Part shown: positions 1 through 64,000 of the stretch, piece by piece
Position numbering within the stretch: the first letter of the stretch is position 1
Layout: each line of letters begins with the position of its first letter
NCBI GenBank assembly: GCA_037783545.1
Contig: JBBELK010001000.1
Location: 682,001-746,000 of the forward strand
Reading direction: 5' to 3'
Source: Henricia sp. BOLD:AAB3569
Taxonomy: Eukaryota > Echinodermata > Asteroidea > Spinulosida > Echinasteridae
Length of the DNA: 64,000 nt
The notes under the pieces: generated by a model
Database searches by the model: none
Told to the model about the DNA's origin: nothing
Seen by the model: only the letters and a program-made list of their open reading frames with translations
Position numbers and translations under genes: made by a program

Positions 1-844
1 GACACGGGTAACTTGTTCTTTGATTGATAGGTGGTGCGATCCTGTTTCGAATGCATATGCACTTATGCAGTGTTCTCGACCCGTGTTCCCGTCGTTCGGG
101 CGCGAGGGGAAGTTTTAAAACCCGTGTCAGGAACAGACCACCCGAACTCGACCCATGGGTACCAGAAGTACGCCACCAACGTTAGAGTTCCTTCATATGT
201 TGCGTTCGCCTAGCTCACACGTGTTACGCAAACTTTCACAAGCGTGTTCGATTTGCTAGGCGTGATACTCGTGTCTGGCCCGCGAGCGGGTCTCTGGGCG
301 AAATGCTCAGTGTGTAATGAGCCGAGATGCACGAGTAGGCACGTTGTGGATTTATTGTCACATCGTTTAAATAAGAAAACCTGCCCCCTGTCATGGCTGC
401 CGGTGTAAAGGGTCTATTGTAACTGAGTGTATCGATTCCGACGGTATTGTTTTCGTTTCTGACTTCCACATACGCACAGGAAATTAATGTGCACTCATCT
501 TACTGTTTTCGCGATCATGACCAGAATCATGTTTGTGACGTTTAATTAATTTAACCAATGACAGCGTTGATAGCTAATAAACAAGCCGACCATTTTCTGG
601 TTATGGTCGCGAAAACATCGATCTGGCATGCCCTGAACCATGCAGAACTTCATTATAATGAACATTTGTAAGTGTGCCCTGAACGCAGATATCTTCATGA
701 GGCTGTTTAGCAGAGAATGACTGCTTAGGACAGAAAAATATGCCAAGGGAAAAATGGGGAAAAATGTTTGCTGAGAACAAACACTTTCAAGCTGTACTTT
801 CTGCTGAACAGTTTCATCATTGTCTCTGTGGGTTTTGAGCACCG

Positions 845-1680
845 CGGTGTTCGTTTAGCTTACACGTCTGATACCAACTTACACTTTAGTGCGTTCGATT
901 TGCCATCACGTGAGGCCACTACCCCAGCTCGCGAGCGAGTCTCCGGTGCAATGTTTGGTGTAATGACGTCACTAGTAACCGTACGGAAGTTGCAAGCAAC
1001 GAAACATGTCGGTCGCGATTTGAGTATTAAAATAAGGACATATTTATGCAAAAAATGGGAAAGAAATGGCTGCTTAAAAGTCACGCTTCCGATTTTTCCC
1101 CTGCAGTACACATTGTCAATGGAAGAAAAACTAACCAATCATATTGCACGTTTCCCAGCATTATTATGCAAATGGTGAATATTTATGTTCTCTATATAGC
1201 GCCCTAGATAATAAATGTAAGACAATTTATGGGGTTGCCTAGTTCCTAGGTAGTCTAGTGTTGAAGACATAGGACGAAGGACTGTTAAAGGCAGAGGATC
1301 GTCAGCAATGCGCGCGCGCCAAATTCGTGCCACGAAATGCGCAGCTCCATGCCTTTGCTATGGAGCTGCATATTTCGTGGCACGAATTTGGCGCGCGCGC
1401 ATTGCTGACGAGCCTCTGCCTTTAAGGTAAAAGTTATCGACAAAACGTACATGTATAAGTATGCTCTGCCATTGACGTTGTGTACTGCAGAAAAAAATCG
1501 CGTCCCGCTTGACAACAATCTCCTGTTTTCCCATCAAAAGCGAAACTTCGTGGCGTTCGTTTTGCATCTTCTGGAGGCTTCAACAAAATAATTCGGGACA
1601 GAGACGGGTATCGCGTGATGACAAATCGAACGCGCTGGCATAAATATGTTCCAAGTGTATGCTAAACGAACGCAACTATT
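845..1680. mobile_element. TIR element, non-autonomous
   Basis: The left end (GTTCGTTTAGCTTACAC... GTGCGTTCGATTTGCCATCA) is repeated inverted at 1590-1680 (reverse complement GTTCGTTTAGCATACAC, CGCGTTCGATTTGTCATCA). No transposase is visible. A hairpin element at 1285-1425 sits inside. Confidence 0.6.
1285..1425. mobile_element. TTAA-flanked hairpin MITE
   Basis: Arms of about 62 bp, nearly perfect, around the 8-nt loop cctttgct; each end reads TTAAAGGCAGAGG inward. TTAA at 1285-1288 and 1422-1425 looks like a piggyBac-type target duplication. The arms include a CG-alternating run (GCGCGCGCG). Confidence 0.8.
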
Positions 1681-1948
1681 GGCATTGACCCAGTCTTTTA
1701 TTGTATTCGGCACCCATTCAATTCAGCGCGGTAAGGGAATGAGATAGGTCTGGGAGCTAGACTAATTACCTGTTAAATTCATTTCGCCCCCAATTATGTT
1801 TTTGTTAAAAAGACTTGCGTGAGTAATTTTGAGGGCGAGTTGGCGTCCATATACCAATTAGTTCCATCAGCTGCGTCGGTATAATATTGCGGTTTTGGCA
1901 AAACATTTGCGGTTTTGCAAACGGGTTTCCCCAAACAACAATGACAGG

Positions 1949-2111
1949 ATGGCGGAATCCCTGGACGAAGACTCGGCTGCTGATGTGACTTTCAAAATCC
2001 TGGTTTTAGGCGACAGCAGCGTCGGCAAAACGTGCTTTACTTGCAGGTTTTGCGGAAATGCATTTGTTGGGAGCTCCGGCCATCACCCGCATCACGCAGT
2101 ACCGACGATTG
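1949..2111 (+). CDS. Rab GTPase exon 1
   Basis: Codes residues 1-54 plus the first base of Gly55. Acidic N-terminus ([12 protein letters not shown]), beta-1 strand FKILVLG, P-loop GDSSVGKT, then [11 protein letters not shown] and the His-rich stretch [10 protein letters not shown] before the switch I Thr-Ile-Gly. Donor g|gtcagt, phase 1. Confidence 0.93.
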
Positions 2112-5100
2112 GTCAGTGACGGCAAAAATAAACAAAATTAAAAATGAACAAAATTAAGTAATTATGAATTTATTTTGGATAAATTTGTGGGTAAGAATTG
2201 AGAAATTGATCAGTAGCTTTTTAACAATCACCAATGAGTGCAAATTTAAAAGAAAAAACCTAAATTTAGGAGTGGAAAAATTTTACGATTTTCTCAGAAT
2301 AATAATAATAATGAATATTTATATAGCGCAACGTTTCCACCCTCAAGGGCGCTCAAGGCGCTGAAATACAAATTACACACTATTCAAGAAAACTACATTT
2401 GATCAAATGCCTTGTGCATGAGATGGGTTTTGAGACATGATTTGAAAGAGGATAGTGTATCACTTGATCTGATCTGAAAGGGCAATTCATTCCAAAATCG
2501 GGGTGCTGCCACTGAGAAGGATCGACTTCCCCACGTGCGACGTGATCTTGGTTGATGGAGCAAGAGTTGACTACTAGAGCGTAAAGTGCGTGATGGTTTA
2601 GATCCGAGATGTATAATAGAGCCATGCCATTCAATGCCTTAAAAACAATGAGCATCATCTTGAAGATGATCCGATAATGTACCGGAAGCCAATGGAGTTT
2701 GTTTAGGACAGGTGAAATGTGGGAGAATTTTCTAGTTCGTGTAACCAGACGTGCCGCCGTGTTCTGAATGCGTTGTAAACGTGAAATTTGACCCTGTGGA
2801 ATACCAAATAAAAGCGAGTTGCCCATGTCTAACCACTTTATAATTATTTCAGCCAGCCAGTTTAATATTTTTCTCATAATATAATATAATAATAAAACGG
2901 TGCTTATATAGCGCATTATATGTCCATAGACATCTCAAGGCGCTGTACAAGAATTTCACACATTACCCAATAAAAATGTTTTGTTATTAAACCTAACAGC
3001 TAATTACATCTAAAAAGATAAGTTTTCAGTGATGATTTAAATTCATTTAAAGACTGTGCACATCTAACAGACAATGGGAGCTCATTCCAAAGTTTGGGAG
3101 CAGCCGCTGAAAATGACCTATCACCGTATGATGTTGATGTTTTGACTACTGTCAGTAGATGCTTATTGCATGACCTTAGAGTGCGTGATGGCGCGTAATT
3201 TGACAATAATTCAGCAAGATAACCCGGTGCTAACCCATTGAGGGCCTTATATGTCAATAACAAAATCTTAAATGAAATTCGCTTTCGGACTGACAACCAA
3301 TGCAAATGTCTGAGGACCGGTGTTATATGAGAGTGCTTTTTCGCCCTTACAACCATTCTAGCGGCCGCATTTTGAACCTGCTGCAATTTAGCTATCTCCC
3401 GGTCTGGCAAACCATAAAACAAACTGTTACAATAATCCAAGCGTGAGGTAATGAAGGCATGTACCAATTTCTCCACCGTGGGTTGATTTAAATATTTACG
3501 AATTTGTCCAATCCTACGGAGTGCCAAGTTTCCAGCCCGGCAGACGTTATTGATGTGCGTTGACATGTTCAAGTGTCCGTCCATAGTCACCCCAAGATTG
3601 CGCACGAATGACGCTGGATGAATAACATCTGAACCGATCGCGATAGAAACAGTAGATGATGAGGAACGTTTCAGAAACCTGGATGTGATATGCAGTAGTT
3701 CATAGGTCTATTAAAGCCATGATCAACTGAAACTACTCATTTTTTCCCCACCGGAACATATTATGCTAGTCTGAGTGCCTCTGACGCTCACCTCGAGGTG
3801 AGCGTCAGATGACAGACCCTATTATTTCAGGAACATATTGGATGGCAAAAATGCGATTTATTTCACTTTTTTTCTCTTGGATTTACTGGGAACATTAAAA
3901 TTGTACAGTTACTTCCGGATGGACGATTTCAACATTTTTAGTGGATTTTTGGTGCAATCCTTTTCAATCCTTTTGGTGCAAAACGAGTATAGTGTTGTAA
4001 TGTTTGGCCTAAAAAAGTAACGGAAAACGGTTGTTAATTTCATTTTGTTTTCTAAATTTCACAGGTCTTGACTTCAAACAAAAAATTGTGAGCCTTGATG
4101 GCATTAAAATACAGCTTCAAATATGGTAAGTTTCTGTAGGCCTATGGACTTTAAAGATCAAGACATATGTTAAATCTTGCCAAATTCTTGGAGTAAATAC
4201 TTTGATGATTATTTTAAACGTTATCTAAAATGACGAAGCTTTCGGTAAAATCATGCTCTTGACAACTAACAAAATATTTCCTGTTTGATAAACAAATGTT
4301 TAGCTGTTGCAATTATATAATATTGGATGGCTTTGAGGGTGATATGAAAATAGGGGCCATACATACTTTATGGACGGCCCCATATACTGCACGAGACATG
4401 AAAATACTGAACGAGCCAAAGGCGAGTTTGGTATTTTCATGACGAGTGCGGTATATTCTCATATCACCCGAAAAGACATCAAATATTATTGTTATATAAA
4501 ATGAAGGCAGCTTATACCTTCTTTGTTTTGTAAGATTTCCGCAAGATTTTTGTCTGTTTGGTGTTGAAAACCTAAGTTCATTTGCAATGTTTGCAACTGC
4601 ATGCGTTTTTTTTTTACTGTTGTGCAGTATTTTTTGTTACTGCACACACGCGTAATCCATTCACTCGATGCATGACGCGCGCATACGCATGTGCTTGGGT
4701 GCGCCCACTGTGTACGCACATCAGATTGGGGCTCTGAGCTGCACAGTATCAGAAACGCACAGTATCCGCAAAAGCTTCATTTTATATAATAATGTCAAAT
4801 ATTGTATAATGCCAAATATTTTATACAAATATTGTTATGTATACACAGGGACACTGCAGGCCAAGAGCGATATCGTACACTGACCACAGCATACTACAGA
4901 GGTGCAATGGTATGTGAAAGTGTGGTAACTGTAATTTTATGAAGTTGCTTTTTTTTAAGCCTCAGGGTGGAGATTTGTTGTCAGTAGCTAAAATGTCAGG
5001 AAGGTGGAAGTGCCCCACCCAAGTTTGTTGAAGTATGTGACTTAAGTGAACTTTTATCCCAAAGGGTGGGTAATTTGTCACAAAATACGGCTATAGAACT

Positions 5101-8100
5101 AAGCAATTGGCTACAATAAAAGTTTCAAGATACACTTGAAATAAATATCCCATTAAACTTTTCATTTTATGCAAAGTTATTAATATTCTATGACGAAGTG
5201 GGGAGACAATGATGGTCTAGTGGATAGTGTGTCAGACCTTTTGGTGAGAAGTCCACATGTGGTTTGATGCCTGGCCACTGCAACCATGTTGTGTCCTTAG
5301 ACAAGACACTTCACTCCACATTGTCTCTCTCCACCCAGGTGTATAAATGGGTACTAGCAAATACTGGTTGGGAAACCCAACTGACTGCTGGGGGTAAACC
5401 TGCGATGACTAACATCCCGTCCAGGAGGAGTAGCAATGCTCCTAGTCACTTCATGCCATGTAAACTAACAACCTGTTTGGGAAACTCGCCAAGTAACTGC
5501 TGGTGGTAAACCTGCGATAGACTGGCATCCCATCCAGGGGGAGTAGCAATGCATAGTTCCGACCTGTCAATCAACCGAACCCGCCGACCAATCACAACAG
5601 AGCTAGCAGATATCACTGACATAGGTCAAAGTGCACTGTCTCACAACAACATGATCACGCGATATGTTCTGCCGGCCCCATACAATTTGTACAGTGTTGC
5701 AATGTATGCGATGATCCGGGTGAATTTTTGGTTTCAAGGCCGGTCATTTCGTTGTTCAAAGGTACAAAAGATGTACCGGTATGTCATAATATGACATCCC
5801 TGTATTACTGGCCCTTTACTATCTGTGTTCTAAGATAACTGTCGACCCTGAAACATGAATGCCTTTGAGTTTTCTCCAATGAATCTGTGCTTTCCGTTGA
5901 AAAGCCCATTGCTTTGTGCATAGTGTGTCGCCATTTTGACGATAGCGTGTGAGCCATACCACGGGGGCGGGGCTAACTAGGCAAACTCGGAACTATGCAT
6001 TAATGCTCCTGGTCACTTCATGATAGCATATGGGTCAGTAACTAAGCCCATGAAACACTGATAGATGTGTAATATTTTTCTGCAGGGAATACTTTTGCTG
6101 TTTGACATCACTAATGAAGCTAGCTTTAACCACCTCACCGGCTGGTTAGAAAATATATCACAGGTAAATAAATAATAATAATAATAATAATGAATATTTG
6201 TAATGCGCCGGTATCCATCAGAAAGATGCTCAGGGCGCAGAAGATGCACAAACATGTAAAGACATGTTTGAGTGGGTGCATTGTGCTGGAGTCAAATTAT
6301 CTATCGGTCATAGGTCAAGTTTTATAGACTAAGAAATTTAAATACTGGTTGAAAAAGGTATGTTTTTCTGATGTGGGCTTGGAGACTCCAAATGCTCTGT
6401 GGCTGGTCTGACATTTTGGCATACATCTTTTTCGTGTATTGCGATAGGAATGCATGAAGGAGTTGAATGCAAACAATTAACTTCATTCTTTGCCCAGTTT
6501 TTAGACAAAGGAGGTGCCCATACCACATGGTATCGTTGCAATTGCCATTTTTTGTATTTGCTTTTCAGTAGGTCATTGTCTTTGTAACAATGTACGGGTT
6601 GTGCAGGTTGCACTTGTTTAAAGCCCGCCGCACACCTTTGCGATTTACCGGATAATCGGATCATCGGACCACTTACCGGAAAGGTGTGCGCTGAAATAAT
6701 TCGGGCCGGTCTGACCGTACACCATATACCAGAGCAAATCAAACTTGTTTGATTTTTCCGGACCCGATGGTCCGGTGTCCGATGGGCAGGTAAATCGCAA
6801 AGGTGTGCGGCGGGCTTAACACAATGGTTTTGGGGGGAGGGGGAGAGGGTAGTGTAGCTACAGCCCAACATTATTTACACCTTTATGGCCCAAATTATTT
6901 GCAAGATTAAACTTTTTTCAACAAGAAGAATGTTGGTAAACTAGCCAACAGAAACCTCAGCCAGCCACATACATGTGGGTAATTCCCAAAATTAGGGGTC
7001 CACAATTTGTGGTGTCCCAGTTACGTACGACACTCTCTGCTTAAAAAATCACCACTCATGATCACAAATTCTCAGTAATGGACTGTGGCCTGTGATTATA
7101 GGGGGCAGCATCATTTTCTTGAATATTTTGTTTTCTGATTCCTGAAAAATATTGGAAACAAAAGACCATAAAGGCTTATAATGGTGTCCCGGGTTACCTA
7201 CGCCAATGAAAATTGGCTGTAGAATGAGTTTGCATATCTACACACAAACATTAAATTTAAGTGGCATTTGTTGAAATAAAAATAATTATTTTTTACTGGG
7301 AAACCACTTTCAATCACTAAAAACACTTGGAAATCTTAAAAAGCATGTCACACTTTTGGACCCCTAATTTTAGGAATTACCCATGTGGGTCTTTCCACAG
7401 TAAAGGGTACATTTTGGTAACACAGACCATATCTTCGAGCAAAATACCTTTGGCCGCTTTCAAAATAAAAACACATACCCGTACATAGATGTTAAAAAAG
7501 CGAAACGTTCTCAAAATTGGTTTTTGGTAGATTTTCCCTATTCCTTTATATTCCAGAGGACTTTGAATGGCAAGTTAACAATGTTTTAGTGTACACGTAC
7601 TCTCACAGTATAATTTGTCTGTTATTCCAGCAAGCTTCCCGTGATGTGTGCAAGGTTTTAGTTGGTAACAAATGCGACAGTGAAAAGACACGAGGAGTAC
7701 CAACTATGCGGGCGATCAATGTAAGATAGTTTCAGAGAACTAACGCAATTGGTACCTATAATCATTGTAATGAAACAACGTGCCTTTAATAATACAACCA
7801 TACCCACGTTGCATGTGAGTCTTTCCACGGTAAAGAAAAGGGGGCATTTTGGCGACACAGACCATATTTTCCAGAAAATACTTTTGTCTAGTCTCAAAAT
7901 AAAAGAAATAAATTTCAGTTGTTCTGAAGGGATAACTTGGGCCCAAAAAGGGTTACAAATAGTGTGACAACATGCCTTTCTTAAAACCCTGTGTACAAAT
8001 TTCCAATATACGCTCGTAACCGAGACGGACACTTGTGTTACATTTTAGGCTGTCCCGGTTACGAGCGTACCGTATATTGGAAATTTGTACACAGGGTTTT

Positions 8101-9562
8101 TAGTAAGGCATGTTATCAAACTATTTGTAACCATTTTTGGGACTAAGTTGTCTTTTTAAAACAGCTTAATTCTTTTATTTTGAGACCAGACAAAGGTATT
8201 TCCTCGAAAATATGGTCTGTGCTGCCAAATTGCCCCCTTTACTGTGAAAAGACCCACGTATACTACATAATTCTTCAATGATATGTGATGACAGGGATTT
8301 ATTTTTTGGGTGTTTTATGGTTAAAGACAGGAAACGTGATTGGAAAACATTTAAAAACAGGAACAACAGCATTACATAACTTAAGAATAATGTTGATAAA
8401 CTGCCTTGTAGAAATTTCAGCCACATAGATGCAGTAATACTTCATAAAACCTGAAAAATCCGTGCATGTTTTTTTTGTGTACATGAATGAATGGTTAAAA
8501 GTTGTATGCAGACAACTTTAAAAAAAATTTAAAAAACAGCTTTATTTGGCAATTTTTCCCACAAAGGTACCATTTTACACCAAAAAAAAAAATCATGTGG
8601 TGTTTGTTACCATTGCAATATCAACACTTTTAGTCGGTTTTTTTTCTTGTCAACTCGTGAAGCAGAAACTTGGGTCACTGCAATGATGTATTGAGGCTTT
8701 ACTAATAATATTAGTTGATTGTGGACTAGGTTGTTAATTTGCAAGTGATTAGTTGCAGCTAATCAATGTATTGCTTGTGTATTTACTTGGCAGCTTGCCA
8801 GTGCCTTTGACCTACTATTCTTTGAAGCCAGTGCCAAAATGGCCATCAATGTGGAACCAGCTTTTATGGCTCTCGTCAAGCAAATGCTCACTAAACAACA
8901 GCACAGGGTAAGTACATGTGATTACATTACTGCTATCAGCAAGTTTGAACAACTGTAGTCAACTATACTTTGATGTTTTGGGCCCAAACACATGGATGAT
9001 TAAAGGCCCCTTGCATGGTCGCATTCAAAACAAGGCTCTACACAGTCTTCGGACAGTACTACCTCTGATTCCCCCTTTAAAATTAGACAGATAAGTGGGA
9101 CAGGGGTACAAATTAAACTCACTTCTCTTACAGTTTCTGAGAAGATTCCTTGTAATACCCTGTTTACACCGAAATCCCGAGGGACTTGAGAGTGATTTAC
9201 GAAAAAAAAATTGTCCAAATGGCATTTCCTCAGGAGTTGGTTGGCAAGATCTTAAGTTCCTCCTATGTTACTTGTCAGAAGGTCATAAGTTAGTCCTGAA
9301 CACTCGCAATAACTCGGGGGAATCGCCATCGCTCGGCACAAGTTCCCCGACCGTATGGAACGGTTCAAAACGGTCGGGAAACTCTTAAGTCGACCCTAAC
9401 TTGGTCGTGCTTCGGTGTAAATATAGCATTACTGGGTTTTAATCACAATGAATTTATTTTCTTCTCCAGTTGAGCCATCTTCAGAGCACTGACAAGGTCA
9501 TCCTCGGCAAACGACTGGAGGAATTCAAAAAGAAAGAAGCTAAGTGGTGCGCTGCTTGCTAA
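1949..9562 (+). CDS. Rab-family small GTPase, whole gene (7 exons, 219 aa)
   Basis: GDP/GTP switch of the Rab family, which directs vesicle traffic on membranes. Coding exons: 1949-2111, 4065-4125, 4849-4909, 6086-6163, 7631-7720, 8794-8907, 9470-9562; all introns are GT-AG, phases agree, and the sum is 660 nt ending in TAA. Visible motifs: P-loop GDSSVGKT (residues 21-28), switch I Thr53, WDTAGQE (75-81), NKCD (134-137), ASAK (163-166). Start: ATG at 1949 has A at -3 and G at +4; no ATG precedes it in the same open stretch. Closest in feel to the Rab8/10/13/15/3 group, but the subfamily is not clear. Odd: about 7 extra residues in switch I (SSGHHPHH), and the protein ends WCAAC, a CAAX-type box rather than CC/CXC. 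Identification as Rab is secure; the paralogue name is not. Confidence 0.93.
2290..2870 (-). pseudogene. Non-LTR retroelement fragment A (RT C-terminal part)
   Basis: Minus-strand frame shows [51 protein letters not shown], typical of the region after the RT fingers/palm in CR1/L2/Jockey-type elements. The end is frameshifted. It ends in an AAT microsatellite tail near 2298. 5'-truncated and inactive; antisense in Rab intron 1. Confidence 0.8.
2887..3690 (-). pseudogene. Non-LTR retroelement fragment B (RT C-terminal part, open frame)
   Basis: 201 codons open (3605-3000): [69 protein letters not shown] and stop. The 3' UTR ends GCGCTATATAAGCACCG plus a TTA/ATT tail, identical in layout to the copy at 45690-45945. 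Fresher than fragment A and apparently inserted at its 5' side. Confidence 0.85.
3781..3808. repeat. 28-bp perfect palindrome
   Basis: CTGACGCTCACCTC mirrored exactly with CTCGAG at its centre and no loop; lies in Rab intron 1 just upstream of exon 2. Confidence 0.9.
4065..4125 (+). CDS. Rab GTPase exon 2
   Basis: Follows a tttcacag acceptor. Codes Gly55 to Ile74 plus two bases of Trp75: GLDFKQKIV, then [11 protein letters not shown], the beta-2/beta-3 interswitch typical of Rab proteins. Donor gtaagt. Confidence 0.93.
4316..4801. mobile_element. Paired hairpin elements in Rab intron 2
   Basis: 4316-4500 is an inverted repeat (GGTGATATGAAAAT... ATATCACCC) around GGACGGCCCC. Its right end overlaps a second one, 4484-4801, with ends ATTATATAAAATGAAG and CTTCATTTTATATAAT. 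Non-coding. Confidence 0.55.
4849..4909 (+). CDS. Rab GTPase exon 3 (switch II)
   Basis: Acceptor atacacag. Completes Trp75 and codes [20 protein letters not shown] (76-95): the G3 motif with catalytic Gln80 and the Rab-specific [13 protein letters not shown] switch II. Donor gtatgt, phase 0. Confidence 0.95.
5200..6060 (+). mobile_element. tRNA-derived SINE, interrupted
   Basis: A tRNA-like head (GATGGTCTAGTGGATAGTG ... GGTTTGATGCCTGGCCACTG) is followed by GTGTCCTTAGACAAGACACT and CCACCCAGGTGTATAAATGG, a body seen in many marine-invertebrate genomes. An internal ~130-bp segment occurs twice (GGGTAAACCTGCGAT / GGTGGTAAACCTGCGAT). Its 3' part continues at 6001 after the MITE at 5549-6000. Confidence 0.7.
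5549..6000. mobile_element. MITE with ATGCATAGTTCCGA ends, nested in the SINE
   Basis: Left ATGCATAGTTCCGAC, right CTCGGAACTATGCAT. It splits GTAGCAAT|...|AATGCTCC of the SINE, giving an AAT-type duplication. A second copy is at about 16074-16421. Confidence 0.8.
6086..6163 (+). CDS. Rab GTPase exon 4
   Basis: Acceptor tttttctgcag. Codes residues 96-121, [20 protein letters not shown] then LENISQ: beta-4 and helix 3, matching the Rab consensus Y/FDIT--SF--L--W. Donor gtaaat, phase 0. Confidence 0.94.
6618..6822. mobile_element. GC-rich TIR MITE in Rab intron 4
   Basis: Ends AAGCCCGCCGCACACCTTTG and its complement CAAAGGTGTGCGGCGGGCTT, about 29 bp, within TTAA-like flanks. Interior has CCGGA-rich inverted pieces. 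Confidence 0.8.
6977..7382 (+). mobile_element. MITE family with GGGTAATTCC ends, copy 1
   Basis: TIRs GGGTAATTCCCAAAATTAGG and the inverse at 7360-7382; CATGTG borders both sides. Interior GTGTCCCAGTTACGTACGAC is shared with copies at 33890-34348, 35392-35744 (inverted) and 38788-39233. Confidence 0.85.
7631..7720 (+). CDS. Rab GTPase exon 5 (G4 motif)
   Basis: Acceptor gttattccag. Codes residues 122-151: [16 protein letters not shown] and then [18 protein letters not shown] gives guanine specificity. Donor gtaaga, phase 0. Confidence 0.94.
7800..8265. mobile_element. ~450-bp imperfect palindrome in Rab intron 5
   Basis: Arms centred near 8035: GTGAGTCTTTCCACGGTAAAG at left against the inverse of CTGTGAAAAGACCCACG at right, inner stem CCAATATACGCTCGTAACCG / CGGTTACGAGCG. 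The left-end sequence also occurs at 7386-7450, right after MITE copy 1. Confidence 0.75.
8794..8907 (+). CDS. Rab GTPase exon 6 (G5 motif)
   Basis: Acceptor cttggcag. Codes residues 152-189: [20 protein letters not shown], then [23 protein letters not shown] is the G5 motif (usually ETSAK). Donor gtaagt, phase 0. Confidence 0.94.
9470..9562 (+). CDS. Rab GTPase exon 7 (hypervariable tail)
   Basis: Acceptor tcttctccag. Codes residues 190-219: a charged hypervariable tail with EEFKKKEAK just before WCAAC and TAA at 9560-9562. The terminal Cys-Ala-Ala-Cys fits a CAAX prenylation box with X = Cys; either cysteine could also be a Rab geranylgeranyl site. Confidence 0.9.
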   Translation: MSHLQSTDKVILGKRLEEFKKKEAKWCAAC

Positions 9563-9600
9563 TTGGCTGCCATCGATGTGCAATGCGATGTTACTCCGTT

Positions 9601-10360
9601 ATACAGGGTGTCCCATAAAAGTGTCCAGGCCAATGTAGGTTTTTCCTGGAACCTGATAGGAAATCTTCTTACATGAAAAATAGTCTTTATTACATCAAAA
9701 TCGGTCAAGCAAAGTCACACCCTAGTTCATGAACCAGATCTGATTATTGACATTGACCCCGTTCTCACTAGAGAAATCGCTTCGTTCGACGAAGATTAGT
9801 TAATCATCGTTAGTTAATGAAGCGTGCATTCACATATCACTTAACGAAGATCGAATGAAGAGTGGTACCGTACACATTATAAGCGACAGTAACGAAGATC
9901 GGATGAAGCCGTGGGAGGTCATACCGGGAGGTCGCGAATCTAGACGTGCTGTGTGGTTTTCCAGTGGCGCGTCAAAAACAACGCTTGCTAGGTGCTTGAG
10001 ACACAACGCGCTTGTGCAACCAGGCCTGCCAAATTGCTTCGTTGAACGAAGGGAGCCGTTCTCATTACAAATTTGCTTCGTCGAATGAAGAAGCGTGCGT
10101 TCACATAAGGAAAAGTCTTTGTCGAATCATCATCGAACGAAGCGATTTCTCTTGTGAGAACGGGGTCAATGTCAGTGGGCAGTCACTCTTATGAGGGCTG
10201 ACCTTACTGCACCAAAAATGACATAACTTTGGATTCGCTTGACTGATTTTGATGCAATAAAGACTGTTTTTCATGTAAGAAGATTCCCTCTCATTATTCG
10301 GGAAAACAGATTCCGAGTTTGCCTGGTTTGGCCTTGACCTTTTAGGGGGACACCCTGTAT
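9601..10360. mobile_element. TIR element just after the Rab stop codon
   Basis: Ends ATACAGGGTGTCCC and GGGGGACACCCTGTAT. Inner TIR continues with TCTTCTTACATGAAAAA and the inverse near 10266. Starts 38 bp after the Rab TAA, so it probably forms the 3' UTR or terminates it; the first AATAAA downstream of the stop (10256-10261) is inside it. Confidence 0.8.
9749..10173. mobile_element. Inner MITE nested in 9601-10360
   Basis: Ends GACATTGACCCCGTTCTCAC and its inverse; then AGAGAAATCGCTTCGTTCGA. A related copy lies at 44030-44460 (TTCTCACTAGAGAAATC, CAGGCCTGCCA interior). Confidence 0.8.
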
Positions 10361-10373
10361 ACGGGCAGGCCAG

Positions 10374-10527
10374 TTATAGAGCCTTTGCGTCGGCGGCCAT
10401 GTCAGGGGGCAAATTTTCTTATTTAAATGTGACAATAGATCCACAAAGCATCTACTCATGCATGATGCAGAGTGACAATGTGATTGTCCCCTAAGATGGC
10501 CGCCGTGCAAAGTGTCTATTGGCTTTG
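10374..10527. mobile_element. ~150-bp palindromic MITE, copy 1
   Basis: Ends TAGAGCCTTTGCGTCGGCGG and GCCGCCGTGCAAAGTGTCTA; interior GTGACAATAGATCCACAAAG. Copy 2 is at 18268-18412. Confidence 0.75.
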
Positions 10528-10529
10528 TG

Positions 10530-12950
10530 TTTTCTTGTTGTGGTCTGTATGTCAGTTTGTGACGTATTCTACCTCAATGCTTTGGAAACTTCTTTTCATG
10601 GCATGTTTTTAGTCAAGGCATCTGTGGCAAGAAGACAGTTGTGTGCAAACTTGTTTAAGTCTAGCACGTTTCGGGTAAGAATTTACAAGTCGGACGTCAC
10701 TTTTTTATTTTTATTTTTAACTTAAAATGATTTATTAGACATCTGAAAGTCCAGATCTAAGAGAAAAAAAAAAAACAGAATTTGGCTGGGAAAATATATG
10801 AAGATTTTATTTAGAAAAACATTTGGAACAACATTTTTTAGCCACTCTCATAGGTTTTGAGCATTAGGCCCAAGGTGATGTCTGACATGTACTTTCCAGG
10901 TTTTATTTTCCTCACTAACTGAGAAGATAGAGAAAATGCTCCATCTGTAGTGGTATGTAAAACATCACACAAGCAGAACATTTTTCTGTGCAATTCTAAA
11001 ATGGTAGAAAAACAGAAAGAAACATCGACTCGCAAAAATTGGGTTAGTATAAAGGTTTCCCATGATGGTCCACATTCACACCAGTCTTTCCATATTGTGT
11101 TTCAAAGCCACAGACACCTTGACTATAGGCTGATTTTTAGCTAACTGGACTCCCGCTGTAGATTTGTATTGAGTCCCTTTTTATCTCTATAAGACCTTGT
11201 AAACAGCACCACGGAGGTTGAAAATAGCGAAGTAACTTTTTTGACTTCGTGTGCAGTAGACCTTTTGAAAAAGAGGTGACATTTGAAAAATATCCTGCTC
11301 CCAGAAAAATAAGACTCGAACGAAATTCCACATTTTTTTGGCCCTTGAATTTTTTCACATTTTCTACAGTAATTGATATAATAGAGAGGTTTCGCAAGGT
11401 GACGGTTACGGATATGATAACGGTAACCGTTCACGTCGATGCGCACACTGAACTGTATTTCGCACTGTGTGAATGTACGTGTACATATCTGCTAAATCTG
11501 CTCTGCGCTTGGCTTTGTTTTCAACAGATTTTCCTCGCTTTCACAGGGGCATCACACATTAAATTTGATCTATATTCACGGATTATACATCAAAAAGAAA
11601 CAAAATGCATACAACTTATTAATCCATCACAGATAAAGCGAAAAATCTGCATAACCGGTATCAATTTTTATGCTACGCGTATGAAAACATGTGTACTACA
11701 GTTACGCGTCACTCGTAGCACATAAAGTCATGACGTAGCGAAAACTCTCTAATAAAACATATTGATGACTGTTATCAGATATGCCTCATTACATGTACGG
11801 TACATCATTAAGTGTACAAAACATGAAAAAATTCAAGGCCGGAAAAAAAAATAACATTTTTGTTTAAGTCTATTTTCTTCTGTGAACAATATAGTTTAGC
11901 CTCTCAAATGCAAATTTGCAGAGGGCGCAAAGTTTTTCTGTTTTGGAAGTCACTTTATAGGACTCGACTGGAAAGTGAAAAAATTAGTGGAGTATTTCCA
12001 CTGCCTTTCTTGCCTTATGTAATCATTCTATATAATCAAAAGAGATAATTTATGTTGCTTCCCTACCTATGAGTGTAATTTTAAGTGTATTCAATTGTGC
12101 AGTGCTTTGTGCAAAATGCTTATGTGTGTGTGTGACTCGTTTTTAACCTTGTGTATTCTATTTAAATTTTTATTATTTTAGAAAGTAAATTTTAAACGTG
12201 GTTGAGGATAATCATGAAATTAGACTACATTTTGGGAAAGAAAAAGTAATTTTACACATGCAAATTATATTGCTCATTTTGGGAATCAAGTGCAAGCATT
12301 CCATTAACATTTGAGAGCACACAAAAAGAAATACAGATATGCAAATATACCGAGAAAATGTTCTCTTCAATCAAAATTTGAACATTTCTTTTGTAATTAC
12401 GTTGACATCAAAATCAACTAACGGCTCATTATGCATAACTGCATAAAGCTTCTGTGTGCTGAAAACGCCCACTGCTTTTTCAATCAAAAAATTGAGAAAC
12501 AAAATTTGCATTTCTTTTGTTGCCCGATATATTTCTGCAATTCTTCAGTTTACGAAAATTGACAAAATGTCTGAAATTAATGTCTTTCTCTCAGACAAAC
12601 GTCTAACATGACTTTATGCTACACACCAAATAAATTATCTTTTCAAACTTCAACCGAAAACTCGGTTATAGTGGACACACAATCTGTTAATAGTTCACTC
12701 AAGTGTCCTGAGTAAACATAATAGGTCTTTCACATTGTAATGATGACACTACGCATTCCAGGAAACGTAATGTAATTTAGGCCTGCCTACCAACATAAAT
12801 AGCCTGTAGAAAATCCCAGTTTGTTGATTTAATGCTATCATTGTCAATACCCAAACAAGAAACCGAAACTAGAGGATCGTTGGAAAAATTAAAAAAAAAC
12901 TTGAGTGTTTGATAAGGTGCAATATTAACTACATTCTGCCAAAGACTAAA
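10530..12950. other. Intergenic, no gene recognised
   Basis: AT-rich. The longest open stretches (11249-11725 +, 11141-11446 -) overlap on opposite strands and show no domain. A TTTTTCGGCCTTGAATTTTT-like motif here recalls the mariner-like element at 12951. Nothing else is supported. Confidence 0.5.
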
Positions 12951-13185
12951 TATACACTGCTCACAAAAAATAGGACTCAAATGAATATTTTTTTCGGCCT
13001 TGATTTTTTAAAGTGTTTTCTACAGTAATTTAATGAGGCATGTCTGTTGTGTTTTTTTTAATCACTCATCAGGTATACCCTATTATATAAATTATTGCAG
13101 AAAAATTCAAGGCCGAAAAAAAATAATGGAAATTAAAAAAAAATTCATTTGCGTCTTATTTTTGTTTTGAGCAGTATACATCATT
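12951..13185. mobile_element. Tc1/mariner-like MITE
   Basis: TATACACTGCTCACAAAAAA at left and the inverse of TTTTTGTTTTGAGCAGTATA at right, then AGGACTCAAATGAATATTT in both arms. TA at each edge fits a TA target duplication. Confidence 0.75.
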
Positions 13186-13514
13186 GAAAGTAATTATATA
13201 AATTTCATTATTAATCAGCTGCCAGTTGTAAGAGTTAAATCCTGCCCCTCTTTCGATTTAGATATTGTGAGGAATTTATAAAGTAAAATCATTCGGTTGG
13301 CCAGCCACCCTGAGTTTGTATTCATGTCATAGTGCACTAAACTAATTGACCGTTCCCCTTTTTACAGATTTGCATCCTGTTTTGCTTGCAGTGCCTATTT
13401 ATCATGCAGACCGTTTGATTATATAATTCTTTGCCTCCTGTAAAAAATGCTTTAGCAAAAGTCAGATTGACAGATTTTGGAAGTTTCAAACTATTCACTA
13501 CACATTAGAATTTA

Positions 13515-13800
13515 AAGGCCCTGTAGATGATCTGTATTTGAGCGATTCTGCAAATAAAACCATTATAAATCAACAAACTCATCCGAAGAAATTTCAGCAT
13601 TTTGAACCGCGTAGATGCGAACCAAAAATAAGTAAATAGTTTGCAAACGATCTAAATAATTTAATCTTTACGGATTATTTTCTGGTAAAATTAAATGGGT
13701 AGTTGCTATTAATTTAATCTTTACTTTCAGAACTTTTCCCCTGTAAACTCGTTGATTACTTTTTGGGGTCATTGCAAATGATAACTGGGCCTTTAAAGCA
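13515..13800 (+). mobile_element. TTAA-MITE family B, deleted copy
   Basis: Starts AAAGGCCCTGTAGATGATCT and ends TGGGCCTTTAA, but lacks about 220 bp present in the copies at 28628 and 43508. Confidence 0.75.
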
Positions 13801-13929
13801 CAGACTTTCAGTTGTCTACTGTTAATTGTTTTACTATGTATTTATTTCCTAATACAACTGTGAGTGTAACAAAGTACTGTTAGTTAACTAAAAGCGTGTG
13901 CTCATACAACTCTAATCCCTATAATTATT

Positions 13930-14235
13930 TAAACAACGCTGAATGCCGCAATAGGGCGACATTTCAGGAAGACTCTCCCCGGGGACCACCGAAATTTCGG
14001 CAAGAGTCACTCAAAATGACACCTTATTTTTTTACCCGAAGCTTCCAGAGATGCTTCCAGACCGAAGAGAAACAGCCCCAGTCCCAATAAAAATGGTTCT
14101 CGACCTAAAAACAAATGTTTTTTGACCTAAAAAAATTAATTTTAAACTCAAAAATATTAGGGCGACACCAAAATGTCGCCCTAATATAGCTTTTTTACAC
14201 ACGATTTGTCGCCCTATTCTAGCATTAATAGTAAT
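13930..14235. mobile_element. GGGCGACA-family MITE, copy 1
   Basis: Ends TGCCGCAATAGGGCGACA and TGTCGCCCTATTCTAGCA; interior GAAATTTCGGCAAGAGTCAC and an internal inverted pair TTAGGGCGACACCAAAATG / TGTCGCCCTAA. Confidence 0.8.
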
Positions 14236-16070
14236 TTTATTTATTTCGAAAATTATAATGTATGATTCAAACAGCCTATGTATTGTCAGTGGTACGTTCT
14301 AGCAGATCATAGTTTGGATTGAATGTTGAAGTATATAGAGATTTATAAGATGTTTATTACAAAATTCAGGTAATTGTGCATTAAGCTAGTAAAATTTTTA
14401 GCAAAAATACTTTTAATGATCCTATTTTAAATCTAGAGTAATGTTTCTTTGCAGCAACGTCTAAAAATGGTGCATACATATTGACACTAACGGAGGGTAA
14501 ATTAATTTCTTTTTTTAAATTTAATAGTTATTTAGCATAGAATTATGAAAAAACAAACAAAATTAACCAGTACTCTTTGGTTTAAGGAAAATTTATCTCC
14601 CCCCTAAAAAACAATTTGTGCAATTAAAAAACATTATAATCAGCATTAAAACTACGCATTTCAGAAGGTTTTATGAAGGTTTTAATGTCTCTTCCGAAGA
14701 ATTATTATTATAGACTTCTTGGGGGTGGGGGGAGATGGTCAGAGTTGTGGGTTTTTTTTTGGAGGCTGGTATAATAATAATAATAATGAAAATTTATATT
14801 GCGCCGGTATCCATCAAAAAGGTTAGCTCTTTCACTATGACGCACCACTTACAGCGGCTCGGAAATGGTCTGCTTTCGGCACGAACCCCGCTACCAATGG
14901 CTCGCCTTGTACACAAACAATTCTGCAGCCGATTTCATGAAACCTTACGCACTGCATAAGCTCCATGACATTCCTGCGATAAATACATGCAAGCTATGAG
15001 GCTTATGCCATTTTCAAAAGTTGCACAAGCTATACGCACATTTTCTTTAAATCGGCTGCTGGCTTTTAAATTATAATAGTAATACATGTATCATTAAATT
15101 CTTTAGTAAAATATTCATATCAGTTGGAGCATTGGGGCCTATTTCTTAAAGGCAGTACACATGATTGGTATTTCGAAGAATCAGAAATGTTCACAGATTT
15201 ACCTATTACTTACACGATATAAACATGATGACGGCAGAAAACTTCCCCTGAAATGGTTTTGTCTGAAGTGCTATAGTCTTTGAGAAATGAGCAAAACAAT
15301 TATTTTTCGTCTCACGAGACGTAAATTCAATTCGCCCCAAAACCACTTCGCCCAAGTGCCATTTCACCCCAAATCACTTCGTCCACAGGCTGTGGTTCAG
15401 GGGCGAAATGACTGCAAACTTTTTTTGACTGTTTTCTCAAAAGTTAGACGACGTACGGAGCTGGTTTTTGCTCAGGTTGGTTTTAATCATGCATATCTTC
15501 AATCACACAGGGGGATAAAACTATTTGTAACAGCTTACCAATCATGTATACTATCTTTAAATCATGAACATCACAACATTTATGAAGCAATACACTTTGT
15601 AAATTTGGTTTTTTATTATGTTTTTAAAAAAATGTTTTAGCCAAGTGTGCTTTTAATACCGTCATGATTATGTGTAGTCTTAATAAACCTTGATCTTGCC
15701 CACAATAGGGAATGAAGAAATAAAATCAGTCTATGTTCAAGTAACAAGTGTGTTCATTTATTGATATTGTACATGTAACATTACTGAAAAGATCATGGCA
15801 CATGATTAGCCTTGCTGGCTACTGCCTACAGTAGGGTCTGGACTGAATCAATTTGACTTATGTTGATGCTGTCTGCACATCTGCACATGTAAATTTTCCA
15901 TTTTTATCTTTTAAATGGACAATAAATAAATGAATTGAATTGAAACCAAATGTTTAAATATTCGGTTTTTATTTTATAGATTTTCTTGTTCAGTTTTAAC
16001 AAAGTACCTCCCAAGTTCGTTTCAAATGCATTCGTTTTAGCGCAAATTAAATGCAGTTTGGCATCATCCT
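14235..16070. other. Intergenic, no gene recognised
   Basis: AT-rich, with an AAT microsatellite and retroelement-tail-like segment at about 14770-14825 (ATTGCGCCGGTATCCATCA, also at 6175-6245), and short repeats of ACTTCGCCC/CATTTCACCCC near 15330-15400. No exon-like signal. Confidence 0.5.
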
Positions 16071-16072
16071 TC

Positions 16073-16422
16073 AATGCATAGTTCCGACCTGTCAATCAAG
16101 CCGAACCACAGAGCTAGCAGACAGCACCAACATAAGTCAAAGTGCATTGCATCACAACAATTACGCGATTTTCTACCCATATACAGTTTGTACATGTTGT
16201 ATGCAGTGATCCGGGTGAATTTTGGTTTCAATGTTGGGCGATTCGCTGTTCAAAGGTAGGAATGCGAATTTTTATGAATATAATGGCATCCCTGCATTAC
16301 TAGCCCTTTTCTCCAATGAATCTGTGCTTTCCATGTCGAGTCCCGTTTCGCGATGGCTTGTGAGCACATAGCAACAGTATCTAAGGGGCGGGGTTAACTA
16401 AGCAATCTCGGAACTATGCATT
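16073..16422. mobile_element. MITE, second copy of the ATGCATAGTTCCGA family
   Basis: Same ends and shared interior (GAGCTAGCAGA, GTGATCCGGGTGAATTTTGG, GGGGCGGGGTTAACTA) as 5549-6000, about 100 bp shorter. Intergenic. Confidence 0.8.
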
Positions 16423-17145
16423 ATTCAAAGAGAGCATAATAAAAAGGTGACAAACTTCCCCATGCTTGACAAACCGACGTCCTAGAACAAAATCAATACA
16501 CAACACTTCTTTAGTGGGTTGAGTTTCGATCTTGTTCTAAACTTCCAGGAGGCCGGTAGTTTTCAAAGTCTGCATGTGTCAATGGAGTGGGTTGCATACC
16601 TACTTGTAAACATTTTATTTGATGCTTGGTGCTCATCACACATGTGGAATAAGATTTGCAAAATCTGAGGATAGAATATTATTTTGGTTTTTGAAAAACG
16701 AATATTCGGGTTTGGAGGTAATCAGTTTCTCCAAACCCTAGCCTTTAGTGTAGGCATCCGCAACCAGAGTGTTTCCATAGCACATGATGAAAGACTGGTG
16801 CTCTTGGACTACTGGTGTTACAGATGTATTTCTTACTACTGGTAACCAGTTTCTATGAGCTTATGTTTGTTTCTGTAAACTTGATGTGCGAAAAAGAGAC
16901 ATTGAGATTTGGAGTTAAACATAATCAACTTGGGCGGAAATTTTCTTTTTGCAATTCTGTGATTTTCAGAGTGTTTTTCTTTCCACTCCCATTTTCACTC
17001 CACACTGCTTTGTCTCAAAGGGATGCGCATCAAATTTATGCACAAAAAGGCTCAGTGTGAATCTACCTTTCTTATTGATTTTGGTACATGTAGACGATTA
17101 CATGTTCGTGTACATGTATATATTGAGCTCGTGCCAATGACATCA

Positions 17146-17338
17146 TTTTGGGAGTCAAATAATGCCGCGTCGTTGTGGAAGCAATGTGCGTGCGCGTTGT
17201 GTGTGTCCATAGCGTGCGTAATGCGCAATGCTAAGGCTCCCATTGGTGAATTAAACCACATTACGTCCACCAGAGACACACACAGCGCGCACGCACATCG
17301 CTTCCACAATGACTCAGCATTATTCGACTCCCAAAATG
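17146..17338. mobile_element. ~190-bp palindromic MITE
   Basis: CATTTTGGGAGTCAAATAAT at left pairs with ATTATTCGACTCCCAAAATG at right; next stem GTTGTGGAAGCAATGTGCGTGC against its near-complement. Lies 550 bp downstream of the ZRANB3 stop. Confidence 0.85.
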
Positions 17339-17880
17339 GCGTATTTGCATGTGTTCAAAGAGGGTCAATACAGAGAAAAAATGCTACTGTAGAAGAAATG
17401 GTAGACATCGGGTTGTAGTCAAGTCCTTCACAAGTCCACCACAAGTCTATGGGTCCTAATCCAAGTCACAAGCTATTCAAATAAACTCCAACAAATGCAT
17501 TCTTTTGTGCGTGTTCATCCTTTGCTTCTTGTTACTGGACTTGTGATTTTATCGGCTCTGGACTTGTGATGAAAGACTTATGATGGACTCGACTACAACA
17601 TAGACATATGTAGACATATATCTAACATGCTTGGTAAAGTGAGAAGAGCGGGCTTCTTCAATGAACATTAGCAAATTGCACCTTGTTTCAGAAACCATAT
17701 ATTTGCACTAGCTGGCACTCTAATGCCTCAAAATTCCATTTAAAATATTTAAAAACGGAATTCAAAACTTCCAACATTTCAAGCTTACTCTTAGTATGGA
17801 AGTAAGGTGAGAACAATACCAGAACTGTTTGTTCTCCAAAATGCTTACTGAAGAAGTTTCTAAATTGGCAAGAATCTTGG

Positions 17881-18060
17881 TCAAGGTTTAAAGAATGACC
17901 TGATGTCTGGAATTCCGGCCGCTTTGTGTCGATTTCGTCGCCGCGTATTCTGCTCAGCCGTGACTTTATCATGGCACAAGACACACAGCGTGCGGTAGTT
18001 ATCCAGCGAACACAGCCCGCCTCCCTCCGCTACTGGTACGATGTGGTCAGCATGCCAAAA
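17881..18060 (-). CDS. ZRANB3: ZRANB3 exon 21 (HNH core, C-terminus)
   Basis: Residues 1287-1345 and [36 protein letters not shown] residues D1291-H1292, N1307, H1316 with Cys 1312/1315. The end, [11 protein letters not shown], replaces the vertebrate C-terminal APIM (RFLVK) with a second DIRSFF motif. Acceptor tgttttctag. Lies 2.8 kb from exon 20. Confidence 0.94.
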   Translation of the reverse strand, partial: FWHADHIVPVAEGGGLCSLDNYRTLCVLCHDKVTAEQNTRRRNRHKAAGIPDIRSFFKP

Positions 18061-21000
18061 CTAGAAAACAACATCATCAGCAACAAAATAATTTAACAGG
18101 AAAACTATCTGTGTAGTCTAATAAGTTGTGAGAAGTATGATACTAGTTGTTGGAAAATGAGCAGCTGTGTTTTGCAGTTTTTTTAATTTTAAAAATCATA
18201 TTTATATTCAATGCTTATTGAGGTTGTCAAATTTTAAGCCCCAGAATATATTATTAGATTGATTCTTAATAGAGCCTTTGCACCAGCGGCCATGACAGGG
18301 GGCAAGTTTTCATATTGAAATGATGTGACAATAGATCCACAAAGTGCCTACTCGTGCATGACGCACGGTGACAATGTGACTGCCCCCTGTCACGGCCATC
18401 CATGCAAAGTATTAGTATTAGGGAATCGCTTGCCCTTTTACTACATAAATCATCAGCTCGGTATGCTCAGTGCTTTCCTCAGAGCAGTGTTAACAATTTG
18501 AAGTATGCTTGGGGCGTGTTTGTTTCGGACGGATCCAGATTCAGATCTGCGCAGATCCAATTCACGTGACTTGAATTCCTAGTTGAGTGCAGTTACGTTT
18601 GTTTCTGCGCGTAAAATAACTCGGGATCTAGATTCGGATCTGTCGTGAAACAAACACGCCCTTAGATGGGACACAAACACGCCCTTAGATGGGACACAAA
18701 CACATGACCTCTTGCATTCTAGAACACACTTCTTAACCACCTGACCAATGAGCAAGCTGGGTCAATTTCTTGGAGCTGTTTAGCTTTTCAAAAAAGCTTT
18801 TCGACAAAAGTTTGCAGAGTACCAGTAAAATGCAATACAAATGACATAAGATTTTAGATGGTAACCCATTTTACTACCGTAATTTTCGGAATATAAGCCG
18901 CGGCATATACGTTGATTTTGCCCCTAAAAAAGTTCCCTGCGGCTGAAAGACCGGGCGACTTATACGCCAAGTTATGAAGAAAACAAAAACTCTGTTTGCT
19001 AGGATAGGGCGACAATTTGTGTGTAAAAAAGCTGTATTAGGGCGACACGCTCAATAGGGCGACAATTTGGTGTCGCCCTAATATTTTTGAGAACCATTTT
19101 TATGAGGTCTAGAACTGTCTTTTGGAAGCTTCGGGTAGAGAAATTTGGTGTCAGTTTGGTTGATTCTTCCCGAAATTTCGGTGGTCCCCGGGGAAAGGCT
19201 TCCCTAATTGTCGCCCTATTGCTGCATCCAGAGTTTTTGTAAGAACTCTGGATGCCGCAATATTTCATTTATTTATTCGTCCATAATAAATGGATATTTT
19301 GATTTCAATAGGGCGACATTTAGGGAAGACTCTCCCCGGAGACCGAAATTTCGGCAAGAACCACTCAAAATGACACCTTATTTTTTAGCCAAAGCTTCCA
19401 AAAATGCTTCCAGACTATTAAAGAGAATTGGTTCTAGACCTAATAAAAATGGTTCTCGATTTAAAAAAAATGGTTTTTGACCTAAACAAATGATTTATTA
19501 GGGCAAATAAATATTAGGGCAACACCAAAATGTCGCCCTATTGAGCATGTCGCCCTAATATAGCTTTTTTACACACAAATTGTCGCCCTATCCCAGCATC
19601 CATAGTTTTTGTAATTACTATCAATGCTAGAATAGGGCGACAAATCGTGTGTAAAAAAGGTATATTAGGGCGACCTGCTCAATAGGGCGACATTTTGGTG
19701 TCGCCCTAATATTTTTGAGTTTAAAATTAATCTTTTTAGGTCAAAAACCATTTTTTTTAGGTCGAGAACCATTTTTATTGGGACTGGAGCTGTTTCTCTT
19801 CGGTCTGCGACCATCTCCGGAAGCTTTGGGTAAAAAAATAAGGTGTCATTTTGAGTCACTCTTGCCGAAATTTCGGTGGTCTCCGGCGAGAGTCTTGCCG
19901 AAATGTCGCCCCATTGCGGCATTCAGAGTAGTTTAAACAACGCTTTACAGGGCGTTACATGGACATGTATCAGTATATATGCATTTCTAAAGTAAATTAC
20001 GTTTGTGAGAAATCAACTGACACAGACTATTAAAAGTTAAATGTGTAAAACTAGATGTGATGTAACGTATGATGTCATGCATGCCACGTACTAGATTTGC
20101 AGGTAGGCATAACCCATTTCTTCGTTGATTACCGTCGAGAGAGATTTTCCCGCCGTCTGATTATTTTATCTCCCCCGGCAGCTCATTAAATTTTGTCACC
20201 AGAAACGTGCACATCCTATTAAAGTGTAACCCTTCCTAAAACGAATCTTAGCATTTTGTGAAAATGACTGGTGGTGTCTGTCAAACGTGGCCCACTCTGA
20301 AAAAAGGTAGTACAAGTCGCGCAGGCTAGGTCGAGTTTTCGCGACCATAAGTAGAAATCTGTGGCGGATCTATGCTCATTAAAATACCAAACACAATGGA
20401 AATTCCAGGCCGTATCTGGGGACTGCCAGGAATTTTCATTGTGTTTTTGTATTTTAACGAGCGTGGATTTGCCATAGATTTCTACTTATGGTCGCAAAAA
20501 ATTGACCTAGCCTGCGCAACTTATAGTACCTTTGGAAAGAATTCCATTTAATGGTCGCCTCTTATTCTCCTTATAATGACTTAATAACCACAAAAACGTG
20601 TAAATATGTTAAAGGGAAGTGATTTTAGGAGTGAAACCATTCAACAATTTCCTTGAAAATACCTAAAACTTTTTCTGCCTTGTTCCATAGACTTAACACA
20701 CGGTGTCTCAGTGGCGACCAGTAAATGGAATTCATACCCTACCTTTTTCCAGAGAGGGTCACAAATGGTCAGTTTAAATCATTAACCACAACTAAACAAA
20801 GTATTTATTTCCGTTTCCTATTTTTAATCGCGACACCTTCCAAGTAATATAAAACCAAGATGGTGTTTTACCTGGCCTGACGATGGGTTCCGGATGATTT
20901 CATTGAGTCGTTGAGTTGATATCTTAGATAGAGTACTATTCTCCAGTAGTTCCTTCCTCTGGGCTTTAGAGGCATCTCTGAATGGACCAAGAAGGCGATA

Positions 21001-24000
21001 ATTAAAAACCTGCACTTGAGCAAAGTGCTTGGAATTAGCCAAAAGTCCGAGGTTCATGTTAAGGGGGCGTCCAAAGTTGTCAACATTTTCACAGTTCTAC
21101 AAAGCGTAGGAAGGGGGAGGGGGATTGAGGGCCGTAAACGACTTTACATGCACTGTAAAATGTTGACATTTTACAGTAGTGACAAAAATAATTATGTTGA
21201 TAGGTAGTATTTCAGGGGTAGGGAGGGGGGTCTTGAAAAATACTACACTCTGTAGAACTGTGAAAATGTCGACAACTTTGGACCATGTTTCTCTCAAATT
21301 CTATCTGGTTATTTCATTTTCATTGTGAATAGGCAACATGCCAAATATTGTGTTGGATACTATACTGAAACGCAACAGAAACTTACCACTTGTTTAAAAT
21401 GTAATGAAATTGTAACAGTTCAAAAAAAACAACCCAACAATTGCTAATTGAAACATTGGCATTTTATTGATGACATGTCAAGTTTTTGACCAAGATTTGT
21501 TTGTTCTACAGTAAAGAACAGAAGAGGGTGCGATGTCAGTCCCCTTTTAATAGCGTGTGTGGCCACCATTGATTTGGATACAGGCAGTGCATCGTCGGTG
21601 CATACTGCCTACCATGTTGCTTGAAATGCCCATTTTGCACTGGCCTTTTTAAAACCAACACCAAGACATCGCGTGCAGCTCATTACAATCATCCCATACC
21701 CCTTGGCTAATCACCGACAGTCAAAACAGCTGTGCCATGAAGTGACCATTGAAGGTTCAAGTGACCTTCAGACACCGTTTGGTCTGACAGTGAGGACACT
21801 ATTGTCCACAAATAAGTTCACACATTACTACACGCAGTATTATTGTTGCTATTTAAAGGTTTAAAATGTGGTAAGTTTCATTTGCGTTTCAGTATATATA
21901 CGCAGTTGCATATCAATGTAGCACTAAGAATAAACAATGCTGTTTGTAAAAGACAGTCAAAGAATGAGAAATTTGAAATTCTACTTTTTTATTAATTATT
22001 ACATTTATACAGCGCACATTCCATATGGATATGTTCACATGCGCTGCACATTATAATGGGTTATATGAAGCCAAATATCTTCCACCTAAACATCGAGATA
22101 CATAGGTGGATGGCCCCTTTGGCAGCCAACGGCCAGAGACACCGGAGAATCCCCTCACTCTTTACGAAAGAGTGTTCTCGAATCTTTAAGTGTATTACAC
22201 AACACACTGGACCAACGGATTTACATCCAGGGATGCCAGTGGCTCTTACCTTCAGGGCCGGAAAAAAAATCCACTATGCATGTACACGTACGTACGTACG
22301 TGTGCACACAGCCTTGCCAGCACCTGTACATGTACAGTGTGCAATGTCACCGGCACCACTGCTGTATGGATACAGCGCCCTCTATAGTCTATGTACTTCT
22401 GATCAATAGTCTGGTTTCGTGGCACTTTAGCCGTGAATGATTATGGCCGGGATACAGACATACTGCACGTGTGCAAATCATGTACATAGGCTGTACATAC
22501 ATGTAGTATACATGACATAGGGCATATCCGGACATCGTTGATCAGTAAGTGAAACAATTTTCCACGTTTTTTTGGACTTGAAGAGTTGAAAATAAGATTT
22601 CTGGCCGTTTATTTTTCCGACCTAGAAAAAGGCTTTGCCGTATTTCTTTTTCAGAAAAATAAGAAAAAGCCGGAATTCCGGCAATACTAGGAAGACTGGC
22701 ATCCCTGTACAACTCTTCCGAAGAATGGAGCAAGTGTGTTTAAGGGCACAGGTACCACGGCTGAGTATTGAACCCGCAACCCCAAGATTTCACCCATGAC
22801 CCAAACCGCTCGGCCATAGTACCCCACACGGTACTTGGCACGCCGAATGTTGAAGCAAAATATTGACTTAAAACCCGAGGTCATAGCCACAACTTGGTAT
22901 GATTGGCGTACCACCGAGTTGGGATTGGGATGCAGTATGCATGGGGAATACCATGCGTTCAACGTTTTCGGCACGCTGGTATGGCCTATACTGGCGTACG
23001 TATTGTAATACTAAATGCGTCCCAGGCCTCGAACCAAGGACTTTTATCCCAAAGGGCCAATGTTCAGCATATCCAGTTGACAATTAGGCCCCCACAACCC
23101 ATTTGGTCCACTGACATACTTGACAAGATTGCAGAGTTCCTGTGCATTGAGTCCACAGAGCTGACACACGCCATGTTCCGCTTCCAGAAGCTGCTGACGG
23201 ACGTACTTGCTGTTTTTCCAACGGACCTTCAAACATAGATTACAGGATTGGAAAAGTATTACAAATAGCATATGTGTGATAAAAACCGACCTGTTAATAA
23301 ATCAGCTGAGTACCTCACCCATGTTATGAGAAAACAATGAAAAACAGTGCCTATGCTTTTAAGATATTGTGCGAAGCGACCGTCCTATTTAGGCCGTAAT
23401 ACCACAACTGTCAGGGAACTAGTTTTGTTCTCGTGGCCAGACCAGCTGGGGATGCTCGCCCAACAGGTCTGCGGCACATGCGATGAGAGTTCAGCGCTGA
23501 TTGGTTGAACGCGATGCCCATTCATGAGCCATCGTTGATAGGATGTACACTGCTATTGGCCATGCGATCAAACCAGCTTGCTGCCATAACAATAGAGCGC
23601 GCCAAAAGATCGTGCCAAAAGATCGTGCGATATGACGCAGCATTTTATTTTTGTTTTATTTATTTACCACATCCAACAGCGGAGGGACCGCCAATTACAG
23701 CAAGTGTGGTTGAGTGCCTTGCTCAAGGGCACAGGTGCCACAACCCGTCACGGCCCGGAATCGAACATACATTCTAGTACTATATAGCACAGGAACTTAA
23801 GTTCGACGCACTAGACCGCTCGGCCATAACACCCCACAAAGCATGGCGCTATATACAATGCAGCTACTCGACTCCGTCGGTGTTTCAAATGCTATGCGGT
23901 ATACTGCATTTGACCGAGATTGGGAGGGAATTCTTCGTGTTTGATGAGGGACGATGCAATAAAGATGTGCCAGTTACTACGGTAAACATGAACCTGTAAT

Positions 24001-27000
24001 GTGATGTGAGCGCAAAGAACATTTTGTTGTTTTATGGTACGTGTCTGTGTGTGTGTGTGTGCAGTTTTCAGAGCTTTACCCGCGCGTGGTTATGATAATG
24101 AGCCAAAACCTTCCCAGGGGTCCCGCACCGAAACTCGGTGCAGGCATCAACCAATCAGCGATGAGCTCTCATCGTATGTGCCCAGACCCGATGGGCGAGC
24201 ATCTCCAGCAGGTCTGGCCACAAGACTAAGGGCGTCCTTGTAAAAAAGTATCTTCTTTGAGCAAGTTCGAGTGGCGACGAGACTTGAACACTGGTCAAAC
24301 GTCATCCTGGCAACACACATGCGCACTAACGTTCATGTGCGAACGCCTTTGGTTAATCAATTGGTTCCGTACAAAATGCTGCATCAATTCAATACCTGAT
24401 GAGTACCAGTGACCAGCGTGACCATGACTAGACTGCATTTGGTTGAAAATAGTTAAAATATGTACATATAAACTCCTCAAATCAATTTCGGAAAGTCAAG
24501 TTTGACTGACAATTTCTCTCTTGCTGCAAAATAATTTTCCTTGAATTTTATATCATTGGAAAGCCCCGTTATTCCTCTTTACGATGATGTGTCATTTGTT
24601 ATGATTAAGCAATTGGGGGATGTGCAGCACAGCTGAATACGGGGGCGGGTGTAAAGTGAAATGTCACAAAATGCATTGCTATTGTCAAAAAGTGCATTGA
24701 CACATTCCCATCCTCCATGCAAAAGGGGAATGCACTGCATGACAATAGCAGTGAATTTTGTGACATTTCACTTTCCACCCACCCCTGTATTCCGCTATAC
24801 TGCACATCCCCCAATTGATTAATCTTAACAAATGATACATCACTGTAAAGAGGAATAACGGGGCTTTCCAATGATACCAAATTCAAGGGAAATGATTTAG
24901 TAACAAGAGATAAATCGTCTGTCAAACTTGACTTTCCGAACTTTTTTTGAGGAGTTTAGTTAACTATACTCGTAAATGGAACTTTCCTTCAGTCGTTAAA
25001 TGAAGACAAATATACACACTGATATGGATTCCAAATATGCACTTCCAACCAGGCCGGTACCATACAATACTCAGCATTTTACTAATGGGACATAACCACC
25101 CAGCCAAAGCAACTTACACTGTTTTCGTGTTTGCAGGTTTCTGAGCAGTAGCGCATATCCCACGCTGCACTTCGATGTGTCTCAACGGCCGTACTCGTGG
25201 CTGTGATCTTACCGCAAAACACACATAGAGGGCGCCCTTTTCCATCCACAGCCTGAAACAGATGCAGAAATAATATGTCTATAACTACATTAAGGATTTC
25301 AGGACACTGCAAATGATAAATGATAATTAATGAAATGACGCATCTAGTTTTCAATTGGTATATTTACCTGGACAAAGGTTCCTCTTTTCAAAGTAGGGTC
25401 ATGACTTTCTGCCGAGGATCCGGGGTCATGGTTGTTCTTTGGGGAAGAACCTAATACAATGTGTACACAATAAAGATGGGGAAAAAAAAATTATGAAATT
25501 TTCGGGTGGATCTTTTGCTTACGTTATATGTACGTCACATTCATTATGTGTCCATCCATCGCGTAGGCACACGTCAAAATAGACGAGTTGAATTTGTTAC
25601 AGACACTGTCCATTTCATGTTTTCACCAGCCGTTCACACTACACACATTCAACTGCATGCGGAATTGAATACAACACACAAGAAATTCAAGTCGTGCAGA
25701 ATTTCCATCACCTGAAGTTGGGTCCATGGGGAAAACCAACTGTGCCTTATAGCTTAGCTGGTAGAGCATCTGCCTGGTGAGTCAGGGGCCTCGGGTTTGA
25801 ATCCCGATAAGGCCCTTATGATTTTTCTCTCATCCCAAGTTGGTGGATTCATTTCAATGGTGATTAGGCACCATACCAGATGTTGCCTTCCTCACCTGAA
25901 GAGGACCCAGGTTCATCCGACATGCTCTGTTCAGCCCGGTGGTTATGCGGTCCTCTTGAAGCAGATGCTGCAGGTGATTTTCCTTTGGAGATAACCCTCA
26001 CTTGTCCACCCAGCGATTCGGCCCTCTGTCTTGCTGCTTTAGCCAAGTCATCCTGGGGCGTTTCAAAATAGCATGAAATATCCGTCAACCAGAGTTACAA
26101 AATTTAAAGTGACTTGAAACAAACAAACCCTAATTAACATTCATTCTCCCCGACGCAAGCTAAACCAATTCAACCGGCCATTCAACACCGGCTAGCTCGG
26201 TGATCGAGTGGTTAAGAGGTCTGCCTTGTTTGCAGGAGGTCGTGGGTTCGAATCCTGCCAGAGCACACTATGAAGTTTTTCATAGTGTCTCGGGAAAGCA
26301 CAAAAAACGCAAAAAACATTATGCATGGGACACACATGTATTTCTATTAAAAATAACCATTCCAGATTGCAATTTGCAGATGCACATATTTTTTTAAAGC
26401 TTGGTAATGCCCAACACACATGACATTTCATGAAACATGTGAAATAAACTGATAGTTATTGCTGAGCAAAATAACTGATAGTTATGCATGCAAAGTGACA
26501 TCCCTGTCCTCTTTGGATTCTTCTTGGCAATGCACTTTATTATCAATTGCTCCCCCTTTTTAGAGAAAAAAACCACACCCCTGGGACAACATTTAGGGGA
26601 TAAATAGCTATTTAATTTGGGCTTGCTGTTTGAGAGGGAAACTATTACCTTAGTGATGAACCTCTTATTGCATGGCTGATAGGTCTGCCCTTGCTTGAGG
26701 GCCTCAAATGCCAGCAGTGGACTGTCAAATAACTCGCATCGCTTACGAAGTTGTTTGCGTTTCATTTCGTTCAAACTGAGAGGAAAAAACAAGCACCACA
26801 AACTTTCTCAAGGTATCTGATGGCTATACCTATGTCCCGAGCTCAAGATCAACTCCGGATCACAAACTGAGTGTAAACGCTCTCGGAACCAAATTTGGCC
26901 CCGGATCAGACAACGAGATTTGGTCTCGCATCAGCAGAGGGTCGAACCCAGATTTTGGGAGAAGTTTGCGGTTAGATAAGCAATTGATCTTTAACACATC

Positions 27001-30000
27001 TGCTCCACAGACGTATCAGTAGAAAGTGCGTGATATTTCAACGGGCTTTCTACTAGCGTAGCACATATACATGATACATACACATTTTACAATGTAGAAA
27101 ATTGCTGGTTTAATTGTTTTCGTGAAAACATGGCCGGGGTGGGGTGGGGTGGGGGTAGGGAGAGTGTAGTATATACGTGCATCATTGAGGCTGACCTTAC
27201 GCGTTACTATGCATGCCCTAGGACACCAAGAGCATGACCTTTGACTGCAACTTCTGGCATCACGCTCGAGATTAACGACAGATGTAAACACGCCATTCAG
27301 AATCATTGCAGTTAACACCGATGCATTCTTATTGGGAAATCAATCTTGATCCCGAGCTTGGGACCAGTGTAAACACAACAATATAATGACAGCATGGTTA
27401 CAATATTACAAGCAAATAAAATATTGCCCAATTCAGATGTCAAGTTAGCTTATATTACTAAACCATTTGCAGTTTCTTTTCAACCAATTCCTAGAACAGC
27501 ATTACAAATCCCAAGAATGTCAGTAATTAAAAAAAAAACAATCTAACCTGTTCCATTCTCTGAGGAAGCGTAGAGCAATGCGCATGTTGTTTTGATTGTG
27601 CAGAACCTGTGGAAGGGCGGTCAAATCTCGATGCTGGAGATCGATAGCTAGGAAGTAGCAGTTGAGAGGTGTTCCGTCCTGTCAGGTGGTGGGGAGAAAA
27701 AGAATTGTATCTCCTTACAAACCATTGAGGGGTCATTTAAAGGCGCAGTGTATTTGCAATGACCCCAAAAAGTAATCAACGAGTTTACAGGGGAAAAGTT
27801 CTAAAAGTAAAGATTGAATTAATAGCAACAATCCAATGAAAGGTTTTCGCTCAAAATGATATAATTTTACCAGAAAATAATCCGTAAAGATGAAATTATT
27901 TATTTTTGGTTTGCATCTATGTGGTCCAAAATGCATGGGCGCTGTGTACTCCGTGTGCGTGTTCCAACGCGATGCATTTTTATGGATCGCGCGCACACGC
28001 AGTATGTGCACCACAGAATGCATGACGCAAGCCACATAGTACCTGATCAACTGAGAACGAATATTTGAAACACCCCGCCAAGACCAGGAAAACGCTTATG
28101 GATTTTCATGGTTTTTTGAAACGTGGTACATTTGACAAAGCTGAAATTTCTTCGGACGAGTTTGTTGATATCTTTCTTTTGATTTATAATGGTTTTATTC
28201 GCAGAATCGCTCAAAAACAGATCTATACAGGGCCTTTAAAGGTGAAGTATACTCAAGAAGGAAAAGGCACTGTGCTAAGTGCAACTCGTACATTATTGTT
28301 ATACATGCACTATCTGGTGTGGTGCCTAACCAACATTGAAATGAAACAACCAAACTTGGGATGAGAGAAAAATCATAAAGCCTCATCGGGATTTGAACCC
28401 AAGACCCCTGACCTACCGGGCAGATTCTCCAGCTGCTAAACTATAAGGCACAGTGGTATACTCCCCGAGGTTTTTCCTATGTACCCAATTTTTCTCTTGG
28501 CATTCCATGGGAGTGTAACTGGGCAAAGTAACTAATGCAATGTCTTGTATGGTGCCTAATCACCACTTAAGTGAAACAACCAAACTTGGGATGAGAGATA
28601 AGACGTAAGGGCAATATAGGATCCACTTAAAGGCCCTGTAGATGATCTGTTTTTGAGCGATTTTGCGAATAAAACCATTATAAATCAAAAGAAAGACATC
28701 AACAAACTCATCCGAAGAATTTCAGCTTTGTCAAATGTACCACGTTTAAAAAAAACCATGAAAATCCATATGCATTTTCCTGGTCTTGACGGGGTGTTTC
28801 AAATATTTATTCTCAGTTGATCGGGTACTATGTGGCTTGCGTCATGCACTCTGTGGCGCACATCATATACCGCGTGTGCGCGCGATCCATAAAAATGCAT
28901 CGCGTTGGAACACGCACACACTAGTACACAGCGCCCATGCATTTTGGACCACGTAGATGCGAACCAAAAATAAGTAAATCGTTTGCAAACGATATAAATA
29001 ATTTAATCTTTCCGGATTATTTCATGGTAAAATTATATCATTTTGAGTGGAAACCTTTCATTGGGTAGTTGCTATTAATTCAATCTTTACTTTCAGAACT
29101 TTTCCCCTGTAAACTGCAAATGATACACTGGGCCTTTAAAAGCGGATTATGAACTTGACAACAAAATTGGCAATTGCAGCAATGCCTTGTTGTATGGGCA
29201 CCCCGAGCGAAGAATGGTTTTGCATACAATTCCTGAGGCAAGACAGACTATCATTATTCACTGAATGCCAGACAGAATACAAAATAATATCTGTCCATTC
29301 TTTGTACAACTTAAGAACATCAATTTTAGAGCAGCAATTCTTCCAAAGCATTGCAACAAGGATTTTGAAATTATTTTTTTACTTCGAGTATAACTCACCT
29401 GGTCATAAAGATAGATTCTGTCCGTATGCCTACTGGGACAATAAAGAAATGAGTCATACAATGTGGGTGCTTCCTCTGATTCCACCTGACTTGAACTGGA
29501 AGCCAAGCCTTCATCGCAGGGAGTTTCTGTCTGTGATGGTTCTGGTTTAGGTGTGGATTCTGCGAGTTTATTTGACTGATGGACTTCTGAAGCTTTGACA
29601 AAACCTGGAATGTCTGGCTTTGATGTGCCAGAGCTTCGTTTCAGTCGTGGACTCCAACATGTTTCGCATTCGTCGTCGTCCGTCATGTTGAGATAACCGC
29701 AGTTTGGGTCTTGGCACTGCCATGCCTCTTGCGCGGCACTCGATTGTGAAGACATTTGGGAAAGATAGCAGTTTGTTGCTTCTTCGATTTCTCTGGCGAT
29801 TAGGTCTTGGTCACTCACTGATGACGATTGGTCTTTGCAACTTTGGCTATTTTTGCTTGATTTTGTCGTTGGACTTTGTTCTCTTGGCACGTCGTAGCTG
29901 ACAGTTGCCTCTGAGTCTACGCTAAGTGTGTTGTCGTCACTGCTCTCACACGCCAATTCTGCAGTTTCGTTTTCTGTGGCAAGTATCTTTGAAGAGAAAT

Positions 30001-33000
30001 TATCAATTTCAGTTGATTCAGAAGAACCATTTGCACCATTGCGGATGATATCAGTGTTTTGGACTGTACCTTTGTCAACAATGCACTCAGGCTGTGATGT
30101 ATTTGGGCGTCGTTTCGAAGCACGCGTTTTTGTCCGCTGCGGCGTGCTGCACATTTCGCAGAACGGCAAGTCAGAATGGTTCTCAAATGTACAAGCACAA
30201 CAGCTCCACGTAACGTCGACGCCAGTCTGTGCTGTCGATCCAGATGGCGCGTTTGAGTTTGCGCTAATAGCACGATGCTGCTTTTGCTGATGTTTAGGGG
30301 TATGCTTCGGGGAATAATGGCCCACATTTTGCGTTTGAGGGCTTGGGTCATCAGACACGAGTTTTCCATGAGTTTCTCTAGGTCTGCTAATATTCAGAAG
30401 TTGTCCCTTCGTGTCATTTTCTTGGGATTTCTCTTTATCAGAGTCTTTTAACTTGGTTCTTGTCTTACGTCGCTGCTTTCTGTTGCTTTTCATTTCTGGG
30501 AGATCGTCGGCAAAGTTGGGGCAAGTCGACACGCCAATACCATCACAAGAAGATACTGGCTCCTCACTCTCACAAAGTGGTCTTTCGCTTTTCACTTGCA
30601 CCGCTGAGCCATTTTCAAACAAGCGACCAGGTACAACAGGCTCTGTTTCATCCAAATTAAACAGTTCCTTAGGGCTCAAATCAGTGGAAGGTCTGTGTTT
30701 TTTGGCCGTTTTGAAGTCCTCACAATCCTCATCATTTGAGAATGTGTCAATGTTCGAGGCGTCTGACCCTGTGTTTGGATTCGGTGGAGTTTTAGACGAA
30801 GGATGCTTCCGCTTTCTTTTCTTGGAATTCTCTCCCCGAGTTGGCGTGAAGAAAGTGCGGATGTCAAGACTGGTTTTCTGTTGAAGCAATGAGAGAAAAA
30901 GGTTGTCTGCATAAAAATGTCTTATTATAGATACTTGCGTTAAAGGCTTCAAAATAAACACTTAAAGGGCCCCTTATTTAGGATTTTTATCAATGAAATC
31001 TATGCTTTAAAACCACTCTACTAAGTTAAAGTCATAACAATCCTATTTGGAGCTTGCTTTGGGGGTTAAAACAAAGGTTTTTAGTTTTTATGCTAATGCA
31101 AATATGCATATTCATGACCAAGGTCACGATGTCACAAGAGGCAAACACAGGAAAATCACATTCAACTGTGCACAAAAGATTCCACTTTTTTCTCAATTTT
31201 CCTGAAACTTTTGTAATCCACGGCTGTTTGAGTTTGTTTTACATGTTGCCTGCTGTAAGCCATGACAAAACTGGGGGTAGAAACTGCAGCAATTTGCCAC
31301 AAGTCCAACTTGAAGTCTTATGTTTTTTCTTAACTTTTCCCTTCTGTCTTCCTTATGTGATGCACTCAAAACAGCGCCCTCTGTCTGTGATTTATTGCAA
31401 TGAAATTTTCAAAGTTAAAAAAGGCCACCTTTTATTGATTTTACATCCAAACGAACAATAGTATGTCTTGCTGAACAAGTAATCCGTCATTATGAAGCAA
31501 AGCTTAGGCACAAAGTTGTTTAGCATGTCACAGGCCCTTTAAAGTGCTTCTGAAACATTTCAAAATTGTCTGGGTTTCACTGATAATGCACACGAATGTC
31601 ATTAAAGCATATTCCATTGTAAACGGTATAGTCGTCCAAAACAGAAATGCATTTTTTTCTTTTGTGAAAAACACCAATTATAAGTATTCTTGGGTTTCAC
31701 CTGGATTGACAACCGGTTGCTATCCGCCATTACTGTGTCCATACTATGGCACGCCAAAGCGAAATAATTGAATGTTGACGCATAATTTCGCAAATGTTGC
31801 GCAAGAAAAAAAAGGTTGGCAAGACTTTTAAAAGTTTTTGAAACCAGCATACCGTGCTTTTGTTGGCAAGTTTTTAAAAATGTTGAGACTTGTTTTTTCA
31901 GGGTTGATGGCAAAATTATCAGTGTTGAATTATTTCTGCTTTGGCGTGCCATACGCGTGATGTCAACAACTATCATATCCGCCATTACTGTTTTCATACT
32001 ATGACACACCAAAGCGAAACAATAATTTTGCCATTATCCCTGAAAAACAAGTCTCAATATTTTTAAAAACTTGCCAACAAAAGCATGGTATGCCAGTTTC
32101 AAACAGTCTATCAACATTTAAAAGTCATGCCAATTTTTTTATTCTTGTGCAACGTTTGCGAAAATTAAACATTAAATTATCAGTGTTGATTTATTTTTCG
32201 CTTTGGCGTGCCATAGTATGGACACAGTAATGGCGGATAGCAACCGTTGTCAAGCCAAGTGAAACCCAAGAATAACTAGCTTTAACAGAATGTGTCAAGA
32301 CCGCCCCCACCCCACTCCCCCCAGTTTCCAATAGGTGTTGAGATATTGATACCATATCATGTCATATTTTTTATTAGTGCAGTGATTATACTAAACTTTT
32401 TGCTTCGACATCCAAATTGGAGATTGTAAATTTCTTGTTTTCTTCCCATTGATAGTATTTTGGGGAGGTATTTTATATGATTGTTGGGATAGAACGAAAT
32501 CAATTTTCTGAAAAAATCTGGACAAACTCCTTTAAATGCCCATTGTATCATTTGCAATGACCCAATTTTGTTTTTCATGAGTTGACAAGAAAAACCTTAC
32601 TCAAAGTGTTGATAGCAATGGTAACAAACAACAAATGAATGTATTTCCGTCAAAAATGGTATTTCGTGTTGGAAATTGACAACCGAAGGTGGGTTTCTAA
32701 AAAAGTTTTTACTATTCACTTGTACACAAAATCCATGTATAGATTTTCATAGTTTTCTGAAGCATTGATGCATCTAAGTAGCTAAAATTTCTTCAGGCTA
32801 GTTTACCAACATTCTTCCTTAGATATGTTACACTCTTATTCCACGAATCTGCAAAAAGTTGTATCTTGCGAATGATACATACATGTAGGGCCTTTAAATG
32901 GAATTTGAATGAAAAGAACACTAATACACAAACCTTGTTACCAAAGTAGAAACTGTCATCATCCAACAAGTCTCTGTTGCTAGGTAACCAAGTGGCTGCA

Positions 33001-36000
33001 TACTTGAGGAATTCCACTTCATCCTCGCCCTTCTCTTCCATTCTCAGATGCTGGACACGCCCATTCAGGGTGCTACTTAAAACATTAACCTGCGACGAAA
33101 CATAAAAACCTCAGTCAGCTGAGCATACCAATGACACATGGTATAGACTATATTTTTCTATTTTATCCAATAGGGTGACACTTTTTGCGTAGAAAGTTAT
33201 GTTAGGGCGACACGGTCGGTTAGGGCGACAATTTGGTGTAGCCCCAATATTTTGGAGGTTAAAAACCATTTTTTTTAAGGTCAAACAAATTATTTTTAAG
33301 GTCAAAAATTTTTCTTACATCTAGAACCATTTTGGAAGCTTTGGGTAGAGAAATTTGGTGTAAATTTGAGTGATTCTTGCCTAAATTTCGGTGGTCGTTT
33401 TGGAAAGGTTTCCCGTGGTGTCGACCGTTTGCAGCATTAAGAAGAATTATTATTATCTTTCTTATGACCAAGAAATCCAGAACACCTTCATGGATGACTG
33501 AGCAACGATGGTTGAAAGCGACCATGTCAGAAATAGCTTTGTACCAGATTAGGAATATTTTCATCAAAGAGAAAAAGATAAACAGAACAAAAAAGACAAA
33601 TAATCACGTTAAAAATCCTTTACGTAGTCCTCTCATTGGATACATGAAAGTTTCTGTTTAAAGTGATTTTTTAAAGTGATTTTTAAAATCCTGTTTATCC
33701 TTTTTGAGCCAATAAACCTATTCATAATCTAGCACAAAGCTATTTTTGACGGGGTCTTTTCGAATCATTCATGCTAAGTCATCCATGAAGGTATTCTTGA
33801 TTTCATGGTGTCATAAGAACGAGGACACAGTGATAAAACGGATAGTACTTGCCGTTTTTGAAATCTGTTGTAATCATTAAGTAATTGGCTAATTCCCAAA
33901 ATTAGGGGTCCAAAACATTTGGTGTCCCAGTTATTATACGACAACCTGTGCATCAAAAATCGCTACTCATGATCACAGATTCTTAGTAATAGACTGTGGT
34001 CTGTGCTAAGTCTGTGCTTACAGGGGACAGCACCAATTTCTTGAATTTTTCGTTCTGTGATTACTGACAAATATTTGAAACAAAAGACCATAAAATCTCA
34101 TAATTTGTTCCATTATATTGATTAGGAATTTGGTGTCCCGGGTTACCTACGCCTTTGAAAATTAGCTGTAGAACTAGTTTGCATTAACCTTGGTGCCTTA
34201 TCCACACACAAACATTAAATTTAAGTGGCATTTATGGAAATAAAAATAAATATTTTCTACTGGAAAACCACTTTCAATCACTAAACACACTTAAAAATCT
34301 TTAAAAGCATGTCACACTTTTGGACCCCTAATTTTAGGAATTACCCAATTAGCAATTTAATCTCGGTTTCCTTTTTTCTAGGAAACTCCGTGGACAGGCC
34401 TTCAGAACCAAACATCTCCCTTGGTATTTTCAAGCCAGCACTCCTACCTTCTTTGACAAAGCTGACCACATCCATTCATCGATGGTTCCTCGGGCCACCA
34501 GATAGTGGACATGGATGGAGTTAACCTGACCAATACGATGTGCTCGGTCCTCACATTGCTGAAGGATTCCTGGCGTCCAGTGCAACTCGGCAAAGACTAC
34601 GTGACTTGCAGCGGTTAGTGTTAAACCCTGAGGGATGCAATTTAACCAGAAAAGATTACTAAGTAATCAAATATTAGCATAACAAATTATGAATTTAAAC
34701 TGTTTCCAGGGGACATATGTGTGACGACGGTCCAGGAAAACCCCTCACATGGTCAATTTTTGCAATTCTTGTTGAGCATTTAATTAAATAATACACCCTT
34801 TACTTATCTCAGAATAGTTTAAATGAGTTCAATATTCAAACCACAACTAAAGTTATGACCTTTCGAAGACGGTTTATTCTAAAACCAACAAACGGAGAAA
34901 TCAGGCTTCAAAGTTGGCTATGCAGTAAACGTAAATACCTTAAAATGAGGTTAAATTGACATTGTAAAAAAAAGGTATAAAAAGAGTTTTTCATTTCTTT
35001 CAAACTCACATTATTGACATAAGGGACAGTTATTTCACCAAAATTTATAAAATCCAAGATGGCTGCCATTTCCATTTCTTAATGCTATCAGCCTTTGGTA
35101 GTTCATAATATCAATGGAAAAATGCTATAACAAAACATATAGGGCGTGTTTGTTTCGGACGGAACCAGATCCAGATCTGCACAGATCTAAGGTGAACAGG
35201 TTCACTTGGCGCGGATCCTGAACGATATCCGTGATATGTGGGAACCTTCTCGAGAGATGGTTCAGCGCTAGATCCAAAATGGCGCGTAAACATCGCGAAG
35301 ATTTTTTTGAGGCAACACATGATACACACAAATTTAGGCTGCTTGTTTATTTACGATGAATGTCGTGGAAGAAATTAGGGACAGATATTATTTTTTTAAA
35401 ATTTGAACAAATGCCACTCAAATTTAATGTTTGTGTGTAGATATGGCACCAAGGTTAATGCAAACCCATTCTACAGCCAATTTTCATTGGCGTAGGTAAC
35501 CCGGGACACCAAACTCCTATTCAATACCATGGAACAAATTATAAGCCTTTATGGTCTTTTGTTTTGAATATTTTTCAAGAATCAGAAAACAAAATATTGA
35601 AGAAAATGATGCTGCCCCCTATAATCACAGGCCACAGTCCATTACTAAGAATTTGTGGTCATAAGTGGTGATTTTTTAAGCAGAGAGTGTCGTACGTAAC
35701 TGGGACACCAAACATTTTGGACCCCTAATTTTGGGAATTACCCTTAATTTGGATTTGGTGATATTAATTATTCAATTTAAGATTTTACAAATGGATTGAA
35801 AATAATTAAAGGTAATATGAAGCAAAGGCAGAATTTGGTGATTAATAGAAGGAACTCATGAAGCATATACTCACAGTTCCAGCAGCCATGATGCTGAGTA
35901 ACGCTACTCGGGTATCACTGTCTGTTTGAAACTGGTTTACCAAGTGCTGCATCGGAAAACAAACCAAAGTATTAATGTAAAAATTTGTAATTTTTCTTTT

Positions 36001-39000
36001 AATGTGTTTATGGAACTGCAGAAAACCTGAAAAATCCAAGTAGGGTTTTTTGTGCATGAATGAATGGCTCCAAAGATCGCCTACAGATTCAAATAATTGT
36101 CAAATTTTTCTCATGAATGGGGGCGATTCAAACAAAACAATTTCACAGGATGATTACTACCATTACCATCTTGATAACAAGTAAGCTTAAAGATAATAAT
36201 TCAGAATTTTTTTGGAGGGCAATTGTGGTTAAGTGCCTTGCTCAAGGGAACAGTACCACGACCGGGTATCGAACCCGCAACACCATGTTTTTAATGCGAA
36301 TGTTGGGAGTCAACGACCTAAACCACTCGGCCACAGTACCCCACAGTTAGCACCTAGTTTGTAAGCGGGACAGTGCATAACACTGCTGGATGGTAAATAA
36401 CACCGCAGAGCAGTAAACAACACAACCGTTATCTTCCAAGATGTGTACGTGTTTCTTTTAACATTTTGGGGTCTTTTTTAGTCTTGGAAAAAAAAAAACC
36501 CAAAAAACCAGTCCAACAGTTAAATTTCACGGCTGAAAAATACAGTAAACAAGAATTCTGAAAATTAAACTTTATCAAAGGGCCATCTTTGTCTCGTTCT
36601 GAATCTCCAGATTTCGTGTCGGGCACGATCAGTGCATCTGCGCAATCACACGATAGCGCGTGTAATCTCCCATTGTTCTTTTGAGAGAATCACTGTCCAC
36701 GCTGCGCGTTTTCTTGATCGCGTTATGCGTGTGTCATTGTGATGCCCAAAATCAGGGATGCCAGTGGCTCTTACCTTCAGGGCCAGAAAAAAATCCACTA
36801 TCATAACTGCATGTAAATTGTAAGTAAGTACGTACGTGTCTCTGTTTGCCTGCAGCACAGACACTGTACAGTACGTATATGTACGTACATATGTACATCG
36901 ACAGTGTGCAATGCAACCACTGTTGTAGGGATACAGTGCCCTCTATAGTCTATGTACTTCTGATCAATAGTCTGGTTTTGTGGTACTTTAGCCGTGAATG
37001 ATTATGGCCGGGATACAGACATACTGCATGTGTGCAAATCATTTACATAGGCTGTACATACATGACATAGGGCATATCCGGACATCGTTGATCAGTAAGT
37101 GAGACAATTTTCCATGTTTTTTTGGACTTAATAGTTAAAAATAAGATTTCCGGCCGTTTTTTTTTCCGGCTTGGAAAAAAGGCTTTGCCGGATTACTTTT
37201 TCCAAAATAAGAAAAAGCCGGAATTCCGGCAATAGCCGGAAGACTGGCATCCCTGCCAAAATGTCAATTTTAACACGGGACAAAACAATTTTTTTCTGTT
37301 AATAGGAGAAAATGGAAGGTGGCCGCACCGTGCTAAAGGTCTAATGCCAGAAAAATGGATCTCTATTTTACCATTCTCTCCGAGCTTGGTACATCCCCAT
37401 CTATCCTCATGTATTTCAATGACGTCTTATGCTCCTTGGCATAGGAAGAGACGGTTTGAGCCAGAGCTGTCAGGACGTCTTTATGATGTGCAAAGACGAG
37501 AAACTTCAGACCTTGGTTCTCAAGTAACATCTTGACGTATTCACAGATGGCACCGATCTGACAATAAATGATGAGATAACTGAATGAGATAACTGGCTTG
37601 AAGCATGGTGTTTTCATTTTGGAATGACAAAAAGAATGTAATAAAATATCCCACATAGTGAGATAAAAACCAAAAACAAAAAACCCACATAGTGCCAATA
37701 ACTGGAGCAAAGCCAACACCACCAATTTAGCCATCCTCTTGCAACAATGCCCCTTTAACGCACTCCCCAACCCCTGCGTACAGTGGCCCTGTTGAAACCG
37801 GCCCCATTTCGCGGGGGAACAAGCGACAGAAATCTTGTCGCCTCTGCAGGACCAATCAGGACGCTTAGCAGTGCGTTGCATGCATTCAAATGTCACATGC
37901 GCAGATTGTAAACACCGTGCATGAATGTGATACATGTACTCGGTAAGGCTGGCCGTTGTCCGCGTCGGCGATTGGTTGCTATTTAAAGCACACTGGGGAA
38001 TCCGTTCCATTACATTCGTGAGCATGCATCCCTGTTATTAATTTGAAAAACTGTGGAGTAAATTAAGATCGTCGCCGGAAATTTTTGTAGGAAAAAATTA
38101 ATGGGACAGTCATAAGGAACAGAACCTAATACAATTTCTGGAAAGTATAGAAATTGTTTCTTTTCGGCATAACATGACCGAATTTATTAAATTACATCAA
38201 AATGACTCGGGCGTGTGTTGTCCGAACACAACAGCCGGCTCACTCCACAGATTTGCGTGGATTTCCTCGGGGTATTTATCATCGCTTAGCAGAGTGGAAA
38301 TACCCCGAGATCTCAGGATGCAATTTCACTAGGTACGAGTCTTTTCATAAAACTGGGAGTCAAGTGTGACATATGCATTTGTCATGGAATGACCCATAGT
38401 CTGAAAAAAAATATCCAACACTGTTGTGACACAATATTAAACTCATGTTCATAAATACCTTGGACAGTTCAATACGCATCCCTATCGGCTGAGTTAGGGA
38501 ATAAAAGTGAGTTTGGCCAGTCTTAAATATACGTTTATAACCGGATAGGGGCCTGGACGAGTGATAATGGCCCAATTATACTGTACAGTTATTAAAAGCA
38601 AATGCTGTAATATGACAACTGTTTTCACCTTTGCTTTTCCAGTGAGGATGTACATCTGTGATGCCAGTTTCCTCACTTCAAAACCCGAATTCTGGGTTGC
38701 CTCTAAGTTAGCACCAGGATTTGACTGTGGGTTGATTACTCTGTCCAGCTCAGCCCAGCATCTCTCCAGTTCCTAAAATTGGAGAAAGGTAATTCCCCAA
38801 ATTAGGGATCCAAAATTTTTGGTGTCCCAGTTACGTACGACACTCTCTGCAAAAATCACCACTCATGATCAAAAATTCTCAGTAATGGACTGTAGCCTGT
38901 GATTATAGGGGGCAGCATCATTTTCTTCACTATTTTGTTCTCTGATTTCTGAAAAATATTCAAAACAAAAGACCATAAAGGCTTATAATTTGTTCCATGG

Positions 39001-42000
39001 TATTGAATAGGAGTTTGGTGTCCCGGTTTATCTACGCCAATGAAAATTGGCTGTAGAATGAGTTTGCATTAACCTTGGTGCCGTATCTACACACAAACAT
39101 TAAATTTAAGCGGCATTTGTTGAAATAAAAATAAGAATTTTTTACTGGGAAACTACTTTCAATCACTAAAAACACTTGGAAATCTTAAAAAGCATGTCAC
39201 ACTTTTGGACCCCTAATTTTGGAAATTACCCAGGAAAAATAAAAAATAAAAAAATTAAGCTTGATTGTGATTTGATAAGCAAACCTCATTTTACTTTTTA
39301 ATTTAAACCAACCTTTTTCTCCTCTGAATCGGCCAGCTCAAACGGCACCTTCTGTCGTCTTTTGGGAGGCAACTGGGTCAGCACCTTTTGAAAGATGGAT
39401 AAGAAACAAAGTACTTTCATGCAATGCAATGATGAAGTATGTTAAGATTAGTCGTGCCTAGTCTAGATTATTGTTGCACAGTTATTATATTATTATATTA
39501 TATTATTTCTCTATTTTATCCAATGGGTCGACACTTTTTGCGTAGAGAGCCCTATTAGGACGACGCGCTCTATTAGGTCAACAATTTGGTGTAGGCCCAA
39601 TATTTTGGAGGTCAAAATCAATTCTTTTTAAAGGTCAAAATCCATCTTTTTCAAATCGAAAACCATTTTTATTAGGTCTAGAACCATCTCTCTAGGTCTG
39701 GAACCATATTTGGAACCTTTGGGTAACAGAATTTTGGTGTCCAATCAATGTTTTTTAGCTGAAATTTCGGTGGTAGTTTGGCAAAGTCTTTCAGGCGTGT
39801 CGTCCCTTTGCAGCATTAAGTGATATTATTATTATTATTATTATTGTGCCTTGGTTACACTATCGTCAGTTTTTAGTGGTACCGCCTGCACTAAGTGAGC
39901 TGTTCTCGAGCGATACCGCTGTCGGTACCGGCGGTTAGATTTGTGTGTCTTCCCTAACCCAATTTTGACCCGTGCAAAGGATCCATGCCATTTACTTTGG
40001 CAACCATTTTGTGTTTATTCCAACCTGTTCTTTCTCTCGTCTGATCATGATTGTCTGCACCAGTTGTTTGTGTAATTCATCCAGATTAGAGGCACCACTG
40101 AAAATGACAAATAAGACCAATCATTGGAAACAGTTACTGAACAGATTGACAGAGAGTCATCATGATTCGCACCCTCTAAAGATTGGATATGTCCAACATC
40201 GTACAATTACTGTAAAAAACATGTATTGATTGCTTTCCGTGACGTAGAACATCCGGGAATGTTTGGTGGTCAACGTACATGCGCGCGCCACTAGACGCAC
40301 ATGGGCACGCGTAAAAAATACTCACCAGCGTATTTTCATTCGAAGATGCCGCACACGCGCGTTGCAATACGTTCACATTATTTAGCATGCACTCAGCTTG
40401 TAAAACTAAAAAGGTGCTTTTGCTTGATCACAATTTTTAGCCTGAAGAAATACATTTTATCTTTATCGTTACAACAGCCATGGCGCAAGGTTATAAAGCA
40501 AGATTATAAAGCAAGGTTAAGTAACAAAGGTAAGTGCAACCGATGCGCTTTTATTGCTTTTTTTAGCCGGTTATCACTCGAGCCACGTTGGTCATGAAAA
40601 AATGACAACCAAAATGGTGGATGGAACGGGTGACGTCACCGGAAAGCAATAAATAAAGGTGTGTTCCCATTGGACTTTTTTCGTGCTACCTTGCAGGAAA
40701 TTACCATGGTAATTACCTTGCGTTAACATTCTTCTGTGTAATCCTACCGTGCGTTCCCATTTGCCTTTTGTTTTCAGTACAGAAAGTTACTGCAACCACG
40801 CTGTAAACTTCCCCTGTGCATGCCAGTTATTTACTGCAGTGTCGTGTTATTTTTACAGGGCGAAACTGTTCCCACTGGACTAAAATACAGCCTCGTGAAA
40901 CTACCGCGACTGAGCAGAAAGTTCCCGTGGCCTCTCTCGTCCTGTACATTTTACATTGTGGCTGCGGTAATTTGACTTCTCCGTGTGTCCCCATTGGACT
41001 TAAAGGCCCATTGTATCATTTGCAATGACCCAATTTTGTTTTTCATGAGTTGACAAGAAAAACCCTACTCAAAGTGTTGATAGCAATGGTAACAAACACC
41101 ACATGAATTAATTTCTGTCCAAAATGGTTTTTTTATGTTGGAAATTGACAACCGAAGGTAGTTTTTTTACCATTAATTTGTACACAAAATCCATATATAG
41201 AATGTCAAGGTTTTTTGAAGCATTGATGCATCTAAGTAGCTAAAGTTTCTTCAGGCTAGTTTACCAACATTCTTCCTTAGATATGTTACACTCTTATTCC
41301 ACGAATCTGTAAAGTTTTATCTTGCAAATGATACATAGGGCCTTTAACTGTGTAATTCTACTGCACAACCATGGTAGTTTAACCAAAAAAAATGTCCAAA
41401 GGGAACACCATTTAAGGTGCATTTTTTTCACCACAGCAAAAATAAAAAGTCGGGGTGTACCTTATACACAGAGATAGCCACCCGGTTTCATTTCTGTTTC
41501 GACCAAAGTACAGGGCATAGAAACCAGTTTAGGTTCACTTTTTAGACCCGCCCTCGCCCACTTGTACGCAAAACAAGTGACGCAAAACTTGTGACGTCAC
41601 CCATATACTTTAACGTTGGGTGTACGCATTGGCTCTAACCCCCCTCCCCTCCTCCGTGCGTACGTACTTTATGGACGGCCCCAAATGCAGGAATTGCGTG
41701 TCTAATACTTACGATGTATCCCACCTTCGCTGTGGTCCAAAGTTTATCCAATGTGCGTTGCAGTAATGCTTTACAAACTGCAACCAGCTACCCATTACCC
41801 CCTTCTGCACGCTGTCAATCTGTGTAAATAACTAGCCGAAGGAAAAAAACACTTAAAAACCTTGCAAATTAACTGGTGTATCATTTCCAAGATAATTTTC
41901 TTTTTTACAGATTCCTGGAAATAGGGTATAGCATATCTAAAGAAAAACATTGGTAAACTAGCTCTCAGAAATTTTAGCTACATAGATGCAGCAATACTTC

Positions 42001-45000
42001 AGACAATTTTTTTTGGTGTTAACCATTAGTCCTTAAAGCGCCCGAAACCGCCCTGCAGCTTTCTCCTCAAAATGCCCAAAACCTCCCTGTATTTCTTCCA
42101 TGTTCAACTCAGCGAAATTCAAGTTTCTGCAAACACACCCTCAATTGATAAGCATGTACTCATAGCTTGACTCATCCTCTTTCAAATATTGTGTTCAGTA
42201 AGGGTGGCTACTATTGGATAACTTTGGTTATTGACCTTGACAAGGAACATTACTTAACATTACCAGAAAGCTCTGAGGAGTAATAAGACACTTGTTACCA
42301 GTGAGAGCTGTAGACCTTTATCACGGTTCGGCCATCTTCCCTTTCCCCTATTAAAATCAGCATAACCAAAGCGAGGCTTGCAGGAAGAAATAATTTGGCC
42401 CAGTGTTGAAATTGTTCATTGTGTGCTTCACAATGACATAAGCTCAGCGCGATCACGCTAACGCGCAGCACGGACAATGATTCTCTCAAAACAACAACGG
42501 AAGATTACACACGCTATCGCGCAGTCGTGCATAAATGTCAATTGGGTTTAATAAAGGACAATTCCGGAAATTCAAATTTACACTTTAGAGACTTTGAGGG
42601 CTTGTTATGCTTCCCGTATTCAAGTTGTTTGATTTTAAACACATGTTCTTCAAGCATCATTGATGGAAGTGTAATTCCTGAAAAACTTATTGTAATGCCA
42701 TTCTCAATATGCGTGGTACATCCAAAAATATCTCGGTTTCGGATGTACTCATTAAGTACGTCCAAAACCGAGGGTTTTGGGGACCCTACACACTTAATAC
42801 TGAGAATGGCATTGCAATCACTTTTTCAGGAATTACACTTCCATTAATGATGCTTGAAGAACATGTGTTTAAAATCAAACAACTTGAATACGTAAAGCAT
42901 TACAAGCCTTCAAAGTCTCTGAAGTGTAAATTTGAGTTTCTGGAATTGCCCTAAGGTCAATTGTACAAAATGCACGAGTGCACACATTGTTTTTTAAAAA
43001 TCACCTTCAATTGTTAGTTTCTTACAGAAAGTACCATCTTGGAAAGAAATAAATGGTTCTGGTTACCATTGCTACCAATGGTTTGAGCAAGGTTTTTCTT
43101 GTCAACTCATCAAGTAAAATGGTCTATGAGAAATTCAGTTGAAGCCAATACCTCAGCAGGCCTTGCTAGGGCCGGTGTGCCAGTGAGAAGCATGACCCTC
43201 TTGGCCCGGTGTAGCAACGGTACCAGAAGTTTGGTCCGTGCCGCATTGCGATTCTTCAGATAATGCGACTCGTCGACTATCACGACGCGGAAGTCCTGAT
43301 GCGTTAAGGCTTGCATCAGGGTCTTGCTGTCATTACGGAACAATCCGTAGCCGACCAGTGAAATACGACATTTGGAGATGTTCCTGTTAGGAAGGAGGTT
43401 AAGACAAAATAGAATTTCTGATTTGGAGATAGAAATCTGATTTTGATAGCTTTTTACACCCCTACCCTACTGCAAGGAAAATTTAAATAAGGGAATAAAT
43501 GTGTGGGAAGGCCCTGTAGATGATCTGTTTTTTAGCCATTCTACGAATAAAACCATTATAAATCAAAAGAAAGACATCAACAAACTCATCCGAAGAAATT
43601 TCAGCTTTGTCAAATGTACCATGTTTAAAAAAACCATGAAAATCCATATGCATTTTCCTGGTCTTGGCGGGGTGTTTCAAATATTCGTTCTCAGTTGATT
43701 GGGTACTATGTGGCTTGCGTCATGCACTCTGTGGCGCACATCATACTGCGTGTGCGCGCGATCCATAAAAATGCAGCGCGTTGGAACACGCACATGCAGT
43801 ACACAGCGCCTATGCATTTTGGACCGCGTAGATGCGAACCAAAAATAATAATTTCATCTTTACGGATTATTTTCTGGTAAAATTATATCATTTTGAGCGA
43901 AAACCTTTCATTGGGTAGTTGCTATTAATTAAATCTTTACTTTCAAAACTTTTCCCCTGTAAACTCGTCGATTTCTTTTTGGGGTCATTGCAAATGATAC
44001 ACTGGGCCTTTAAGCTGTACGTTTAAAACTCCATTCTCACTAGAGAAATCATTTTGTTAGACGGAGATCAGTTAATCATCGTTAGTTAATGAAACGTGGG
44101 TTCACATCTCACTTAACGAAAATCGAACGAAGATCGAATGAAGAGCGGCACCGTTCACATTAGGCGACCACTAATGAAGATTGATTGAAGCTGTGGGATG
44201 CTACTATGCTGTCAGCACATGCGCGTCGAGCGTCGAGCTTCAAGTGACTGACACGCTGTGTGGTTTTCGAATGGTGCATCAAAAACAACGCTTGCTGTGC
44301 GCTTGACACACAACGACCTTGTGCAACCAGGCCTGCCACATTACAAATTTGTTCACATTACAAATTTGCCTCGTCAAATGAAGCGATCTCTTTGTCGAAT
44401 GAAGATATTTTGTTTCGTCGAACAAAGAGATTCTAATCTCTTTGTTACATGTGCCTCGTTGCTGTAAATTCAAACTTGCATCAGGTTGCAGATGAATATT
44501 TTTAGCCAGAATATGACAGAATAGTTCAAAATGAGCTGCAAGCTGTTTACAACTGGCAAGTTGTCAGACCGATTAAATCTTGAAGTATGTAACCATTTAG
44601 AAAAAGTATGTAAAAAAATGTGACCGGCTCAACCAAAACCCAACACTTGTGATGAAAATTCAAAATTTAAGTTTTGGTATCAGCAATAGTATGCATACAA
44701 AAAGGTATCTTTTAAAACATGTTTGAGGAAATTCTGATAATTTTTGGCGAAGTTATGACCAATTAAAGTATGACAGATCAGAAAAGGTGAAATGGAGCTA
44801 TTGGTCTTTAAAGTTTGACAAACTAGTTGATTATTTAATTTTTTGTCAATAATATGAGGAATTTTGAGACAGTTCAAACAACAAAACAAATCTTGAATGT
44901 ATCCCGATGTTCAAGTTGATTCTGCCAAATTTTCAAGTTGGTCCCAGAGGCCATTTTTTAAGGTTGTGGGCCCATATCACGTAATGGGAAATGCCGAGAA

Positions 45001-47859
45001 GCGTCAGGTTTTGCCAGAGTCGGTCACAAATGTCATCTTCATTTTGAGAACAAAAAATTACAACAATAAATGAGCAACAAGTATTGGTTTGAAATTTTGA
45101 AATAAGGGAATTATTGAGTGGCTCCATACAATGTAAATGTATGCAATTTTGCCCATACATGATGCGGTAAATGCACTACATGTATACTAAGTGCTTGTCC
45201 TGCAACAACACCGAAAACACAAACCATGCTCGGGTGGCACTCGAACCCATGACCTCCTGCACACTAGGCAGACAACTTAATCACTCGACTATCAAGCATG
45301 ACCTAAGCACAAGAACAAAACCCTTTTCCTGTCTCTTACCTAATGTCAGTTCCAGACGTAATAAGATTGACGTCGCTAGGCTGTAGGTCTGGTAACCATT
45401 TCTCTAGCTCCTCAATCCATGGATAACGCATTGAGGATGGTACCACGATGAGCAGGGGCCACTCTGATTTGTAGTAGTAGGCAACGCTTATGGCTTGAAT
45501 GGTCTTGCCGAGTCCCATCTGAAAATAGCCAATAGGCAAAGAGAAACGAAAAAGAGAAATCAGACGCATTTATGGTTCTTTAAGTTGAAAGGAGATATTT
45601 GTCTTACAATTTCTTACAATTCATTAAAGGAGCTTGTCCAGATTTTTTCCCAGAAAATGGATTATGTTCTAACCTCCCCAAAATACTATCCATGAGAAGA
45701 AAGCAGCACATTTTCAAACGACAGCTGCACACCCGGTGATTTTGTCTGTTAGATGTGCACAGTCTGTAAATGAATTTAAATCATCACTGAAAACTTATCT
45801 TTTTAGATGTAATTAGCTGTTAGGTTTAATAACAAAAATTTTTATTGGGTAATGTGTGAAATTTGTGTACAGCGCCTTGAGATGTCTATGGACATATAAT
45901 GCGCTATATAAGCACCGTTTTATTATTATTATTATTATTATTATATTGATGTTTGACGGCTTAAAAATACGGCAAACAGTGCCATTTTAAATAAAAAGTA
46001 GTGCATCAGGACAACCTGACTGTTGACAAGAATTACTAAAGAATTGTAAGGGATGGCCAAGATTGAATAGGATATGCAAAACCTGAGCGCCGAAACTTGA
46101 AAAAGTTTTGCTGCATTTTGCTCTTAAGAAAACCTGAAGGAGTATACCACTGTGCCTAATAGCTCAGCTGGTAGAGCATCTGCCTGATGTCAGAGGTCTT
46201 GGGGAAAACCTGAAGGGGTTAACCACTGTGCCTTATAACTCAGCTGGTAGAGCATCTGCCTGGTGTCAGAGGTCTTGGGGAAAACCTGAAGGGGTAAACC
46301 ACTGTGCCTTATAACTCAGCTGGTAGAGCATCTGCCTGGTGTCAGAGGTCTTGGGGAAAACCTGAAGGGGGAAAGCTGAAGGGGTAAACCACTGTGCCTC
46401 ATAACTCAGCTGGTAGAGCATCTGCCTGACGTGTCAGAGGTCTTGGGGGAACCCGAGGGAGTATACTACTGTGCCTCATAGCTCAACTGGTAGAGCATCT
46501 GCTCAGTGAGTCAGAGGTCTCAATTTTAAACCCCAGCGACAAACCCAGTGATTTTGTTCCTCTCGACCCATATTCTGTTTAATTCCAATATTGTTTGTTT
46601 CAAAACATACCTCATCTCCAAACAGGCATCTGTGGTGTAGAAGAAAAATAAGAGAAAACAAAATAAAAATATTAAGTCATACTTATAGTCAACATTTGGA
46701 ACAAAAAGTGGGATTATTTTAGCTGCAAGTTTTGCATTTCTTTACCGAATCCAAATTTGTCTTATGATTATCAGTTCACCTCTGTGGGCCAACTTGATGT
46801 TAGAAACCAAAAATAATTGGAAAGGATTCATCTTTTCTTGTCTGTCCCATAGGTTTTATGCTGATATTCTCAGACAGTCATCAGATACTGTACATGTACA
46901 TAATTCTTTCCGCAATGATCAACTTCTAAAATTGCACCAACATAAGACTTAAACTATTTCAGTTATATTGTCCGTGGTTCTCAGCAAATTCTCAACGAAT
47001 TTTTAAAGCATTTACTTTATTTTAACGGAAAAAACCCATCATACTTTGTATTTTAGACATCAGCAACCGTGTGCCTTATCTAAACTTGCCCAAGTCTGAC
47101 TTTCCATGTTTGGTCTGTAATGCACAGCATACAGCGCGCCCTCTGGACTAGTGGCCTGTCTAATCTCTTCTGTCTCAGAAAGAAGAAAATAGATTAGACA
47201 GGTCACTAGTCCAGAGGGCGTGCTGTATGCTGTGCATTACAGACCAAACATGGGAAGTGAGACTTGGGCAAGTCTACGGCTTACCGCGAGTTGAATTATT
47301 GGCGGACTGCCAATAATTCAAACTATTGACAGTAATTGTTCAATAACTAAACATTAGTAAAATTTTTTCGTTGATGTCTCATTTGAAAGCGAATAGAAAG
47401 CTATCAATTCAAGAATTTTTTTTTTTCAAGGTGCCACACCCACAACACACAATACATCTTTAAATCTTTAGAGACCATAGCGGCCACAAGCGGCCTGAAG
47501 CCTAATGCCCATAGCAGCCGGAAGCCCCACCGTTTTTAATTCTGTGTAGTTCAGGTATTCAGCTTTTTAGGAACGAATATTCAAGCTCTCTTGTACTTGT
47601 ACGGATGTGAAGATTTTCCCATTCTTAAGGAGTGATATCCCATTTTTTTGGCATGATTCTGGACGTACAGCCGAGTACACGTGGAAAGGCATGGTCTATT
47701 CCCCAAATTCAAATTCCCCAAATGTACAGTTATAACAGAGAAAAACGGACAGACCCACCTTCCATTTTTCTGTACAGCATACAGGATTCCCTCTTTTTGG
47801 AATGGCAACAGGCATTCCCGAAGATTTCTTGGCAAACATTCAAGCTTGGGATCTGTCAT
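17881..47859 (-). CDS. ZRANB3: ZRANB3-like annealing helicase/endonuclease, whole gene (21 coding exons, 1345 aa)
   Basis: SNF2-family translocase that in vertebrates binds polyubiquitinated PCNA, remodels stalled forks and cuts branched DNA. Exons, each named by its higher coordinate first: 47859-47759, 46629-46611, 45518-45340, 43383-43152, 41831-41713, 40097-40025, 39384-39313, 38772-38629, 37557-37372, 35946-35875, 34627-34448, 33089-32934, 30877-29399, 27678-27548, 26775-26649, 26052-25896, 25450-25368, 25252-25118, 23226-23120, 20977-20872, 18060-17881. All are GT-AG, phases agree, and 4038 nt close on TGA. Domains: helicase core with DEMGLGKT (39-46), DESH (137-140), LLTGTPAL (165-172), EDRAHRIGQ (425-433); DIRTFF PIP-like motif (516-521); two RanBP2-type fingers (735-754, 897-918); Cys pairs and HNH (1291-1316); C-terminal DIRSFF. 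Longer than human (1079 aa), mostly in the linker. Start ATG has an in-frame TAA 39 nt upstream. Confidence 0.95.
18268..18412. mobile_element. ~150-bp palindromic MITE, copy 2
   Basis: TAGAGCCTTTGCACCAGCGG ... GGCCATCCATGCAAAGTATT with interior ATAGATCCACAAAG, matching 10374-10527. In ZRANB3 intron 20. Confidence 0.75.
18513..18700. mobile_element. MITE with GGGCGTGTTTGTTTC ends
   Basis: GGGCGTGTTTGTTTCGGACG at left; GTGAAACAAACACGCCC at right. The right edge is followed by a short tandem TTAGATGGGACACAAACA. A partial copy is at 35139-35290. Confidence 0.75.
18999..19935. mobile_element. Cluster of three GGGCGACA-family MITEs
   Basis: Copies at about 18999-19260, 19308-19610 and 19625-19932 in alternating orientation, each with AGGGCGAC ends and the GAAATTTCGG interior. 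Short host sequence (AGAACTCTGGATGC, its inverse before) separates them, suggesting nested or tandem capture. Confidence 0.8.
20284..20765. mobile_element. Nested palindromes in ZRANB3 intron 20
   Basis: Inner palindrome 20305-20531 (GGTAGTACAAG.CGCGCAGGC / GCCTGCGCAACTTATAGTACC) sits within outer ends CTCTGAAAAAAGGTAG and CTACCTTTTTCCAGAG. Confidence 0.75.
20872..20977 (-). CDS. ZRANB3: ZRANB3 exon 20
   Basis: Residues 1251-1286: [36 protein letters not shown]. Matches DAPKSQRK and QLNEMIRNP of human. Acceptor ggtccattcag, donor gtaaaa, phase 0. Confidence 0.93.
21070..21283. mobile_element. ~210-bp TIR MITE
   Basis: GTCCAAAGTTGTCAACATTT at left; AAATGTCGACAACTTTGGAC at right, continued by CACAGTTCTACA/TGTAGAACTGTG. 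Just upstream of exon 20 in the - direction (intron 19). Confidence 0.85.
22110..22840 (-). mobile_element. tRNA-derived SINE, split by a MITE
   Basis: Read on the minus strand: head GGTACTATGGCCGAGCGGTT, B-box-like GGTTGCGGGTTCAATA, GTACCTGTGCCCTTA, then ATTCTTCGGAAGAG, TGTGTTGTGTAATACACT and GAGTGAGGGGATTCTCCGGT. The intact order is seen at 49944-50205. Interrupted at 22234-22707. Confidence 0.75.
22234..22707. mobile_element. hAT-like MITE with CAGGGATGCCAGT ends, copy 1
   Basis: Left CAGGGATGCCAGT, right ACTGGCATCCCTG, inserted in the SINE. Interior has ACGTACGTACGTAC and GGCCGTTTATTTTTCCG. Copy 2 at 36751-37254 is flanked by CCAAAAT on both sides, a 7-bp direct repeat. Confidence 0.82.
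23120..23226 (-). CDS. ZRANB3: ZRANB3 exon 19 (HNH N-half)
   Basis: Residues 1216-1250 plus two bases of Lys1251: [43 protein letters not shown] (C1236, C1239) opens the HNH domain. Acceptor atgtttgaag is weak in pyrimidines, and one residue more than human lies between the Cys cluster and EHG, so this 5' edge is less sure. Donor gtatgt, phase 2. Confidence 0.87.
23430..24235. mobile_element. Element with ~90-bp TIRs, nested SINE
   Basis: GTGGCCAGACCAGCTGGGGA, TGCTCGCCCA, CGATGAGAG and GCTGATTGGTTGAACG at left recur inverted at 24140-24230. A SINE fragment (about 23690-23845, minus; GGTGTTATGGCCGAGCGGTC head) lies inside. No transposase seen. Confidence 0.7.
24488..24950. mobile_element. ~460-bp palindromic element in ZRANB3 intron 18
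   Basis: CGGAAAGTCAAGTTTGAC mirrors GTCAAACTTGACTTTCCG; the whole arms match, including GGAAAGCCCCGTTATTCCTC and AAGTGAAATGTCACAAAAT. It forms a long hairpin in the pre-mRNA. Confidence 0.88.
25118..25252 (-). CDS. ZRANB3: ZRANB3 exon 18 (first Cys cluster before HNH)
   Basis: Residues 1171-1215. [15 protein letters not shown] has C1180-x2-C1183, and [15 protein letters not shown] has C1206-x3-C1210: a zinc-binding cluster conserved with human (PLCLRCQQ, RFCSLKC). Acceptor ctgtttcag, donor gtaagt, phase 0. Confidence 0.93.
25368..25450 (-). CDS. ZRANB3: ZRANB3 exon 17
   Basis: Residues 1143-1170: a short linker, [20 protein letters not shown], ending LKRGTFVQ. Poorly conserved, but frame and both splice sites (acceptor ttgtattag, donor gtaaat) join exons 16 and 18 exactly. 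Confidence 0.82.
25744..25813 (+). repeat. tRNA-like sequence, probably a pseudogene/tRNA-derived repeat
   Basis: 70 nt: acceptor GCCTTAT/ATAAGGC pairs perfectly, D arm AGCTTAGCTGGTAGAGC, T arm TCGGG-TTTGAAT-CCCGA. The anticodon arm has only 4 pairs and a 6-nt loop, so a working tRNA is unlikely. Related units at 28380-28449 (-) and 46150-46520. Confidence 0.6.
25896..26052 (-). CDS. ZRANB3: ZRANB3 exon 16
   Basis: Residues 1091-1142 plus one base of Gly1143. [25 protein letters not shown] aligns with the VGGHVRLITK block of human; the rest is low-complexity ([17 protein letters not shown]). Acceptor aacgccccag, donor gtgagg, phase 1. Confidence 0.88.
26191..26266 (+). repeat. tRNA-like sequence, second family
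   Basis: GATCGAGTGGTTAAGAGGTC D arm, CTGC-CTTGTTT-GCAG anticodon arm, GTGGGTTCGAATCCTGC T arm with intact B box. The acceptor stem pairs poorly. A relative is at 45228-45297 (-). Confidence 0.5.
26649..26775 (-). CDS. ZRANB3: ZRANB3 exon 15
   Basis: Residues 1048-1090: [43 protein letters not shown]. Parallels human SLTAMKQRIIRKSGQLF and RYITK. Acceptor tcctctcag, donor gtaata, phase 0. Confidence 0.93.
27548..27678 (-). CDS. ZRANB3: ZRANB3 exon 14
   Basis: Residues 1005-1047 plus two bases of Ser1048: [43 protein letters not shown]. The RFLREW block matches RFVREW of human ZRANB3, within its substrate-recognition region. Acceptor ccacctgacag, donor gttaga, phase 2. Confidence 0.93.
27735..28248 (-). 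mobile_element. TTAA-MITE family B, inverted copy
   Basis: Reads on the minus strand as the copy at 28628; ends TTTAAAGGCGCAGTG and GGGCCTTTAAAG. Opposite orientation to 28628-29140, 400 bp away in the same intron. Confidence 0.85.
28380..28449 (-). repeat. tRNA-like sequence (minus)
   Basis: Minus strand starts GCCTTATAGTTTAGCAGC and ends AAATCCCGATGAGGC: same family as 25744-25813, with a one-pair change in the acceptor stem. Probably a tRNA-derived repeat. Confidence 0.55.
28628..29140 (+). mobile_element. TTAA-MITE family B, full copy
   Basis: CTTAAAGGCCCTGTAGATGA at left, ACTGGGCCTTTAAAAG at right; TTAA at both edges. Interior GACATCAACAAACTCATCCG and GCGTGTGCGCGCGATCC. Confidence 0.87.
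29399..30877 (-). CDS. ZRANB3: ZRANB3 exon 13, a 1479-nt exon with PIP-like motif and two zinc fingers
   Basis: Residues 512-1004 in one open exon. Begins [12 protein letters not shown], the site of the human PIP box (QHDIRSFF), but Ser513/514-region residues replace the key Gln. Then a Ser/Lys/Glu-rich, probably disordered linker. Finger 1: W735, C737-x2-C740-x10-C751-x2-C754, with the Thr-Phe pair after the second Cys that binds ubiquitin in NZF fingers. Finger 2: W897, C899-x4-C904-x10-C915-x2-C918, with Gly-Tyr instead of Thr-Phe. Ends with [20 protein letters not shown], conserved with human. Human ZRANB3 has one such finger. Acceptor gcttcaacag, donor gtgagt, phase 0. Open frames on the other strand here are shadows. 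Confidence 0.94.
30963..31543 (+). mobile_element. TTAA-MITE family C, copy 1
   Basis: CTTAAAGGGCCCCTTATTTA to GTCACAGGCCCTTTAAAG. The same ~570 bp recurs at 63428-64000. An open frame in both copies is shared simply because the DNA is nearly identical. Confidence 0.88.
31690..32276. mobile_element. ~590-bp palindromic element in ZRANB3 intron 12
   Basis: TTCTTGGGTTTCAC, GGTTGCTATCCGCCATTACT and CATACTATGGCACGCCAAAG at left recur inverted at 32190-32275; a further inner copy of the same motif is near 31945-32015. Confidence 0.85.
32340..32905. mobile_element. Two abutting TTAA-type MITEs
   Basis: 32340-32535 (GCATCCAAATTGGAGATTGT-like; relatives at 45626-45700, 50460-50610, 63290-63430) joins at TTTAAA with 32531-32900, whose relative is 41003-41347 (CCCATTGTATCATTTGCAAT ... 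GGGCCTTTAA). Confidence 0.7.
32934..33089 (-). CDS. ZRANB3: ZRANB3 exon 12
   Basis: Residues 460-511, from [20 protein letters not shown] through [14 protein letters not shown] to YFGNK. This is the end of the helicase domain and the lead-in to the PCNA-binding motif. Acceptor ttcgtcgcag, donor gtttgt, phase 0. Confidence 0.93.
33165..33435. mobile_element. GGGCGACA-family MITE, diverged copy
   Basis: CAATAGGGTGACACTTTTTG, TTAGGGCGACA and CTAAATTTCGGTGGTC; ends degraded. A closer relative of 39505-39825 (same CCAAT.GGG.GACACTTTTTGCG start). Confidence 0.7.
33890..34348 (+). mobile_element. GGGTAATTCC-family MITE, copy 2
   Basis: CTAATTCCCAAAATTAGGGG to CCCCTAATTTTAGGAATTAC. In ZRANB3 intron 11, about 100 bp from exon 11. 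Confidence 0.85.
34448..34627 (-). CDS. ZRANB3: ZRANB3 exon 11 (motif VI)
   Basis: Residues 400-459: [63 protein letters not shown] (425-433) carries the arginine fingers of motif VI. Acceptor gcatccctcag, donor gtagga, phase 0. Confidence 0.96.
35392..35744 (-). mobile_element. GGGTAATTCC-family MITE, inverted and one end lost
   Basis: Starts inside the family (ATGCCACTCAAATTTAATG) and ends TTTTGGGAATTACCC. Opposite orientation to 33890-34348, with exon 11 between them. Confidence 0.83.
35875..35946 (-). CDS. ZRANB3: ZRANB3 exon 10
   Basis: Residues 376-399: [24 protein letters not shown]. Matches VNQFQ-D-DTRVA-LSI-AAG of ZRANB3/SMARCAL1. Acceptor ccgatgcag, donor gtgagt, phase 0. Confidence 0.95.
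36215..36350 (-). mobile_element. SINE fragment (tRNA-like head)
   Basis: Minus strand GGTACTGTGGCCGAGTGGTT ... GCGGGTTCGATACCCGG ... CCTTGAGCAAGGCACTTAAC. Same family as 49944-50205. Confidence 0.75.
36751..37254. mobile_element. hAT-like MITE with CAGGGATGCCAGT ends, copy 2
   Basis: Ends and interior match 22234-22707; CCAAAAT on each side. Confidence 0.83.
37372..37557 (-). CDS. ZRANB3: ZRANB3 exon 9 (second RecA lobe start)
   Basis: Residues 314-375: [34 protein letters not shown] and [23 protein letters not shown] is motif IV and RIDG motif V-like region of the family. Acceptor ttattgtcag, donor gtaaaa, phase 0. Confidence 0.95.
38629..38772 (-). CDS. ZRANB3: ZRANB3 exon 8
   Basis: Residues 266-313. 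[20 protein letters not shown] begins it and [17 protein letters not shown] ends it; this variable insert of the helicase core keeps the human pattern of helix plus Y-LTG-AK. Donor gtgaaa, phase 0. Confidence 0.92.
38788..39233 (+). mobile_element. GGGTAATTCC-family MITE, copy 3
   Basis: GGTAATTCCCCAAATTAGGG to CCCCTAATTTTGGAAATTAC, between ZRANB3 exons 8 and 7 (intron 7); begins 16 bp beyond the exon 8 edge, so it contributes to that acceptor's upstream sequence. Confidence 0.85.
39313..39384 (-). CDS. ZRANB3: ZRANB3 exon 7
   Basis: Residues 242-265: [24 protein letters not shown] split over the conserved L-QLPPK motif of SNF2 lobes. Acceptor ctttcaaaag, donor gttggt; both boundaries are in phase 0. 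Confidence 0.93.
39505..39825. mobile_element. GGGCGACA-family MITE, diverged copy
   Basis: TATCCAATGGGTCGACACTT... GTGTCGTCCCTTTGCAGC; interior GCTGAAATTTCGGTGGT. Followed by an ATT microsatellite at 39826-39845. Confidence 0.7.
40025..40097 (-). CDS. ZRANB3: ZRANB3 exon 6
   Basis: Residues 217-241: [20 protein letters not shown] then REKEQ, the segment before the second RecA lobe (MIRR is conserved in SNF2 proteins). Acceptor tcattttcag, donor gttgga, phase 0. Confidence 0.93.
40656..41398. mobile_element. TIR element with nested TTAA-MITE
   Basis: GGTGTGTTCCCATTGGACTT at left; AATGTCCAAAGGGAACACCA at right. The interior repeats GTTCCCA/TTTGCC and GTTCCCACTGGACT. The MITE at 41003-41347 sits inside. 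Confidence 0.7.
41713..41831 (-). CDS. ZRANB3: ZRANB3 exon 5
   Basis: Residues 178-216 plus two bases of Ser217: [39 protein letters not shown]. The acceptor ccttcggctag is chosen because it restores LFTQ, matching LFMQ in the human protein; a second in-frame AG lies 12 nt downstream (acacag). Donor gtaagt, phase 2. Confidence 0.88.
42560..42958. mobile_element. ~400-bp palindromic element in ZRANB3 intron 4
   Basis: CAATTCCGGAAATTCAAATT at left against AAATTTGAGTTTCTGGAATTG at right; arms near-identical through CAAGTTGTTTGATTTTAAAC and ending with CGGTTTCGGATGTACT. Confidence 0.88.
43152..43383 (-). CDS. ZRANB3: ZRANB3 exon 4 (DESH box, motif III)
   Basis: Residues 100-177. Contains [27 protein letters not shown] (Walker B DESH 137-140) and [16 protein letters not shown]. 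Acceptor ttcctaacag, donor gtattg, phase 0. Confidence 0.96.
43506..44015 (+). mobile_element. TTAA-MITE family B, full copy
   Basis: AAGGCCCTGTAGATGATCTG to CACTGGGCCTTTAA; same length and orientation as 28628-29140. The left TTAA is lost. Confidence 0.83.
44030..44460. mobile_element. Relative of the MITE nested in 9601-10360
   Basis: TTCTCACTAGAGAAATC, GTTAATCATCGTTAGTTAAT and CAGGCCTGCCA are shared with 9749-10173; no outer GGGTGTCCC element surrounds it, so the inner element moves on its own. Confidence 0.75.
45228..45297 (-). repeat. tRNA-like sequence (minus)
   Basis: Minus strand GCTTGATAGTCGAGTGATTA ... GTGCAGGAGGTCATGGGTTCGA (B box) ... CCCGAGC. Same family as 26191-26266; 40 bp upstream of the exon 3 donor region. 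Confidence 0.5.
45340..45518 (-). CDS. ZRANB3: ZRANB3 exon 3 (Walker A, motif Ia)
   Basis: Residues 41-99 plus two bases of Arg100. [20 protein letters not shown], then [20 protein letters not shown] and [16 protein letters not shown]-binding lysine K45 and motif Ia. Acceptor ctattttcag, donor gtaaga, phase 2. Confidence 0.96.
45690..45945 (+). mobile_element. Non-LTR retroelement 3' end
   Basis: Codes the same C-terminus as fragment B ([16 protein letters not shown]-like) then the 3' UTR GCGCCTTGAGATGTCTATGG, GCGCTATATAAGCACCG and (TTA)n. Severely 5'-truncated. Confidence 0.82.
46150..46520 (+). repeat. Tandem array of five tRNA-like units
   Basis: Units of about 76-88 bp beginning ACTGTGCC, then A-box-like TAACTCAGCTGGTAGAGCAT, TGCCTGGTGTCAGAGGTCTT and the spacer GGGGAAAACCTGAAGGGG. 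The first four lack a B box; only the last runs into different sequence. In ZRANB3 intron 2, ending 90 bp from the microexon. Confidence 0.8.
46611..46629 (-). CDS. ZRANB3: ZRANB3 exon 2, a 19-nt microexon
   Basis: Acceptor tacaccacag and donor gtatgt bound 19 nt that finish Arg34 and code CLFGDE (35-40). This supplies the ADE part of the usual LVADEMGLGKT motif I (here LFGDEMGLGKT). Skipping it would lose the motif and shift the frame (19 is not a multiple of 3), so it is needed. Confidence 0.85.
47085..47278. mobile_element. ~190-bp palindromic MITE
   Basis: ACTTGCCCAAGTCTGACTTT, TTTGGTCTGTAATGCACAGC and CTCTGGACTAGTGG mirror their complements at 47195-47278. Confidence 0.87.
47759..47859 (-). 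CDS. ZRANB3: ZRANB3 exon 1
   Basis: Residues 1-33 plus two bases of Arg34. [20 protein letters not shown] is followed by [14 protein letters not shown], matching the Q-motif region just before the helicase Walker A. ATG at 47859 has A at -3. The N-terminal extension of the human protein (about 20 aa) is absent. Donor gtgggt, phase 2. Confidence 0.9.
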
Positions 47860-48270
47860 ATTGCCACTGAGAAGTGGAACTGGTGTCAGCTGTTGTTACT
47901 TTGATGCTGATTCAGCAGACTTTTGAAAGAACTGGACCATCGCTGAAGACCTTGGGCAGAAGCTGAAACAAAAACTGTAAAAACACGATACTAGTTTCGT
48001 GTGATTGAGGATGTGCATGATAACAACGACGGCATAAAATTGACACGTGTCGTAACTCGTTTTCAGAAAAATGTGGTGTGGAGAAAATTTGGGGTGAAAT
48101 GGCGAACTGGGTATTTTTTCCTTATACATTAAACAAAGATTTCAATGAAATTACCTCCTGGAATCAAAATCAACAGATCATCCAATTTTAAGATATACTT
48201 TCCACATGCACTTTTTTCGCAAATGTTGCATTTCTGAGATAAATAAATGATAAAATTACTGCATAAAGTA

Positions 48271-48428
48271 ATAGACCTTATCGCTAATACCGCTTGGGCG
48301 AGTTTGCACAAAAGCACAACTGTATTATGGGAAGGAAAATGGGGCAAAGTCTGCCCCGAAAACCTTCCCACAATACATTGCTGCTTTTGTGAAAACTCAC
48401 CCAAGCGGTATTTGCGATAAGGTCTATG
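48271..48428. mobile_element. ~158-bp palindromic MITE
   Basis: ATAGACCTTATCGCTAATAC and GTATTTGCGATAAGGTCTAT ends, then CGCTTGGGCGAGTTTGCAC pairing inward. Upstream of ZRANB3 exon 1, within 450 bp of its ATG. Confidence 0.85.
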
Positions 48429-48523
48429 CACAAAATTACGGCGCGAGCGGTCCGCGTAAGCGTGACAACAGGGGGCACTGCGCGCAAGCAGGAATGGTTA
48501 TCTTGTGCACTAACTGAATGCAA

Positions 48524-48554
<31 letters not shown>

Positions 48555-48938
48555 TATTCATGCCAACAATGTACATCATAAACAAGATGGGCATAGGAGC
48601 GACAAAAGCAATAAAAATCACTGTGGTCGAGGACCTGTCTCTCCCACATCAAGTTAAGAAAAAAAGATAAATAAATAAATGTAAATACATGTATATAGAT
48701 CCTATGGTAAATATAAAAAATATACAAAAGTAAAACAAATAGACAGAAATATAAATTGCACAGTTTAAGAATACTAATTACATTTACCTGATGTGACACT
48801 TGATACAAAAGCAACATAGGCCTACCTTGAAATAACATAGTAAAGGAAAAACGAGATGATGGCATGTAGAACTATTGACAATGGCACTGGAGGCAACTGT
48901 TGCAAGAACTTAAGTTGAAAAAAAAGCGACTAAATCAG

Positions 48939-49070
48939 TCCGGGAAAACTCCGAATAAGGAAACGTTTCCGAATAAGGAAACCTTGAGTTTCCGAATAAG
49001 GAAACGTTTCCGAATAAGGAAACCTTAGAGTTTCCGTATTCGGAAACTCTTGCGTTTAAGTCCCAAAAGG
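48939..49070 (-). repeat. Short repeats of CCGAATAAGGAAAC
   Basis: Five nearly identical blocks of GTTTCCGAATAAGGAAAC, each itself an imperfect palindrome, preceded by AGTCCGGGAAAACT. The same module occurs inverted at 52055-52130. Confidence 0.8.
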
Positions 49071-49509
49071 GAATCGAAAAAGGCAAGTTTGGAATAGTGA
49101 AAACTATACAAATGTGTTCAACAGTTCCTTACCCAAGTTTCTATCTGTGCAATTCAAAAACCTATCTGTGCGTTTTCTTGTAAATGGCTTTTGAAAATCA
49201 ACATTCCACACTTCTCAAGGACTGCAAATAGCGACTCCATCTTGACTACCCTCGATCAGTGTTAGTAATTTTGTGCAAATATTTTTTATAAATAATATTT
49301 TGAAATGACACTGGGATAATTATAAAATAAATTAGATAATAAAATATATGTTATTAGTTTTTTAATTGGATAGAAAAATGAGCACTATATGAATATTTTA
49401 AAAAGTATTATTTTATAAGTAGTGACGTGGCTACCAATTGCGCGAAATACTTAGAAACGCGGGAACTTCGAATCGTCATTTTAGAGGAAGCACAATTATT
49501 ATGAATTCT

Positions 49510-49818
49510 AGGATAGGGCGACATTTTGTGTGTAAAAAAGCTATATTAGGGCGACCTGCTCAATAGGGCGACATTTTGGTGTCGCCCTAATATTTTTGAG
49601 TTTAAAAATCATTTTTTAAGGTCAAAAACCATTTTTTTTAGGTCGAGAACCATTTTTATTGGGACTGGAGCTGTTTCTCTTTGGTCTGGAAGCATTTTTG
49701 GAAGCTTTGGGTAAAAAAAATAAGGTGTCATTTTGAGTGACTCTTGCCGAAATTTCGGTGGTCCCCGGGGAGAGTCTTCCCGAAATGTCGCCCTATTGCA
49801 GCATTCAGAGTTTTTACA
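49510..49818. mobile_element. GGGCGACA-family MITE
   Basis: CTAGGATAGGGCGACATTTT to AAATGTCGCCCTATTGCAGC; closest to 13930-14235 and 19625-19932. Followed by an ATT microsatellite. Confidence 0.82.
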
Positions 49819-49943
49819 AACATTATTATTATTATTATTATTTCTTTCTGGTATTCATACCAAGGATTCCTCAATAGTGCTCATTGCACTGTCACTCGCA
49901 AGCGTGAGGAAACCCATGAAGAATTCTAATTAGAATTAGAAAT

Positions 49944-50205
49944 GGCCAGAGACACCGGGGATGATCCCCCTTGCTCTTTACGAAAGAATGCTCTGGGATC
50001 TTTAGAGTGCGTTTTTCATTCAACCTAATACACTGGACCAACGGCTTCACATCCCTTCCGAAGGATGGAGCAAGTGTGGTTAAGTGCCTTGCTCAAGGGC
50101 ACAGGTACCATAGCCGTAGGGAGGTTCGAACCTGCAACCCCAAGTTTTCACCTATGATTGCGAGTCAATGACCTAAACCGCTCGGCCACGGTACCCCACA
50201 TGTCA
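49944..50205 (-). mobile_element. Intact tRNA-derived SINE
   Basis: Minus strand, in order: GGTACCGTGGCCGAGCGGTT head, GGTTCGAACCTCC B box, CCTTGAGCAAGGCACTTAAC, CATCCTTCGGAAGGGATGTG, AAAGATCCCAGAGCATTC, GAGCAAGGGGGATCATCCCC. Reference copy for those at 22110, 23690 and 36215. Confidence 0.8.
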
Positions 50206-50209
50206 AATA

Positions 50210-52050
50210 GACTCGATATGCTGAAAGAAGCTGAGAAAGAGAGAAAAAAAAGGCGCAGACACAAGAAAAGCATGAATATCACGACGCCTATAGTAATTGT
50301 TGGACTTGCTATCACATGGGATAATGCGCTATGAATGGGCAAGTACGAGGACCCTCAAGAGCTAGCTGCCCAAAAAAGTACATGTCATGTATGATTGTGT
50401 GCATGTTCATGTACACATCATGTCTTGTAAACTGATTTATCTGGTTCCATATTAAAGGCAGTGCAGAAACTAAACCAACATTTTTGCATCCGTATCCAAA
50501 TTGGAGATTGTAAATTTACCGTTTTCTATTCGTTGTAGAGTTTTGGGGAGACATGTTAACATGGTTGTTTGGTTAAAACGAAATACATTTTTCTGAGCGC
50601 TCCTTTAAGTAAAGCCCAATTTACACGATCATACTTTTGTTCAAGAACTCCATTCAACATTTGTATGACGATGTTCACACTTAAACTTTAGAAGGCCCAG
50701 AGATTGTTCATGAATGTTTTGTGGATTTTCTGGCGACCTACAATACCATGTCATGATGTGAGCCAATTCTATAGGGCCTAATCTGGTTGGTTTTAATAAT
50801 AGAGCTCCATTAACATGTTCTCGAACATCGTCCAACATGTTCAACCTTGTTCAAGCTTGTTCGCAGATGTTTAAATTCCCATATACATGATAGAACAATT
50901 TCCCCCGAACATCATCATACTAGTTGGAAGATGTTCTTAAAGTTAAAAGGTTGAAAGATAATGAACAGAAAGAAATCTTGTGATCTGGATGAAGGGGCTA
51001 TATATAGGGTCTTTTAAGTTTTAGTTTTACAGTAATACCTCCCAATCAATCGGTGTAAAGTGTTGTTTTAAATAATTATAACTGCAGTTGAAAGTTGATA
51101 ATTTATTTCTTTTCTTTTTCCGACATGTTTAAGAGGCTTAATTAACAATCAAAGTGAACAGTATAGTACAATAATTGTGTTTCACTTGTTTCAATTGTAG
51201 GTGCTGAAAAATAAAAGAAATACGAACCCACTCCGACAGAAAAAAACACCAATTACACCACTTTACCATGTTTACATTGCAGTTGTTATTAAATGTTTCT
51301 ACATGTATGTTCTGCATTACTAGTTTACAAACAAGGAGACAGGCTAAATTAAAAAGTAATACAATATTAAATGTATAATCACGCCTTTAAAAGAGCTGTA
51401 TAGTGATATTTAATCAGAAAACAGTATGAAATAAAAGTTATTTTAAATATAAAATAAACAATTCATGTTTTTCTTTTACATTTTTAAAATGCCTGGAAAT
51501 ATTTTTTTCTAAAATGTATTAATGTACCTTTAAATTGTTCCTCCAACGTGTGCTGCTCCACCCCTTAGATGGGGATTTGGTCACGTTTTTCATGCCCCAG
51601 GGTGGAGAGTTTGGCCCACTAAAGTAATCATGTCTGTGCCTCCATCATGATCTAAGACTATAGCTAGAAGCGCATTTTACACCCGTGGGTGCATGGGGAT
51701 TTTTTTCACCTAACTTTTGCCCCAGGGGTGGGGTTTTTGTCACGTGAAAAGTGACAATCGCCTCTTCTTTGGGGTAGCCCGGAAATCCTGGGTGAAACAA
51801 GTGATTAAGGTGCATAACAATCACTAAAGCCGCCTCACCCTCCCCTGCACGTAAACCACACCCCTAAACCCCCATATCCCAAACCCTCCAACCCAACCCC
51901 ACCCCACCCCATGCACACCACGAACCCCAGGACACTGCCACTTGACCCATCATCAAACTTACCACTGGGCATGGCAACACAACTCCCAAACAAACTCTAA
52001 TCGGTAAGTTTCAGGATGTTTCTTTGTGCAATATCGCCATATGCACATTT
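50210..52050. other. No gene recognised
   Basis: Contains a TTAA-type MITE piece (about 50455-50610), AT-rich sequence, repeated TGTTC/GAACA words near 50810-50930, and a C/A-rich strand at 51835-51925 (CCCAACCCCACCCCACCCC). No exon-like open frame with a known domain. Confidence 0.5.
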
Positions 52051-52054
52051 ACAC

Positions 52055-52130
52055 CGGAAGTTTCCTTATTCGGAAACGTTTCCTTATTCGGAAACGTTTC
52101 CTTATTCGGAGTTTTCCCGGACTGAAATGT
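52055..52130 (+). repeat. Inverted counterpart of 48939-49070
   Basis: GTTTCCTTATTCGGAAAC repeated about three times, then GAGTTTTCCCGGACT, the exact complement of AGTCCGGGAAAACTC at 48939. The following 60 bp (AACATTTGCGACAAAAGTGC) also resemble the minus strand of 48195-48235. Confidence 0.8.
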
Positions 52131-52200
52131 AGAAAAGGAGAAAATGTGATTTTTCTACAGAAAAGCAACATTTGCGACAAAAGTGCAAGTGGGAAGTTAC

Positions 52201-52749
52201 TACCCCTAGAACTATGGGGGACTGTATCCCCCATAGGTTATGTTGTTTTTTTCCAATATGGCGGCGCCTGAACTTTAAGATCGGACCGATACGGTTTAAG
52301 CTAGCGCAATAATCCGCTCCCCAATCGCCACCAAACTCCGTCTGATAGTTCTTGAGACACTCACCTTGCGTGTGTCTACGGAATTTCGGTACCATTTGTC
52401 CATTAAATTCTCCGAAAATAATGTTGGAAAATGAACGGGAACATGTGCGATGCATGTGGATGCATGATCGAGGCATTCGGTGCGATGCATGTGGATGCAT
52501 CGCACATGTTCCCGTTCATTTTCCAACATTATTTTCGGAGAATTTAATGGACAAATGGTACCGAAATTCCGTAGACACACGCAAGGTGAGTGTCTCAAGA
52601 ACTATCAGACGGAGTTTGGTGGCGATTGGGGAGCGGATTATTGCGCTAGCTTAAACCGTATCGGTCCGATCTTAAAGTTCAGGCGCCGCCATATTGGAAA
52701 AAAACAACATAACCTATGGGGGATACAGTCCCCCATAGTTCTAGGGGTA
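52201..52749. mobile_element. ~550-bp near-perfect palindrome
   Basis: Arms 52201 to about 52455 and about 52495-52749 are almost identical in opposite orientation about 52475, with a short centre containing ATGCATGTGGATGCAT twice. GGAAGTTACTA stands on both sides (52192-52202 and 52750-52760). Open frames seen here on each strand are mirror images, not genes. Confidence 0.92.
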
Positions 52750-54093
52750 GGAAGTTACTACAGTTGTTTGGCCAGTTCCGAACCGGGTTTCATATCGTCG
52801 TTGATTGCGATCTGGAGGAGACTATTCTGAAAAAAACTCTGACCCTACGAAGTGCAGCAACTTTCGCTGATTTTAAGCATACCGACATTTGGTGCAAAGC
52901 CGCTCGTAAATTGGGTGAATTTGCCAACGGAACATCGGAAGTCAGTTGGCTACTTTCGAACCGATTTGCTAGTTCCGAATAGGGCGCCCTCTCTGCCCAG
53001 ACTACATGGAGATTTTTTCGCCCAACTTCATAGATAGGCCTACTACTAGATGTGAGCAAAAGCTGCACTATGAAGTGCTTAAAATGGGGGAAAAGAGGGC
53101 ACCACCTACACCTGAAAACTTACTTTCACCTACTTTTAAAAATCAAAAGCAGGTGAAAATGGACATTTTATCTGCTTGAAAGCACAATTTTTCACTTTAA
53201 TTCATCATTGTTGGATTAATTTGTTTGAAAACCAATTTTGTTTCCCCGAGGTCCAGCTCCAGAATTAAGCCTTGTCTTGTTCCGAGTGATACATGTAGCC
53301 TAGTACAAAACAGAATACTTGCAGGGTTTTAAAGAACTGTTTAACGAAAAACAAACAAAAAGTGTTATTGCAAATGTAAGAGATGTTTAAGCATCTTAGC
53401 AAGTTTTAATACCAAACATTTGACAAAGCCCTCCCATCCAATCTGTTAATAAAAAAGAGCACCATTTTTATACAACAAACACGAAACAATGTATATATGT
53501 TTGTCTTGTTTTCATTCATAAAATGTTACTTTTATTAGATAACCCCGTAGATAACGCACTTGTTAAATTACCAAGCATCAATCAACAACAACAAATTGTA
53601 TACATTATATAGTGGATTTTCATGTTATTTATATTTATATATAAATATTATATTTTGGATGAAATATTATAACCTGAAATATTATGTAAGATGTTCATAA
53701 TTGACTGATCATCATGGAAAATATAATTGTGCATATTTGTTATGAAAAAGTGGGATCCCTTAAATTCAACAATAAATAGAGAAGGCATATATGTAGACCA
53801 TATCGAATAGCCGCATGGCAACTTTTGCTATTTACATTGCTTTATGTAAGCACAAATTGTACTAACCATGCATGTGTTCTCAAGGGGAAAAATTGCCAGC
53901 CTACATCATGGTGGCAGCTATTTCATATGGTCTGTACATGTTTACAGACATGTAGATCCCTTTGTATATTTGCAATCACAAGGATGGGTGTAAAACGCGG
54001 AACGACGGAATGACGGAACGACTAAAAAATGGGTGTTACAACAGATATTGTCCCCCGGCCCCATATACCGATATACACAATAAGCACTGTTCA

Positions 54094-57000
54094 TACGTCT
54101 GCATAGAATTAAATGTTTTCGTATCAAGAACGCTTTGTTCCAGGATAACCTTTCCGGTTTTGTATTCTACAGTCCTCGGACTATCTGTACATCATCTGAA
54201 AATTCTGGAACAACCCGTCCCAAGGGGCCTAAAACGGCCATTCCTTAACGGTTATTCTCAATGCACGCAATTAGTGCGGTATAACTGCATTTTATTAGCC
54301 TACATTTTACGTCTGCATAGAATTAAATGTTTTCGTATCAAGAACGCTTTGTTCCAGGATAACCTTTCCGGTTTTGTATTCTACAGTCCTCGGACTATCT
54401 GTACATCATCTGAAAATTCTGGAACAACCCGTCCCAAGGGGCCTAAAACGGCCATTCCTTAACGGTTATTCTCAATGCACGCAATTAGTGCGGTAACTGC
54501 ATTTTATTAGCCTACATTTTACGTCTGCATAGAATTAAATGTTTTCGTATCAAGAACGCTTTGTTCCAGGATAACCTTTCCGGTTTTGTATTCCACAGTC
54601 CTCGGACTATCTGTACATCATCTGAAAATTCTGGAACAACCCGTCCCAAGGGGCCTGAAACGGCCATTCCTTAACGGTCATTCTCAATGCACGCAATTAG
54701 CGGTAACTGCATTTTATTAGCCTACATTTTACGTCTGCATAGAATTAAATGTTTTCGTATCAAGAACGCTTTGTTCCAGGATAACCTTTCCGGTTTTGTA
54801 TTCTACAGTCCTCGGACTATCTGTACATCATCTGAAAATTCTGGAACAACCCGTCCCAAGGGGCCTAAAACGGCCATTCCTTAACGGTTATTCTCAATGC
54901 ACGCAATTAGTGCGGTATAACTGCATTTTATTAGCCTACATTTTACGTCTGCATAGAATTAAATGTTTTCGTATCAAGAACGCTTTGTTCCAGGATAACC
55001 TTTCCGGTTTTGTATTCTACAGTCCTCGGACTATCTGTACATCATCTGAAAATTCTGGAACAACCCGTCCCAAGGGGCCTAAAACGGCCATTCCTTAACG
55101 GTTATTCTCAATGCACGCAATTAGTGCGGTAACTGCATTTTATTAGCCTACATTTTACGTCTGCATAGAATTAAATGTTTTCGTATCAAGAACGCTTTGT
55201 TCCAGGATAACCTTTCCGGTTTTGTATTCCACAGTCCTCGGACTATCTGTACATCATCTGAAAATTCTGGAACAACCCGTCCCAAGGGGCCTGAAACGGC
55301 CATTCCTTAACGGTCATTCTCAATGCACGCAATTAGCGGTAACTGCATTTTATTAGCCTACATTTTACGTCTGCATAGAATTAAATGTTTTCGTATCAAG
55401 AACGCTTTGTTCCAGGATAACTTTTACTGTTTTGTTTTCCACAGTCCTCGGACCATCTTTACATCATCAGGAAATTCTGGAACAACCTGTCCCAAGGGGC
55501 CAAAAACGGCAATTCCATAACGGTCATTCTCAATGCACGCAATTAGTGCGGTATATAGGTCTACATTTTACGTCTTCATAGGAATTCATTTTTTCGTATC
55601 AAGAACGCTTTGTTCCAGGATAACCTTTACGGTTTTGTATTCCACAGTCCTCGGACTATCTTTACGTCATCAGGAAATTATGGAACAACCCGTCCCAAGG
55701 GTCCTAAAATGGCCATTCCGTAACGGTAATTCTCACTGCACGCAATCAGTGCGGTAACTGCATTATATAGGCCTACATTTTACGTCTGCATAGACATTCA
55801 TTTTTCTGTATCAAGAACGCTTTGTTCCAGGATAACTTTTACTGTTTTGTTTTCCACAGTCCTCGGACTATCTTTATATCATCGGGAAATTCTGGAACAA
55901 CCCGTCCCACCAAGGGGCCAAAAACGGCCATTCCATAACGGTCATTCTCAATGCACGCAATTAGTGCGGTATATAGGTCTACATTTTACGTCTTCATAGG
56001 AATTCATTTTTTCGTATCAAGAACGCTTTGTTCCAGGATAACCTTTACGGTTTTGTATTCCACAGTCCTCGGACTATCTTTACGTCATCAGGAAATTATG
56101 GAACAACCCGTCCCAAGGGTCCTAAAATGGCCATTCCGTAACGGTAATTCTCATTGCACGCAATCAGTGCGGTAACTGCATTATAGGCCTACATTTTACG
56201 TCTGCACAGACATTCATTTTTCTGTATCAAGAACGCTTTGTTCCAGGATAACTTTTACTGTTTTGTTTTCCACAGTCCTCGGACTATCTTTATATCATCG
56301 GGAAATTCTGGAACAACCCGTCCCAAGGGGCCAAAAACGGCCATTCCATAACGGTTATTCTCAATGCACGCAATTAGTGCGGTATAACTGCATTTTATTA
56401 GCCTACATTTTACGTCTGCATAGAATTAAATGTTTTCGTATCAAGAACGCTTTGTTCCAGGATAACCTTTCCGGTTTTGTATTCTACAGTCCTCGGACTA
56501 TCTGTACATCATCTGAAAATTCTGGAACAACCCGTCCCAAGGGGCCTAAAACGGCCATTCCTTAACGGTTATTCTCAATGCACGCAATTAGTGCGGTAAC
56601 TGCATTTTATTAGCCTACATTTTACGTCTGCATAGAATTAAATGTTTTCGTATCAAGAACGCTTTGTTCCAGGATAACCTTTCCGGTTTTGTATTCCACA
56701 GTCCTCGGACTATCTGTACATCATCTGAAAATTCTGGAACAACCCGTCCCAAGGGGCCTGAAACGGCCATTCCTTAACGGTCATTCTCAATGCACGCAAT
56801 TAGCGGTAACTGCATTTTATTAGCCTACATTTTACGTCTGCATAGAATTAAATGTTTTCGTATCAAGAACGCTTTGTTCCAGGATAACTTTTACTGTTTT
56901 GTTTTCCACAGTCCTCGGACCATCTTTACATCATCAGGAAATTCTGGAACAACCTGTCCCAAGGGGCCAAAAACGGCAATTCCATAACGGTCATTCTCAA

Positions 57001-57417
57001 TGCACGCAATTAGTGCGGTATATAGGTCTACATTTTACGTCTTCATAGGAATTCATTTTTTCGTATCAAGAACGCTTTGTTCCAGGATAACCTTTACGGT
57101 TTTGTATTCCACAGTCCTCGGACTATCTTTACGTCATCAGGAAATTATGGAACAACCCGTCCCAAGGGTCCTAAAATGGCCATTCCGTAACAGTAATTCT
57201 CACTGCACGCAATCAGTGCGGTAACTGCATTATATAGGCCTACATTTTACGTCTGCATAGACATTCATTTTTCTGTATCAAGAACGCTTTGTTCCAGGAT
57301 AACTTTTACTGTTTTGTATTCCACAGTCCTCGGACTATCTTTACATCATCGAGAAATTCTGGAACAATCCGTCCCAAGGGGCCTAAAACGGCCATTCCAT
57401 AACGGTCATTCTCAATG
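54094..57417 (+). repeat. Left arm: 16 tandem ~210-bp units
   Basis: Units begin TACGTCTGCATAGAA at 54094, 54308, 54520, 54730, 54944, 55156, 55366, 55569, 55781, 55987, 56197, 56411, 56623, 56833, 57036, 57248. Each holds AAGAACGCTTTGTTCCAGGA, CAGTCCTCGGACTATC and GGAACAACCCGTCCCAAGG. The 214-212-210 length series occurs three times. Confidence 0.95.
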
Positions 57418-57419
57418 CT

Positions 57420-58240
57420 CGTGGAATAGATTGTCGTTGGATGACCTCGAACATTGTTAAACTCCCCATCACTCTCCACTTCTAGTGGTTGTCTGGATAC
57501 ATTGAATGATTATAGAAAAACCATAGATCACGTTACTTTATTAATTATAAAAGCTAAACGTGAATATTTTGATCATGTGTCAGCTAAGTACAAGCCTAGT
57601 ATACAGTAAGAATCCTAAAAAGTTATGGCATGAGGTTCACAAAGTCACGGGAAATAATAAATTTATTAACAGTACGTATCCAGATCTTGTTCTGAAATGA
57701 ATGATTTTTTGTACTTGCATTGGTAAAAAAAAAAAATAGCTCACTCATTTAAAAAGGCTTCTTCAATTTGCAAGAATCCTGAGTGTATTTATACTCTTCG
57801 TTTTGACCCTATCCCTGAGGAGTCTATATTGAAGTCCTTACGTCATCCGAGTGCAGATAGTAATCTTGATGTTTGGGACTTTGATACTAGACTCCTCAGG
57901 CTATAGGTGCATAATTTACAGATCACTCTGCTACATTTTTAATCGGTCTCTTATAAGAGTGGATTTATTCCAGATGATTGGAGATTTGCCCGACTCCGAT
58001 TTACAAGGGAAAGGTTGTAAAAAGGATAAAGGTAATTACAGACCAATCTCTGTTGTTTGTCATGTTGCTAAAATTAAGTTTAGGTTCAACTTCTGGATTA
58101 TCTTAATACCCATGATATATGTTTACAGCTGATCAATTTGCATTTCTTAAAAAATTAACCACTCTACAAAGTCATGTTTACATTGAGTTATTGATGACTT
58201 TTATAATGCCTTTAATGAACATAAAGCTATTTTCTGTTTT
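57420..58240 (+). pseudogene. Decayed reverse transcriptase in the foldback core
   Basis: Frames interrupted by stops and shifts show KAKREYFDHVSAKY, NPKKLWHEVHKVTG, then KKDKGNYRPISVVCHVAKI and ADQFAFLK: linker and finger/palm motifs of a non-LTR retrotransposon RT. No complete domain survives, so it cannot mobilise the element. Confidence 0.8.
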
Positions 58241-58242
58241 CT

Positions 58243-60260
58243 TGACAGGTTGTTCCAGAATTTCCTGATGATGCAAAGATAGTCCGAGGACTGTGGAATA
58301 CAAAACCGTAAAAGTTATCCTGGAACAAAGCGTTCTTGAAATGGAACATTGAATTTCTATGAAGACGTAAAATGTAGACCTATATACCGCACTATTTCGT
58401 GCATTGAGAATGACCGTTATGGAATGGCCGTTTTTGGCCCCTTGGGACGGGTTGTTCCAGAATTTCCCGATGATATAAAGATAGTCCGAGGACTGTGGAA
58501 TACAAAACTGTATAGGTTATCCTGGAACAAAGCGTTCTTGATACAGAAAAATTAATTTCTATGCAGACGTAAAATGTAGGCCCATAATGCAGTTACCGCA
58601 TAAATTGCGTGCAATGAGAATGACCGTTACGGAATGGCCGTTTTTGGCCCCTTGGGACGGGTTGTTCCATAATTTCCTGATGACGTAAAGATAGTCCGAG
58701 GACTGTGGAATACAAAACCGTAAAGGTTATCCTGGAACAAAGCGTTCTTGATATAGAAAAATCAATTTCTATATATGCAGACGTAAAATGTAGGCCTATA
58801 ATGCAGTTACCGCACTAATTGCGTGCAATGAGAATGACTGTTACGGAATGGCCATTTTAGGACCCTTGGGACGGGTTGTTCCAGAATTTCCCGATGACGT
58901 AAAGATAGTCCGAGGACTGTGGAATACAAAACCGTAAAAGTTATCCTGGAACAAAGCGTTCTTGAACCGGAACATTGAATTTCTATGAAGACGTAAAATG
59001 TAGACCTTATATACCGCACTAATTGCGTGCATTGACTCGAGAATGATCGTTATGAAATGGCCGTTTTTGGCCCCTTGGGACGGGTTGTTCCAGAATTTCC
59101 CGATGATATAAAAATAGTCCGAGGACTGTGGAATACAAAACTGTAAAGGTTATCCTGGAACAAAGCGTTCTTGATACAGAAAAATGAATTTCTATGCAGA
59201 CGTAAAATGTAGGCCTTTGCAGTTACCGCACTAATTGCGTGCAATAAGAATGACCGTTACGGAATGGCCGTTTTTGGCCCCTTGGGACGGGTTGTTCCAG
59301 AATTTCCTGATGATGTAAAGATAGTCCGAGGACTGTGGAATACAAAACCGTAAAAGTTATCCTGGAACAAAGCGTTCTTGATACGGAAAATTGAATTTCT
59401 ATGAAGACGTAAAATGTAGGCCTACCGGTATATAATGCAGTTACCGCACTAATTGCGTGAATTACCGTTACGGAATGGCCATTTTAGGACCCATGGGACG
59501 GGTTGTTCCAGCATTTCCCGATGATATAAAGATAGTCCGAGGACTGTGGAAAACAAAACAGTAAAAGTTATCCTGGAACAAAGCGTTCTTGATACAGAAA
59601 AATGAATTTCTATGCAGACGTAAAATGTAGGCCTATATAATGCAGTTACCGCACTAATTGCGTGCAATGAGAATTACCGTTACGGAATGGCCATTTTAGG
59701 ACCCTTGGGACGGGTTGTTCCAGAATTTACCGATGATATAAAGATAGTCCGAGGACTGTGGAATACAAAACAGTAAAAGTTATCCTGGAACAAAGCGTTC
59801 TTGATACAGAAAAATGAATTTCTATGCAGACGTAAAATGTAGGCCTATATAATGCAGTTACCGCACTAATTGCGTGCAATGAGAATTACCGTTACGGAAT
59901 GGCCATTTTAGGACCCTTGGGACGGATTGTTCCAGCATTTCCCGATGATATAAAGATAGTCCGAGGACTGTGGAAAACAAAACAGTAAAAGTTATCCTGG
60001 AACAAAGCGTTCTTGATACAGAAAAATGAATGTCTATGCAGACGTAAAATGTAGGCCTATAATGCAGTTACCGCACTAATTGCGTGCAATGAGAATTACC
60101 GTTACGGAATGGCCATTTTAGGACCCTTGGGACGGGTTGTTCCATAATTTCCCGATGATATAAAGATAGTCCGAGGACTGTGGAAAACAAAACAGTAAAA
60201 GTTATCCTGGAACAAAGCGTTGTTGATACGAAAAAATGAATTTCTATACAGACGTATATC
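58243..60260 (-). repeat. Right arm: ~10 inverted ~210-bp units
   Basis: ACGTAAAATGTAG marks at 58365, 58567, 58781, 58991, 59200, 59407, 59618, 59830, 60042, and the edge unit at 60252. Same unit as the left arm read on the minus strand; more variation between units than in the left arm. Confidence 0.93.
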
Positions 60261-60685
60261 ATTATGTATGAACAGTGCAAATTGTGTATATCGATGTATG
60301 GGGGACAATATCTGTTGTAACACCCAGTTTTTAGTCGTTCCGTCATTCCGTCGTTCCGCGTTTTACACGGGTCCAATCACAAGGTTTTGAAATTATTTCA
60401 GTGAGCTTTCCTTTCATAAAGTGGATTGTTGTCATTTTGCTTCAAAATTTGAATCACACCCAAACAAATTTCTTCCTAGTTGTGTCCTACTGCCTACAGT
60501 CAGACAGTGGTTTGCGATGTCCATGATTGGAAAATGATTCAAAAAAAAGACTTACAGAACCGTTTTTGAAGCCAAAATTTCCTCTTGCGTTACTTGAATC
60601 CGGACGAGGATTTTCTTCGTAACTGTAAATTCTGGGCGCTAGAGGGCGCTGTTACGAATTAGTGGCTTTGGCTGTGGCTATGCTG

Positions 60686-60946
60686 TTGCCATTAGCCTTT
60701 TAGAAGTATGGCGGAACAAAAGGAGAGGGCGCAATTTCATTTGGGTATGAATTTTTTTATCAATTGTATTTCTTTCTAAAAACTTGATTTACATGTTGTA
60801 ATTATAATACATAGACAGAATTATAAATAAAATTAATAAGTGTAAAGTGAAAAACTGAGTTATTTTGCATTTTAGTCGATTTTATACCCACTGCAAAGTG
60901 CGCCCTCCTATTGTGTCCGCCATACTTCAAAAAGGCTAATGGCATA
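60686..60946. mobile_element. ~260-bp TIR MITE
   Basis: TGCCATTAGCCTTTTAGAAG, TATGGCGGAACAAAAGGAGA at left; GTGTCCGCCATACTTCAAAA, AGGCTAATGGCA at right. Confidence 0.82.
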
Positions 60947-61309
60947 CAATAAAGGTCCTTAGAAACAGCATGATTCATGATGACATACATCATTACATGA
61001 CATGTACGTCTGTGCTAAAAATAAAATAATGTTTCTTCATCAAATTTGGGACACTTTTCCCCTCCTAATTTTGCATTTTTATCATAAAAGTAGCATTTTT
61101 ACATGGTTTATATGTCATAACAAGGAACATCCTGGGTGTCCGTGCATGGTAATGAACCCTTTCGAATTATTACCATGCGCAAGACTAAAACGTAAAACTT
61201 GAAATTATGCGGAACTTTTTGATCAAGACGATGACATTTCGCGCTCTGATTGCTCAAACTCCGTCTTCGTCGCACATATGGAGGTACCAACTAGTAAACA
61301 TTATATAAA

Positions 61310-61702
61310 TAGACCGTATTCCTGAACGCGGGAGGGCGCTCGAACAAGGTGATTTGGCGGAAAATTAGACTGGTTCCCGCTCCACATATTCCACATACAA
61401 CGACTGAATATGAGTCTAGTCAAAGAATTTTTGGTCCGGGTACCAGACTAGGGGAAAATGTCCATAGACGACAGTAGAAAAGTGGGGGTACGTGCATACG
61501 TACGGGGGAAAAGTCGCGTACGCGGAGCGCGCAGACCTTTGTCGCGCGCACAGATTTCCATTCAAAATAAACGTTTGGAAGGCGTGTGCGCGTAGCGCGT
61601 AGCGCGTTTTGTGTTTGAACATAACGCACGCGTGCACGATGGGCGCGGACCAGGCGCGGACCACTTGACAGCGCCCTCCACGTTCAGGAATACGGCCTAT
61701 TG
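61310..61702. mobile_element. ~390-bp TIR element
   Basis: TAGACCGTATTCCTGAACG and GAGGGCGCT at left; AGCGCCCTCCACGTTCAGGA, ATACGGCCTA at right. The interior includes TCCACATATTCCACATACAA, repeated at 62498-62522, and GCGCGTAGCGCGTAGCGCG. Confidence 0.8.
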
Positions 61703-62069
61703 CAGTATTGGAAACAAGACAATGTACTACACTCGCCGTTTGAGGGCGCAAGATACGTAAGAAAAGAGGCGGGGTATGAGTCCTACATCAGTGGGAGGGT
61801 GTGTGTACAGAAATTTCACTATCCGATTCCACATTTTGGAAAAAGTTTATCCGAAACCGAACGGTTAACAAAATCTTCATTTTAAACTTGGAGCGAAAAT
61901 GAAAAAAAAACAAAAAACGATGAGTGAAGTTATGAAAGCAGTTTACGAAAGCAAAATCTATCCGCAAAAGACACTGAGTTTATTTCAGCTATTTGCAATG
62001 ACCCAAAATTTTAAATTATACTCGAAAACGAAGGTCTCATATGGCGTGTGGAACGTTGCACTATTCGAT

Positions 62070-62330
62070 AATGCACAAATATATGTGCGATGTTTGATAT
62101 ATATGTGCGATGTTTGATATATATGTGCGATGTTTTTTTTCATATGTATGCGATATTGAAAATATATGTGCAATAATTTGACATATATATGCAATGTTTT
62201 TTTTCATATGTAGGCCTATGCGATGTTAAAAATATATGTGCAATAATTTGACATATATATGCAATGTTAAAAATATATGTGCGATATTTCGACATATATG
62301 TGGGATATTTCAATGTGTGGGGTCGCGGTA
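62070..62330. repeat. Minisatellite of ATATATGTGCGATGTTTGAT units
   Basis: About ten degenerate 20-40-bp units of ATATATGTGCRATRTTT, two of them exact at 62086-62130. Non-coding. Confidence 0.82.
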
Positions 62331-62374
62331 TTCGTGATATGTGGGTATGATCTTTCATAGATTGGTTCCCGATC

Positions 62375-62580
62375 CCTATAGATTGGTTCGCTTATTGCGA
62401 AAGTGTGGAATATGTGGACTGGAACCAGTCTATTCTCCTGTGTGGAATATGTGGACGGGAACCAGTCTAGATATTTCAATGTACATGCTAGACTGGTTCC
62501 CGGTCCACATATTCAACATACAGCGACTAAATAATTCAGTCTAGTCAAAACATTTTTGGTCCGAGTACCAGACTAGGTAG
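62375..62580. repeat. Short repeats around GACTGGTTCCCG
   Basis: GGTTCCCG/CGGGAACCAGTC and TGTGGAATATGTGGAC recur four times in both orientations, ending CGAGTACCAGACTAGG, which matches 61425-61452. Probably ends of one TIR family. Confidence 0.6.
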
Positions 62581-63007
62581 CACCCAGCTATTAATCACGT
62601 GATGTGTATCACGTGATGAGAAACACGTGCGCGATGATAACCGTTAATATTCTCCTTTGTTTATTCGGAGACGTAAAGAGAAAAATGGGTTTTGTTTGTG
62701 TATTTTAACTTAGCAATGAAAATAGTGTCCAAAAATAATATCGATGAGGAAAAAAATTCAATGCAATCCCCAGTTTCGGGATGTGGAAGCTTTATGAAGT
62801 TGCTCATGGTAGCCACAGACCTTTGTGGATGTGGAAGCAAAAAGGTTAATTTTAATTACTGCACTTTTCTAAAGAACAATTATTGTGCAAAACATCGGTC
62901 TTTTCGGCAATATATACGGATTGAGAACGCGAAATTTCAGAATGGTCATGAGAAAACTATGAAAAATTATATGGTATCAACATTTCAACCCCTATTGGAA
63001 AAATGGT

Positions 63008-63021
63008 AGGGGGGGGGGGGT

Positions 63022-63057
<36 letters not shown>

Positions 63058-63061
63058 GGGG
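63008..63061 (+). repeat. Poly-G run of about 50 bases
   Basis: Almost uninterrupted G with three T's, followed by GTGCATCTGCTC. Could form G-quadruplexes; could also contain assembly error in its length. Confidence 0.85.
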
Positions 63062-63067
63062 TGCATC

Positions 63068-63126
63068 TGCTCAAAAATGTGATCTGGACACGCTCCTTTA
63101 AAGGAGCGCCAGATCACATTTTTGAG
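63068..63126. repeat. Palindrome centred on TTTAAA
   Basis: CTCAAAAATGTGATCTGG at left, CCAGATCACATTTTTGAG at right, with GCTCCTTTAAAGGAGC in the middle: head-to-head ends of two TTAA-type MITEs. Confidence 0.8.
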
Positions 63127-63427
63127 CCACCCATTTTTCCCATGGAAATTGAGATTTTGATATCTTATTGTCTGTCAAATTTTTCTCGTTACCATAAAGA
63201 AATTTCACGTTCTCAATCTGTATATATTTTAAGGATATCGCCGGAAATAGACCGATGTTTTGCAAAATAATTTATCTGGCTGGTTCCATAGAACAGTGCA
63301 GTACCTTTTTGCTTCCATGCATCCAAACTGGTAGGGGGATTGCATTCCGTCGATATTATTTTTGGGAGGTATTGTATGATTGCTAAGAAAACAGACAAAC
63401 AAAACCCATTTTTACTGAAAACGCTCC

Positions 63428-64000
63428 TTAAAGGGCCCCTTATTTAGGATTTTTATCAATAAAATCTATGCTTTAAAACCACTTTACTCAGTTAAAGTCA
63501 TAAAAATCCTATTTGGAGCTTGCTTTGGGGGTTAAAACAAAGGTTTTTAGTTTTTATGCTAATGAAAATATGCATATTCATGACCAAGGTCACGACGTCA
63601 CAAGAGGCAAACACAGGAAAATCACATTGAACTGTGCACAAACGATTCCACTTTTTTCTCAATTTTCCTGAAACTTTTGTAATCCATGGCTGTTTGAGTT
63701 TGTTTTACATGTTGCCTGCTGTAAGCCATGACAAAACTGGGGGTAGAAACTGCAGCAATTTGCCACAAGTCCAACTTGAAGTCTTATGTTTTTTCCTAAC
63801 TTTTCCCTTCTGTCTTCCTTATGTGATGCACTCAAAACAGCGCCCTCTGTCTGTGATTTATTGCAATGAAATCTTCAAAGTTGAAAAATGCCACCTTTTA
63901 TTGATTTTACATCCAAACGAACAATAGTATGTCTTGCTGAACAAGTAATCCGTCATTATGAAGCAAAGCTTAGGCACAAAGTTATTTAGGATGTCACAGG
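63428..64000 (+). mobile_element. TTAA-MITE family C, copy 2 (runs off the window)
   Basis: CTTAAAGGGCCCCTTATTTA onward matches 30963-31543 at nearly every base; the right end (CCCTTTAA) is cut by the window edge. Confidence 0.88.

Follow-up and report, generated by a model that had tools for sequence, protein, structure and literature searches.

Foldback transposons with repeat-built arms are familiar from FB of Drosophila and TU of the sea urchin, which share the architecture of the family described here and differ from it in unit length and sequence. Closer in description is Tetris of Drosophila virilis (PMC4079207, where the foldbacks of D. melanogaster and sea urchin are also mentioned), a foldback reported to carry tandem units of ~220 bp in long inverted ends and a unique outer domain; its unit number varies, also between alleles, its target-site duplications measure 8-10 bp, its account gives no coding copy, and unit arrays also lie outside the element. 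Tm1, a Mutator/Foldback element of root-knot nematodes (PMC3169594), is described with 9-bp duplications, variable tandem repeats in the arms, short motifs (7-bp in Tm1) that stand outside the inverted repeat and are unlike at the two ends, and acquired sequence in some copies. In Muta1 and Muta5 of Aedes aegypti (PMC5225508), short tandem repeats lie subterminally, next to a terminal motif; their duplications are 8-9 bp long, and non-autonomous derivatives exist. Besides, the Drosophila element Galileo (PMC3573991; PMC3688188) has long inverted ends that in subfamily F contain direct repeats of ~210 bp and are unequal to each other, and Pack-TIRs such as Ssk-FB4 (PMC8277862) are TIR transposons that hold foreign sequence and form multicopy families. 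In the traits just named, as far as these sources describe them, the family dissected below resembles each.

The locus lies in a 64,000-bp stretch of the Henricia sp. assembly GCA_037783545.1 (contig JBBELK010001000.1, positions 682,001 to 746,000; hereafter, the window), for which a first-pass annotation had proposed a mobile foldback built around a dead reverse transcriptase. The insertion spans window positions 53982-60374 (6393 bp). It opens with an L-type terminal motif, GGATGG (53982-53987, + strand), and closes with an R-type motif, GGACCC (60369-60374, - strand), both end types having been compared across 19 copies. Inward of these motifs lie the outer inverted repeats, on the left at 53988-54093 (+), where GTGTAAAACG is followed by three 8-bp CGGAAYGA repeats (53998-54021), and on the right at 60257-60368 (-), delimited by end comparison and again with three 8-bp repeats. 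The inverted ends, predicted at ~110 bp, are real: they measure ~112-118 bp, and the left 110 bp match the reverse-complemented right end at 89.6% over 106 aligned positions. Repeat-unit analysis likewise confirmed the opposed arrays, for which 16 and ~10 units of ~210 bp had been claimed, with 16 tandem units of ~212 bp in the left arm (54094-57418, +), 10 inverted ones in the right arm (58244-60256, -) and a period of 212. Between the arms sits a core of 825 bp (57419-58243, +) that is common to family copies. The 11-bp direct repeat that had been placed just outside the ends, CAATCACAAGG, is indeed present twice in the window (exact matches on the + strand at 53973 and 60374, none on the - strand), but the element's boundaries, GG at 53982 and CC at 60374 as judged from the other copies, make three of its 11 bases (GG on the left, C on the right) the element's own. 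The target-site duplication proper is therefore the 8-bp AATCACAA (left copy 53974-53981, right copy 60375-60382), an exact repeat beside the GG/CC termini.

The window's own 740.7-Mb assembly holds many relatives of this insertion. With the outer 117 bp as query, the best 40 of 50 candidates scored were mostly inverted pairs a few kilobases apart. A 23-base end pattern matched 44 times genome-wide with at most one mismatch, against 0 for the reversed control, and 55 times against 0 with at most three, the three-mismatch rows including related small elements; other loci with the same outer ends, as a mobile element should leave them, thus exist across the genome. From 23 regions fetched, 19 complete copies were dissected, including the window copy and one on contig C1087. 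Sizes range from 2.8 to 9.1 kb in 18 of them (window included, C1087 excluded). Long inverted arms of direct repeats around a middle, which define the foldback type, occur in 18 of the 19, namely as opposed arrays in the window copy, L031-L046 and L053, with small, interrupted arms in L046. The nineteenth, on C1087 (131930-151357, 19.4 kb, R/R ends, 9-bp duplication; read from the neighbouring pieces L047, L054 and L048), is old and rearranged, with many nested inverted segments and, by eye, a Tc1/mariner-like piece. Most ends share one layout, a 6-bp motif, GTGTAAAACG and two or three 8-bp repeats, and every combination of end types is present (L/L in eight copies, L/R in six, R/R in five). 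One copy, L044 on contig C131, is a 7.4-kb near-palindrome with arms 95.8% alike, two cores and a clean 9-bp duplication; at positions 3411-5612 of its locus it contains a central 2.2-kb near-palindromic insert with ends ATAAGCCTTATACG. A relic on C540/C1641 has a core 82% identical, and its C540 piece, as fetched, retains an outer-repeat remnant and, of the arms, a single unit to one side and a degraded unit to the other. Besides, the 1.06 kb fetched at C1129:62900-63960 (L071) contains two 212-bp units but neither ends nor core.

Mobility is documented by duplications and by empty sites. An exact flanking duplication of 8-10 bp accompanies the termini GG...CC in 14 of the 19 copies (9 bp in 11, 10 bp in two, 8 bp in the window copy), while none of 342 swapped flank pairs had a repeat of even 6 bp. 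The five complete copies without a duplication may be products of inter-copy recombination, or of decay. The left flank of the window copy (53400-53983) is a dispersed repeat (best 40 of 195 candidates scored, three elsewhere 100% identical), and all four copies of this host repeat that we fetched are uninterrupted and hold one CAATCACAAGG, and with it a single AATCACAA. Over the 200 bp to the left, CAATCACAAGG included, their mismatches to the window number 0, 0, 0 and 1, and to the right the adjoining 17 bp of the window's flank are matched exactly; from window position 60402 on, 17 bp right of the insertion, the host-repeat match ends, the four other copies continuing alike. Because four paralogous sites carry a single, uninterrupted CAATCACAAGG, the window insertion is demonstrated, and a chance duplication predating it is contradicted at all four. 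When the two flanks of the C1087 copy are joined, 143 of 164 positions agree with the interior of element L069, which holds a single TGAAATTTG; of the stretch compared, 33 bp precede the junction and the remainder follows it. The family has thus moved and duplicated its target as a foldback-type element should, and the mobile foldback first proposed from one locus holds for 19 dissected copies, with duplications at 14 and empty sites at hand. We are confident that the family is a non-autonomous foldback-type DNA transposon.

Several other features of the window were noted around the insertion. Just to its right, at 60689-60942, lies a MITE-like repeat of ~254 bp that has inverted ends and occurs in high copy number (best 40 of 3714 candidates scored, the top about 100% identical), and farther on a 53-base G run with 92% matches (63009-63061). 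To its left are a 277-nt palindrome, 97% complementary with a 19-nt loop (52189-52761), and a second foldback-like structure (48935-52125), whose 51-bp arms are 98% complementary and 3.1 kb apart and which has an 18-bp GTTTCCGAATAAGGAAAC unit. At 46128-46374 a 76-bp unit, tRNA-like by eye though not called by ARAGORN, is repeated in tandem about three times. As for coding sequence, an SNF2-related helicase exon (PF00176, E 9e-7) at 43113-43466 on the - strand and a zinc-finger-like frame at 29261-30961, seen by eye and with no Pfam match, perhaps belong to one gene.

The core is a single dead passenger, broken in all three forward frames. Copies with different cores had been expected; instead, all 19 share the core sequence, although three (L045, L046 and C1087) hold only part of it. 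These three partial cores are omitted from the identity table, in which 17 cores from 16 copies (L044 contributing two) are 93.8-100% identical over aligned positions; some family cores carry an insert. Read by eye, successive pieces of the core frames (FIPDDWRFAR, GNYRPISVVCHVAKI and VIDDFYNAFNEHKAIFCFLD) bear what we take to be a resemblance to LINE reverse transcriptase, and on this reading of the sequence a reverse-transcriptase origin of the core is likely. Pfam and PDB searches of core pieces returned 0 families and nothing relevant, respectively, and when the core frames were used as tblastn queries on the window and the remaining fetched loci, the matches listed comprised only family copies at useful scores. 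The dead captured reverse transcriptase of the first-pass annotation hence stands as a dead passenger with broken frames, its identity as reverse transcriptase being a by-eye reading to which Pfam added no family. All 27 genome candidates scored for the core fall in family copies, presumed alleles or the relic, and the 33 matches to a 56-aa core piece (from 35 candidates) are confined to the same kinds of locus; neither set contained a free relative or donor of the core, so that the identifiable donor expected of Pack-TIR-like sequence capture is missing from these candidates in the genome. The passenger would already have been present before the family spread.

Unit analysis of the arms covered 17 of the 19 copies (L046 and C1087 omitted) and, after units matching less than about 150 bp were dropped, retained 357 units, with 3 to 21 counted per arm. 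On clustering, the outer units of L-type arms are mostly of one type, and a few recurring types lie beside the core. Among 22 L-type arms, identity between copies is 98.3% for the outermost unit, compared with 91.6% for the fifth. An identity of at least 99% is reached by 48 of the 171 pairs of adjacent units in outer halves, versus 8 of the 152 in inner halves. Unit numbers differ even between near-identical copies: two on C340, 1.25 Mb apart, have cores that are 100% identical, with 7 and 10 units in one and 8 and 6 in the other. Judged from core and end coordinates, the presumed haplotig pairs C624/C162 and C7/C359, each with shared flanks, differ by 2168 bp in arm length and by about 818 bp in one arm, respectively, differences that may stem from collapse in assembly. 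Among the eight L/L copies, the pair of outermost units within a copy (99.0% alike) shows no greater likeness than such units from different copies (98.9%), which speaks against purely intra-element homogenisation. The notion that the unit is itself an array of terminal-motif copies was rejected, as the motif is without clear enrichment in the 212-bp unit (GGAAYGAC was observed twice, a count reached by 14 of 300 shuffles, and GGAAYGACGGAA within three mismatches was observed 0 times); this lends no support to arms serving as extra binding sites.

The arms would accordingly be passive arrays of 212-bp units, gained and lost by unequal exchange or slippage, mainly in the outer part, and the outer blocks with their 6-bp end motif could be swapped between arms and between copies. 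We tentatively suggest that these mirrored satellite arms might renew themselves from the outside in: unit duplication, together with the transfer of outer blocks and their 6-bp motif between arms or copies, might replace the old array, and a new end type could take both ends, with the core and the units beside it left in place. Were outside-in renewal true, the family would offer a natural setting in which to watch how satellites turn over within a transposon.

Two accounts that do without a transposon were weighed. Palindromic read chimeras could in principle have made opposed arrays around one core during assembly, and both the presumed haplotigs C624/C162 and C7/C359 and the 7.4-kb near-palindrome of L044 fit such an origin; yet the flanks of the copies are unlike, exact duplications frame 14 of 19, and the empty sites lie elsewhere in the same assembly. 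On the strength of the empty sites and duplications, we rejected an assembly chimera, which we consider highly improbable. The same two lines of evidence, along with the shared ends and the shared core, led us to reject satellite DNA fallen by chance into opposed blocks, an account that we find hardly credible even though unit number varies, units cluster into types, and the C1129 unit pair has neither ends nor core beside it within the 1.06 kb fetched.

As to the enzyme that moves the family, a transposase supplied from elsewhere would bind the ends at GTGTAAAACG and the 8-bp CGGAAYGA repeats, excise or copy the element and insert it at a target cut with a stagger of about 9 bp. The full, transposase-coding copy that the first-pass annotation had envisaged did not turn up near the 55 close ends or the 100 listed of 319 wider-motif ends. 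Transposase matches in the genome comprise 19 of MULE and 20 of Merlin type (PF12762), several of the latter in open frames of 340-400 codons; when the lists were compared by eye, a single match of the two types together lay less than 20 kb from a listed end (C293, 11.5 kb). This MULE gene was rejected as the coding partner, for it encodes a ZSWIM1-3-like protein, and the nearby end is part of a small element that is itself complete and flanked by a separate duplication. Such small elements (L064-L067, L069 and L070) have ends like GGACGTTGGTAAAACGCGGAACGRTGGAAC and GGACGTTGGTAAAACGCGGAACG and an inner end motif in common with the foldback; several are palindromic, and L064 has, by inspection, a 9-bp duplication. 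With at most two mismatches, the shared inner motif matches 319 times versus once in the control, the foldback family's own ends included. By eye, we recognised no transposase in the palindromic-looking cores of the larger related elements C272 and C165, nor in the L047/L048 frames, apart from the Tc1/mariner-like piece.

Our best inference is that a Mutator-like transposase acts in trans, and we regard this as probable, an assignment that rests on duplication length and on end layout compared with Tm1 and Muta1, since no coding partner was found near the listed ends. Duplications within the 8-11 bp given for Mutator-like elements (PMC6446971) occur in 14 of the 19 copies. Long inverted ends, a terminal motif and subterminal tandem repeats are all present, a combination that is not diagnostic alone. 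Merlin elements make 8-9-bp duplications, a size that fits 12 of the 19 copies, and this, together with the 20 PF12762 matches and their several open frames of 340-400 codons, would suit a Merlin (IS1016-type) superfamily transposase acting in trans. We nevertheless deem it unlikely: none of these matches lies, by eye, less than 20 kb from the ends listed (55 close ends and, for the wider motif, 100 of 319), the duplications of two copies are 10 bp long, and a terminal motif with subterminal tandem repeats fits the layout published for Mutator-like elements (PMC5225508). Rehavkus, which combines 9-bp duplications and inverted ends of 26-400 bp with a minisatellite, is recorded in the same survey that gives the Mutator range only from arthropods and annelids (PMC6446971). 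Mobilisation by a Rehavkus-type transposase, which would carry a PHD finger, or by another superfamily with 9-bp duplications and minisatellites appears quite unlikely. Small elements that share the end core are numerous, so that a single lineage of transposase may move elements of several types.

Within the literature searched, the string GGAACGACGGAATGACGGAAC had no match and no paper combining foldback, transposase and echinoderm was found, and the reading of a new family that is ordinary in kind is well supported, known systems being compared by description only. Likeness here means that two systems work alike, not that they share descent. In this sense, the architecture is closest to Tetris, the end asymmetry to Tm1, and the arm repeat length to Tetris and Galileo F. 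Tetris, as far as its account goes (PMC4079207), differs in having three structurally complete copies only and middle domains of variable composition, and its inverted ends reach up to 1.7 kb, against arrays of up to about 4.5 kb here (L034). The repeat unit reported for Tm1 is ~14 bp, compared with 212 here, its ends are mostly A1/A2 with one A2/A2 copy, as opposed to L/L, L/R and R/R in 8, 6 and 5 of 19 copies, and it has a coding (Phantom) copy (PMC3169594). Coding copies are likewise known for Muta1 and Muta5, in whose description, so far as available, long-unit arrays go unmentioned (PMC5225508). Galileo belongs to the P superfamily, its described repeats number at most three in F, and transposase binding sites are shown for its repeats and not for ours (PMC3573991; PMC3688188); the Pack-TIRs (PMC8277862) differ in that the donor of our core was not found in the window's genome. 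To these systems, the present work adds a foldback family dissected through 19 complete copies, presumed alleles, empty sites and an old relic that keeps roughly a single unit on either side, and thereby a case in which one can trace how repeat arms grow. Arrays that oppose each other over several kilobases would be expected to foster rearrangement. The family also links transposon arms with satellite DNA, as has been proposed for Tetris (PMC4079207).
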